39,714 bases of DNA from a virus, in the IMG/VR virus record IMGVR_UViG_3300034190_002502, positions 1-39,714 of that record. One strand, given 5' to 3'. A program made the position numbers and the translations under genes. The stretch's first letter is position 1; every line of letters starts with the position of its first letter. The notes below the pieces were generated by a model. That model made no database searches. It was not told the DNA's origin and saw only the letters and a list, made by a program, of their open reading frames with translations. This document shows positions 1-39,714 of the stretch, in pieces.

Positions 1-77
1 CTCTCTTCTGTTAATACTTCCTTCTCTTCCCTATTCTGACCAGAACACATCTCTACATGATCTTTTAAAGCTTTCAA
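1..77. repeat. Terminal direct repeat, left copy (77 bp)
   Basis: These 77 bases recur exactly at 39638-39714. They lie inside a reading frame that continues correctly across the junction, so the contig is a circle drawn with an overlap. 77 is a standard SPAdes k-mer size, which makes an assembly overlap more likely than a packaged terminal repeat. The unique genome length is therefore 39,637 bp. Confidence 0.95.
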
Positions 78-245
78 AGTCATAACAGCTATTTGCATGT
101 TTCTGTATTCAGGTTCAGGTAATGCCATTAACTCCTCTATAGTTATAGTAGACTCCGGACTAGGAAACTCGGCACCAAACAATGCAACTAAGTTTTCCTC
201 AGTTTCTTGTGTTAAATCAAATTCTATAGTTCTATAATTATCCAT
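1..245 (-). CDS. Hypothetical acidic protein, 5' part of a gene spanning the contig join
   Basis: The ATG is at 245 (reverse strand) and the frame stays open to base 1. On the circle it continues at 39637 and stops at TAG 39568-39570, giving 104 aa. The protein starts MDNYRTIEFDLTQETEENLV and ends in an acidic stretch (KEDDDEEAYW). No family is recognised. The start overlaps the end of the HNH gene by 8 bases, and the gene lies in the distal part of the replication operon. An acidic tail could mimic DNA or bind a basic partner, but that is speculation. Confidence 0.8.
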   Translation of the reverse strand, partial: MDNYRTIEFDLTQETEENLVALFGAEFPSPESTITIEELMALPEPEYRNMQIAVMTLKALKDHVEMCSGQNREEKEVLTEE

Positions 246-762
246 TTAATATTCTCCTTATTGTATCTGCGTTTAAAGGCTTAGGTGTTAAGTATTCTTC
301 GTTATGGTCACTTAACCATTTCTTTAAGTCTAGTACACCTTTCTTCATAATGCAAATTACTTGTTTTTCTATTACAGCTTCTTCAAATGAACAGCCTTTA
401 CGTTCTGAGTAGGTCTTGATATCATGACAAGGTATACACAACAACTGCAAGTCCTCGAATGAAACGAAATACAGTCTATAGATAAACCTACCAAAGTCAG
501 CCTCTGTCTTTAGCCCTCCCACAGTAGAAGGTAGTAAATGGTCTACATGTATCTTAGTTTGTGGTGTAGCTTTCTTACACTGCTCACAATTCAAATGCCA
601 TGTCATCCTCCCTTTACCGTTATCCTTCTTGAATCTATTGTTCTGTATTAGTAAGTTCTTTACAGGGTGTCGAGACCAGCCCTTTCTTAGCTGACCCCTA
701 ACCCAACCATAAAAGGCGGCCTCTGATTTCCAAGGCACACCTTTAACATCCCAAGGGTTCAC
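238..762 (-). CDS. HNH endonuclease-like protein
   Basis: This 174-aa protein has a zinc-stabilised beta-beta-alpha HNH fold: CEQC at about residues 59-62, HVDH at about 72-75, then LLCIPCHDIKT at about 107-117, giving paired Cys ligands around the catalytic His. HNH proteins of this size in phages are homing-type nucleases or recombination/packaging nickases. It sits in the replication operon, far from the terminase, so a free-standing homing or replication-linked nuclease is favoured. The start is GTG 762, overlapping the TGA of the upstream gene (759-761), which suggests translational coupling. Confidence 0.85.
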   Translation of the reverse strand: MNPWDVKGVPWKSEAAFYGWVRGQLRKGWSRHPVKNLLIQNNRFKKDNGKGRMTWHLNCEQCKKATPQTKIHVDHLLPSTVGGLKTEADFGRFIYRLYFVSFEDLQLLCIPCHDIKTYSERKGCSFEEAVIEKQVICIMKKGVLDLKKWLSDHNEEYLTPKPLNADTIRRILNG

Positions 763-1031
763 GTATACATCCCATGAACAATCCCGTTCAGTCTCATGTT
801 TTCTGCTTCTAATGATGTAATCTTTCTTTGTAAGTTATCTACAATCTCCGGATACTCTTCATCGGGGTCAAACCACTCTGTTACATTAGTGTGGTGATGT
901 CCTACAGCAAAAGCTAGTTGCCTGCATAGAGTGTGAAAGTCTTCCATATCCATTTCTCTACTTAAACCACTAAACCTTATAGTCGTGCCATAGTGTCTAT
1001 ATTCTATATAGCATTCTTTATCATCATTCAT
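759..1031 (-). CDS. Hypothetical protein with C-terminal coiled coil
   Basis: A 90-aa protein beginning MNDDKECYIEYRHYG. The ATG at 1031 is preferred because AGGAAG lies at a suitable distance upstream; a start at 1049 is possible. The C-terminal 30 residues (NLQRKITSLEAENMRL) form a heptad-like coiled coil. A histidine cluster (GHHH) is visible near residue 45. No family is recognised. It overlaps the upstream gene by 8 bases within the replication operon. Confidence 0.7.
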   Translation of the reverse strand: MNDDKECYIEYRHYGTTIRFSGLSREMDMEDFHTLCRQLAFAVGHHHTNVTEWFDPDEEYPEIVDNLQRKITSLEAENMRLNGIVHGMYT

Positions 1032-1425
1032 CTTTCTTCTTCCTATCAAATGGGAACCCCGGTGGTAAGTCAGCTTCCGTCAAAGGTGGGAATGTAGCTT
1101 CCATCTGGTCGATTTGTTCTAACATCTCCTGTAAGTAATGTAAATCCATCTCACCGTAGAAAGCCTCAAGGTCTGCTAAGTCATGGGAATCAACCCAGTC
1201 CTCGTCTGCGTCTTGTGTCTCCCACCACTCTAAATGATCATGAGGTACTGTTTCTAACCCAGCACCATCATTATACCCGTTACACCAACCATCTCCGTAA
1301 GCTTCTTGTACTATCGATACAATGTCGTCTATTAAAGCACCATTAGTTATACCATGTTTAATTATAACGTCAGTTGCCAACTCTAAAGGGTCGTAGTCTT
1401 TTGGGTTTGGGTTGTTTGTGTTCAT
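1024..1425 (-). CDS. Hypothetical acidic protein
   Basis: A 133-aa, strongly acidic protein with a GDGWCNGYNDG stretch near residue 50. No family is recognised. SD GGAG lies five bases before ATG 1425, and the gene overlaps the end of the exonuclease gene by four bases. Its position between the exonuclease and HNH genes places it with DNA metabolism, but no function can be assigned. Confidence 0.75.
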   Translation of the reverse strand: MNTNNPNPKDYDPLELATDVIIKHGITNGALIDDIVSIVQEAYGDGWCNGYNDGAGLETVPHDHLEWWETQDADEDWVDSHDLADLEAFYGEMDLHYLQEMLEQIDQMEATFPPLTEADLPPGFPFDRKKKDE

Positions 1426-2303
1426 GGCAGCTCCAAATATTGTCGTCCAGTTAATAGGTCATCTCTAACCATCCATAGTAAGTCTGCAACTTCTGCCAGC
1501 CTACTCTCGTATCCCTCACCAAACTTCGCTAAGTAGATACTATTAACTATAGTACGACATTCTTCTTCTGTCAAGCATTCATCTAAAACTTTAAATGCAG
1601 TGATTGGGCCCATACCTTTAACACCTGGTATATTATCAGTCGCATCACCTGTAAGTAGTTGGTGATAGAAGAACTTTAACCCTCTACCAATCACCTTCCT
1701 TTTCTCATTTATCTCAAGAGTTCCTAAGCCTTCCGGACTTTCATAGAATTCCATAGTAACCCAATTCAAATGCCTACCTACCACCATGTTGATATCTTTG
1801 TCTATATGTGTGGCAATAGTATCACTATTCTGGTACATACACAAAGCATCATCTGCTTCATATCCATGTATCTCTTCTGCTCCACACTTATCTATTAAGT
1901 AATCTCTAGCTGCTTGGTAATGAACTGGGCGTGGTGGTCTTCCTGCTTTATACCCCAACCCTCTTGGGCCTTCTGTTTCTATTATTCCATATCGGAAATT
2001 GGAATGATCAGATGCGGTGAGCCATAATTTTAGATCTCCGTGTTTGGAGAGCCTTCTTAAGGTGTTCTTGATTATTACTAGACAGTGGCTGACATCCTCC
2101 ACAATTGGATATGACTCTAACGTGTAATCGACATCTATCTCTTTGTCGCGGTCTTTTAACATCTTCTTTATTTTAGTTTTGGTATATTCATTTCCAAAGT
2201 CTTTACTCTTACCTGACTTAGATGTAAGTATCCACCCTTTCCTCTCCACAGCAAAAGCGCTGCGGTAAAGGATTTCATCTGCTTCAACGTTTAGTGTTGT
2301 CAT
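1422..2303 (-). CDS. 5'-3' exonuclease / flap endonuclease (FEN-like, T7 gp6 type)
   Basis: This 293-aa protein has the PIN/FEN fold. An N-terminal acidic strand is followed by YRSAFA (VEADEILYRSAFA), then GYEADDA at about residues 147-153, DKD at about 168-170, and LTGDATDNIPGVKGMGP at about 217-233. The last is the metal site plus the helix-hairpin-helix typical of FEN nucleases. In T7-like replication such enzymes remove RNA primers and degrade host DNA. It sits a few genes after the DNA polymerase and SSB-like genes, as expected for a replisome operon. Confidence 0.92.
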   Translation of the reverse strand: MTTLNVEADEILYRSAFAVERKGWILTSKSGKSKDFGNEYTKTKIKKMLKDRDKEIDVDYTLESYPIVEDVSHCLVIIKNTLRRLSKHGDLKLWLTASDHSNFRYGIIETEGPRGLGYKAGRPPRPVHYQAARDYLIDKCGAEEIHGYEADDALCMYQNSDTIATHIDKDINMVVGRHLNWVTMEFYESPEGLGTLEINEKRKVIGRGLKFFYHQLLTGDATDNIPGVKGMGPITAFKVLDECLTEEECRTIVNSIYLAKFGEGYESRLAEVADLLWMVRDDLLTGRQYLELP

Positions 2304-2496
2304 CTTTGTTCTTCTCCAACCCTGCCTGTACTTCAGCTATAAGCTTCCGCATTTCCACATACTTATTATAAGCTTTTATAATGTTGTATGAGCCTTGTAA
2401 TAAGGCGGGTAATATGATTAACTCCCAACTAACGTGAGAAACTGCCCCCAGCTTTAAAGCCAAGAGCACTGCACTTACTGTATATAGGTAACTCAT
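2284..2496 (-). CDS. Small membrane protein
   Basis: A 70-aa protein with one or two hydrophobic segments (about residues 4-19 and 24-36) followed by a charged, helical tail rich in Lys, Glu and Asn. It overlaps the exonuclease gene by 20 bases and the SSB-like gene by 4, so it is translated as part of the operon. No family is recognised. A membrane anchor or host-membrane effector is possible. Confidence 0.7.
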   Translation of the reverse strand: MSYLYTVSAVLLALKLGAVSHVSWELIILPALLQGSYNIIKAYNKYVEMRKLIAEVQAGLEKNKDDNTKR

Positions 2497-3143
2497 AGAT
2501 CTAACGTACCGAAGTCAATTTCGTCGTCTTTGAAGCTAGAAGTCGCTTGAGCTTGAGTTGGTTGCGCTTGGACTGCTGCTTGTGGAGTAGTTGAAACACT
2601 TGCTGTAGACTCGATGTTAGTATCATTTTGTACTGCCTCCCCTAATTTAATCATTCTAGGTACTAAAGATAAGATGTACGCATCATCACTTTGTCTACCT
2701 TCTGCAATTGCAACAGTCATTGCTAAATTCAAAGCCTGACCTCTAGCTGCTCTTGTGTTGTAATCACCTTTTGCTATACCGCCAGCATTACTACTGTAAG
2801 ATGTTCCACCACTTGGTGCTGACTTAGGAGCTGCAATGTGGCCCTGTACAACAGCCTGTAGGTTGCGATATTTCTTGTCACCCACTTCGTTGATAGTAAC
2901 CTTTAAGGTTAGCTCATCACCTTCACGTAAAGCCTTAAGGGTGTTTACAGAGTTCTTTAAGCTATCAGCAAAAGCACCTCTTGTAAATATCTCCCCAGCT
3001 TTAGGCCCAGTGGTTGGTTTGTATTGAATCTCTACATATTTCTTGACGCCGTTCTTAGTATTCTTATCTAATGTTCTTGCTGCTACGAATGTACCAAGGT
3101 CATGATAAACTTGCTTTGCTGGTCTATTATTATTAAAACTCAT
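2493..3143 (-). CDS. Putative single-stranded DNA-binding protein
   Basis: A 216-aa protein. The first 115 residues look like an OB-fold with many basic and aromatic positions (KKYVEIQYKPTTGPKAGEIF, KKYRNLQAVVQGH). A low-complexity Q/A/S/T linker follows, then an acidic C-terminal tail (FKDDEIDFGTLDL). Globular OB domain, flexible linker and acidic tip are the hallmark of SSB and T7 gp2.5, where the tip contacts polymerase and helicase. It lies just downstream of the polymerase gene. The assignment is by architecture and position. Confidence 0.75.
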   Translation of the reverse strand: MSFNNNRPAKQVYHDLGTFVAARTLDKNTKNGVKKYVEIQYKPTTGPKAGEIFTRGAFADSLKNSVNTLKALREGDELTLKVTINEVGDKKYRNLQAVVQGHIAAPKSAPSGGTSYSSNAGGIAKGDYNTRAARGQALNLAMTVAIAEGRQSDDAYILSLVPRMIKLGEAVQNDTNIESTASVSTTPQAAVQAQPTQAQATSSFKDDEIDFGTLDL

Positions 3144-3163
3144 AATTATACTCTCTCTTTTAG

Positions 3164-3352
3164 TTAAACATTATATTGATTTGTTTGCCCTGTCTTTGTA
3201 AGTGTATCTGTGCTTACTTTATCCACTGTTGCCAGTGGTTTGCCTGCTTCTACATACGAGATTAACACCCCGCTACCCACTTCTTGTATTACTTTAGCAC
3301 TAAACTCTGTACCTGTTGGTGTAGTGTATGTTACTAGGTCACCTACTTCCAT
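3164..3352 (-). CDS. Small beta-rich hypothetical protein
   Basis: A 62-aa protein that reads like a small beta-barrel (VGDLVTYTTPTGTEFSAKVIQEVGSGVLISY), similar in feel to KOW/SH3-type folds. No catalytic motif is seen. It lies between the DNA polymerase and SSB-like genes, so an accessory replication role is plausible but unproven. Confidence 0.65.
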   Translation of the reverse strand: MEVGDLVTYTTPTGTEFSAKVIQEVGSGVLISYVEAGKPLATVDKVSTDTLTKTGQTNQYNV

Positions 3353-3353
3353 A

Positions 3354-5510
3354 TTAATCTCCTTTAAATGCCGTTAATTCAGCAAAGTTGTCTCCGACTT
3401 CTGCATCTACCGGAAACTTGAATGGTACTTCTACTCCTAGATACTTATTAAATAAATGTGGTACACTCTCCATGATGTTACAAATCTGCGGTACAATTTT
3501 ATTTAAATACTCTTCTTTAATATAAAACCACTTACTATCATGAATCTCGTTCACCATCTGTATTTTATCTTTATACTTAACAAGTATCTGTAACAACGCT
3601 GCACTAGTTGCTGCCTGTACATCCGATGCGGTTCCTTGAATCTGGTAATTCTTTGTTTGTGTAGGACTATAATTAATCCTTAAATTACCACGTTTATCAA
3701 ACGACCCAAATTGTTCGAAGGAGTAACGCTTTTTAGTGGGTGATTGGTAATACCCGATGTTTCTCCTAAGTCCGTTTTCGTATGTAATAGTGTCTCCTGA
3801 TTTGATTGGGAGGAGCTCATACCCGGATGAATCAAACCGTTTGCCGTTAACCCCTCCTCGGAGCATACGGGTCGGTAAGTATTTCTTGTGGCTGAGCTCT
3901 TCCATATTTTCCAAGGTCTTATATACATGGTCGTTATATCCTTTTACTTTATAGTATACACTATCTTCCTTTTTAAGCAACTCTTTTATGTCGTCTACTT
4001 CTAACCCAGTTGCTTCTGCTAAGCTATGCGCCCCACCACCATACGCTTTCATGTATGATATTGTTTTAGCCTGGGAACGCTTCTTAACCCACTTCTTATC
4101 ACCCTGCACCTTTGCAAGGTCATAAATCTCATCGTAACTCTTGCCTTCACTCAAACCCTTACACCAACTAAGACGTAGGCAGTGAAAACAAGTACCTCCT
4201 AATAAGTCCTTAGTCATCTGACTATCGCCAGACAACCAGGCAAGTACGTAGATCTCTAACTGACTGAAATCTATCTGTACACATTTAAAGCCTGCGGGGG
4301 CTACAAATAAGCCTTGTATATGTGAAGCCCATTCACCCTTACTTGGTACGTTCTGTAAGTTCGGGTTACTTGAAGACAACCTACTAGTTATAGTGGAAGT
4401 TGTGTTAAAGTTTGGGTAGAGTCTCTCGTCAACGCTTAAGCTTACAAATGCCTCTAAGTATGTGCTGCACATTTTCTTATATTGCATGGCCTCTTTTTGT
4501 AGTCCGCAGTACTCTTTTGCGACGTCGTTGTCGCTGTTCTTATAAATCTTTGTGATAATATCATCACCTGTTTGGTATCTTCCTTTTACTTTACTTTCTT
4601 TAGTATAGCCCTTATTCAGAGAAAAGCCAGTAATTTTTACAATTTCTTCAAATAATTTTGTTTTAGGCTTACCATTCTTATATAAGCCATTGTCTCTTTT
4701 AACTTTTACTTTAATATCACCACCAAATAACATGGCAGATTTATGTGTAGGACTATTAACATTAAACGCTGGAAGTCTTTCATCACTCCAAAACTCCTCA
4801 ATCAACAGTTGCGTTTTTTGCAACAGTTCCATTTCTTTCATCTTAAAGTCACGTAATGTCTTTTCACACTTATCTAAATCAACCTTTAACCCTGTATTCA
4901 TACAGTTGATTAATGTGAAGCTATACATATTATACATCTTAATTATATCTAGCATGCCTAATGCTTCGGCTTCTATCAATTGCTTATTATAAACTTGCAG
5001 TGTTGTAACACCATCATCTATAGAATACTGGTGGTAGAGTTTAAATAGTCTCGGACATCTGTCGCGGGCTTCTAAAATCTTATCTGCACCAATTTTCTTT
5101 TTATACAACTTACTAATTCTATCTGCTTTAATCTTTCTACCTAGGTATATGTTCTGTAACTCACCTAGTGAAGGAAAACTATGTCTATGGCCAGACATGA
5201 GGTATTGAGCCACCTGTGTATCCCAAATTACCCCACCTCTTAGTATAAATTCTTCTAGTTCTGAACACTTCCATATATATGATAGATCAAAAGGTAAGTT
5301 ATGTCCAATTAAAACATCACTTTCTTTTAACATTTTTGCAAAACCTTCCGGTACTTGCCTAGAATAACCCTCAACTTTGTGTTCTACTACCACAGAATTA
5401 GGGTTGTTTCCGTAAATGATAGTGTGGAAGTCATTAGCAGGATCTTTTGCAGCAGGGCCATGTTTTCCTTGTTGTATTGTAGTCTCTAAATCGAATACCA
5501 TAACCCTCAT
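3354..5510 (-). CDS. Family A DNA polymerase with 3'-5' exonuclease domain
   Basis: A 718-aa replicative polymerase. Exo I (VFDLETT, residues 5-11), Exo II (IGHNLPFDLSY) and Exo III (YSIDDGVTT) make an intact proofreading domain. The Pol domain has motif A (IDFSQLEIYVLAWLSGD), motif B (KKRSQAKTISYMKAYGGG) and motif C (NEIHDSKW). Motif C is HDS rather than HDE. No 5' nuclease is fused; that role falls to the separate exonuclease at 1422-2303. ATG 5510 is preferred over the longer frame because TAGGAGG lies just before it. Confidence 0.97.
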   Translation of the reverse strand: MRVMVFDLETTIQQGKHGPAAKDPANDFHTIIYGNNPNSVVVEHKVEGYSRQVPEGFAKMLKESDVLIGHNLPFDLSYIWKCSELEEFILRGGVIWDTQVAQYLMSGHRHSFPSLGELQNIYLGRKIKADRISKLYKKKIGADKILEARDRCPRLFKLYHQYSIDDGVTTLQVYNKQLIEAEALGMLDIIKMYNMYSFTLINCMNTGLKVDLDKCEKTLRDFKMKEMELLQKTQLLIEEFWSDERLPAFNVNSPTHKSAMLFGGDIKVKVKRDNGLYKNGKPKTKLFEEIVKITGFSLNKGYTKESKVKGRYQTGDDIITKIYKNSDNDVAKEYCGLQKEAMQYKKMCSTYLEAFVSLSVDERLYPNFNTTSTITSRLSSSNPNLQNVPSKGEWASHIQGLFVAPAGFKCVQIDFSQLEIYVLAWLSGDSQMTKDLLGGTCFHCLRLSWCKGLSEGKSYDEIYDLAKVQGDKKWVKKRSQAKTISYMKAYGGGAHSLAEATGLEVDDIKELLKKEDSVYYKVKGYNDHVYKTLENMEELSHKKYLPTRMLRGGVNGKRFDSSGYELLPIKSGDTITYENGLRRNIGYYQSPTKKRYSFEQFGSFDKRGNLRINYSPTQTKNYQIQGTASDVQAATSAALLQILVKYKDKIQMVNEIHDSKWFYIKEEYLNKIVPQICNIMESVPHLFNKYLGVEVPFKFPVDAEVGDNFAELTAFKGD

Positions 5511-5518
5511 AATTCCTC

Positions 5519-6793
5519 CTACCATTCAAATGGTTTAAAGTTACTGTAAATATCTTCTAACTCTGTTTTAATCTGTACAAAGTTACCTCGTTTCTTCTTA
5601 ATCACATCAACATACCTCACTGATGAGTCTTTGTCTTGGCCTATACCTATCAAGGCGTATACAGCTGCTGACTTCTGCTTAGAACCATACACATCAGATT
5701 CAGTTAGATGCTTTTTCTTCTTGTATGTATTATCTTCAGTATCGAAGTAATTTGTATCTCCCGACTGTGTAGTACCTAGTACTGCATAACCTGCATTAGC
5801 TGTCAACCTTAACGATTCCCACAACTGTTTTAACATAATAGTACTCTGGTCTGCTGTTAATGCATCCACTAAATCAATAATAACTAAGCTTGGCTTGTGC
5901 TTATTAATCTTCGCTTTAACATATGATATATCGTGACCTGTTAATTGATATATCTTTAATGCATCCTTATTGTACTTCTTCTCAAATGATTCTACCACTT
6001 TCTCTCTGTTACGTACAATTGCTTCAAAACCACCTGGTATCTTATCTTTATATAAGTTACTTAAAAACCTTATAAACAACTCAGCGTCTGTCATCTCACT
6101 GTTAAAGTAGAGAATAGGGCCGAGAGTTTCGTCATCATGTACATGCTTAAACGCTTCAACCGCTTGACAGATGCAATAAGCACTTTTACCGCCACTAGTA
6201 TCACTGTTAATGCCAATAAACTGACCAGGAGCAAAAGCCCCGATAGCTTCTTGCATAGCTGGCAGAAAATGTGGGATACCCTTTGCATCATTAAGTACAT
6301 CGTAATCGATATTGTCAGAAGTCTTGCAGTCATTCTCGTTCTCCGTCTGTAGTTGGTCTGATTTGCTCCTATATATATCAAGTATAGACGATATTTTCTC
6401 AATGTCAAATGTTTTTAATGCACTTTTGTTAATTTCTTCTAAAGCTTGTTTCTGTATAAGTCCCATTAAGGACGTTTCTACCTCTAAACTATCAGCCTTT
6501 TCTATAGCAGGTAACACCCAATCACGATAATAAGTAATATCTTCGTTATCAAGATCGTCGTTATGCCAAGACTGACTGAATTGCGTGTAGAACAATTCGA
6601 AATCGACTTCTTTGTGCTCCTCATATAGTTTAAAATACTTTGCATAATCTTTTAGTAAAACCTCCGTAGCTGGATAAATACGCTTTGTGTTAATGGTGCT
6701 GTTATATGTCTCAAAGTTATACCTCCGAGACATGGCTTTAAGCAATGCTGTTTCAATTGCTACATCTTTCTGACTAATTTCCTGTTGAACCAT
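5519..6793 (-). CDS. DnaB/T7 gp4-type replicative DNA helicase (RecA fold)
   Basis: A 424-aa protein. Walker A is DTSGGKS at about residues 198-204 and Walker B is LVIIDLVD at about 303-310. A QSG-type motif (TTQSGD) and a C-terminal SDVYGSKQK region match the arrangement of hexameric SF4 helicases. The N-terminal 180 residues are helical and probably serve as the primase- or polymerase-interacting domain. The primase is a separate gene (7830-8603) in the same operon, unlike the fused T7 gp4. The start overlaps the dUTPase gene by 20 bases. Confidence 0.9.
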   Translation of the reverse strand: MVQQEISQKDVAIETALLKAMSRRYNFETYNSTINTKRIYPATEVLLKDYAKYFKLYEEHKEVDFELFYTQFSQSWHNDDLDNEDITYYRDWVLPAIEKADSLEVETSLMGLIQKQALEEINKSALKTFDIEKISSILDIYRSKSDQLQTENENDCKTSDNIDYDVLNDAKGIPHFLPAMQEAIGAFAPGQFIGINSDTSGGKSAYCICQAVEAFKHVHDDETLGPILYFNSEMTDAELFIRFLSNLYKDKIPGGFEAIVRNREKVVESFEKKYNKDALKIYQLTGHDISYVKAKINKHKPSLVIIDLVDALTADQSTIMLKQLWESLRLTANAGYAVLGTTQSGDTNYFDTEDNTYKKKKHLTESDVYGSKQKSAAVYALIGIGQDKDSSVRYVDVIKKKRGNFVQIKTELEDIYSNFKPFEW

Positions 6794-7253
6794 ATCCGCC
6801 TTCTCCTCTGACAGTTTTGTTTAACTCTTCTACAATTTCAATCTCAAATTTAACGTAAGGCAGCACCACAAGTTGTGCTACTCTGTCGCCTAGCTCCGGG
6901 AAATCAAAGCCTCTATGTGTAAATGTGCACTTCATCATTAATTCCCCTCTATAATCTGAATCAATAATGCCTACACTATTTGTCATCTGTAAACCTTTCG
7001 CCCCAACGCTTGAGCGTACAGCTAACAGCCCGAAATGATTCTCTGGTATCTCCACTGCTACGCCTAAGGCTAATGTATACACCCCGTGCTCACTGCCTTT
7101 AATCTCCGCCAACCTTAAATCAAGGCCAGCACTATGCGCAGTGCCTGCAATAGGTGGATAGGTTTGGGGAACCCCCTCAACAAAGTGGCCTACTTTATTC
7201 AGGGTGGAGCAGTCAATCAAGTGTCCTGGTTTCTCTATTAGTTTAATCCTCAT
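6774..7253 (-). CDS. dut: dUTP diphosphatase (trimeric dUTPase)
   Basis: A 159-aa enzyme of the all-beta trimeric family, converting dUTP to dUMP and PPi. All five motifs are present: HSAGLDLR, VRSSVGAKGL, GIIDSDYRGEL, DRVAQLVV and the C-terminal GGYGSTG. The catalytic Asp in SDYRGE and the C-terminal Gly-rich lid are intact, so an active enzyme is expected. It keeps uracil out of phage DNA and feeds dTTP synthesis, fitting its place between helicase and primase genes. Confidence 0.97.
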   Translation of the reverse strand: MRIKLIEKPGHLIDCSTLNKVGHFVEGVPQTYPPIAGTAHSAGLDLRLAEIKGSEHGVYTLALGVAVEIPENHFGLLAVRSSVGAKGLQMTNSVGIIDSDYRGELMMKCTFTHRGFDFPELGDRVAQLVVLPYVKFEIEIVEELNKTVRGEGGYGSTGN

Positions 7254-7837
7254 TATTTCTTATCCTTAGTTACAGTATATACAAAAGCATTAACATTCAT
7301 CATAGGAGATATTTGGAATATACTTTTATACCTAATCTTACCTTCTACGTTCTTAATCATCTTTGTATACACCTCATAAGCGTCAGCTACAGACACAAAC
7401 TCTTTCTTAATTTGTTTACCTTTACATTCAGGCATTTCAGAGTAGTAAGACCTAATAAATGCATTAGGGTGCGACCCAGTGTGTAGTGACATATAGTTTT
7501 CACCCATTCTCCTCCACAATGTATCCATACCACATAGGCTATAGCCAGCTTTATGTGCCAAGAACATGCCTATCATATCTGATTTGTACTCGTTCTCAGG
7601 TTCATGTGTATTTCCCATAGTGTGACCTAAGATAATATGGCCTATCTCATGACCTATAACTACCGCTAGCTGGTCTCTGTTGTCTATAAAGTCCAGCATA
7701 CCAAGAGTTACGTTAATGCTGTGATAGTCCACCACTTGCTCCTTAGGTATAAAGTCATCAACTATCGGATAGAGTCTAAACAACAACAACCCAACCACTA
7801 ACACCCATAATCTCATATATAAACTTGTCTTAATCAT
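7253..7837 (-). CDS. Membrane-anchored M48-like zinc metallopeptidase
   Basis: A 194-aa protein with one N-terminal membrane segment (about residues 9-21) and the zinc-peptidase signature HEIGH at about 63-67. ENEYKSD at about 81-87 supplies the third ligand Glu of the ExxxD type, and SHPNAFIR resembles the M48 (T/S)HP...R motif. M48 proteases (HtpX, LoiP, Oma1) degrade membrane or envelope proteins. It is shorter than most M48 members. Lying between primase and dUTPase genes, it looks like an early-expressed host-takeover or quality-control factor. Substrate and topology are unknown. Confidence 0.88.
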   Translation of the reverse strand: MIKTSLYMRLWVLVVGLLLFRLYPIVDDFIPKEQVVDYHSINVTLGMLDFIDNRDQLAVVIGHEIGHIILGHTMGNTHEPENEYKSDMIGMFLAHKAGYSLCGMDTLWRRMGENYMSLHTGSHPNAFIRSYYSEMPECKGKQIKKEFVSVADAYEVYTKMIKNVEGKIRYKSIFQISPMMNVNAFVYTVTKDKK

Positions 7838-8603
7838 TAAGATATCTCCCTATTTCTCGTGATGAGTAGAATTTAGGATCTTCTCTACTCTGTATTGTAT
7901 TTATAGACCATCCTTTTGGATACTTCAAGGGAAATCTACGTTTATTTTCTTGTATCTGGTAACCAAGCTGCTTAACTATGTTCTTTGTACCTTTGATTCC
8001 TGCGTCATCACCATCCAACCATACAACAATCTCGTCATATTCGTTTAGTATAGCAGGTACTTCCGTTCTATTCAAATATGTACCAAATAAACAGTACACA
8101 TCACCGTATTCCTCCAACCTAATAGCAGATATATAATCCTCTACAAGAATTAAAGTCTTACTACCGGTTTTAATCTTATACAATTGCTTCTCTCCTATTC
8201 CTAATACCTTCTTTTCTGGGAAAAACCGCCTAGTAACAAAGACAATTTCATTATCCTTAACAACTGGTAGTAAAATACTATCTCCCCAGTCTCCTGTATC
8301 GGCAACATATCCAATCTTATGCTTTCTTATAAGCTCATCAAATACATAGTAACTGTAAAGCCACTTCAACACCTGAGGGCTAAACTCCCTAGGATTCCTC
8401 GTGTGTTTAGGTACATACATGTCTTTACCCATTGTAACAGGTTTGAAGGCTTTAATACCCATCATTGCCCGTCTATGGCTGTCAAAAGACTTGTATATCC
8501 CACACGAATGACATTTATAACCATCTGTGTATTCTGCATAGCAACCTGTTCTATGGCCACCATCGCAGAAAGGACATATACCAATAGATAAGAAATTACT
8601 CAC
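7830..8603 (-). CDS. DNA primase (zinc finger plus TOPRIM, stand-alone)
   Basis: A 257-aa protein like the primase half of T7 gp4. The zinc module is CPFC at about residues 10-13 with CHSC at about 31-34. The TOPRIM core follows: LVEDYISAI at about 153-161 (catalytic Glu) and [10 protein letters not shown] at about 193-202 (metal-binding DxD). It makes RNA primers for lagging-strand synthesis with the separate helicase. The start is GTG 8603, inside the end of csrA, with a weak ribosome site, so translation is probably coupled to csrA. Confidence 0.93.
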
Positions 8604-8769
8604 TTATTTCACTCTGTTTTCTGATATGAATCTCTTCTCTATCTACAGCAACCTCACGAGGAGCACTGACACCTATCACCACTTGTTTTCCTTTGATCTC
8701 GTTAATGACAATCTCAACGTTATCACCAATCATAATCTTTTCACCTATTTTTCTACTTAATAGTAACAT
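8596..8769 (-). CDS. csrA: CsrA/RsmA-type RNA-binding translational regulator
   Basis: A 57-aa protein beginning [15 protein letters not shown], with [16 protein letters not shown] in the C-terminal half. This is the CsrA beta-barrel with the key N-terminal L-x-R/K strand and the conserved C-terminal Arg of the VxREEI segment, both needed for GGA-motif RNA binding. ATG 8769 is chosen because it gives the canonical CsrA N terminus and has AGAGG upstream. It could remodel host CsrA-controlled translation or regulate phage mRNAs. Its 3' end overlaps the primase start. Confidence 0.96.
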
Positions 8770-8771
8770 AA

Positions 8772-9062
8772 TCATCCTCTCCATTCTTTGTTAAGTTTAA
8801 TCAACTCTGCCATCCCTACAAAAGCCGCTTTAACAGACTCATAATCAAAGTCTAGCACATCACAGTCAGTTTGCAAGTCTTTTCCTAAAATATATTCATA
8901 ATCTAAATCTACAACACCAGTTTCCATGATAGCAACAGTACATCTCACTTCACCGTGGATACTCTCATGAGATTGATCTAACTTAAGCTGCTGTAAACCT
9001 GGAGCATCTTTATCAATACTGTAAAAGTATCTATGTAGCATTCTTCTATGTGATTCTAGCAT
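8772..9062 (-). CDS. Hypothetical protein
   Basis: A 96-aa soluble protein with mixed alpha/beta character ([22 protein letters not shown]) and a helical C terminus. No family is recognised. It sits two bases after the dNTP diphosphohydrolase-like gene and two bases before csrA in the operon. Confidence 0.7.
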
Positions 9063-9063
9063 A

Positions 9064-9699
9064 CTATTTTCCTTTTTGTTCTTTTATTGTTAGTTCAAGC
9101 ACTGCTAAGATATTCCACGCTACTGCTGTCAAATGACTTAACCCTGTATCATCATCTATTAGTTCACCTGTCTGGTGTTTAAGTAAATGTCTCATCATAG
9201 CATCAGTGTATCTACTAATGCCGTTCTCTGCGTGACTCCAACCATGGTCTGTATACTTAGTAGCACCAAATGTACCCAACTCACTAACAGCTAACAAAGC
9301 GTTACTAAAGTCTCCTAATACTAGTCCTGGTCTAACTTTACCAGCGTCTAGCTTAGCACCTAACTCATGTTGATCTAACCCATAAGAATCAGATTCTGCT
9401 GCTTCAATATGTGCTGCTCTTGATTTAATTAGGTTATCAAGATCTACCTCATCCATATACTTCCTCTTAGCGTCCTTTAGGGCTTCATTAGGTAGTGGGT
9501 AACATTCGTCACTGTCTGCATCTAAATAAGATCCTGTTGGACAAAGCCCCTTACTTATATAACCAGATGGTGCACCTACTATATGTGGCTTACCAAAACA
9601 TTCCTCTTCTGTCTGTAATGCTTCTACTATATTACGTTCACTTACTTTCTTATTATACTCATCTAACTGTCTTTGTTGATGTTCACTATAGTGTCCCAT
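9064..9699 (-). CDS. dATP/dGTP diphosphohydrolase-like protein (MazG-related, DUF5664 type)
   Basis: A 211-aa protein. Its C-terminal 110 residues contain GAKLDAGKVRPGLVLGDFSN, a helix with ELGTFGATKYTDHGW, and SRYTDAMMRHLLKH with DDDTGLSHLTAVAWNILAVLEL. These are the helical metal-binding motifs of the phage dATP/dGTP diphosphohydrolase family. The N-terminal 100 residues are charged and unassigned. Such enzymes recycle host dNTPs or purge particular purine dNTPs. Together with dUTPase it forms a nucleotide-pool module at the front of the replication operon. No PurZ-like gene accompanies it, so there is no evidence for a 2-aminoadenine genome. Confidence 0.8.
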   Translation of the reverse strand: MGHYSEHQQRQLDEYNKKVSERNIVEALQTEEECFGKPHIVGAPSGYISKGLCPTGSYLDADSDECYPLPNEALKDAKRKYMDEVDLDNLIKSRAAHIEAAESDSYGLDQHELGAKLDAGKVRPGLVLGDFSNALLAVSELGTFGATKYTDHGWSHAENGISRYTDAMMRHLLKHQTGELIDDDTGLSHLTAVAWNILAVLELTIKEQKGK

Positions 9700-9829
9700 T
9701 GTTTATCTCCTTGATTAATGTTGCTAGTAATGTTGGCTTAGGCTCCTCTTTTATAGTCAGAGCTGCTAAAGTTGTAAATTCTATCCAAGTCTCTGGCCCT
9801 GTATCTATATAAGTTGTTTCTAGGTTCAT
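9686..9829 (-). CDS. Small hypothetical protein, first gene of the replication operon
   Basis: A 47-aa frame (starts MNLETTYIDTGPETW) with AGGAG six bases before ATG 9829. It lies about 24 nt after the expected start of transcription from P2-minus and overlaps the next gene by 14 bases. The well-placed SD and position make it a credible first cistron. No family is recognised; it may act as a short coupling or leader ORF. Confidence 0.65.
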   Translation of the reverse strand: MNLETTYIDTGPETWIEFTTLAALTIKEEPKPTLLATLIKEINNGTL

Positions 9830-9859
9830 AAACAGCTCCTTAAGTTATGTTATGGTTTA

Positions 9860-9888
9860 ACTATAGCCCATGTATTCTGAGTTGTCAA
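9860..9888 (-). promoter_or_regulatory. Sigma70 promoter P2-minus (replication operon)
   Basis: On the minus strand, TTGACA (9883-9888), a 17-bp spacer and TATAGT (9860-9865). It fires toward the 47-aa gene at 9829 and the whole replication operon. The -35 is perfect and the -10 has one mismatch. Confidence 0.85.
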
Positions 9889-9895
9889 GGAATAC

Positions 9896-10080
9896 TTGAT
9901 ATCTTTGTGTTATTTATTTTAAGCATACTATATAATATAACTCAGTGCCTTCGTTATCTGCATTCCTGTTCTTTCATAAGTAAACTTATTCAAACATAAA
10001 CACAAACTTCCAGTTCATTCAAGCTAAAGCTTAATCATATGTCTCTGTTCATTCAGTCACTTTGTTCCTTCATATGTAAG
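9896..10080 (-). repeat. Hub cassette, copy A (inverted homologue of 19321-19499)
   Basis: Read on the minus strand, this stretch aligns over its whole length with the plus strand at 19321-19499. Shared exact blocks in the same order are ATGATTAAGCT, AGCTTGAATG, AAGTTTACTTA, AACAGGAA, TATTATAT and AACACAA. It begins about 15 bases after the -10 of P1-minus and ends just before P2-minus. A seven-pair hairpin (10019-10034) recurs in copy B with a different loop, which points to function as RNA. No shared protein-length frame is present. It may be a leader RNA, a small RNA, an operator array or an origin. Confidence 0.85.
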
Positions 10081-10095
10081 AACCCTCTGAAATGC

Positions 10096-10124
10096 AGTAT
10101 ACTGAGTTTTAAAACATTTGTCAA
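10096..10124 (-). promoter_or_regulatory. Sigma70 promoter P1-minus, upstream of cassette A
   Basis: On the minus strand, TTGACA (10119-10124), a 17-bp spacer and TATACT (10096-10101). It transcribes cassette A first and then reads toward P2-minus and the replication genes. The arrangement matches P1-plus in front of cassette B. Confidence 0.85.
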
Positions 10125-10167
10125 CCCCCTATTTTGAAATTAAATGCAAATTAATGTAAATAAACCT

Positions 10168-10195
10168 TTGACATCCTGCAATCTTGTGTTATAAT
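10168..10195 (+). promoter_or_regulatory. Sigma70 promoter for the small-gene/lysozyme operon
   Basis: TTGACA (10168-10173), a 16-bp spacer and TATAAT (10190-10195), about 35 bases before the first ATG at 10228. It is divergent from P1-minus. A TTAACTTAACT stretch just downstream (about 10200-10210) may be an operator. Confidence 0.88.
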
Positions 10196-10227
10196 TAGGT
10201 TAACTTAACTAAAAGGAGGTTTTAAAC

Positions 10228-10464
10228 ATGTACAATGATCTTAGTGATTTAACAGTAGAAGAAATGTTGTACCTGAAAGATGAATTAAACGAAGCTTATG
10301 AAGAACTTATTAAGAAACAAAATGAGTGGTTAGAGATGTGTAACGGTTTGCGTAATGAAATGTATGCACGTTCTGCTGACCTTAAAGCAGAGGAGGAGAA
10401 AGCAAAGAAAGCTAGAGAAGCTGATTATGATTATTTGTATGAAGCTAACAACAACTTACATTAA
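10228..10464 (+). CDS. Hypothetical coiled-coil protein
   Basis: A 78-aa, highly charged helical protein rich in Glu, Lys and Ala, with heptads over most of its length. A near-perfect AGGAGG lies about ten bases upstream, so strong early translation is expected. It is the first gene of the plus-strand accessory operon. No family is recognised; small coiled-coil products of this kind are often host-takeover factors. Confidence 0.75.
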   Translation: MYNDLSDLTVEEMLYLKDELNEAYEELIKKQNEWLEMCNGLRNEMYARSADLKAEEEKAKKAREADYDYLYEANNNLH

Positions 10465-10477
10465 AAAAGGAGAGTTT

Positions 10478-10552
10478 ATGTGGTATGGTGTGTTTTGTAT
10501 AGTATTAACGCTAGGCAAGGCTTATGTTGATTTTCAAGCGGGGGTTTTATGA
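10478..10552 (+). CDS. Putative 24-aa hydrophobic micro-protein
   Basis: ATG at 10478 is preceded by AAGGAGAG at good spacing. The 24-residue product is hydrophobic (MWYGVFCIVLTLGKAY). Its TGA overlaps the next ATG (ATGA at 10549-10552), typical of translational coupling. It could be a membrane micro-protein or only a coupling device. Confidence 0.45.
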   Translation: MWYGVFCIVLTLGKAYVDFQAGVL

Positions 10553-10830
10553 GAGTAGTGTCATGTCAGAAATACGAGAAGCAAATGGGTGAGGATGGTG
10601 TAAGTCATCTTGTGCAGTTTGCAGAGCTTGAATCAGATCTTGAAGTACTAGAGGAGGTGTATGAGATAGGTCAGGTGGTAGGTATTGAGTTTCCTACACC
10701 AAGCAGAACAATTAGTATAGTAGGCGAGGTTAAAGGTTTTGAGTACACTATGGATGTATTTGATGATGGTGTTTACGCTGGCCCTTACGTAGCTTGTACC
10801 CTATATATAGAAGAGGTTGATTATGATTAA
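10549..10830 (+). CDS. Hypothetical protein
   Basis: A 93-aa acidic protein, mostly beta-like (IEFPTPSRTISIVGEVKGFEY). No family is recognised. It is coupled by ATGA to the upstream micro-ORF and overlaps the lysozyme start by eight bases. Confidence 0.75.
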   Translation: MRVVSCQKYEKQMGEDGVSHLVQFAELESDLEVLEEVYEIGQVVGIEFPTPSRTISIVGEVKGFEYTMDVFDDGVYAGPYVACTLYIEEVDYD

Positions 10831-11536
10831 GAAGATATTAGATTTTTTATTTAAAAAGCAACAAAAGTCCATACCTGAGAGGATAGAAGAAACAAAGGAG
10901 TTGCTTAAAAAGCCTAAGAAAGTGTATAAAGACCAAGTGAAGGGGGTACATGAGGATGGGTTGCAACGTGTATCTAAGAATGGATTAGCTGACTTAGTAC
11001 ATTCAGAAGCCATTACAACTAAGAAGTATAAAGATAGTGCAGGTGTTTGGACTATAGGCATAGGTTTTACACAAGCTGTAGTTAAAGGACTTAATAGACG
11101 TCCAGCTAAGCATGAAATGGAGCTTGATGAAATCTTTACTATATATAAGAGAGGTATTGAGGTTTATGCAGACGGTGTACGTAAGATGCTTAAAGTTAAA
11201 GTAAGTCAACATATGTTTGATGGGTTAGTTAGCTTTGCTTATAATATAGGTATAGGTGGTGCTAGAAAGTCCTCATTAATTAGAGCTATCAATAAGGGTG
11301 TTACTGATGAAAAGACACTGAAGAGCCTATTAATGCGTTGGAACAAGGTGCGAAAGAATGGTAAGCTTGTTACATCTAAAGGACTTATCAATAGACGTAA
11401 GAAAGAAGCAGCTGTTATGTTCGAAGCTAGGTATAGTAATAAGAAGATGGTGGGTAGAGTTATACCAGTGGGTAAGAACAAACCATTACGTAATAGTAAG
11501 AAGGCATATAAGATTGACCTTAACGAATATCTATAA
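10823..11536 (+). CDS. Endolysin, GH24 lysozyme (T4/P22-type muramidase)
   Basis: A 237-aa enzyme cutting the MurNAc-GlcNAc bond of peptidoglycan. The catalytic triad fits E-x8-D-x5-T (Glu62, Asp71, Thr77) in HSEAITTKKYKDSAGVWT, and the C-terminal GLINRRKKEA matches the GLxxRRxxE motif of the family. The N-terminal 50 residues are basic and helical, without a clear signal peptide or SAR anchor, so export probably needs the holin. ATG 10823 (SD AGAGG) is preferred to TTG 10817. It is encoded about 9 kb away from the holin gene. Confidence 0.93.
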   Translation: MIKKILDFLFKKQQKSIPERIEETKELLKKPKKVYKDQVKGVHEDGLQRVSKNGLADLVHSEAITTKKYKDSAGVWTIGIGFTQAVVKGLNRRPAKHEMELDEIFTIYKRGIEVYADGVRKMLKVKVSQHMFDGLVSFAYNIGIGGARKSSLIRAINKGVTDEKTLKSLLMRWNKVRKNGKLVTSKGLINRRKKEAAVMFEARYSNKKMVGRVIPVGKNKPLRNSKKAYKIDLNEYL

Positions 11537-11546
11537 GGATAGCATG

Positions 11547-11861
11547 ATGAATGAAGCATTACAAAAAGAAATAGAAGAGCTGGGGTTTGTAGTTAACCCA
11601 GAGCACCCAGACCCAACACCTGGGTTGAAGCTTATGAAATATGGGTACATACCTACAGACGATGTTATACCTATGATTAAGAATATAAAAGAATGGTATC
11701 CACCTGGTTGTGTGGTTGCTATATCAGATGATGGGTTTTTCATGGATAAACCTATTGCCGGTGTTAACGTAGTTGGTATGTATAAACTTAGAAGTTACAA
11801 TGCATGGAGAGCCTGGAGAAGTGTGCAGTTAGAAGTGTTATTTGAACCTTTAGGAGAATAG
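11547..11861 (+). CDS. Hypothetical protein
   Basis: A 104-aa protein beginning MNEALQKEIEELGFVV, with AAGGA seven bases upstream (ATG 11544 is the alternative). It contains PGLKLMKYGYIPTDD and a Trp/Arg-rich segment (NAWRAWRSVQLEV). No family is recognised. Confidence 0.7.
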   Translation: MNEALQKEIEELGFVVNPEHPDPTPGLKLMKYGYIPTDDVIPMIKNIKEWYPPGCVVAISDDGFFMDKPIAGVNVVGMYKLRSYNAWRAWRSVQLEVLFEPLGE

Positions 11862-11862
11862 A

Positions 11863-12144
11863 ATGGGTGCTAAATTAGTAACAGGTAGAAATTCGGATTA
11901 CTCTTTACAGAGTAAAAGAAAGACAATTCTAGATAAACTAGAGGATAATAGAACAGTTACCGGTGAGATATTGTGTATATCATGCGAAGCTTCTAATTTA
12001 ATTCAAGAAATAAGGCCCGTCACTGTGTCAGACGGGTTTAAAGAGAAAAAGGTAGTAGAATTAGATACTTTGTACTGTAATCTATGTGAATATATGGTGC
12101 TAGATGACAAAGAAACTATCTTTTTACGAAATAAGTTAAAATAA
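11863..12144 (+). CDS. Zinc-ribbon-like hypothetical protein
   Basis: A 93-aa protein with two CxxC knuckles, CISC at about residues 38-41 and CNLC at about 72-75, compatible with one zinc ribbon. No further domain is recognised. It starts two bases after the upstream stop in the accessory operon; DNA, RNA or protein binding is possible. Confidence 0.7.
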   Translation: MGAKLVTGRNSDYSLQSKRKTILDKLEDNRTVTGEILCISCEASNLIQEIRPVTVSDGFKEKKVVELDTLYCNLCEYMVLDDKETIFLRNKLK

Positions 12145-12157
12145 TTCATTTATTTCC

Positions 12158-12185
12158 TTGCTTTTTCCTGGTGGTTGGCTATACT
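12158..12185 (+). promoter_or_regulatory. Possible internal sigma70 promoter
   Basis: TTGCTT (12158-12163), a 16-bp spacer and TATACT (12180-12185) in the 78-base gap before the gene at 12223. Moderate match only. Confidence 0.45.
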
Positions 12186-12222
12186 TACAATATAAGATAA
12201 ATTAACCGCTAGGAGAAACATC

Positions 12223-12423
12223 ATGAATACATTAAATATAGCTAGAAAGACAATGAATTCAAGTAGTCAAGTTAAATTATTAGTAGCTTTTGAACAATTC
12301 AGTGGTAATGAGTTCTTAAATGAGAAAGTAGTTGATTTTACATATGATGCTAACAGTTTTGGTGTTGTATTTACAGATGGGTCTGTATTAGTTAGTAATC
12401 AGAATGGTTTTATAGTAAGATAA
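12223..12423 (+). CDS. Hypothetical protein
   Basis: A 66-aa protein with an Asn/Ser-rich N terminus and beta-strand character (SFGVVFTDGSVLVSNQNG). AGGAG precedes the ATG at good spacing. No family is recognised. Confidence 0.65.
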   Translation: MNTLNIARKTMNSSSQVKLLVAFEQFSGNEFLNEKVVDFTYDANSFGVVFTDGSVLVSNQNGFIVR

Positions 12424-12447
12424 TCGTAAACTAAACGGAGATAGGCA

Positions 12448-12651
12448 ATGATTACTTCATCAGAGAGAATAAGAGCAATACACGCAACACGAGTAGTTAT
12501 ATTTATCTTAGGGTTATTAGCAATATACACAGAAAGTCCATTTAGCGACATCTGTGCTAGCTTGAGTTTAGGAATTTGGTTGTGGCAGGCACAATTAGTA
12601 CATTTTGAATTGAAGTTAATAGAGAAATGGAGAAAGAGACATGAAGTATAG
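12448..12651 (+). CDS. Small membrane protein, two predicted segments
   Basis: A 67-aa protein with hydrophobic segments at about residues 15-28 and 36-50 and a basic C-terminal helix (EKWRKRHEV). It overlaps the next gene by 11 bases. No family is recognised. It could support lysis or modify the inner membrane. Confidence 0.6.
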   Translation: MITSSERIRAIHATRVVIFILGLLAIYTESPFSDICASLSLGIWLWQAQLVHFELKLIEKWRKRHEV

Positions 12652-12898
12652 AATATTATTCGTTATATTCTTTGTAGTGGTGTTCTTAAGTGACTCACAT
12701 GCAATGAGATGTAGCAGGAAGTTAATACAAGTGGGCGACTATGTGTCGAAGATGTTTGCCCATTGTGGTACACCATTACACGCTATGCGTGATATAGGTA
12801 GAAATGGCGATAAAATAGTGTACATATACAAGCAGAATGGCAGAAATCAAGTGATTGTCACAAGAGACAACGTAATTATATCAATGAGGAGTGAATAA
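12641..12898 (+). CDS. Secreted DUF2845-like protein
   Basis: An 85-aa protein with a signal peptide (about residues 1-21, basic start then IFFVVVFL, ending SHA). The mature part starts MRCSRKLIQVGDYVSKMF and continues with AHCGTPLH, resembling the RC...L(V/I)xxGD...CGxP pattern of DUF2845, a periplasmic family of gammaproteobacteria. Two Cys could form a disulfide. It is unusual in a phage and may be host-derived, acting in the envelope of infected cells. The function of the family is unknown. Confidence 0.7.
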   Translation: MKYRILFVIFFVVVFLSDSHAMRCSRKLIQVGDYVSKMFAHCGTPLHAMRDIGRNGDKIVYIYKQNGRNQVIVTRDNVIISMRSE

Positions 12899-13113
12899 TG
12901 CAGCAATCATACATAAACAAGGCTACAATTGGACAAGCTAGCAATATGGCACATGCTGAGTACTTAATAGAGTCAGAAGCGGTGAGAAGGGTTATTGGTT
13001 TGGAGAGGTATATGCATAAAAGAGTGCCTGTGTTAGTTAAATTACTAACAGAAATTCAAGAGATTAACGAACTAGAGGCTGTTTGTACTAAGCTTAAAAG
13101 GGGTAAGTTATGA
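12898..13113 (+). CDS. Hypothetical protein
   Basis: A 71-aa helical protein, with ATG overlapping the upstream TAA (TAATG) and a 4-base overlap with the next gene. No family is recognised. Confidence 0.65.
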   Translation: MQQSYINKATIGQASNMAHAEYLIESEAVRRVIGLERYMHKRVPVLVKLLTEIQEINELEAVCTKLKRGKL

Positions 13114-13352
13114 GTGTTTTCTTACTAACGCTAAATCCTAACACTGAAACTCTACATATATTCAAATGTATGTGTGCGAATGAGGCTAGAGGTATACAGA
13201 AACGTTTAGTTCATGCATTTAGTGAGAGTTTGAGTAATTTCATCATCAGTGATGCTAGCGAGAATCCTGCAATCATGAAATCACAGTATAAGAGCATTAA
13301 AAGATACACATATGAGCAGAATAGAAGTTATTACGTTAAAAGAGGTGATTAA
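13110..13352 (+). CDS. Hypothetical protein
   Basis: An 80-aa protein beginning MSVFLLTLNPNTETLHIF, then mostly helical and basic. It overlaps both neighbours by one to four bases. No family is recognised. Confidence 0.65.
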   Translation: MSVFLLTLNPNTETLHIFKCMCANEARGIQKRLVHAFSESLSNFIISDASENPAIMKSQYKSIKRYTYEQNRSYYVKRGD

Positions 13353-13645
13353 TGAACAAATTAGACGCTAGTATACGTATGTGTGTTATAGTTGATGCTT
13401 TAGATGAGTTATTATGGGAAGTTATAGACGAAATAGGTGATTTAGAGGACACAGAACACGAATTACAGCCTGTATTGTCTACAATCACAGATATGTATGA
13501 GAGATATGAGCGAGATATACCAATGGATGGGAAATGGAACGGTATGCCTCTAAGTCAACAAATATACGGTGTAAAAAGAGTATCTAAAGAGGTAGATGAT
13601 AGAATTCAAGATAAATTAGGGTTAAAACCCCTTGACAATGACTAA
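13352..13645 (+). CDS. Hypothetical acidic protein
   Basis: A 97-aa acidic helical protein (DALDELLWEVIDEIGDLEDTEHEL). Its last codons contain the -35 box of the next promoter. No family is recognised. Confidence 0.7.
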   Translation: MNKLDASIRMCVIVDALDELLWEVIDEIGDLEDTEHELQPVLSTITDMYERYERDIPMDGKWNGMPLSQQIYGVKRVSKEVDDRIQDKLGLKPLDND

Positions 13646-13660
13646 ATAGTGTACTATTCT
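13632..13660 (+). promoter_or_regulatory. Internal sigma70 promoter
   Basis: TTGACA (13632-13637), a 17-bp spacer and TATTCT (13655-13660), followed at once by TATAAT (13661-13666). The start would fall just before the 39-aa ORF at 13689, re-initiating the distal half of the accessory operon. A small inverted repeat, GGGTTaaAACCC, overlaps its upstream edge. Confidence 0.7.
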
Positions 13661-13688
13661 TATAATATAACCACAAAGGAGAGACATT

Positions 13689-13808
13689 ATGTTTAGACCA
13701 ATCGAAGAACTAGTGAAAGAACATGAAGAGAACATGAAAGCAGCTGATGAAGCTATAGCCTTACTAAAAGAGGCTTTAAAGAGAGGTGAAGAAGATGAGC
13801 TTTCATAA
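13689..13808 (+). CDS. Small acidic helical protein (39 aa)
   Basis: AAGGAGAG precedes ATG 13689. The product (MFRPIEELVKEHEEN and onward) is one long charged helix with heptad character. It follows the 13632-13660 promoter directly and overlaps the next gene's start by 14 bases. No family is recognised. Confidence 0.6.
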   Translation: MFRPIEELVKEHEENMKAADEAIALLKEALKRGEEDELS

Positions 13809-13989
13809 TTGGTATAGTAAGAGTATTGAGAGAATGCACAAGATATACGAACAAGAGAAAGCTGACGAAATCGCAGCACAGAGGTCTAGGGAGGCTATGG
13901 ATAGATGGTTTACCCAGGCCCAGATAAAGGAAGAGAAGGAAAGAATGGCAAAAGAGTATAACGAAGACGAAGACTTATGGGGGATTTAA
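13795..13989 (+). CDS. Small charged helical protein
   Basis: A 64-aa protein (MSFHNWYSKSIERMHK and onward) rich in Glu, Lys and Arg. ATG 13795 is chosen because AGAGG lies eight bases upstream; GTG 13786 is the alternative. No family is recognised. Confidence 0.6.
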   Translation: MSFHNWYSKSIERMHKIYEQEKADEIAAQRSREAMDRWFTQAQIKEEKERMAKEYNEDEDLWGI

Positions 13990-14014
13990 CTTGATTGATA
14001 TAATGGAGGATGAT

Positions 14015-14233
14015 ATGTTTAGTTTAGTATATGAGAACAAACTAAAGCGAGAGCTTGCTAGAAGCTTAGCCATTAGCTCACTAGAGAGGTTTATTGAAGG
14101 AACTGAGAGTTTAGACGACTATAACATGGCAGTAGCTGAGTATGCAGATACATTAACAGAAATATATACTTCTGAAGCCAACCACTTACTTATAGGGACT
14201 GACGATGAAACAAGTGATAACAAAGAGCTATAA
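14015..14233 (+). CDS. Hypothetical helical protein
   Basis: A 72-aa protein beginning MFSLVYENKLKREL. ATG 14015 has GGAGG five bases upstream and is preferred over TTG 13991 and ATG 14003. No family is recognised. Confidence 0.6.
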   Translation: MFSLVYENKLKRELARSLAISSLERFIEGTESLDDYNMAVAEYADTLTEIYTSEANHLLIGTDDETSDNKEL

Positions 14234-14429
14234 ATGGGAATACGAAACTTGTGGTATGGATAACGAGATAGGCATTATCTCAAGAGAAGGGTTTCAACAA
14301 AGGGTGCTAGCAATAGCATCAGGTGAATATACAAGGGCTAATTATGAGCCTACAACGTGGCATTTCCATTGGGATGAAGGTGGAGGAGCTGTACCAGACA
14401 AACTACCAGAAGGATATACTTATGAGTGA
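14205..14429 (+). CDS. Hypothetical protein
   Basis: A 74-aa protein with an aromatic, His/Trp-rich centre (TTWHFHWDEGGG). It overlaps the upstream gene by 29 bases and the next by eight. No family is recognised. Confidence 0.6.
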   Translation: MKQVITKSYKWEYETCGMDNEIGIISREGFQQRVLAIASGEYTRANYEPTTWHFHWDEGGGAVPDKLPEGYTYE

Positions 14430-14619
14430 TATAACAGATAGTATTAAAGAGACAGCTAAGGATATGTATGCAGCGGGAGTAATGGCTGAGAGTGTGTATA
14501 AGAAGCTAATAGAAGACATAGAAAAGAGTAGTGAACAAGTGTTAGCACATGGGGCTACACTAGACAATAGTGGTTGTAGTGGATGTCCTAATAGAGGGAG
14601 CTGTAAGAATGCAGAGTGA
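14422..14619 (+). CDS. Small protein with C-terminal Cys cluster
   Basis: A 65-aa protein (starts MSDITDSIKETAKDMY), helical for 50 residues and ending CSGCPNRGSCKNAE. The three clustered Cys could bind zinc or an iron-sulfur centre, perhaps as a dimer. SD AGGA lies before ATG 14422. No family is recognised. Confidence 0.6.
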   Translation: MSDITDSIKETAKDMYAAGVMAESVYKKLIEDIEKSSEQVLAHGATLDNSGCSGCPNRGSCKNAE

Positions 14620-14755
14620 ATCAAGTAAGAAGCTAATGATATTAATACAGACAGCAGCACGTAAGCTATATACAGATGATGAGATGAGTACACATGATTA
14701 CTTCATATTGATGGATGTAGTGGATAGAATCAACAGACAGGGAGAAGGTGAATGA
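14609..14755 (+). CDS. Small helical protein
   Basis: A 48-aa protein (MQSESSKKLMILIQTAARK and onward) with GGGAG about eight bases before ATG 14609. Its end overlaps the DnaA-like gene by ATGA (14752-14755). No family is recognised. Confidence 0.55.
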   Translation: MQSESSKKLMILIQTAARKLYTDDEMSTHDYFILMDVVDRINRQGEGE

Positions 14756-15030
14756 ACTTATTCGGATGTATAAAGGATGATGCAGACAAGGCAATGCAAG
14801 TGCTTAACCTGAGTATGGATGAGCTTAGAGGAGGCCACAATATCATGTCAATAACACGCAAGAAAGCTATGGTTAGCTGTTATTTAAGGCATGAATGTGG
14901 TTATACACTGTCAGAAATAGCCGATTACTGTCATAAAGACAGGAGTTCTATAGTATATCATGTAAAGAAGTACACAAAAGACTACAATCTTCATGCAAAT
15001 AAACTGATACAATTAACACAAGAAGTCTGA
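14752..15030 (+). CDS. Stand-alone DnaA domain IV-like DNA-binding protein
   Basis: A 92-aa protein whose residues from about 33 onward match the helix-turn-helix domain IV of DnaA: TRKKAMVSCYLRHECGYTLS, then EIADYCHKDRSSIVYHVKKY. This parallels the DnaA layout of basic helix, L/T-x-EI, F/Y-x-x-x-D-H/R-T/S-T/S-V-x-H. The AAA+ and N-terminal DnaA domains are absent. It could bind DnaA boxes to recruit or block host DnaA, or act as a transcription factor. It is the last gene of the accessory operon. Confidence 0.82.
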   Translation: MNLFGCIKDDADKAMQVLNLSMDELRGGHNIMSITRKKAMVSCYLRHECGYTLSEIADYCHKDRSSIVYHVKKYTKDYNLHANKLIQLTQEV

Positions 15031-15049
15031 TATATTCTTGTATACATTC

Positions 15050-15085
15050 ATGTACTTAGGTGAACAGGATGGAGCCTAAGTATGT
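15050..15085 (+). promoter_or_regulatory. Hairpin with GGA motifs in the loop (possible CsrA site)
   Basis: An 11-pair stem (two G-U pairs), 15050-15060 with 15075-15085, closes a 14-base loop holding ACAGGATGGA. Two GGA triplets in a hairpin loop is the classic CsrA recognition form, and this phage encodes CsrA. It lies 20 bases after the DnaA-like gene's stop, in its 3' UTR. It is a candidate only. Confidence 0.4.
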
Positions 15086-15305
15086 AAATAACCAGACACA
15101 GCCAAAGGCTAGTGTAATAGAGTAGATAGAAGGGGACCGAATATCGTACGCTAACCAGCCTCACGTCCGGCTTCGCTGACACTGCTCAAGGTCAAGAGAA
15201 AGGCCCCTGGCCTCCCCCCACCCCGGGGTCTGGAGCTGCTACACCCACAGAGAAACGCGTGGGAGATATCAGAAAAGAGGGGGCGGGTAATTCAAAATAA
15301 AATAA

Positions 15306-15330
15306 GAGTAATACCCTTCGGGTCTTAAGC
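15306..15330 (-). terminator. Possible weak terminator for the 19.1-15.4 kb minus operon
   Basis: On the minus strand a short ACCC-GAA-GGGT hairpin is followed by a T-rich run (ATTACTCTTATTTTATTTT). The stem is only four to five pairs, so the call is tentative. Confidence 0.3.
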
Positions 15331-15404
15331 TAATCCAGGCATCTGATTACTACTCTTCGAGGTAACAGAGCACTGGGGGCAAATCGTGCCTTCAAATGTT
15401 AAGA

Positions 15405-15566
15405 TTAAGTTAAGGTATTTTCGGCACTATACTGTTTAAGGAAGTCTTCTGCACACATTATATGATACAACGTACTATCCATACCACTAGAACCACAAAT
15501 GTACCCTTCTGCATACATCTCTTTACCGTAAGCTATAAGTATCTTTAATAACTCCTCTTTACTCAT
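15405..15566 (-). CDS. Small hypothetical protein (53 aa)
   Basis: Starts MSKEELLKILIAYGKEMYAE and contains GYICGSSGMDS and a Cys near residue 38. Its ATG overlaps the TGA of the upstream membrane-protein gene (15563-15566). No family is recognised. It is the last gene of this minus operon. Confidence 0.65.
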   Translation of the reverse strand: MSKEELLKILIAYGKEMYAEGYICGSSGMDSTLYHIMCAEDFLKQYSAENTLT

Positions 15567-15706
15567 ACTTTGTATCTCTCTTCTATTTCTTTGAGTATCT
15601 TCTTTTCTGCTTTACTAACTCTGTGAGCTATCTTAATAAGCTGCACTGTCTTAACAACATAGTACGATGCTAGTCCAAAACATATTAACACCCATATAAT
15701 TTCCAT
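15563..15706 (-). CDS. Small single-span membrane protein (47 aa)
   Basis: Starts MEIIWVLICFGLASYYVVKT, a hydrophobic N-terminal helix, followed by a basic, amphipathic coiled-coil-like tail. AGGAG lies well placed before ATG 15706. No family is recognised; the architecture suits an inner-membrane micro-protein. Confidence 0.65.
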   Translation of the reverse strand: MEIIWVLICFGLASYYVVKTVQLIKIAHRVSKAEKKILKEIEERYKV

Positions 15707-15717
15707 TCTATTTCTCC

Positions 15718-16014
15718 TTAGTACGCTATGTACTTATCGTTATTGATCACTTCTTGTGCAATTCTCATATATTTTTTGTTTTCTTCCTTTACTAATTCAA
15801 ATCTAGTTGCCATACTAAAATTTTTAAATAATTCGTAGTGTTTAGACTTCTTAAAGTCTTTATTGCCTATCCAACCTTTTAACATACGACAACAACTGTC
15901 AAAAACTTCATCTGAGACAACATTGCTGTCGAATTTATAGTAAATATAAGAATTAACTAAAACGAAGTCTTGTAATCTATTAATCTCATCAACACCTTTC
16001 AAATGTTCTTTCAT
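15718..16014 (-). CDS. Small protein resembling the NAD-ligase Ia-domain hairpin
   Basis: A 98-aa protein. LVNSYIYYKFDSNVVSDEVF then DSCC resembles the YYxxDxPxxSDxxYD segment of the NAD-binding Ia domain of LigA-type ligases. No nucleotidyltransferase core follows, so it cannot be a ligase. Similar short phage proteins exist, but the role is unknown. ATG 16014 is chosen because GGAGGTG stands before it. Confidence 0.6.
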   Translation of the reverse strand: MKEHLKGVDEINRLQDFVLVNSYIYYKFDSNVVSDEVFDSCCRMLKGWIGNKDFKKSKHYELFKNFSMATRFELVKEENKKYMRIAQEVINNDKYIAY

Positions 16015-16046
16015 AGAAACACCTCCTCGCCACCTTATGTCACTCA

Positions 16047-16322
16047 TTACTCATTTTCTCCAACAATATGTAGTCCTCGTACACTTAATCTAGTACCATC
16101 TCTTAATGTAACACTCTCTATCTCTTTTTCAGCTATTGCTAGCGCTCTACCCATTGATGTACATTGTCTATTGTACGTTAAAGATACAATTCCTTTAGTT
16201 ACGGTGATAATAGCATCAGTGGCACCTGCTTCCCATAGAGCATCCTCTAATTCATCGGTTATTTTCTTAATACCTCTTATAGACACTCTAAATTCAAAAA
16301 ATGGATACTGTATATTAGTCAT
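16047..16322 (-). CDS. Hypothetical protein
   Basis: A 91-aa alpha/beta protein (IRGIKKITDELEDALWEAGATD, truncated here), with RALAIAEKEIESV further on. The rhythm suggests a ferredoxin-like fold. GGAGAGGAGAA precedes the ATG. No family is assigned with confidence. Confidence 0.65.
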   Translation of the reverse strand: MTNIQYPFFEFRVSIRGIKKITDELEDALWEAGATDAIITVTKGIVSLTYNRQCTSMGRALAIAEKEIESVTLRDGTRLSVRGLHIVGENE

Positions 16323-16540
16323 TTCTCCTCTCCTTTATGTTTACGGTTAAAATACCTTCTAACGCAATAACTTCTTATAGTACTAATTATAGTAAAGTAT
16401 ATCCCTATTGTAAAGTTCTCTGTCATATTTATATGTATGTCAAATACTGGGAATATAAGGAGTTGTGAGGCCATAGCCACTCCAAACCCTATTAATTGCT
16501 GTATAAGTGTTTCTATCTTCGCTTGTCTCTTAGTCTGCAT
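16319..16540 (-). CDS. Two-span phage membrane protein (DUF7220-like)
   Basis: A 73-aa protein starting MQTKRQAKIETLIQQLIGFG, with membrane helices at about residues 14-32 and 41-57 and ending in IRSYCVRRYFNRKHK. The QTKR-S/A-x-IE start, FPVF(D/G)I middle and (I/V)RSYxxRRxFN end match a short membrane-protein family frequent in phages of Gram-negative bacteria. The function is unknown. ATG 16540 is preferred to TTG 16546. Confidence 0.75.
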   Translation of the reverse strand: MQTKRQAKIETLIQQLIGFGVAMASQLLIFPVFDIHINMTENFTIGIYFTIISTIRSYCVRRYFNRKHKGEEK

Positions 16541-16763
16541 CTCCAATCACCGTTCCCACTTGTTTAATTAAAGTTTGGTTAGCTTTTGTTAGTTTAGCTG
16601 GCTCTAATTGTGTAAGTCTATGATATTCTGCTAAAGCCACCCTATTTACATCAATAATAGGTAACCACTCTCCGTCATATAGATAAAACCTTACATTCTC
16701 TAGCTTAATAGGGTATCCTAGGCCGTGATATATGTATTCTGCCACTTCTTTAGTATTAGACAT
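16530..16763 (-). CDS. Hypothetical protein
   Basis: A 77-aa protein (MSNTKEVAEYIYHGLGYPIK and onward). AGGAG lies eight bases before ATG 16763; GTG 16772 is the alternative. It overlaps the downstream membrane-protein gene by 11 bases. No family is recognised. Confidence 0.65.
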   Translation of the reverse strand: MSNTKEVAEYIYHGLGYPIKLENVRFYLYDGEWLPIIDVNRVALAEYHRLTQLEPAKLTKANQTLIKQVGTVIGDAD

Positions 16764-16998
16764 CGTATTCACTCCTAAATGCGTTTATCTTCTCTTCTAT
16801 AAGCCCACTAACAGCTTGAGAGGCGCTTAAATGGATAGTTACAAGGTCAGTAGCTAATTGTTTTAATGCTGGGTCTACTTCTTCATCCTCTAGGAGTTCA
16901 GCGTACCCTAACAACCCATCTATATAATCATCAAGGGCCCCAATCAAATTAACACTGTCATCTTTCTTATTACCTGGAAACTCTACTATATTAGTCAT
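16756..16998 (-). CDS. Hypothetical acidic helical protein
   Basis: An 80-aa protein with LIGALDDYIDGLLGYAELLE, acidic and helical. An 85-base gap precedes it. No family is recognised. Confidence 0.65.
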   Translation of the reverse strand: MTNIVEFPGNKKDDSVNLIGALDDYIDGLLGYAELLEDEEVDPALKQLATDLVTIHLSASQAVSGLIEEKINAFRSEYDV

Positions 16999-17083
16999 TT
17001 TATAATCCTATTGTAGTGTACTTTAAGTGTATTTTACACCTCAAAACGCCTTTAATCCTAGTATGTTAGGACGTAAAGTATAG

Positions 17084-17515
17084 TTATGATATTCTCCTAA
17101 TCTTAAACCCCATATAGCTTTGTCTCATAGAATTATTAGCTACAGACCCTAAACCACTAGGAAGTATACCCATATCCTCAGCAAATTCCTTAATATTGTA
17201 TATAGTTTCGCTAAACCCACATGGATGTGTCACAAACCATGATTTAACTACTTTTTCTTTCTTTTTCTTCTCTCTAACAAATAAATGTCCTGCTTTCACC
17301 TTATCAGATAACATCTTACCTATATTAAGTGGTACGGTGGCGTCAGTTCCTCCACCTAAGGCGTCTACAACCATGCTCTCGGGGATAACTCGGAATATCT
17401 TAGCACATATGGGGCCTTCTAAAAACTCCGTGTCACCAGCCACACAGGCATCATGAACCATGGTTAATAAAAGCAACATATTTCCATCTTGTGTTAATTC
17501 AGCAACACTACTCAT
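17084..17515 (-). CDS. Putative DNA-binding protein with NUMOD/HTH-like C terminus
   Basis: A 143-aa protein. The last 55 residues (HPCGFSETIYNIKEFAEDMG, then LPSGLGSVANN, then YMGFKIRRIS) follow the P-x-G-x-x-x-x-I-x-N-(I/L)-x-x-F-x-x-x-x-G-L-x-x-S-x-L-x-x-V...GF/W pattern of the small helix-turn-helix modules on phage homing nucleases. No nuclease domain is visible in it, but the GIY-YIG gene is two genes away. A KKKKEK linker precedes the module. Confidence 0.65.
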   Translation of the reverse strand: MSSVAELTQDGNMLLLLTMVHDACVAGDTEFLEGPICAKIFRVIPESMVVDALGGGTDATVPLNIGKMLSDKVKAGHLFVREKKKKEKVVKSWFVTHPCGFSETIYNIKEFAEDMGILPSGLGSVANNSMRQSYMGFKIRRIS

Positions 17516-17516
17516 A

Positions 17517-18497
17517 TTATTTCTCCTTGAAATCTAATTGTAGTTGTTTAATCTCTTCATCTGTACGTTCTTCGTACCCAAATTCTAAATCATTAAAGAT
17601 GTGTGTTAATTCTCTCTTCAAACTTCTCACACCCATCTCACTATCTAATGCTAATTTAATTATAGTATCTTCCTGGTCTTTGTCAAGGTAATCAGGAACA
17701 TTAATACCCATTAATTTTAATTCATTCACTTTACCAGGGAGTAACACTGTATTTAATATAGTTCTCATTGTGTCTTCTGTCAAAACTTCTAATCTAACGA
17801 TATTACTAAGTCTACCTACTAGTTCAGGCATCAACCCGTAATTAATAATGTCTCTATCGGTAATTGTAGTGTCCAACTCTGTTACTTCAGCCTTATGGAA
17901 GCCAATAGACGTTGGTGTGTGCGTTTCTTTCTTTAAATCAGCAAATGCACCGGCTAATACGAAAGACACCTTGCTGAACGCCTTATCGCTCTCTAAGATA
18001 GATAATAAACCAGATTGTATCTGTCTGTTCCAGTTACCTGAGCTTTCAAATGCTTTAGCTAACTTATCAATCTCATCAATAAATACAACTGTCTGATCAA
18101 TAGTACCTTCTAATGAATGATATCCATTACCTGGTTCATCTACAAGTCTTTGGGCATTCTCATAAACCATCTTAAGTACATACTTAGCGTCTTGGTCTGT
18201 TTTACCGCCTGTAGGCTCTAATCTAGTAGCATCAATACAAACTAATGGAAAATCAACAAGTTTCTGTAGTGTCTGCATTAAGAACGTCTTACCAGTACCA
18301 GACTTACCTATCAACATACAACTAGATGTCTGTACATCCGCAGTCTCATCACCATACATAGGAGCTAAGTACTTATAGTAATGAGCCATCTTACTTCTAT
18401 TAACTAAAGATATCAAAACTTTCTTAGCTTCTGTGTGTCCAATAACTAGTTTATCAAATTCAACTAATAACTCTGCATTCGTCCGGTTATGTATCAT
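17517..18497 (-). CDS. ClpX-like AAA+ ATPase without zinc-binding domain
   Basis: A 326-aa protein collinear with the ClpX AAA+ core: VIGHTEAKK, Walker A GKSGTGKT at about residues 64-71, Walker B VVFIDEID at about 137-144, GAFADL, MPELVGRL with the arginine finger at about 229, and GVRSLKRELT as sensor 2. A SIGF tripeptide loop (about 197-200) matches the ClpP-docking IGF loop. The N-terminal zinc domain is absent. The pore-1 GYVG reads GGKT (about 97-100) and the second Arg of the sensor-2 motif reads Lys. It may subvert host ClpP or remodel a protein complex. Confidence 0.92.
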   Translation of the reverse strand: MIHNRTNAELLVEFDKLVIGHTEAKKVLISLVNRSKMAHYYKYLAPMYGDETADVQTSSCMLIGKSGTGKTFLMQTLQKLVDFPLVCIDATRLEPTGGKTDQDAKYVLKMVYENAQRLVDEPGNGYHSLEGTIDQTVVFIDEIDKLAKAFESSGNWNRQIQSGLLSILESDKAFSKVSFVLAGAFADLKKETHTPTSIGFHKAEVTELDTTITDRDIINYGLMPELVGRLSNIVRLEVLTEDTMRTILNTVLLPGKVNELKLMGINVPDYLDKDQEDTIIKLALDSEMGVRSLKRELTHIFNDLEFGYEERTDEEIKQLQLDFKEK

Positions 18498-18514
18498 GGT
18501 GTAACTCCTTTTAA

Positions 18515-18904
18515 TTAGTTATTCACATTTAGTAAGTTCTCTAAACCGTAATTCAATATTTCTTTACTTTCCTTAAGTCTAGCTTCTTCTAAAGTGTTTG
18601 TCAAGGAAATAACTTCGAAACTTATAGCTTTTTCATTTAATGTCTTAGATATACCTGAGTTACCTAGCAAATGGTGGGTACGTCTATTACGTATTAGCCC
18701 ATAACCTATATAAATACCAGAAGGGAATACAGCTTTATACACTCCAATACCTTCCGATAAACCTAAGGCCTTATCATAAGCACTCTTTAACCCTTCTTTA
18801 CCTTCCCGCCACTCTTTATGGTAATTATCTAGTTTATCTTTGTTTTTAACCCTGTAGGCTTTACTATATTCTTTCATGTAAGCTTTTCTATCAAAGCCAG
18901 TCAT
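18515..18904 (-). CDS. GIY-YIG endonuclease-like protein
   Basis: A 129-aa protein. The core starts GVYKAVFPSGIYIGYG (GVY at about residues 54-56, YIG at about 65-67), with Arg at about 74, Glu at about 112 in LKESKE and Asn near the C terminus, as in GIY-YIG nucleases. The first 40 residues (YMKEYSKAYRVKNKDKL and onward) are a basic helix seen in phage homing endonucleases. It may be a free-standing homing nuclease. It starts within the stop of the upstream gene (TAATG). Confidence 0.82.
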   Translation of the reverse strand: MTGFDRKAYMKEYSKAYRVKNKDKLDNYHKEWREGKEGLKSAYDKALGLSEGIGVYKAVFPSGIYIGYGLIRNRRTHHLLGNSGISKTLNEKAISFEVISLTNTLEEARLKESKEILNYGLENLLNVNN

Positions 18905-19149
18905 TATAACACCCTCTCTATAGTATGAACATTATTAATAAGGTCAGCATCTGTTAATTCATGTACAATGTCAAAATACGCCTCGTGTACTGATGGTACA
19001 TCCTTAAAGAAACAAATTAAAGCATGTCCTTTACTTCTATTTACATGTACTTCAAACTGATTACCTATATTACCACTTCCTGCTTCTTCTAATCTATCCT
19101 TAACATTCTCTATATAAACATTCTTAAGTATCACATCAAAATTAAACAT
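18904..19149 (-). CDS. Hypothetical protein, first gene of the ClpX-like operon
   Basis: An 81-aa protein (MFNFDVILKNVYIENVKDRL and onward) with ferredoxin-like alpha/beta rhythm. ATG 19149 has AAGGAG seven bases upstream. It follows the minus promoter at 19180-19207. No family is recognised. Confidence 0.7.
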   Translation of the reverse strand: MFNFDVILKNVYIENVKDRLEEAGSGNIGNQFEVHVNRSKGHALICFFKDVPSVHEAYFDIVHELTDADLINNVHTIERVL

Positions 19150-19179
19150 TCTCAAACTCCTTTTTGTTTGTATATCTTA

Positions 19180-19207
19180 AATATAACACATATTCAGAAT
19201 TATGCAA
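19180..19207 (-). promoter_or_regulatory. Sigma70 promoter for the ClpX-like operon
   Basis: On the minus strand, TTGCAT (19202-19207), a 16-bp spacer and TATATT (19180-19185), about 30 bases before ATG 19149. Divergent from P1-plus. Confidence 0.7.
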
Positions 19208-19278
19208 GGAATTAATTAAAAATAATCAAAATAAACACAAATAGTCATGTTATTCATAGTTTATCCATACTTTATACC

Positions 19279-19307
19279 TTGACAACTTAGTCAGAAGTCA
19301 TTATAAT
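19279..19307 (+). promoter_or_regulatory. Sigma70 promoter P1-plus, upstream of cassette B
   Basis: TTGACA (19279-19284), a 17-bp spacer and TATAAT (19302-19307), a full consensus match. It lies directly before cassette B and about 700 bases before the first structural-operon gene, so its first product is the cassette RNA. A near DnaA-box (TTATCCATA, 19261-19269) stands just upstream. Confidence 0.92.
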
Positions 19308-19320
19308 AACCTTAAGGTTT

Positions 19321-19499
19321 TAAACATATATGAACGAAGTGAATAAACAGAAACAGATGATTAAGCTGTAAGCTTGAATGTCTCAGGACTTTTGGGTTAA
19401 TTTGATTTAAGTTTACTTAATGAAATAACAGGAAAGAGACAATGAAGGAACTGAATTGTATTATATGTTCTTCATGTTAAGAAAACACAAGAATATTAA
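19321..19499 (+). repeat. Hub cassette, copy B (inverted homologue of 9896-10080)
   Basis: It aligns with the minus strand of 10080-9896 block by block: ATGATTAAGCT, AGCTTGAATG, AAGTTTACTTA, AACAGGAA, TATTATAT, AACACAA. It carries the conserved hairpin at 19361-19377 (TTAAGCT/AGCTTGA) with a GTA loop in place of TT in copy A. It is bounded by P1-plus and P2-plus as copy A is by its own pair. No frame of useful length is shared. The role is unknown: leader RNA, small RNA, operator or origin. Confidence 0.85.
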
Positions 19500-19543
19500 C
19501 ATAACACAAGAGTCATGTTAAAGAATTCTGATTATCTTAACAT
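19474..19543 (+). promoter_or_regulatory. Cluster of ATGTTAAGA-type inverted motifs (possible operator)
   Basis: ATGTTAAGA (19474-19482), TATTAACAT (19494-19502), ATGTTAAAGA (19515-19524) and TCTTAACAT (19535-19543) lie in alternating orientation just before the late promoter P2-plus. The last two form an inverted repeat. The arrangement suits binding of a dimeric regulator. Confidence 0.5.
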
Positions 19544-19569
19544 ATAATGTAAATAGTTAAATAAAACAC

Positions 19570-19598
19570 TTGACACAGCAATAAGCTTATGTTATAAT
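19570..19598 (+). promoter_or_regulatory. Sigma70 promoter P2-plus (late operon)
   Basis: TTGACA (19570-19575), a 17-bp spacer and TATAAT (19593-19598), a full consensus match. The transcript should begin near 19605 and carry a leader of about 400 nt before the holin ATG. Confidence 0.92.
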
Positions 19599-19604
19599 AG
19601 TGTC

Positions 19605-20007
19605 TAATAACAAGAAAGTATTTTAAGTACTCTCCTCTAGGTTTGAGTTTACCTATATAGTTTGTTCCTAACCGGAAATTCCACAAGCTATATGAAAAGC
19701 TCCTCTATTTAGACGGTTACATAGTTACTGCCAGTTGGCGCTTGGTATGCCTAGTAATCGAGACAACCTAATAAAGATGGTAATAGCCAATTTAACTTCT
19801 CCCGAAGTTACGGAATCATTTGCTTGGTTCCACCTTTTTCCCAAGTGTAGGCCGTTACGCCATTCATGCAGGGGAACGTTGAGGAGACCTTACTATGTAA
19901 GCGTCCTCATACCCGACAAGGAAACAGCTGATAAAAAGGCGAGAGCTAAGCACCTCTATAAAGTGCCCCTAATTATAATAAGAACAATAAAGAAGAATAA
20001 TAATAAT
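19605..20007 (+). ncRNA. Structured 5' leader of the late operon
   Basis: About 400 untranslated bases between P2-plus and the holin gene. Clear hairpins include 19793-19810 (TAACTTC-tccc-GAAGTTA) and a two-tier stem at 19880-19909 (TGAGGA/TCCTCA enclosing CTTAC-tat-GTAAG). Shorter stems are GCCA-gt-TGGC near 19730-19740 and GCAC/GTGC near 19949-19966. The frame open from 19735 gives an unlikely protein. It could be an antitermination leader, a processed RNA or a packaging signal; no known RNA class is recognised. Confidence 0.55.
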
Positions 20008-20484
20008 ATGTTAAGCCTCCTAATAGCTCCAATCACAGCATTACTCGAAAGAATAATACCAGACCCGGAAAAAGCAGCCGAAGCAAAAGCCGAAATGATG
20101 TCTATCATGGTAGAGGCTAACGCCAAAGAGATCGAAGCCAAATCTAAAGTAATTATCGCAGAAGCTAAGGGTGAGTCTTGGTTACAACGTAACTGGAGAC
20201 CTATTATAGCTTTATCCTTTGGTATAGAGACTGTCATTATAACAGCCTTCCAGTTTATTATATTTCCCTTACTTGGGATATTCGGGTTTGAAATACATTC
20301 ACTACCGATGCCAGCTGAGTTATGGTGGGTAAACGGAATATGTATTACAGGATATATAGGTTCTCGAGGATATGAGAAAACTACCAGGATGAAGACGGAT
20401 AAGGACTTATTCGATGCTGCTCGTTCTGTTAACGGGTATTTAACCCAAGAGCAAGTTGATAGGATAAAGACAAATGGATCATGA
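20008..20484 (+). CDS. Holin of the 3TM GTA/phage type
   Basis: A 158-aa protein: IPDPEKAAEAKAEMM, a long Ala/Lys/Glu helix, then SWLQRNWRPIIALSF, and two to three hydrophobic segments at about residues 68-90 and 97-118. The PDPxKAAEA...SWLQRNWRP pattern marks the three-TM holin family first described for gene-transfer-agent release. It permeabilises the inner membrane so that the lysozyme (10823-11536) can reach the cell wall. ATG 20008 fits the family start; its SD is weak (AAGAAG), so lysis timing may depend on the leader. Confidence 0.85.
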   Translation: MLSLLIAPITALLERIIPDPEKAAEAKAEMMSIMVEANAKEIEAKSKVIIAEAKGESWLQRNWRPIIALSFGIETVIITAFQFIIFPLLGIFGFEIHSLPMPAELWWVNGICITGYIGSRGYEKTTRMKTDKDLFDAARSVNGYLTQEQVDRIKTNGS

Positions 20485-20713
20485 AACTTTAGTAATAGCT
20501 AAACAGATAATAGTATATGCACTGGGCCCTATAATGGGTCTTTTTGCGTGGGTAGGTAAGAAGATGCACAAAGAAGTTGAAAACAACAAAAGAGATATAA
20601 ATGATTTAAAGATATCTCACGCTGTGCAAGGATCACAGTTGAAAGACCTCAAGGAAGACGTACACCAAATTAATAAGAAACTCGATAAGATATTGGACAG
20701 AGTAAGTAAATAA
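20474..20713 (+). CDS. Membrane-anchored coiled-coil protein (XhlA-like, lysis accessory)
   Basis: A 79-aa protein with one membrane helix at about residues 8-26 and a coiled coil to the end (LKDLKEDVHQINKKLDKIL). This layout is seen in XhlA-type and other holin-associated proteins. It overlaps the holin gene by 11 bases. A holin partner or antiholin role is inferred from context. Confidence 0.65.
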   Translation: MDHETLVIAKQIIVYALGPIMGLFAWVGKKMHKEVENNKRDINDLKISHAVQGSQLKDLKEDVHQINKKLDKILDRVSK

Positions 20714-20716
20714 CCT

Positions 20717-21169
20717 ATGGGTAGAAAATCCTTGTATAAGAAAAAGTACGCTAAAGACCTAATTAATGGTATGCGACAAAACCCTAAAGCCTCAATCGAA
20801 AGATGTTGTCAGGCCTGGGGAGTAGTACGTTCTACGTATTATGCTTGGATTGATAAATACCCCGAGTTTGCCAAGGCAGCTGAAATAGGTGAGCGAGATT
20901 ATCAAATAGCCTTCCACGATTTAATGGTAGATAATGCCACAGGAGAAGTTAGAGGTAATGCTGGTGTATTAGCACTTATGGCTAAGAACATCTTAAAGTG
21001 GTCTGATAAAGTAGAGATAGAAGCTACAGGGCCAGAGAAAATAAATAGAATTGAAATAGAAGTGTTACAAGATAAGCGTTCGGAGTTCGAGAACAGCGAA
21101 CAAGACCTTTTAAATCACATTGAAATTGAAGATGGTGAGTATATAGAGCATGACAACAAAGAAGATTAG
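20717..21169 (+). CDS. terS: Terminase small subunit
   Basis: A 150-aa protein with an N-terminal helix-turn-helix (ASIERCCQAWGVVRSTYYAW, then KYPEFAKAAE) of the terminase small-subunit type, a helical oligomerisation core and an acidic tail (EIEDGEYIEHDNKED). It recognises the packaging site and stimulates the large subunit, whose gene it overlaps by 20 bases. Confidence 0.9.
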   Translation: MGRKSLYKKKYAKDLINGMRQNPKASIERCCQAWGVVRSTYYAWIDKYPEFAKAAEIGERDYQIAFHDLMVDNATGEVRGNAGVLALMAKNILKWSDKVEIEATGPEKINRIEIEVLQDKRSEFENSEQDLLNHIEIEDGEYIEHDNKED

Positions 21170-22469
21170 TTTAACAGCTTCACAAGCTGAGTTTGTAGCA
21201 TTAACCACAACTAACAATCTATTCTGTGCTGGCATGGGATCTGGTAAAACACATACAATGTCACTTAAAGCAGTTATGGATATGATGTTAGGGCCTGACG
21301 TATTAACGGTTGTATATGAACCTGATTACCCTTTGATTAAAGAGGTAGCAGTTCCTGCGGTTATAGGTTGGCTTAATTTCTTCGGTTTAGAAGAAGGCAC
21401 AGACTTTGTGTACAATAAGAATGACCATAAGATAACAACATTAGTTCCTGAATATGGAAACATGTTATTTAAGTCATTAAACGATCCAGATAAACTTATT
21501 GCTTATCAATCATACTCCAGCCACATAGATGAGCTCGATACACTTCCAGATGATAAAGCAGCATTATGTTATCAAAAGATAATTGGTCGTAACAGACAAC
21601 AACCTAATATACATGCTTCTCACAAAGTAGAGAATAAAACTACTGGTAAATTAGAGTGTGTTAATAGAATAAACGTATACACAACCCCTGAGGGTTACCA
21701 ATTCTGTTATAAGAAATGGGGCGTACATAAAACCAAACAAAAACCTAACCACTCAATGGTACAAGGTAAGACTAGAGAGAATCCGACAGTTACAGACGCT
21801 TGGATCGAAGAGATGACACAAGGGCTAACAGACCAACAAGTTAAAGCTTATCTCAATGGTGAGTTTGTTAATATGACTGCTGGTACAGTTTATTATGCTT
21901 ACGATAGAACAATACATACAAGTAGAGAGAAGATAATTCCAGGTGAGACGTTATATATCGGAATGGATTTTAACGTATACCATATGTCAGCTACTGTTTA
22001 CGTAAGACGCGACGGAGGCCGTCAGTGGCACGCTGTTGAAGAAATATCCGACGTTAGGGATACAGCAGACATCATCACTTTAATCGAAGATAGGTACCTT
22101 CAGAGCGCTAGAAAGGTTATAATATATCCTGATGCCTCAGGAGACGCACAAAAGACATCAGCAGCAACTAGTGATATAGCACAACTTAAAGATGCTGGAT
22201 TTACGGTTAGACACCCAAGAAAGAACGGAAGAGTTAAAGATAGGGTGGCAGCAACAAACAAAGGCTTCGAAAATGGTCTTATATTTGTGAACGAGGTAGC
22301 TTGTCCACAGGTAGCATCATGTTTCGAACAACAGGCTTACAACAAAAAAGGCGAGCCCGACAAAACCTCGGGTAATGATCATCAGAACGATGCAAGTACT
22401 TATCCAATTGTATATGAATTACCTATAAGAAAAAAGGCATTTACACTTGACATAACGTTCGCACTCTGA
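21150..22469 (+). CDS. terL: Terminase large subunit (ATPase and nuclease)
   Basis: A 439-aa packaging motor. Walker A is GMGSGKT at about residues 28-34 and Walker B-type HIDELD at about 125-130. The C-terminal RNase H-like nuclease shows LYIGMDFNVYHMSA (first Asp), VIIYPDASGDAQ (second) and GNDHQNDASTY (third). It drives DNA into the prohead bound to the portal and cuts the concatemer. Its last codons contain the -35 box of the next promoter. Confidence 0.95.
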   Translation: MTTKKISLTASQAEFVALTTTNNLFCAGMGSGKTHTMSLKAVMDMMLGPDVLTVVYEPDYPLIKEVAVPAVIGWLNFFGLEEGTDFVYNKNDHKITTLVPEYGNMLFKSLNDPDKLIAYQSYSSHIDELDTLPDDKAALCYQKIIGRNRQQPNIHASHKVENKTTGKLECVNRINVYTTPEGYQFCYKKWGVHKTKQKPNHSMVQGKTRENPTVTDAWIEEMTQGLTDQQVKAYLNGEFVNMTAGTVYYAYDRTIHTSREKIIPGETLYIGMDFNVYHMSATVYVRRDGGRQWHAVEEISDVRDTADIITLIEDRYLQSARKVIIYPDASGDAQKTSAATSDIAQLKDAGFTVRHPRKNGRVKDRVAATNKGFENGLIFVNEVACPQVASCFEQQAYNKKGEPDKTSGNDHQNDASTYPIVYELPIRKKAFTLDITFAL

Positions 22470-22475
22470 TATAAT
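22447..22475 (+). promoter_or_regulatory. Internal consensus sigma70 promoter ahead of the portal gene
   Basis: TTGACA (22447-22452), a 17-bp spacer and TATAAT (22470-22475), a full consensus match straddling the terL stop codon. It would boost the portal-to-capsid genes relative to lysis and terminase genes. Confidence 0.85.
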
Positions 22476-22496
22476 AGACGGAATAAGAATAAAACT

Positions 22497-23888
22497 ATGG
22501 CTATAAACAATCCCCATCCAAATTACGAAGCGACTAAATCTAAATGGTTTCTTGTACGTAGTGTTATCGATAATGCAGCACAGTCTTTTATTAGAACTGT
22601 AGACTCTAAAGATGCACCCCGTTCAAAAACATATATCCAGAACGCTATTCTAACAAACTTCACTTCACTAACTAAAGAAGGCTTAACAGGTCTTGTATTT
22701 AGACGTGATCCGAAAATAGAAATTCCCGACGAATTACAATACCTCTTAGATGACGCCGTGGGAGATGATCGGGGCCTAATGCAATTGGCTAAACAATCTC
22801 TGGGCGAGGTAATGATTACAGGCAGACATGGCCTATTAACGGATTTCCCCCGTTCTAAGGGTGGTGTATCTATAGCAGATACAGAGAATCTACAAGCACA
22901 CATAATTCCATATAAAGCTGAAAACATAATCAACTGGAATATAGAAAGAGTTGATGGTAAAGCAGTTGTTAAGTTTATCGTATTACACGAACCTACATTG
23001 GCATTAGTTGATGATTTCGATTGGGAACTTAAAGACAAATATCGCTTACTTAAACTAGATGATGAAGGTAACTATTACCAAGCAATATATGATGAAAACT
23101 TAGATATTGAAGATTTCGTATATCCCCTAGATAAGAACGGTAACAACCTAAAAGAAATTCCTTTCGCATTTGTTGGTTCTGAAGATAACAACGAAGAGAT
23201 GGATAAAGCACCATTACTAGACTTAGCGACATTAAACATAGGTCACTATAGAAACTCAGCAGATTATGAAGAGTCAGTATTTGTTGTTGGGCAACCTTCT
23301 TTGTTTGTATCTAGTGATTGGGGTGTTCAAGAATTTAACGAAGCATTACCAAACGGTATTAAGATAGGCGCAAGACAAGGCCACTTCTTAGGCCCTAATG
23401 GTCAAGCAATGTTACTACAAGCTAATGCGAACCAAATGTCCGCAGAAGCTATGAGAGACAAGCTAAAGCAAGCTGCTTACATAGGTGCTAGGTTAATATC
23501 TGAACCAGGCGGTAGAGAGACAGCAGAAGGCGTTAAAATACGTTTCAGCTCACAGAACAGTGCATTACATACAATAGTTATGAATGAGGATGATGCTATC
23601 GAGAAGAGTCTTAAGTTTTGTACTTGGTTTATGGGCGGTAATCCTGAAGAGATTTTATTTAAACTTAATAGAGAATTCTACCCCGAAACAGCAGATCCAC
23701 AACTAATAGCACAAAATATTATGTTGTATCAAAATGCAGTTATCTCAAGAGAAGAATTTAGAGACGACCTTAAACAAAAGAACGTTATTGATATAGACAA
23801 AACAGACGAAGAGTTTGAGGAAGAGTTATTGAACTCCGACCCTTTTATAGGTGATGTAAATGCCAACGACGACGAACAAATTAATTAG
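22497..23888 (+). CDS. Portal protein (SPP1 gp6 / DUF4055-like)
   Basis: A 463-aa protein: an N-terminal segment (YIQNAILTNFTSLTKEGLTG) and clip/stem region, a conserved middle (GHYRNSADYEESVFVVGQPS), and a helical acidic C terminus. It resembles the DUF4055 portal group. It forms the dodecameric vertex ring for DNA entry and tail attachment. The order terS-terL-portal-MuF agrees. It overlaps the next gene by 29 bases. Confidence 0.9.
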   Translation: MAINNPHPNYEATKSKWFLVRSVIDNAAQSFIRTVDSKDAPRSKTYIQNAILTNFTSLTKEGLTGLVFRRDPKIEIPDELQYLLDDAVGDDRGLMQLAKQSLGEVMITGRHGLLTDFPRSKGGVSIADTENLQAHIIPYKAENIINWNIERVDGKAVVKFIVLHEPTLALVDDFDWELKDKYRLLKLDDEGNYYQAIYDENLDIEDFVYPLDKNGNNLKEIPFAFVGSEDNNEEMDKAPLLDLATLNIGHYRNSADYEESVFVVGQPSLFVSSDWGVQEFNEALPNGIKIGARQGHFLGPNGQAMLLQANANQMSAEAMRDKLKQAAYIGARLISEPGGRETAEGVKIRFSSQNSALHTIVMNEDDAIEKSLKFCTWFMGGNPEEILFKLNREFYPETADPQLIAQNIMLYQNAVISREEFRDDLKQKNVIDIDKTDEEFEEELLNSDPFIGDVNANDDEQIN

Positions 23889-24594
23889 ACACCAAATATT
23901 CTTAGAACGCTTTGCTGGTAGTGTAGCAGCTACCATGCAGGCGGGAATAGACGCAGCTAGAAACGAAGCCATTATAAATACAGTAGGTGGAGTTGATAAC
24001 TTAGATGTTAAAGCATTACAAGCATCACTAGTTGTTATTATGAATAGGTATATGAACAAAGCATTAAATGAAATAAAAGCATTGACAGATCATGAAGCTG
24101 ATTTCAATGTTAAGTTGTTAAAGAAAGAGTTAGATGTTGTTAATAATGCAACAGCTGAATCAATCATTGCAGCGCTACTTAATAAGGTTATGCCCGTAGG
24201 GTTAGCTGAAAATGGCGTTAATAGGAAGATAGACCCGGCTTTTAATAAGTTCTCAGAACAGACAGCCAGGCAACTAGTACAGCCTATTAGAGACGTACAA
24301 ATATTAGGTGGGGATTTACTCACAACTTCTGAAACAATAGCAGCGTTAAGCGCAGGGTTATTATCAGCACAAGCTAAGAGTTTATCACGAAGCGGAGTAG
24401 TACATGCTTCTAGCGTTACAAAGACAGAAGTGTTAAAGGTTAATGATATAGAATTAGAAGAGTGGGTGTCAGTTTTAGATAGTCACACTACAAAGTACTG
24501 TAGAGGTCAAGACGGTAAGATTTACGAAGTAGGTAAAGGGCCACATCCTCCAGCACATTATAATTGTAGAAGTATAAGAGTACCAATAACATGA
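23860..24594 (+). CDS. MuF/SPP1 gp7-like head morphogenesis protein
   Basis: A 244-aa helical protein whose C terminus carries the MuF motif (TKYCRGQDGKIYEVGKGPHP followed by PAHYNCRS). MuF proteins sit inside or near the portal in a few copies and assist DNA ejection or carry effector domains. No toxin domain is fused here. It overlaps the portal gene and ends in an ATGA overlap with the next small ORF. Confidence 0.93.
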   Translation: MPTTTNKLIRHQIFLERFAGSVAATMQAGIDAARNEAIINTVGGVDNLDVKALQASLVVIMNRYMNKALNEIKALTDHEADFNVKLLKKELDVVNNATAESIIAALLNKVMPVGLAENGVNRKIDPAFNKFSEQTARQLVQPIRDVQILGGDLLTTSETIAALSAGLLSAQAKSLSRSGVVHASSVTKTEVLKVNDIELEEWVSVLDSHTTKYCRGQDGKIYEVGKGPHPPAHYNCRSIRVPIT

Positions 24595-24749
24595 CAGAAT
24601 ATCAAAAATGGATGACAGAACAATCTGATTCATTCAAACAAGAGATTCTCAAAGATGAAACTAAGATAAGAGAAAAGTTTATCGACGAGAAATATCGACC
24701 AATATCTTTACAAGAACTTAAAGAGTTGGACATCAAACATAACTCCTGA
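24591..24749 (+). CDS. Small helical protein (52 aa)
   Basis: ATGA overlap with the MuF gene. The product (MTEYQKWMTEQSDSFKQEIL and onward) is a charged helix. No family is recognised. Its place between MuF and scaffold genes suggests a minor head-assembly role. Confidence 0.6.
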   Translation: MTEYQKWMTEQSDSFKQEILKDETKIREKFIDEKYRPISLQELKELDIKHNS

Positions 24750-24780
24750 GGGGTTAGTCACTAAAGCCAGAGGCATAACA

Positions 24781-25413
24781 ATGACAGATGAAATTAACAA
24801 TGAAGTAACAGAAGAAGCAGCAGTTGAAGAAGTAGCAATTGATTATCAAGCAGAAGTTTTACAACTTAAATCTGATATGGAAAAGATACTAGCTAAGAAC
24901 AGCGAGCTTTTAGGTGAGAAGAAAAAAGTTCAAGCCACTAATAAGCAAATGAAATTAGAAGATGAGGCAAGAGCTAAAAAGAACGGAGATTTTGAGCGTT
25001 TACTACAGAGTGCTGAAGAAGAAAGAAACAAAGCTTTCGAAGAATTAAACTCATATAAACAAGAAGCTCATAAAAAGAATATAGATGCTAAGGCATTTAA
25101 ATTAACAAACGAATTAAAAGCTATTCCAGAGAGTGCCGAATTACTAGCACACTTTGTAAGTGAAGAGCTTAACAAATTGGCTGATGAAAAAGGGGAAGTG
25201 TCCGAGACTGCGCTTAACGCTTTAAAACATCAGTTCATGAACGATGATAAGTACAAGCCTTTATTATTAGGCAATCAAAGCAATGGTGGTGGTGCTACCG
25301 TAGCAAAGGGCAGTGCTCAAAACTCAAACGAAAAAACCGCAGAAGAATATGCCAAATTAGATATGAATCAAAAGATGGCTTTCGGTAAATCTGGCGGTAA
25401 AATAATTCAATAA
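24781..25413 (+). CDS. Scaffolding protein
   Basis: A 210-aa acidic, almost wholly helical protein with a long coiled coil (about residues 22-110) and a more basic, Gly/Ser/Asn-rich C terminus. It lies directly before the major capsid gene. Size, composition and position match phage scaffolds, which copolymerise with coat protein and leave the prohead. Confidence 0.85.
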   Translation: MTDEINNEVTEEAAVEEVAIDYQAEVLQLKSDMEKILAKNSELLGEKKKVQATNKQMKLEDEARAKKNGDFERLLQSAEEERNKAFEELNSYKQEAHKKNIDAKAFKLTNELKAIPESAELLAHFVSEELNKLADEKGEVSETALNALKHQFMNDDKYKPLLLGNQSNGGGATVAKGSAQNSNEKTAEEYAKLDMNQKMAFGKSGGKIIQ

Positions 25414-25436
25414 CATTTTTTAGGAATAATAATAAA

Positions 25437-26597
25437 ATGGCAACAGTAAATACATTAACTAACCTTGAACCAGACTTGTTCGCACGTCTTGACAAAATTA
25501 GTAGAGAAATTGTGGGTTTAGTTACTTCAGTTTCAAGAGATGCAGGCGTTGAACGTGCTGCAAAAGACCAAATCGTACGTAGCTATGTAGCTCCTGACGT
25601 AGTAGCATCTGATCTGACTCCTGGTCAATTAGCAGCTAACAGTGGTGGTCAAACATTCTCAAGCAAAACAATCACCATCTCTAAAGTACGTAAAGTAGAA
25701 ATTCTATGGAACGGCGAAGAGCAAATGGGTATGAACACAGGGCCTCAGTATAGAAATATGCTTTTAGACCAGTTTGAGCAAGGCATGCGTGCTTTAGTAA
25801 ACGAAGTTGAAACAGACCTTTGTGCTGAATATGATAAAGCCTCTAACGCAATAGTTCCAGACGGTACATTATTGTTTGATGCAGCTAATTACAACGACGT
25901 AGCTAACGTAAATCGTGAGCTTAACAAGAATGGCGCACCTCAACAAGATCGTTCATTGATCCTTTCTAACGATGCAGCAGCTCGTTTCCGTGGTAACTCA
26001 CTTTATACAGCAGCTAATAGCGCTGGTGATGTTGACATGCTTCGACAAGGTATCCTTAAAGATCAGTTCGGTACAATGATTAAAGAATCTAATTTCATTA
26101 ATGACGTAGCTAAAGGTACTGGTGCTTCTGCAACAACCGATACAGCTGGTTATGCAATTGGCGATACAGTTATCACACTAGCTTCTGCTGGTACTGGTAC
26201 AATCCTTGCTGGTGATGCAATTACATTTGCTGGTGATGCAACAGTATATGTTGTAGCTTCTGGTGATGCAGACGTTTCTGGTGGTGGCACTATCACTCTA
26301 GCAGCTCCTGGATTACGTGCAGCTCTTGCCGGTTCAGCAATCGCTATCACAGTTGTAGACGGTTCAGAAAGAAACATGTGTTTCACTAAGAACGCTATTC
26401 ATTTAGCAACACGTTTACCAGCTAGACCTATGGAAGGTGACCTTGCACGTAACGCAGTTATTGTTCAAGATCCACGTTCTGGCTTAGCTTTTGAAATAGT
26501 ACAGTATGAAATGTATCATCAAATCAAGTATGAAATCAGCATTGCTTATGGTTATGCAGTTATCAAACCTGAACATTTGGTTCTTTTAGTAGATTAA
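25437..26597 (+). CDS. Major capsid protein (P22 coat / HK97 fold)
   Basis: A 386-aa coat subunit, starting LTNLEPDLFARLDKISREIV and ending in a strand-rich A-domain (EIVQYEMYHQIKYEISIAYG). Residues about 225-300 form a Gly/Ala/Thr-rich beta segment (DTVITLASAGTGTILAGDAI and onward) inserted before GSERNMCF, comparable to the inserted domain of P22-like coats. It is followed by a terminator-like hairpin. Confidence 0.92.
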   Translation: MATVNTLTNLEPDLFARLDKISREIVGLVTSVSRDAGVERAAKDQIVRSYVAPDVVASDLTPGQLAANSGGQTFSSKTITISKVRKVEILWNGEEQMGMNTGPQYRNMLLDQFEQGMRALVNEVETDLCAEYDKASNAIVPDGTLLFDAANYNDVANVNRELNKNGAPQQDRSLILSNDAAARFRGNSLYTAANSAGDVDMLRQGILKDQFGTMIKESNFINDVAKGTGASATTDTAGYAIGDTVITLASAGTGTILAGDAITFAGDATVYVVASGDADVSGGGTITLAAPGLRAALAGSAIAITVVDGSERNMCFTKNAIHLATRLPARPMEGDLARNAVIVQDPRSGLAFEIVQYEMYHQIKYEISIAYGYAVIKPEHLVLLVD

Positions 26598-26603
26598 TAT
26601 TGT

Positions 26604-26626
26604 GAGGCCCTTCGGGGTCTCCTTTT
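26604..26626 (+). terminator. Hairpin after the capsid gene (partial terminator)
   Basis: GAGGCCC (26604-26610), a TTCG loop, GGGTCTC (26615-26621) with one G-T pair, then CTTTT. It is a compact UUCG hairpin with a short U run, likely to stop a fraction of transcripts or protect the 3' end of the coat mRNA. Confidence 0.75.
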
Positions 26627-26641
26627 ATATAGAGGTGTACC

Positions 26642-26791
26642 ATGGAAATAGAAACAATAGTAATTAAAGGCCAAGATGGTAAAGAGTTAATTATAAACAA
26701 AAAAGACTTCAATAAACAGAAGCACGAATTGTACAAGAAAGTAAAGAAATTAGAAGTTAAAAAGAAACGAATTAAAAAAGAAGATAAATAA
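26642..26791 (+). CDS. Small very basic protein (49 aa)
   Basis: ATG 26642 with AGAGG upstream. The product starts MEIETIVIKGQDGKELIINK and ends in a Lys-rich helix (KKVKKLEVKKKRIKKEDK). It overlaps the next gene by one base (TAATG). No family is recognised; a nucleic-acid-binding or capsid-interior role is possible. Confidence 0.65.
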   Translation: MEIETIVIKGQDGKELIINKKDFNKQKHELYKKVKKLEVKKKRIKKEDK

Positions 26792-27576
26792 TGGCATATA
26801 ATATAAAGGATTATTTCACAGAAGTTTCAGCAGGCAATGCAGGAGCTGATGCAGAGGCTGTACATAAGTTTGGGCACAACGATAGTGTAGGCACTACATA
26901 CGTACCAATAGCTGTTGGCGGTGTATACCAAACCCCTCAATTTAACGCAGCTGTAACATTAAGAATTAAAGCTGGTGGAAACGCAAACGATACAGCAGGC
27001 GGCACAGGTGCTAGAGTTATATGCCTAGAAGGGTTAGATGAGAACGGAGAGAAGGTTAACGAAGATGTAGTAACAGCAGGAGCAAGCGCTTCAGCAAGTA
27101 CAACAGCTACATTTACAAGATTATATAGAGCCTTTGTAAAAGAAAGCGGAACATACGCTACATCATCAGCAGGAAGCCATGCGGCTAGTATCACAATAGA
27201 GAAGACAGCAGGAAGCGAAGACTGGGCAACTATTGAGTTAGAAGGTTTTGCACAAGCACAGACACAGATAGCAGCTTACACAGTGCCGGCCGGAAAGATG
27301 GCTTACATTAAACAATTATACGTCAGTGTACTGTCAACTAAAAGAGGCAGCTTAATACTCTTCCAAAGACCTGGAGCTGAGAAGATAACAGCCCCTTATG
27401 ATGGTATGAGAATGCTTGTACAGATGCATAATATCAGCGGAGACGCTCATTTTGATCCACAAATGCCTCTAGGCCCTTTCAAAGAGTTTACAGACATTGG
27501 TGTTTTAGGAAAATTTAACCAAGGCACTGGTGAGATGGATGTAGATTTTGAGATACTACTTAGGGATGCAGAGTGA
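26791..27576 (+). CDS. Structural protein, probable capsid decoration
   Basis: A 261-aa beta-rich protein (Thr/Ala/Gly-rich strands, TLRIKAGGNANDTAGGTGAR, ending MDVDFEILLRDAE). No catalytic motif is seen. Its place next to the capsid gene and its composition suggest a decoration or cement protein. No family name is given with confidence. Confidence 0.6.
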   Translation: MAYNIKDYFTEVSAGNAGADAEAVHKFGHNDSVGTTYVPIAVGGVYQTPQFNAAVTLRIKAGGNANDTAGGTGARVICLEGLDENGEKVNEDVVTAGASASASTTATFTRLYRAFVKESGTYATSSAGSHAASITIEKTAGSEDWATIELEGFAQAQTQIAAYTVPAGKMAYIKQLYVSVLSTKRGSLILFQRPGAEKITAPYDGMRMLVQMHNISGDAHFDPQMPLGPFKEFTDIGVLGKFNQGTGEMDVDFEILLRDAE

Positions 27577-27782
27577 TGTTTAATAAGATAAGAAAGTATT
27601 TCAAGAAGAGAGAATTGCCTAAGAAGATAGTTAAAGAATTGAAGCCGAGCATAATATTCTTAAATAGTTGTGGCGAAGAGATAAAGTACGAAGAGCATTT
27701 AACACAAGAAGAGATGCTAATTATAAAAACAGATAAAGGGTGGGAAAAAATACCCGTATCAGGATTAAGGATTAAAAAATGA
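27573..27782 (+). CDS. Hypothetical basic protein
   Basis: A 69-aa protein with a Lys/Arg-rich N terminus (NKIRKYFKKRELPKKIVKEL) and a small beta part. It overlaps both neighbours by four bases. No family is recognised. Confidence 0.65.
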   Translation: MMFNKIRKYFKKRELPKKIVKELKPSIIFLNSCGEEIKYEEHLTQEEMLIIKTDKGWEKIPVSGLRIKK

Positions 27783-28645
27783 CCAGCAAAACAATATCGA
27801 TTGATATAGGTAAAGAATTAACACTAACGACAGACGCAGCAAGCTCTGGTACATATGTTAGAGTAGAGCCAGGCGCACAATACACACCAGCAGCAATCGC
27901 AGCTTCATCCACTGTATTAGTAGGCCCCTTTAACGAGCCTAGACATTACAGGATTACATCAGACTTAGGACTTATTGCAACCTCACAAGAATTTAGCGGT
28001 ATATATACAGCAGTTGATAGCGATATACAAATCTCTGACTTAGGTGACGGGGTTGATGGTGAACTAATTACATGGGATGCCAATGGTGCTCCCGCAGCCG
28101 TAGCAGTAGGTACAGCAACACACGTATTAACAAGTAATGGAGCAGGCGCAGCCCCTACGTTCCAAGTAGCTGGTGGTGGTATTGCTGGTATAGTAGAAGA
28201 TACAACCCCTCAATTAGGTGGTGAGCTTGAGTTAAATGGTAACTACATTGACTTTGGTGTCAGTTCAACAGGTTCAGCTTATAACTTAGTTTCTTCAGGT
28301 GGTGTACCAAGACTTACAGGCGCAGCCAATTATTTCCTATCATTCACATCTACATCACTATTCTTACAAGCTGGTACTAGTTGGAATACTTTGAAAGTAG
28401 ATAACTCAGCAGGGTTAACTTATACCTTTAGTAATGTACTTAAACACACAACAAGTGCTAACGGACTAATAATCAATGACGGTTCATTGAAACTAAAATC
28501 ATTTACAGTAGCTGGTGTTCCCTCTGCTTCAACACATGGTGCAGGTGCCCAAATATTCGTAACAGATGAAACAGGTGGCGCTATTAACGCTTTCAGCGAT
28601 GGCACAAACTGGAGACGTGTTACAGATAGAGCAGTAGTATCTTAA
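27779..28645 (+). CDS. Head-fibre-like protein sharing a C-terminal domain with the 33749-34588 product
   Basis: A 288-aa protein. Residues 1-80 are a beta domain; a Gly/Ala linker leads to a fibre-like C-terminal half ending VTDETGGAINAFSDGTNWRR and VTDRAVVS. The final 150 residues align throughout with those of the tail-module protein at 33749-34588. This C-terminal motif is common at the tips of phage fibres and head fibres. Encoded between capsid and connector genes, it is likely a capsid-surface fibre, possibly for attachment to cells or surfaces. Confidence 0.75.
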   Translation: MTSKTISIDIGKELTLTTDAASSGTYVRVEPGAQYTPAAIAASSTVLVGPFNEPRHYRITSDLGLIATSQEFSGIYTAVDSDIQISDLGDGVDGELITWDANGAPAAVAVGTATHVLTSNGAGAAPTFQVAGGGIAGIVEDTTPQLGGELELNGNYIDFGVSSTGSAYNLVSSGGVPRLTGAANYFLSFTSTSLFLQAGTSWNTLKVDNSAGLTYTFSNVLKHTTSANGLIINDGSLKLKSFTVAGVPSASTHGAGAQIFVTDETGGAINAFSDGTNWRRVTDRAVVS

Positions 28646-28655
28646 GAGGCATAAT

Positions 28656-29150
28656 ATGACAGCAACAATAATAGTAGAAGACGGTACCCTGGTTTCAGGG
28701 GCCAACTCTTATGCCACAACGGCAACCCTAGCAACATACGCAGATGAACGCGGTGTTACGATAGCAGCAGCAGCCTCTGAAGACTTATTAATAGAAGCTA
28801 TGGACTACATAGAAAGTTTAATGTATATAGGTGCTCAATACACAGAAGATCAAGCATTAGTTTGGCCTAGAAGTGGTGCAGTTAAAAAGATACATTGGAC
28901 TTATGATAGTGATGAAATACCTCAATTATTAATTGACGGATTATGCGAAGTAGCTCTTGCAATAGACGCAGGCAACAGTCCTATAGCTAATATTGACAGG
29001 GCGACTAAGAAAGAGAAAGTGGGCCCAGTTGAAGTTGAATATAAAGACGGCAGTGCAAGCTCAACTATAGTTAAAAAGATTAACACTAAACTTAGTGCTC
29101 TATTAGCAGGAGGCGCGGGTGGTGCTAATTTCCTAGTGGGGAAAGGCTAA
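28656..29150 (+). CDS. Head-tail adaptor (DnaT-like connector)
   Basis: A 164-aa protein. VEDGTLVSGANSYATTATLA, followed by LLIEAMDYIESL and ALVWPRSG, is the signature of the phage DnaT-like/head completion family. It binds under the portal. It overlaps the next gene by one base. Confidence 0.85.
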   Translation: MTATIIVEDGTLVSGANSYATTATLATYADERGVTIAAAASEDLLIEAMDYIESLMYIGAQYTEDQALVWPRSGAVKKIHWTYDSDEIPQLLIDGLCEVALAIDAGNSPIANIDRATKKEKVGPVEVEYKDGSASSTIVKKINTKLSALLAGGAGGANFLVGKG

Positions 29151-29338
29151 TGGCAGATATAATCGACTTCGGTAAATACGCTTCTGAGAAGAAGATAGAT
29201 ATGTATACAACTGAAGATAAACCGCAAATGTGCATAGCATGTCCAGAATGTGTAGGTCAGGAATTTAGCATCTTCCTAGACAATACAATACAATGTTCTG
29301 GTTGTGAACTAGTCATAAGCTTGGAGTTTTCAGAATGA
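29150..29338 (+). CDS. Small zinc-ribbon protein within the connector genes
   Basis: A 62-aa protein with CIACPEC at about residues 28-34 and CSGC at about 49-52, enough for a zinc ribbon. It is tightly coupled to both connector genes (one- and four-base overlaps). No structural role is known for such a protein here; it may be inserted cargo. Confidence 0.7.
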   Translation: MADIIDFGKYASEKKIDMYTTEDKPQMCIACPECVGQEFSIFLDNTIQCSGCELVISLEFSE

Positions 29339-29697
29339 GTTTATCAACAACAATGATAGCTGTAGTTAGAAAGCAGCTAGAAGACAAAGGAAGACCTGTC
29401 ACATTCGCAAGAGTAGTAGAGGGTACATACACACCATCAAATAGTGGAACAGGCGCAGCAACCACCACAGGGTTTTCAGGATTCGGATTACCCGAAGGGT
29501 ATAACCACTTTGAAGTAACTGGAAAGAATATAAGAGTATCAGACATTAAGTTCTGGTTTGCTCCTCCAACAACCTCAGAGATTCCATTAGTAGGTGACAC
29601 TGCAACAATAGATAGTGTTGTACATAGAGTTATAAATGTAAACAAGATAACAGCACAAGATACAAACTTATTGTATGAATTGCAGCTAAGGATTTAA
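29335..29697 (+). CDS. Putative head closure/stopper protein
   Basis: A 120-aa beta-rich protein (DIKFWFAPPTTSEIPLVGDT then ATIDSVVHRVINV), typical in length and layout of head-tail stopper proteins. It is assigned mainly by position between the adaptor and the HK97 gp10-like gene. Confidence 0.65.
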   Translation: MSLSTTMIAVVRKQLEDKGRPVTFARVVEGTYTPSNSGTGAATTTGFSGFGLPEGYNHFEVTGKNIRVSDIKFWFAPPTTSEIPLVGDTATIDSVVHRVINVNKITAQDTNLLYELQLRI

Positions 29698-30111
29698 ATG
29701 ACTGACATAGACAAATTGTTTAAAAAGATTAACGACCTAGCAGAAGATTATGCAAAGACAATTGTAGTGAACAGCGCAATACTAACATACGCTAAAATTA
29801 AAGAACTAACACCAATTGACTCAGGCAACATAAGAAAAGCTTGGGAAATAGACTTAGGAGCGGGATACAGTAGGATACAGTCTAAAGGTACAGGCGGTAC
29901 CGCAGGGCTGGTAAGTAGTTACAAATTAGGCGATACAATAACTATACGTAACCAAGAGCCTTATGCTGAGAAGTTAGAGTATGGGGGATACGGTGACGGG
30001 CCTAAGACAATAGGTGGCTTCAGTACACAAGCACCAGCAGGTATGATGCGCATAGGAGCTTTAAGCTTTAGACAACATCTAAATAGACAATTAGCAGAGA
30101 CCAAATTATGA
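29698..30111 (+). CDS. HK97 gp10-like tail completion protein
   Basis: A 137-aa protein with LTPIDSGNIRKAWEI and NQEPYAEKLEYGG, then a PAGMMRIGALSFRQHL end, the usual pattern of HK97 gp10-like minor tail proteins that join tail to head. It overlaps the terminator gene by four bases. Confidence 0.85.
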   Translation: MTDIDKLFKKINDLAEDYAKTIVVNSAILTYAKIKELTPIDSGNIRKAWEIDLGAGYSRIQSKGTGGTAGLVSSYKLGDTITIRNQEPYAEKLEYGGYGDGPKTIGGFSTQAPAGMMRIGALSFRQHLNRQLAETKL

Positions 30112-30518
30112 GCGTTTATACAAACATACAAATAGCATTAGAAACAAAGTTAAACACAATAACAGGAAGTCCAAGTATAGCTTGGCCAAACACAGAATTT
30201 ACGCCGGTTCACGGCACAATGTATTTAGAACCTATGTTCTTGCCAATGGCTATGGATTTAGAAACTCTGAATAGTAATCATCGTTACGCAGGTATATACC
30301 AAATAAATGTCTCGGTACCTGTGGAAAAAGGTTCAATCACACTAAACCTGTGGTTGGATAGAATACATGACTTATTTCTCGGTGAGAAGAGTCTAACCGC
30401 CAACGGCGATACAGTCTTTATACAAAATATTGAAAGAGGCCCTACAAACAGAAATGAAGATGACGAAGTCGAATATTTCAGGACTAACTTAGATATTAAT
30501 TTTATAGTATATACATAA
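30108..30518 (+). CDS. Tail terminator protein (DUF4128-like)
   Basis: A 136-aa protein beginning MSVYTNIQIALETKLNTITG, with IAWPNTEFTP, HRYAGIYQINVSVPVEKG and a C-terminal RTNLDINFIVYT strand. This follows the DUF4128/tail-terminator layout (lambda gpU-like ring capping the tube). Confidence 0.85.
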   Translation: MSVYTNIQIALETKLNTITGSPSIAWPNTEFTPVHGTMYLEPMFLPMAMDLETLNSNHRYAGIYQINVSVPVEKGSITLNLWLDRIHDLFLGEKSLTANGDTVFIQNIERGPTNRNEDDEVEYFRTNLDINFIVYT

Positions 30519-30539
30519 CAAGCAAAGGAAACATAAATA

Positions 30540-30947
30540 ATGACAATTTTAACCCAAGGTACTGTCGTAACCGTTGGAGATGGCGCAGCCTCTACAGCAG
30601 TGATTGGTGGTATTACAGCGATGAGTGGTATTGGAAGTGGCGCGGCTACTGAGATAGATACAACCAATCTCGCATCGACCCGTATGGAGTCAAGATCAGG
30701 CCTAAAAGATAATGGTAGTTTTACCATGGATCTACAACGTGATGAAGATGATGTTGGTCAAGTTGAATTACTAGAAATGATTGACGGAGCTCTTACAAGA
30801 GAGTTTATAATCGTTCTTTCAAGTTCAACATTAAAAACATTAACCTTCGATGGTTATGTTACATCTCTGACAACCGATATAGCGGCAAACGGAATTGTAA
30901 CAGGTCAAGCGACTGTTAAGATCACTGGCCCAGTAGTAAGAAGTTAA
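30540..30947 (+). CDS. Major tail protein (tail tube)
   Basis: A 135-aa protein (TQGTVVTVGDGAASTAVIGG, then EIDTTNLASTRMESRSGLKD and ends TGQATVKITGPV), matching small siphoviral tube proteins. It lies before the G/GT chaperone and tape-measure genes and is followed by a GC-rich hairpin. Confidence 0.88.
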   Translation: MTILTQGTVVTVGDGAASTAVIGGITAMSGIGSGAATEIDTTNLASTRMESRSGLKDNGSFTMDLQRDEDDVGQVELLEMIDGALTREFIIVLSSSTLKTLTFDGYVTSLTTDIAANGIVTGQATVKITGPVVRS

Positions 30948-30954
30948 TCCCAAT

Positions 30955-30976
30955 AGGCGCGGCAACGGTCGCGCTT
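30955..30976 (+). terminator. GC-rich hairpin after the tail-tube gene
   Basis: AGGCGCG (30955-30961), an eight-base loop and CGCGCTT (30970-30976), followed by ACATTTATT. No long U run, so it is an attenuator or mRNA-stabilising structure more likely than a full terminator. Confidence 0.55.
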
Positions 30977-30995
30977 ACATTTATTAGAGGTTCTA

Positions 30996-31337
30996 ATGGC
31001 ACTAAGTAAAAAAGATATTTTGTTAATGGACGATACAGAATATAAAACAATTGAAGTAAAGGCATGGAAGTCACAGAAACTAATAATCAAATCAATGTCA
31101 GCTAAAGAAAAGATTGACTGGATTAAAGAAGTAGAAAATAAAGATGGTGAGTTAAACGCAGCAATTCAACTAATAGTTATATGTTGTGTAGACGATGACC
31201 ACAAACAATTATTTGGTAAAGAAGATATCGAAGCTTTAAAGAATAAGAGTGCCGAGGCATTAAATGAGATATCTGAGCAGTGTTTGATTATATCTGGGAT
31301 ATACGCAGGTGCAGAAGAGGACGCAGCAAAAAACTAA
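30996..31337 (+). CDS. Tail assembly chaperone, G-type (pre-frameshift product)
   Basis: A 113-aa product equal to lambda gpG in role: it coats the tape measure during tube assembly. It ends DAAKN-stop at an in-frame A_AAA_AAC slippery site. A minority of ribosomes shift by -1 to make the 195-aa GT form. Confidence 0.88.
   Translation: MALSKKDILLMDDTEYKTIEVKAWKSQKLIIKSMSAKEKIDWIKEVENKDGELNAAIQLIVICCVDDDHKQLFGKEDIEALKNKSAEALNEISEQCLIISGIYAGAEEDAAKN
31328..31334 (+). promoter_or_regulatory. Programmed -1 frameshift site A_AAA_AAC
   Basis: The zero-frame codons are GCA AAA AAC TAA, so the heptamer A AAA AAC is correctly phased for tandem -1 slippage. It sits immediately before the stop. After slippage, reading continues CTA ATT CGC into the T frame. 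Confidence 0.9.
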
Positions 31338-31582
31338 TTCGCAGCCCTCTCGAATACTTCACTATGGCCTTGTGTGATAGATTAAAGAAGACTCGAGGCG
31401 AGTTATTAAGCAATATGGGCAGTGGTGAATTAACGCAGTGGATGGCTTATATAGGTCTCCAAGACGAAGAATATAGAAAGAAGATAGAAAGGGAAGTAGA
31501 GCACGAACGTCAAGGTGGATTATCTGACGACGAACTCTGCGACGAATTAGAAAGAATGTTTATGGGATTAAGTAATGGCTAA
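31334..31582 (+). CDS. Tail assembly chaperone T domain (reached by -1 frameshift)
   Basis: The -1 frame adds 82 residues starting LIRSPLEYFTMALCDRLKKT, containing ELTQWMAYIGLQDEE, the DUF4035/gpT-type motif. Fused to the 113-aa G part it makes a 195-aa GT protein. In lambda GT recruits the tail-tube protein to the tape measure. The frame overlaps the tape-measure start by eight bases. Confidence 0.87.
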   Translation, partial: LIRSPLEYFTMALCDRLKKTRGELLSNMGSGELTQWMAYIGLQDEEYRKKIEREVEHERQGGLSDDELCDELERMFMGLSNG

Positions 31583-33122
31583 AGCAGGCGATATAGAAAT
31601 AAAGTTAAAGGTAGACACCAAGAAGTTTACCAAAGACATGCAGAAGGCAGAGAAGGCCGCAAAGAAGTTTTCAACTAACACAGATAAAAATGTTAAGAAA
31701 ATGTCATCCTCTGTTAAGGGTAGTTTAATGGCAGTAAAGGGTGCACTAAAAGGGTTAGCCGGCGCATTTGCAGCTTTTCAAGGTGTATCATTTGCTAGAG
31801 ACTTAGTTACAGATATAACAACGTTATCAAGAGAAACTACAGCCTGGTCACGTACTTTGAATATAGGTACTACAGAATTACAAGCTTTTGGTTTAGCAGC
31901 TAGTCAAGTAGGGTTTAGTTCTGAGAAAGTAGCTGATATATTTAAAGATGTTTCAGACAAGCTCGGTGACTTCATAGCCACTGGTGGCGGTGAGGCTAAG
32001 AATGTATTTGAAAGACTAGGGTTATCTATAGAAGATTTAAAAGGTAAAGCACCAGATAAAGCACTTCAGTTAATAGTAGACCAGATGGATAAGTTAAAAG
32101 GCACTGCCAAAGAGCTTAACCAACAAGAGAAGATATTCTTACTCGAAGCAATAGCAAATGATGCAAGTAAGTTAATACCTCTATTAGAGAATAGTGGTGC
32201 AGAACTAGAGAAATTTAAGAAGGTAGCAAAAGCCTCTGGCGCTATATTGTCCCCTAAAGATTTAAAAGCTATAGAGCAATACAGAAAAGAAAGTAAGGTT
32301 ATAGGACTTAAGTGGAAAGGAATTAAGAATACGCTTGCAGTGGCGGTACTTCCAATAATGAAAGGAATGCTCACTGTTGCAGAAGGGTTAGTAAAAGCTT
32401 TCTCAGTATTACCTAAATTAGCCGGTGCATTAGGTACAGCATTAAGTAGACCAACAGCAATTTTGTCAGCTCTTACGGAAGGTTTAGGGGTTAAAGCCCA
32501 AACTGGTGATATAGGTGACTTATTAGCGCCAACTAACACTACAGCAGATAAACAACTTCAACCTGATAGCATTGAAAAGATAATGAGAGGGTTGTTAAAA
32601 GACAGAGCAGCTACAGAAGCAGCGAAGATACAAAAAGAAGCAGCAGACAAACAGAGCCAAGCAGCGGAAGCCCAAAAATCGGCAGCTGAGACAGTTAAGA
32701 AAAGATCTGAAACAGCTATAGGTCAGATGTTAAGTAACAGAGGTAAAGGCGAAGCACAAAGAATACTAGGCCCAGGCCCTAAACAAGCCCAGTCTGACGA
32801 GTTTGATAGAATATTCAGAGACCTAGTTTCTGCTATACAATCAGGTGATGTTAGTGAAAGGTCTAAACAATTCAGTTTAGATATGTTGAATCAAATAGCT
32901 AGTTCACAGAAGACATTCGGTGCAGCTGGTAGTGAGTTAGGTATGGTTAATGCCATAAAAGATTTACAAAACTTTATATCAGGTAAGAAAGATGACCAGA
33001 TTAAAGTAGATATAAAAGTAGATGTTAAACCTAGTGATAAGTTTGATACAGAATTAGAAACGAAGATAGAAAGAATTAACGGTAACAGTTTCGGCGATGC
33101 AGCCGCACAAATAGGACAATAA
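31575..33122 (+). CDS. Tape measure protein
   Basis: A 515-aa protein: basic helical N terminus (KVDTKKFTKDMQKAEKAAKK), an Ala/Gly-rich hydrophobic stretch near residues 50-75, a helical centre with a possible membrane segment (LAVAVLPIMKGMLTVAEGL, about residues 255-273), and a charged helical C terminus. At about 0.15 nm per residue it predicts a tail near 75-80 nm. Position right after G/GT confirms the role. It is short for a siphovirus. Confidence 0.92.
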   Translation: MAKAGDIEIKLKVDTKKFTKDMQKAEKAAKKFSTNTDKNVKKMSSSVKGSLMAVKGALKGLAGAFAAFQGVSFARDLVTDITTLSRETTAWSRTLNIGTTELQAFGLAASQVGFSSEKVADIFKDVSDKLGDFIATGGGEAKNVFERLGLSIEDLKGKAPDKALQLIVDQMDKLKGTAKELNQQEKIFLLEAIANDASKLIPLLENSGAELEKFKKVAKASGAILSPKDLKAIEQYRKESKVIGLKWKGIKNTLAVAVLPIMKGMLTVAEGLVKAFSVLPKLAGALGTALSRPTAILSALTEGLGVKAQTGDIGDLLAPTNTTADKQLQPDSIEKIMRGLLKDRAATEAAKIQKEAADKQSQAAEAQKSAAETVKKRSETAIGQMLSNRGKGEAQRILGPGPKQAQSDEFDRIFRDLVSAIQSGDVSERSKQFSLDMLNQIASSQKTFGAAGSELGMVNAIKDLQNFISGKKDDQIKVDIKVDVKPSDKFDTELETKIERINGNSFGDAAAQIGQ

Positions 33123-33126
33123 AACC

Positions 33127-33747
33127 ATGGCTATAACAGATACATTTGATTTATTTACAGATGACGCATTAACCACAGCACACACTGGTGAGTTATCATT
33201 TACGCATTTCACTGACTTAAGTGATGGGGCTCAAGATACTGTATTGTATCTCGGGTCTGTTGATGCAGCAAGAAAGATCCAAGCCAATAGTAACCCAGGT
33301 GTTGACAACATGACAATCACCCCTACTAATAAACTTGCAGGCTGGGCAACAGCTACAGCTTACATTGTAGGCGATAGAATTGAACCCACCACACCTAACA
33401 CGTTTGTGTATGTTTGTACCACAGCTGGTACCTCACACGCCTCTGTGGAACCTACATGGCCCACAACAGGCATAGGAACCTCCACTGTATCAGACGGTAC
33501 AGCAGTGTGGACACTATTAAGTGAAAGACATGAATTAACAGAAATTAAACTTGCTACAAGTAATGGCGGGTTAACAGCAGCCACCCCAGGTGCAGCCTTA
33601 TCTTTAGGTACTGTAATTAACGGTGGTAATACTAATGATTTCGCTATTCATATCCGTATAACTAATGCAGTAAATAACGTGGCAGATAGCACTGGTAAAC
33701 ATTCTATAGCGTTAGACATCGCAACATTAATAGAGACGGTGCTATAA
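33127..33747 (+). CDS. Tail protein with carbohydrate-binding-like module
   Basis: A 206-aa beta protein. The centre has WATATAYIVGDRIEPTTPNT, then FVYVCTTAGTSHASVEPTWP and TDGTAVWT-like spacing, the W-x-x-x-x-x-Y-x-x-G-D...C-T-x-x-G-x-S...P-x-W-P module seen in many phage tail and virion proteins and likened to chitin-binding modules. It may mediate surface adhesion. Confidence 0.65.
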   Translation: MAITDTFDLFTDDALTTAHTGELSFTHFTDLSDGAQDTVLYLGSVDAARKIQANSNPGVDNMTITPTNKLAGWATATAYIVGDRIEPTTPNTFVYVCTTAGTSHASVEPTWPTTGIGTSTVSDGTAVWTLLSERHELTEIKLATSNGGLTAATPGAALSLGTVINGGNTNDFAIHIRITNAVNNVADSTGKHSIALDIATLIETVL

Positions 33748-33748
33748 T

Positions 33749-34588
33749 ATGACTAGACTATATTCAAACAACTTTAGCACCACTTTAAACGGTGCTATTA
33801 CAAACGTAGCCACATCTATGACACTAACAAGTGTTACTGGGTTTCCAGCAGTTGGTGGAGGAGATACATGTCAGGTAACTATTGATGATGGTAGTAACGT
33901 AGAGATTGTAACAGCCACTGCAATAGCTGGGTCTGTTATAACAATTACACGTGGACAAGAAGGCACTTCTGGTACTGCCTTTGCTGATTTAGATACGGTT
34001 GAAATAAGACTTACAAAAGAAGCTTTCGAGGACGCACTAGGTGCAGATTTAACACCTACTATAGCCGGCCCATTAGATATAAGTGGCTCATATGTTAGTT
34101 TTGGTGGGTCAAGTTCTGCAACACAATACAGCTTAGTAAGTACAGGCGGAGTTCCTGAATTAAAAGGAGCTGCAAACTACAAGTATACATTCACATCAAG
34201 TTCTTTAGTTATGAATGCGGGTACTACATGGTATTCATTAATAATGCACAACTCAAACGGGTTTACTTGTACAACTAATAATACCGTAAGAATCCAAGCA
34301 AATAATAGTGGTGTACAATTTGGCGCAGCAGGCGCAAGAATTCTCACAGTTAAAGACGAAGATGATATGTCTTCAGATAGTGATGTAGATTTAGTCACAC
34401 AACAAAGCGTAAAAGCATATGTAGATGCACAGAAACTTGTATCTTACACAGTTGCAGGCGTACCGTCGGCAGCAACAGCTGGTGCTGGGTCTATGATTTA
34501 TGTATCTGATGAGACAGGTGGTGCTACAATGGCATTTAGTGACGGGACAAACTGGAAAAGATGTTCTGATTTAGCAACAGTTTCGTAG
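33749..34588 (+). CDS. Tail fibre-like protein, C-terminal paralogue of the head-fibre protein
   Basis: A 279-aa protein with an N-terminal beta domain (SVITITRGQEGTSGTAFADL) and a C-terminal half aligned with the 27779-28645 product, ending VSDETGGATMAFSDGTNWKR and CSDLATVS. An extra coiled segment (LVTQQSVKAYVDAQKLV) precedes the tip domain. Probably a trimeric fibre or tail-tip adhesin. Confidence 0.75.
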   Translation: MTRLYSNNFSTTLNGAITNVATSMTLTSVTGFPAVGGGDTCQVTIDDGSNVEIVTATAIAGSVITITRGQEGTSGTAFADLDTVEIRLTKEAFEDALGADLTPTIAGPLDISGSYVSFGGSSSATQYSLVSTGGVPELKGAANYKYTFTSSSLVMNAGTTWYSLIMHNSNGFTCTTNNTVRIQANNSGVQFGAAGARILTVKDEDDMSSDSDVDLVTQQSVKAYVDAQKLVSYTVAGVPSAATAGAGSMIYVSDETGGATMAFSDGTNWKRCSDLATVS

Positions 34589-34600
34589 AGGTAGACAAGT

Positions 34601-36655
34601 ATGGCATTAAACGGCGGAGCAATAAACTCCAGTGCAGTAAACGCGGCAGCTGGTGGATTTGTATCAGCTACCGGATCAGCATCTATAGGTATAGCCCAGA
34701 TAGTAAATGCTCTCGGCACGGCTTCTGTTGGTATAGCAGCTATTGTCGGACAACTATCATCGGCTGTGTCTGTAGGCATAGAACAAGAGGTTACGTTTCA
34801 ACAAACAGGTTCCTTGTCTGTAGGTATTGATCAAACAGTTGTTTCTACAGGTTCTAAATCTCTAGGTATTAATCAATTAGTAGCAGCAGTGAGTGAACCA
34901 ACTACCTTCTTTGGTAGAAATGGTTTTGAACCTCGTGTATATATAGCTAACGAATACATTCCTTTAGCACAGATGCATGGCAAGGTAGAGATTAACTTTA
35001 CTGTAGGTGACGCACCACAGCTTAAATTTATGATTATACCCCCAATAGGCGTGCAAGACGTACGTGGTTATAGAGGTAAGGTTGTACAGTGTTACATACG
35101 TGATTCTGACGGAACTACTAGCGTATACTCTGGTAAGATCAACACACCAGACGTACAAATCATAAACCAAAAGATAGCATTCAATTGCTCAATGGATATC
35201 GAACAAACTGTAAACAACTTCTTTGATAGAACTGCTTTAAATCAGATAGGGTACTATAACAATAAAGTGTTTTCAACACCTAAGACAAAGATGCAGGAAT
35301 TGAAAGATAGAATTAGTACAATACCTAAAGAACTGGTTGTAGATAGAAATGGTATTCCTGATGTAGTAAACATCGCAGCTAAGGGTACAGCAGATTATAC
35401 ATTTACTAATGCAGATGTGCGAAGAAATGACATAGGTATTAAACTTAGTAGTGGGCAAAGATACATCAACCAAATTAATATCAAGATGAGATACTCTTTC
35501 CAAAGACTTCATCATCAAGAACAAGGGTACTCAGCGAATTCGCCCCATACAAATGTATGTCAGTTGTTAACTAATGGATATACAATATTAACTAGACAAC
35601 TAGTTTACTCAGCTGTACAAGGCAGTGGGTGGCCTGTAAAGGGTGAAATACTGTTTGATCCTATCTATGCCTCAGGGTATTATAGTTGCGGTGACGCTAA
35701 TGTAGGGTTTAGTACAATATCATGTACTGGTACAACATCACCAACAGGTGCAGTTAACGACGGTGTAGAGCAGTTAGAATATAATGCATCAGCATGTACT
35801 AACGTAGCAACTTCATTATGTACAGGTGCTTCATGGACAGCTACGAAAAGGTTTGCACAGAACATTAACCAAGAATACACATTAACAGTTAAGGCGCCAC
35901 AGTCACAAACTACATCTGGATTGAAAGAAAGAGATGATACGTTTACATTGTCTGACAAGTTTGAATCAAGGTTATGGGAAGATTACCCAGCATATACAGC
36001 AAGTATACCGTCTGGTACGTCAGTTGCGGGAACTCAGAGTAACAATTTTTGGATTGACGCACAGAGCGAACAGCCTGCACTTAATACATCTTTCGATATT
36101 CTGTTAAATAGAGCTAAATCTGAAATACTTAAGTCTCATAGAGATGACAGGATATCATTTAGAAGAGCACTTATGCCAGCTATATCTTTGAAACATAGTA
36201 TTGAACTAGATACAGATCGTATCGCAGCTACAGGTAAAGTGCATTCATTTACACACGTTATGAATATAGGTACAGGTGAGGGTTATACTAATATTACATT
36301 AGCCCTAAGCCAAAGTGAAGGAAGTGCAACAGATAGCACGCTTACACACCCTACGCAACCTACATCAACACCAGTTTATAACACAGCTAATATTCAGCTA
36401 TCAGGTCACTATGGTGAAGATCCTGCGACAACTAGTGGGTCTGATAAATGGGTTGGTCACATAGCTAATAAGATGATTACAACTACAACAAGTGGTAAAC
36501 CTGACTTGAGAATGACACAATTCCCTGTTAGATTTATATACGACACTCCAGACGTTGCGCCTAACTTAAGAGAGGCTCAAGACCTGACAGCAACTAAGAG
36601 TTATGATGTAGAAATACCAAACGACTCCATGACAATTGACTTTACGGACGGATAA
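34601..36655 (+). CDS. Large tail protein with N-terminal G-S-x-S-V-G-I repeats
   Basis: A 684-aa protein, the largest of the tail-tip region. Residues about 20-100 hold five imperfect repeats (GSASIGIAQIV, GTASVGIAAIV, SAVSVGIEQEV, GSLSVGIDQTV, GSKSLGINQLV). The rest is beta-rich with several Cys around residues 360-410. Position suggests a baseplate hub or tail-tip protein; no J-like protein of usual size exists, so this may take its place. No family is firmly recognised. Confidence 0.7.
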   Translation: MALNGGAINSSAVNAAAGGFVSATGSASIGIAQIVNALGTASVGIAAIVGQLSSAVSVGIEQEVTFQQTGSLSVGIDQTVVSTGSKSLGINQLVAAVSEPTTFFGRNGFEPRVYIANEYIPLAQMHGKVEINFTVGDAPQLKFMIIPPIGVQDVRGYRGKVVQCYIRDSDGTTSVYSGKINTPDVQIINQKIAFNCSMDIEQTVNNFFDRTALNQIGYYNNKVFSTPKTKMQELKDRISTIPKELVVDRNGIPDVVNIAAKGTADYTFTNADVRRNDIGIKLSSGQRYINQINIKMRYSFQRLHHQEQGYSANSPHTNVCQLLTNGYTILTRQLVYSAVQGSGWPVKGEILFDPIYASGYYSCGDANVGFSTISCTGTTSPTGAVNDGVEQLEYNASACTNVATSLCTGASWTATKRFAQNINQEYTLTVKAPQSQTTSGLKERDDTFTLSDKFESRLWEDYPAYTASIPSGTSVAGTQSNNFWIDAQSEQPALNTSFDILLNRAKSEILKSHRDDRISFRRALMPAISLKHSIELDTDRIAATGKVHSFTHVMNIGTGEGYTNITLALSQSEGSATDSTLTHPTQPTSTPVYNTANIQLSGHYGEDPATTSGSDKWVGHIANKMITTTTSGKPDLRMTQFPVRFIYDTPDVAPNLREAQDLTATKSYDVEIPNDSMTIDFTDG

Positions 36656-36657
36656 GA

Positions 36658-37683
36658 ATGAGTGACTTAATAGAAAACATAAGAAGAATATCCAACACCG
36701 CAGAGTTGGAGGCTTTAATAGAGCAGCTACTAAACCAAACACAAGGTATCGAAGAGAAACAACAGATACTAGGTGATAGAAGTGTTGCATATCAAAATTC
36801 AAGTGGAGGTGTTAGTCAAAAGGCTAGCACTCCAGGAACTACCGAAACAGATGATCCAGGTAGTGACGGGTCTAATCCTGAGAATGGAGACGGAGGTGGT
36901 AACGATGACGGTACTGGCGAAGATGGTGACACACAAGACGCTACTAAAGATGAATTAGATTTACAAGACTTACTAGATAACGGCGCTCAGATAGGCGATA
37001 AGATAAATAGTTTGCTTGGTCTCACTGATTGTGGTGGGGGTAATGAAGCTAATATATACCTAGATGGGTATGATAGACCCTATGATTGGGGAGATGCTTA
37101 CGATGAGTATGGTGTAGATGAAGACCCTAGAGAGAGCCAATTCGTACAAGGCACTTGGTACCAATATGCAGGCGTAGGAGCTACAAACTCAACCAACCCT
37201 TATAGCTGTATACAAGCATACCTTCCTACATGGGATAGTTTAGATCCTGGTAATGCTCCACACACAGTTGTTAGTGTAGGTGCTTACGACGAACTAGTGG
37301 ATGGTACAGCTCCAGTGACAGTCAATAGAGCGTCTGGGGATTTCTTAGTATCTGCAACTATATTTAGATCTGGTTGTACTGTGGGAGTGGATGCACATTG
37401 TCCTACAACTGCCCCGACTAATCAAAACCCAGCAGATGGGATACACCAATTAAAGTTTGATGGTGGTCAATTCCAAACATCTACATTTGAAAATGATGCA
37501 GACATCAACGGCCCTTGGGGTCAGAATGATGGAAGTGGTGGGCCTAGTGCTGTTAGCGGATGCGCTAGTGGTGGGGAAACTGTCACAATAGCAGCAACAG
37601 GAAATGGCGAAAGTAGTGTTACATTTGGCAATGGTGATGTATATACTCTTGATGCCACAGGTACAGTTACCGGTGTACCGTAG
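36658..37683 (+). CDS. Tail-tip or virion protein with acidic linker
   Basis: A 341-aa protein: a helical N terminus (NIRRISNTAELEALIEQLLN), an acidic Gly/Asp-rich linker at about residues 60-100, and a beta-rich C terminus with several Cys and low-complexity Gly/Ser. No family is recognised. It is the last gene of the late operon, directly before the bidirectional terminator; receptor binding is possible. Confidence 0.65.
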   Translation: MSDLIENIRRISNTAELEALIEQLLNQTQGIEEKQQILGDRSVAYQNSSGGVSQKASTPGTTETDDPGSDGSNPENGDGGGNDDGTGEDGDTQDATKDELDLQDLLDNGAQIGDKINSLLGLTDCGGGNEANIYLDGYDRPYDWGDAYDEYGVDEDPRESQFVQGTWYQYAGVGATNSTNPYSCIQAYLPTWDSLDPGNAPHTVVSVGAYDELVDGTAPVTVNRASGDFLVSATIFRSGCTVGVDAHCPTTAPTNQNPADGIHQLKFDGGQFQTSTFENDADINGPWGQNDGSGGPSAVSGCASGGETVTIAATGNGESSVTFGNGDVYTLDATGTVTGVP

Positions 37684-37692
37684 ACGAAGAAA

Positions 37693-37715
37693 AAGGGGCG
37701 AAAGCCCCTTCTTTG
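37693..37715. terminator. Bidirectional terminator between late and replication operons
   Basis: AAGGGGC (37693-37699), a GAAA loop, GCCCCTT (37704-37710), flanked by an A-run on the left and CTTTGTTT on the right, so it works as an intrinsic terminator on both strands. It separates the convergent ends of the two long operons. Confidence 0.92.
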
Positions 37716-37716
37716 T

Positions 37717-38583
37717 TTATCCTATTTGACCAATGGTTCCTTTAGCGCTTACAGGTGCTCTACCTGCATATTGTCTACAGTCACCACACTTATAGGTTTG
37801 GTAAGTTGTTTTACCAGCCATCTTATGCTTAACAGGTACGATGTTCTCAGAAGCACAATGTTTACAAGCATGTTTCAAGCTGTTAAACTTAGCTGCATTA
37901 AACTTAGGATCAAAATGTGGTAATAGTTTCTTCCACAAGATACGTGTATCATCTGTATCCTTGGCCCCGTACGTACACATCTTATTAAGAGATGCCTTAC
38001 CCAACTTAAATACTTCAGAAGCTTTCATTTTAAACAAGTGTTTACTTACCTTATTTAATGACTTCGAATCAACTCCTGATGCCTTCAAATCTTGAAGCTC
38101 TTTCATGTTAGATATTTCTACCCAATCACTCATTTGCATACTTACTTTACCACCTACACCCATCTTCTGACTAATGTAGTCTAAGCTTTGGGATGGTAAC
38201 CTAAAGTATCTACGCATATGTCTCTCAAGATCTTCCGTGTACTTCTCCCAACCAGTCATAGCAGGTAAATCACACATCATTCTCATAGCTGTAAGCATCT
38301 TTACGTCAAATCTGTCAGAGTTCTTACCTAGTATGTAGTCAGATTCAAGCACAAGCGCGTCAAACTTCTCAATCATACCCTTAGTACCACCATGCTTGTC
38401 ATATCTAAGCACTTTCACAGGCCCATCGTTAACAGCGTATTGAATACAAATCAACCCCCACATATCATGTGAAGGAAGCATATTCTTGTGTCCTACATAC
38501 TGTGTCCCGGGTTGCCAAAAGAAACACTTCAAAGGGAGAGTCTCAATATCGAAGTAGAGGACGTTTGGTTTTTTAATTTTCAT
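37717..38583 (-). CDS. DnaQ-fold 3'-5' exonuclease with C-terminal zinc ribbon
   Basis: A 288-aa protein. DEDD motifs are YFDIET (about residues 10-15), GKNSDRFD (about 86-93) and YGAKDTDDT (about 206-214), giving a likely active nuclease. After about residue 238 a zinc ribbon follows, CKHC and CGDC about 23 residues apart. The polymerase already has its own proofreading domain, so this enzyme may act in recombination, host-DNA degradation or repair. It is the last gene of the replication operon. Confidence 0.88.
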   Translation of the reverse strand: MKIKKPNVLYFDIETLPLKCFFWQPGTQYVGHKNMLPSHDMWGLICIQYAVNDGPVKVLRYDKHGGTKGMIEKFDALVLESDYILGKNSDRFDVKMLTAMRMMCDLPAMTGWEKYTEDLERHMRRYFRLPSQSLDYISQKMGVGGKVSMQMSDWVEISNMKELQDLKASGVDSKSLNKVSKHLFKMKASEVFKLGKASLNKMCTYGAKDTDDTRILWKKLLPHFDPKFNAAKFNSLKHACKHCASENIVPVKHKMAGKTTYQTYKCGDCRQYAGRAPVSAKGTIGQIG

Positions 38584-38861
38584 AAATCCATATCCTCCAG
38601 TGTAGAGTCTAAATCAACCTCGGCCGGACTCCGATAACTAGGACTCATACGATCGAGAATAGTTAAGATACCGTAATCTGCTACAAGTCTATTTAACGCT
38701 TTCTGGTCATCTTCTTCCTGCTTAACTCTGTTTAGTTCATTAAACTTAGCCATATGCATCTGAGACATCCTAGCTTCAATCCCCTTAACATCCTTAGCCA
38801 CATCAGCAATCAATTCTTTAATATGGTCTAGGTGCTTCATATAATCATCTTTAGTCGTCAT
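38580..38861 (-). CDS. Hypothetical helical protein
   Basis: A 93-aa protein with a coiled-coil N-terminal half (HIKELIADVAKDVKGIEARM) and an acidic end (DLDSTLEDMDL). It overlaps the exonuclease gene by four bases and the upstream gene by eleven. No family is recognised. Confidence 0.7.
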   Translation of the reverse strand: MTTKDDYMKHLDHIKELIADVAKDVKGIEARMSQMHMAKFNELNRVKQEEDDQKALNRLVADYGILTILDRMSPSYRSPAEVDLDSTLEDMDL

Positions 38862-39036
38862 TTTTAGTATCCTTTAACATTTGTAGTATATCAGCCTTGC
38901 TAACTTCCTTAACTGACTTTCTCCAAATCTTCTTGGTTATTTTACCTTCTTCATAGAGCTTTCTTAACTTCTGTTTTATTGCTCTCCGCGCTTCTTTAAT
39001 GTCGCTACTTGTTATCTTTTCCATCAATTCCACCAT
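38851..39036 (-). CDS. Small basic helical protein
   Basis: A 61-aa protein rich in Lys, Arg and Glu (IKEARRAIKQKLRKLYEEGK). ATG 39024 (MEKITSSD) is an alternative start; the longer start overlaps the upstream stop. A nucleic-acid-binding helix is plausible. No family is recognised. Confidence 0.6.
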   Translation of the reverse strand: MVELMEKITSSDIKEARRAIKQKLRKLYEEGKITKKIWRKSVKEVSKADILQMLKDTKNDD

Positions 39037-39608
39037 GATCTAAAGTATTTAGTTATAAGGGCCATTGTATCTTGGTAAACCCTCTCCTCTACGTCACTGT
39101 GTGTCTTCAGTGCTATTCTTGTCATCTTATCTTCATACTCCCCCCTATCCATCCCCATTGCATTGTCAAACCTATACTTATGTTTTATTCGATGTAAGTT
39201 GTTACCTACACTTTCAGAGTACGTGGTTCGCCTATCCCATCGTTTCTTTAATGTATCTATGTTGTCGGGTAGTGTATCCCCGCTAGCTATCTTATGAAGC
39301 AAAGCACCAGCATACATACATGTCTTAGCTTGTTTGTCACTACCTACATGTCTGTCGTGGTCTCGTATGTTCCTACCTGTTTCTAAGAAGGAGTCACCTA
39401 GTAGGTGCATGTTATATGAATGATCCCAAGGTTGGAAGGTAGCAAAGTGATGTAGTAACCATTTGTTACGTTCCACTCTCTCTTGTATATAACCATGCTC
39501 CTCTTCTGGGGTATCCTCAAACCCACCCCTATCGTGCTCTATGTCAATGACAATCGACACTCTAGTTCTACCAGTAAGCTTCTTCGTCGTCATCTTCTTT
39601 ATTATCAT
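39024..39608 (-). CDS. Hypothetical protein
   Basis: A 194-aa protein with SIVIDIEHDRGGFEDTPEEE near the start, a His/Trp-rich middle (NKWLLHHFATFQPWDHSYNM) and a basic helical C terminus. No family is recognised. AGGAG lies about nine bases before ATG 39608; ATG 39593 is an alternative. It overlaps the end of the join-spanning 104-aa gene. The order suggests a role in nucleic-acid metabolism. Confidence 0.7.
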   Translation of the reverse strand: MIIKKMTTKKLTGRTRVSIVIDIEHDRGGFEDTPEEEHGYIQERVERNKWLLHHFATFQPWDHSYNMHLLGDSFLETGRNIRDHDRHVGSDKQAKTCMYAGALLHKIASGDTLPDNIDTLKKRWDRRTTYSESVGNNLHRIKHKYRFDNAMGMDRGEYEDKMTRIALKTHSDVEERVYQDTMALITKYFRSWWN

Positions 39609-39714
39609 AGTTGCCGTCTCCTAAACTTTCGAGTAAACTCTCTTCTGTTAATACTTCCTTCTCTTCCCTATTCTGACCAGAACACATCTCTACATGATCT
39701 TTTAAAGCTTTCAA
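39568..39714 (-). CDS. Hypothetical acidic protein, 3' part of the join-spanning gene
   Basis: This is the continuation of the gene whose ATG is at 245. Bases 39638-39714 repeat bases 1-77, and the unique 3' portion is 39568-39637. It encodes the tail ESLLESLGDGNYDNKEDDDE and EAYW, then TAG. In this linear view the 5' end is cut off. Confidence 0.8.
   Translation of the reverse strand: MKALKDHVEMCSGQNREEKEVLTEESLLESLGDGNYDNKEDDDEEAYW
39638..39714. repeat. Terminal direct repeat, right copy (77 bp)
   Basis: Exact copy of bases 1-77; see the left copy. It shows that the contig closes to a circle. Confidence 0.95.

Follow-up and report, generated by a model that had tools for sequence, protein, structure and literature searches.

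A paired leader element at the heads of two long phage operons: a structured RNA and a candidate for processive antitermination

The replication and late operons of a bacterial virus each begin with a diverged copy of the same element of about 130-150 nt, and related phages carry pairs of their own at the same two places. That the copies constitute a structured RNA element is well supported by sequence similarity, placement and compensatory base changes. What the RNA does is less certain: by analogy with nut and put, we give an even chance to a cis-acting leader RNA that works on the nascent transcript through processive antitermination or anti-polarity, probably with a phage-encoded partner.

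Results

Genome and operon layout

The window, by which we mean the whole stretch of DNA analyzed here, spans the 39,714 bases of an IMG/VR virus record and has a GC content of 38%. Both of its termini carry the same 77-base direct repeat, and we therefore take it to be a complete phage genome of about 39.6 kb, assembled as a closed circle. Its genes lie in two long and two short operons.

1..9699, continuing across the circular junction to 39608-37717, minus strand: replication operon, led by copy A
10228-15030, plus strand: short operon with lysozyme and many small genes
19155-15405, minus strand: short operon with an AAA ATPase
20008..37683, plus strand: late operon, led by copy B
37693..37710: strong bidirectional intrinsic terminator, the meeting point of both long operons

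The replication operon (about 12 kb) encodes a primase, an M48 peptidase-like protein, a dUTPase, a helicase, a family A DNA polymerase (PolA) and an exonuclease, and the late operon (about 18 kb) a holin, the small and large terminase subunits, the portal, the major head protein and others. The site at 37693-37710 is the sole strong intrinsic terminator detected across the window; none was found inside the two long operons, and the only candidate between copy B and the holin gene is a weak terminator-like site at 19812-19831. A perfect promoter lies within the late operon, ahead of the portal gene (22447-22475). Scanning the window's ORFs by size and protein family revealed no apparent gene for a large phage RNA polymerase, and so we assume that host polymerase reads both the replication and the late operon.

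Two diverged copies of one element

9930..10080, minus strand: copy A, replication operon leader (blastn, alignment and covariance model; 3' limit from the copies in relatives L143 and L283, below)
19321..19466, plus strand: copy B, late operon leader (blastn, alignment and covariance model)
10096..10124, minus strand: P1 before copy A, TTGACA-17-TATACT (11/12 match)
19279..19307, plus strand: P1 before copy B, TTGACA-17-TATAAT (12/12 match)
9860..9888, minus strand: P2 after copy A (11/12 match), outside the element and not conserved among relatives
19570..19598, plus strand: P2 after copy B (12/12 match), outside the element

An earlier note on this DNA, made from the sequence alone, had described two diverged inverted copies with six colinear exact blocks, and the alignment bears this out far beyond what shuffled sequence gives: the local alignment score of copies A and B is 126, against a mean of 22.1 (sd 2.75, maximum 33) in 1000 dinucleotide shuffles, and blastn aligns them at 80% identity across 127 bp (E = 5.5e-23). 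The six blocks measure 7-12 bases, at offsets of -6 to -4; the longest are ATGATTAAGCT (11), AGCTTGAATG (10) and TAAGTTTACTTA (12), and the shorter ones AACAGGAA (8), TATTATAT (8) and AACACAA (7). Similarity between the copies in the window extends into P1 and, weakly, into the divergent promoters of the short operons. The element itself ends about 10 bases past its third hairpin, at about 9930 in copy A and 19466 in copy B. A covariance model of the A+B pair finds two copies in the window and no third, so the two short operons are without the element, and the note's claim that only the long operons carry it stands.

Homologous pairs in related phages

Searches for sequence matches to the element returned none in GenBank phage records or other IMG/VR contigs, three degenerate DNA patterns run against IMG/VR gave only chance matches or the copies of a single contig (L143), and no Rfam 15 family reached its gathering threshold. 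Given that DNA patterns and similarity searches came back empty, we sought relatives via their proteins. Searches with the terminase, portal, head and polymerase led to four close-relative contigs, L017, L023 (5.6 kb), L143 (28.5 kb) and L283 (31.5 kb). Of the proteins compared, most are 60-73% identical to the window's (52% for the L143 TerL). L143 and L283 share the window's operon layout; L017 begins within TerL and ends short of any leader.

The relatives' leaders were recognized by synteny first and tested afterwards. Homologous leaders were found in three of these IMG/VR phages. L143 (record G032; 8420-8240 on the minus strand and about 16970-17168 on the plus strand) and L283 (record G060; 11979-12090 on the plus strand and 1667-1545 on the minus strand) each have one copy leading the replication operon and one leading the late operon; L023 has the late copy only. 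Together with A and B they make a set of seven copies: two each from the window, L143 and L283, and one from L023. Within-pair similarity in L143 and L283 is restricted to the element. The A+B covariance model reached no significance on the relatives (E 0.17 for the L143 late copy and nothing otherwise). Self-comparison of records from relatives further removed, with about 30-48% identity in portal or terminase, showed promoter-like repeats and no such pair, and a scan of bacterial genomes returned distant portal relatives only. Conservation in related phages, which the note had offered as a check, is thus found, and in L143 and L283 it extends to the same two places.

Within each phage the two copies resemble one another much more than they resemble those of other phages. 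Similarity relative to shuffles has a z of 20.8 in the window, 16.3 in L143 and 15.2 in L283, versus -0.8 to 8.8 between phages; the two copies thus evolve in concert. Such concert is expected if the two sites have to keep pace with a common partner that itself changes; it points to a phage-specific partner, as for nut, rather than to a conserved polymerase surface alone, as for put, and this partner is probably encoded by the phage.

P1 but not P2 belongs with the element

The two promoter-like sites that the note had placed around each copy are there, matching the consensus at 11-12 of 12 positions; the overall count of promoter-like sites in the leader region is no higher than chance, and it is the 11-12/12 sites that stand out. 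A TTGACA-type P1 precedes all seven copies, with irregular spacing at the L143 replication copy, and transcription probably starts there. P2 follows the late copies of L283 and L023 and is absent after both L143 copies and the L283 replication copy. Being so inconstant, P2 is no part of the element, and the "P1-cassette-P2" unit proposed in the note is not borne out as such.

The copies fold as RNA

10019..10034, minus strand: hairpin 1 of copy A, UUAAGC-UUUA-GCUUGA (RNAalifold of the pair)
19361..19377, plus strand: hairpin 1 of copy B, UUAAGCU-GUA-AGCUUGA (RNAalifold of the pair)
9976..9989, minus strand: hairpin 2 of copy A, AUAAG-UUUA-CUUAU (one compensatory pair relative to copy B)
19407..19420, plus strand: hairpin 2 of copy B, UUAAG-UUUA-CUUAA
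9937..9957, minus strand: hairpin 3 (GA/GA) of copy A, AUAAC-GA-AG(GCA)CU-GA-GUUAU
19439..19459, plus strand: hairpin 3 (GA/GA) of copy B, ACAAU-GA-AG(GAA)CU-GA-AUUGU
19329..19345, plus strand: second GA/GA hairpin of copy B, UAU-GA-AC(GAA)GU-GA-AUA (motif search)

All seven leaders have a hairpin at the position of hairpin 1, which was picked after the fact. Hairpin 3 is built from 3-5 outer pairs, a GA step opposite a second GA step, 2-3 inner pairs and a loop of 3-4. This plan recurs in six of the seven copies, in the L283 replication copy by way of a single bulged base; the L023 copy lacks the GA/GA motif. The facing GA steps would form tandem sheared G-A pairs. Copies A and B differ by two compensatory pairs in this hairpin, and over the seven copies four of the five outer pairs have changed on both sides. 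None of 500 shuffles reaches the covariation score, and slid registers all score lower, so that the covariation check suggested in the note came out positive for hairpin 3. Folding of the pair alignments beats column shuffles in each of the three phages (p 0.016, 0.001 and 0.026; Fisher 5e-5); counting double changes alone gives no significant result in this analysis.

Because the GA/GA motif was defined on these same copies, its enrichment is no independent test: the seven leaders contain its strict form nine times versus 0.33 expected (maximum 3 in 1000 shuffles), at a density of 7.4 per kb versus about 0.1 per kb in the genomes (roughly 50-fold). Control dinucleotides replacing GA give 0-1 occurrences, and within 3.3 Mb of sequence clusters of two GA/GA hairpins turn up almost solely in these leaders. 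Taking one copy per phage, copies from the same phage being non-independent, leaves p at 0.003 and 0.001. Folds of single copies are not clearly more stable than shuffles in five of the seven leaders, the exceptions being the L143 late (z -7.35) and replication (z -2.1) copies. We weighed tiny ORFs, of 10 codons each, in leaders A and B and set them aside, as the relatives are without them. Taken with the alignment score and the conserved placement, the covariation upholds the "paired regulatory RNA or leader" of the earlier note.

Discussion

We favor antitermination for the RNA because the element lies early in the transcript, occurs in the long operons only, is folded and evolves in concert, which is the layout of put and nut. 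P1 would begin the long transcript, with the element as its 5' end. The element would fold into hairpins 1 and 2 and one or two GA/GA hairpins as it emerges from host RNA polymerase. Once folded, the RNA, probably together with its phage-encoded partner, would bind and modify the polymerase such that it crosses terminators or resists Rho along the replication operon of 12 kb and the late operon of 18 kb. L143 has a strong terminator, GCCCCTTTATTGGGGC-CTTTTTTC, between the late copy and the holin gene; late transcripts from P1 must cross it, which favors antitermination or anti-polarity. Several observations count against antitermination. In the window, the long operons are without a strong internal intrinsic terminator, and an antiterminating polymerase would pass the shared end terminator at 37693-37710 unless the effect fades. 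Given P2 of copy B and the promoter within the late operon, some late transcripts would also be without the element. The single-copy folds of five leaders and the L023 copy, which is without the GA/GA motif, weigh on the same side, as does the after-the-fact choice of hairpin 1.

The closest comparison is with HK022 put, whose antitermination is protein-free and works through the beta-prime zinc-binding domain of the polymerase. The put sites are two similar RNAs of about 70 nt, downstream of PL and PR, each with two long stem-loops, which act without a protein and over at least 10 kb (PMC9378689). Our putL/putR reference is an inverted, diverged 66-nt pair at about 28.2 and 29.5 kb of NC_002166, unannotated there, and this probable put pair was likewise recovered from HK022 as an inverted diverged pair. 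Shared with put are the two similar, diverged, inverted copies, each downstream of a long-operon promoter, the folded RNA and, as we assume here, the host polymerase. Unlike put, the element spans about 130-150 nt, has short hairpins with GA/GA loops, serves a replication and a late operon instead of two early operons, and diverges in concert among related phages. Sequence similarity to put has a z of at most 2.2 for all seven copies, and sequence and size rule out membership in that family.

In lambda, P22 and 21, copies of the N-boxB site within one phage share a specificity that differs between phages. The element resembles lambda nut in this pattern, and also in having two RNA copies in two leaders and small hairpins. 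Hairpins and basic small ORFs are present, and no N-like protein was identified. Lambda boxA (YGCTCTTA or TGCTCTTTA) is absent, with best matches in the copies at 2-4 mismatches, the same as in shuffles, and this rules out nut membership. Lambda qut is a site on the DNA, located within the late promoter (PMC6606751). The element is similar to Q/qut in its late-operon control close to a promoter, but it lies in the transcribed leader, downstream of P1 and at both operons, which rules out qut. It may nonetheless work like put or nut.

The concerted evolution would suit any shared RNA-binding partner, and the leader could instead be an RNA operator, bound by a phage regulator that coordinates translation or attenuation of both operons and leaves polymerase processivity unchanged. 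The GA/GA hairpin of the L143 replication copy does overlap the codon at which the first gene probably starts. In the window, however, hairpin 3 is about 550 nt from the holin gene (copy B) and about 110 nt from the first ORF (copy A), too far for direct translational control, and an intrinsic terminator intervenes in the L143 late leader. We regard an RNA operator as unlikely.

Inverted symmetry about the replication genes raises the question of whether the copies work as DNA, either as paired replication origins or as operators for a phage protein downstream of P1. A small DnaA C-terminal-like protein (14752-15030; recognized by inspection, with no Pfam match) and a DnaA-box-like site at 19261, just upstream of copy B's P1, fit with such a role; that site, however, is outside the element and was not seen at copy A. 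Every copy lies downstream of P1, on its transcribed side, and helices are slightly better conserved on the sense strand (29 versus 26 of 35 cells for hairpin 3; 48 versus 46 of 48 for hairpin 1, a small difference). Origins or operators are therefore less likely, and we consider them improbable. Slightly more doubtful still are RNA stability or processing elements, that is, protective 5' hairpins or RNase sites: the hairpins are indeed near the 5' ends of the two longest transcripts, but such a role would need neither sequence concert between copies nor a special GA/GA motif. Alternatively, the copies might descend from a recent duplication that gene conversion has kept similar, the element itself having no common function. 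This might explain why similarity in the window runs into P1 and, weakly, the neighboring divergent promoters, but it is very improbable given that the pair recurs in three phages with compensatory changes and that similarity in L143 and L283 is confined to the element, always stopping just past hairpin 3.

Our analysis suggests that an element of this type has not been described before. We put forward only tentatively the more specific proposal of a new class of processive-antitermination RNA, with tandem G-A hairpins and a co-evolving phage partner, acting on host polymerase in apparently lytic phages. To our knowledge, few RNA elements reprogram RNA polymerase in cis, and the main protein-free example from phages is HK022 put. 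If the element is new, its several natural variants, with pairs drifting together, would be a natural experiment for finding the partner. If the antitermination reading is true, the element would test how short RNAs render polymerase processive, and it would explain how this phage group expresses operons of 12 and 18 kb with host polymerase alone.

Noncoding features of the late leader and the short operons

The late leader holds conserved sequence beyond the paired leader RNA element. The noncoding features discussed here are as follows.

Window 19844-19990, plus strand: second conserved noncoding stretch, distinct from the element, between the late P2 (the promoter-like site after the element) and holin
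L143 7409-7432 (G032 17439-17462), contig of a related phage: strong intrinsic terminator downstream of the late copy of the element and upstream of holin
Window 15031-15404: GC-rich noncoding region with several hairpins, separating the two convergent short operons

The second stretch carries its motifs in the order GCCGTTACG..CATTCRTGCA..GGAAC..CCCGACAAGGA..CTATAAAGTGCC, and model matches to it are found in two further contigs of related phages, L283 (L285 1269-1125, minus strand) and L023 (683-815), with a weaker likeness, judged by eye, at about 815-905 of G007. A comparison of the stretch with Rfam returned no family. In L023, a tRNA-Met(CAT) gene (876-950) sits between this second noncoding RNA and holin, and it is absent from the window. 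Further into the late operon, a TTGACA-17-TATAAT promoter is conserved (window 22447-22475, plus strand; L023 3428-3456; L143 9949-9977), overlapping the end of the large terminase gene or directly following it, and lying directly before portal.

Small proteins

A 61-aa basic protein (net +6) is encoded in the replication operon at window 38851-39036 (minus strand), its L283 counterpart being 36% identical, and we regard it as a weak candidate for an RNA-binding partner. The small protein of window 14752-15030 (plus strand), with orthologues in L143 and L283, resembles the DnaA C-terminal domain by eye and has no Pfam hit; separately, a DnaA-box-like TTATCCATA occurs at window 19261 (plus strand), directly upstream of P1 of the late-operon element copy.

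Repeats and possibly duplicated control regions

The 77-base direct terminal repeat (window 1-77 and 39638-39714) is probably a circular overlap left by the assembler. Four noncoding repeats of 85-100 bases in G036, the record of L159 (about 5245-5345, 7954-8039, 10528-10615 and 11058-11161), are unrelated to the paired element, and are apparently promoter/leader segments repeated at small minus-strand genes. Folding of the region between the convergent short operons gave no clear gain over shuffles (z -1.5 and -1.1). At the other ends of these operons, the divergent promoter regions (window 10130-10236 and 19141-19233) are alike when one is inverted (31.5 vs 17.6, sd 2.9), a likeness that reads as if the entire divergent control region had been duplicated.
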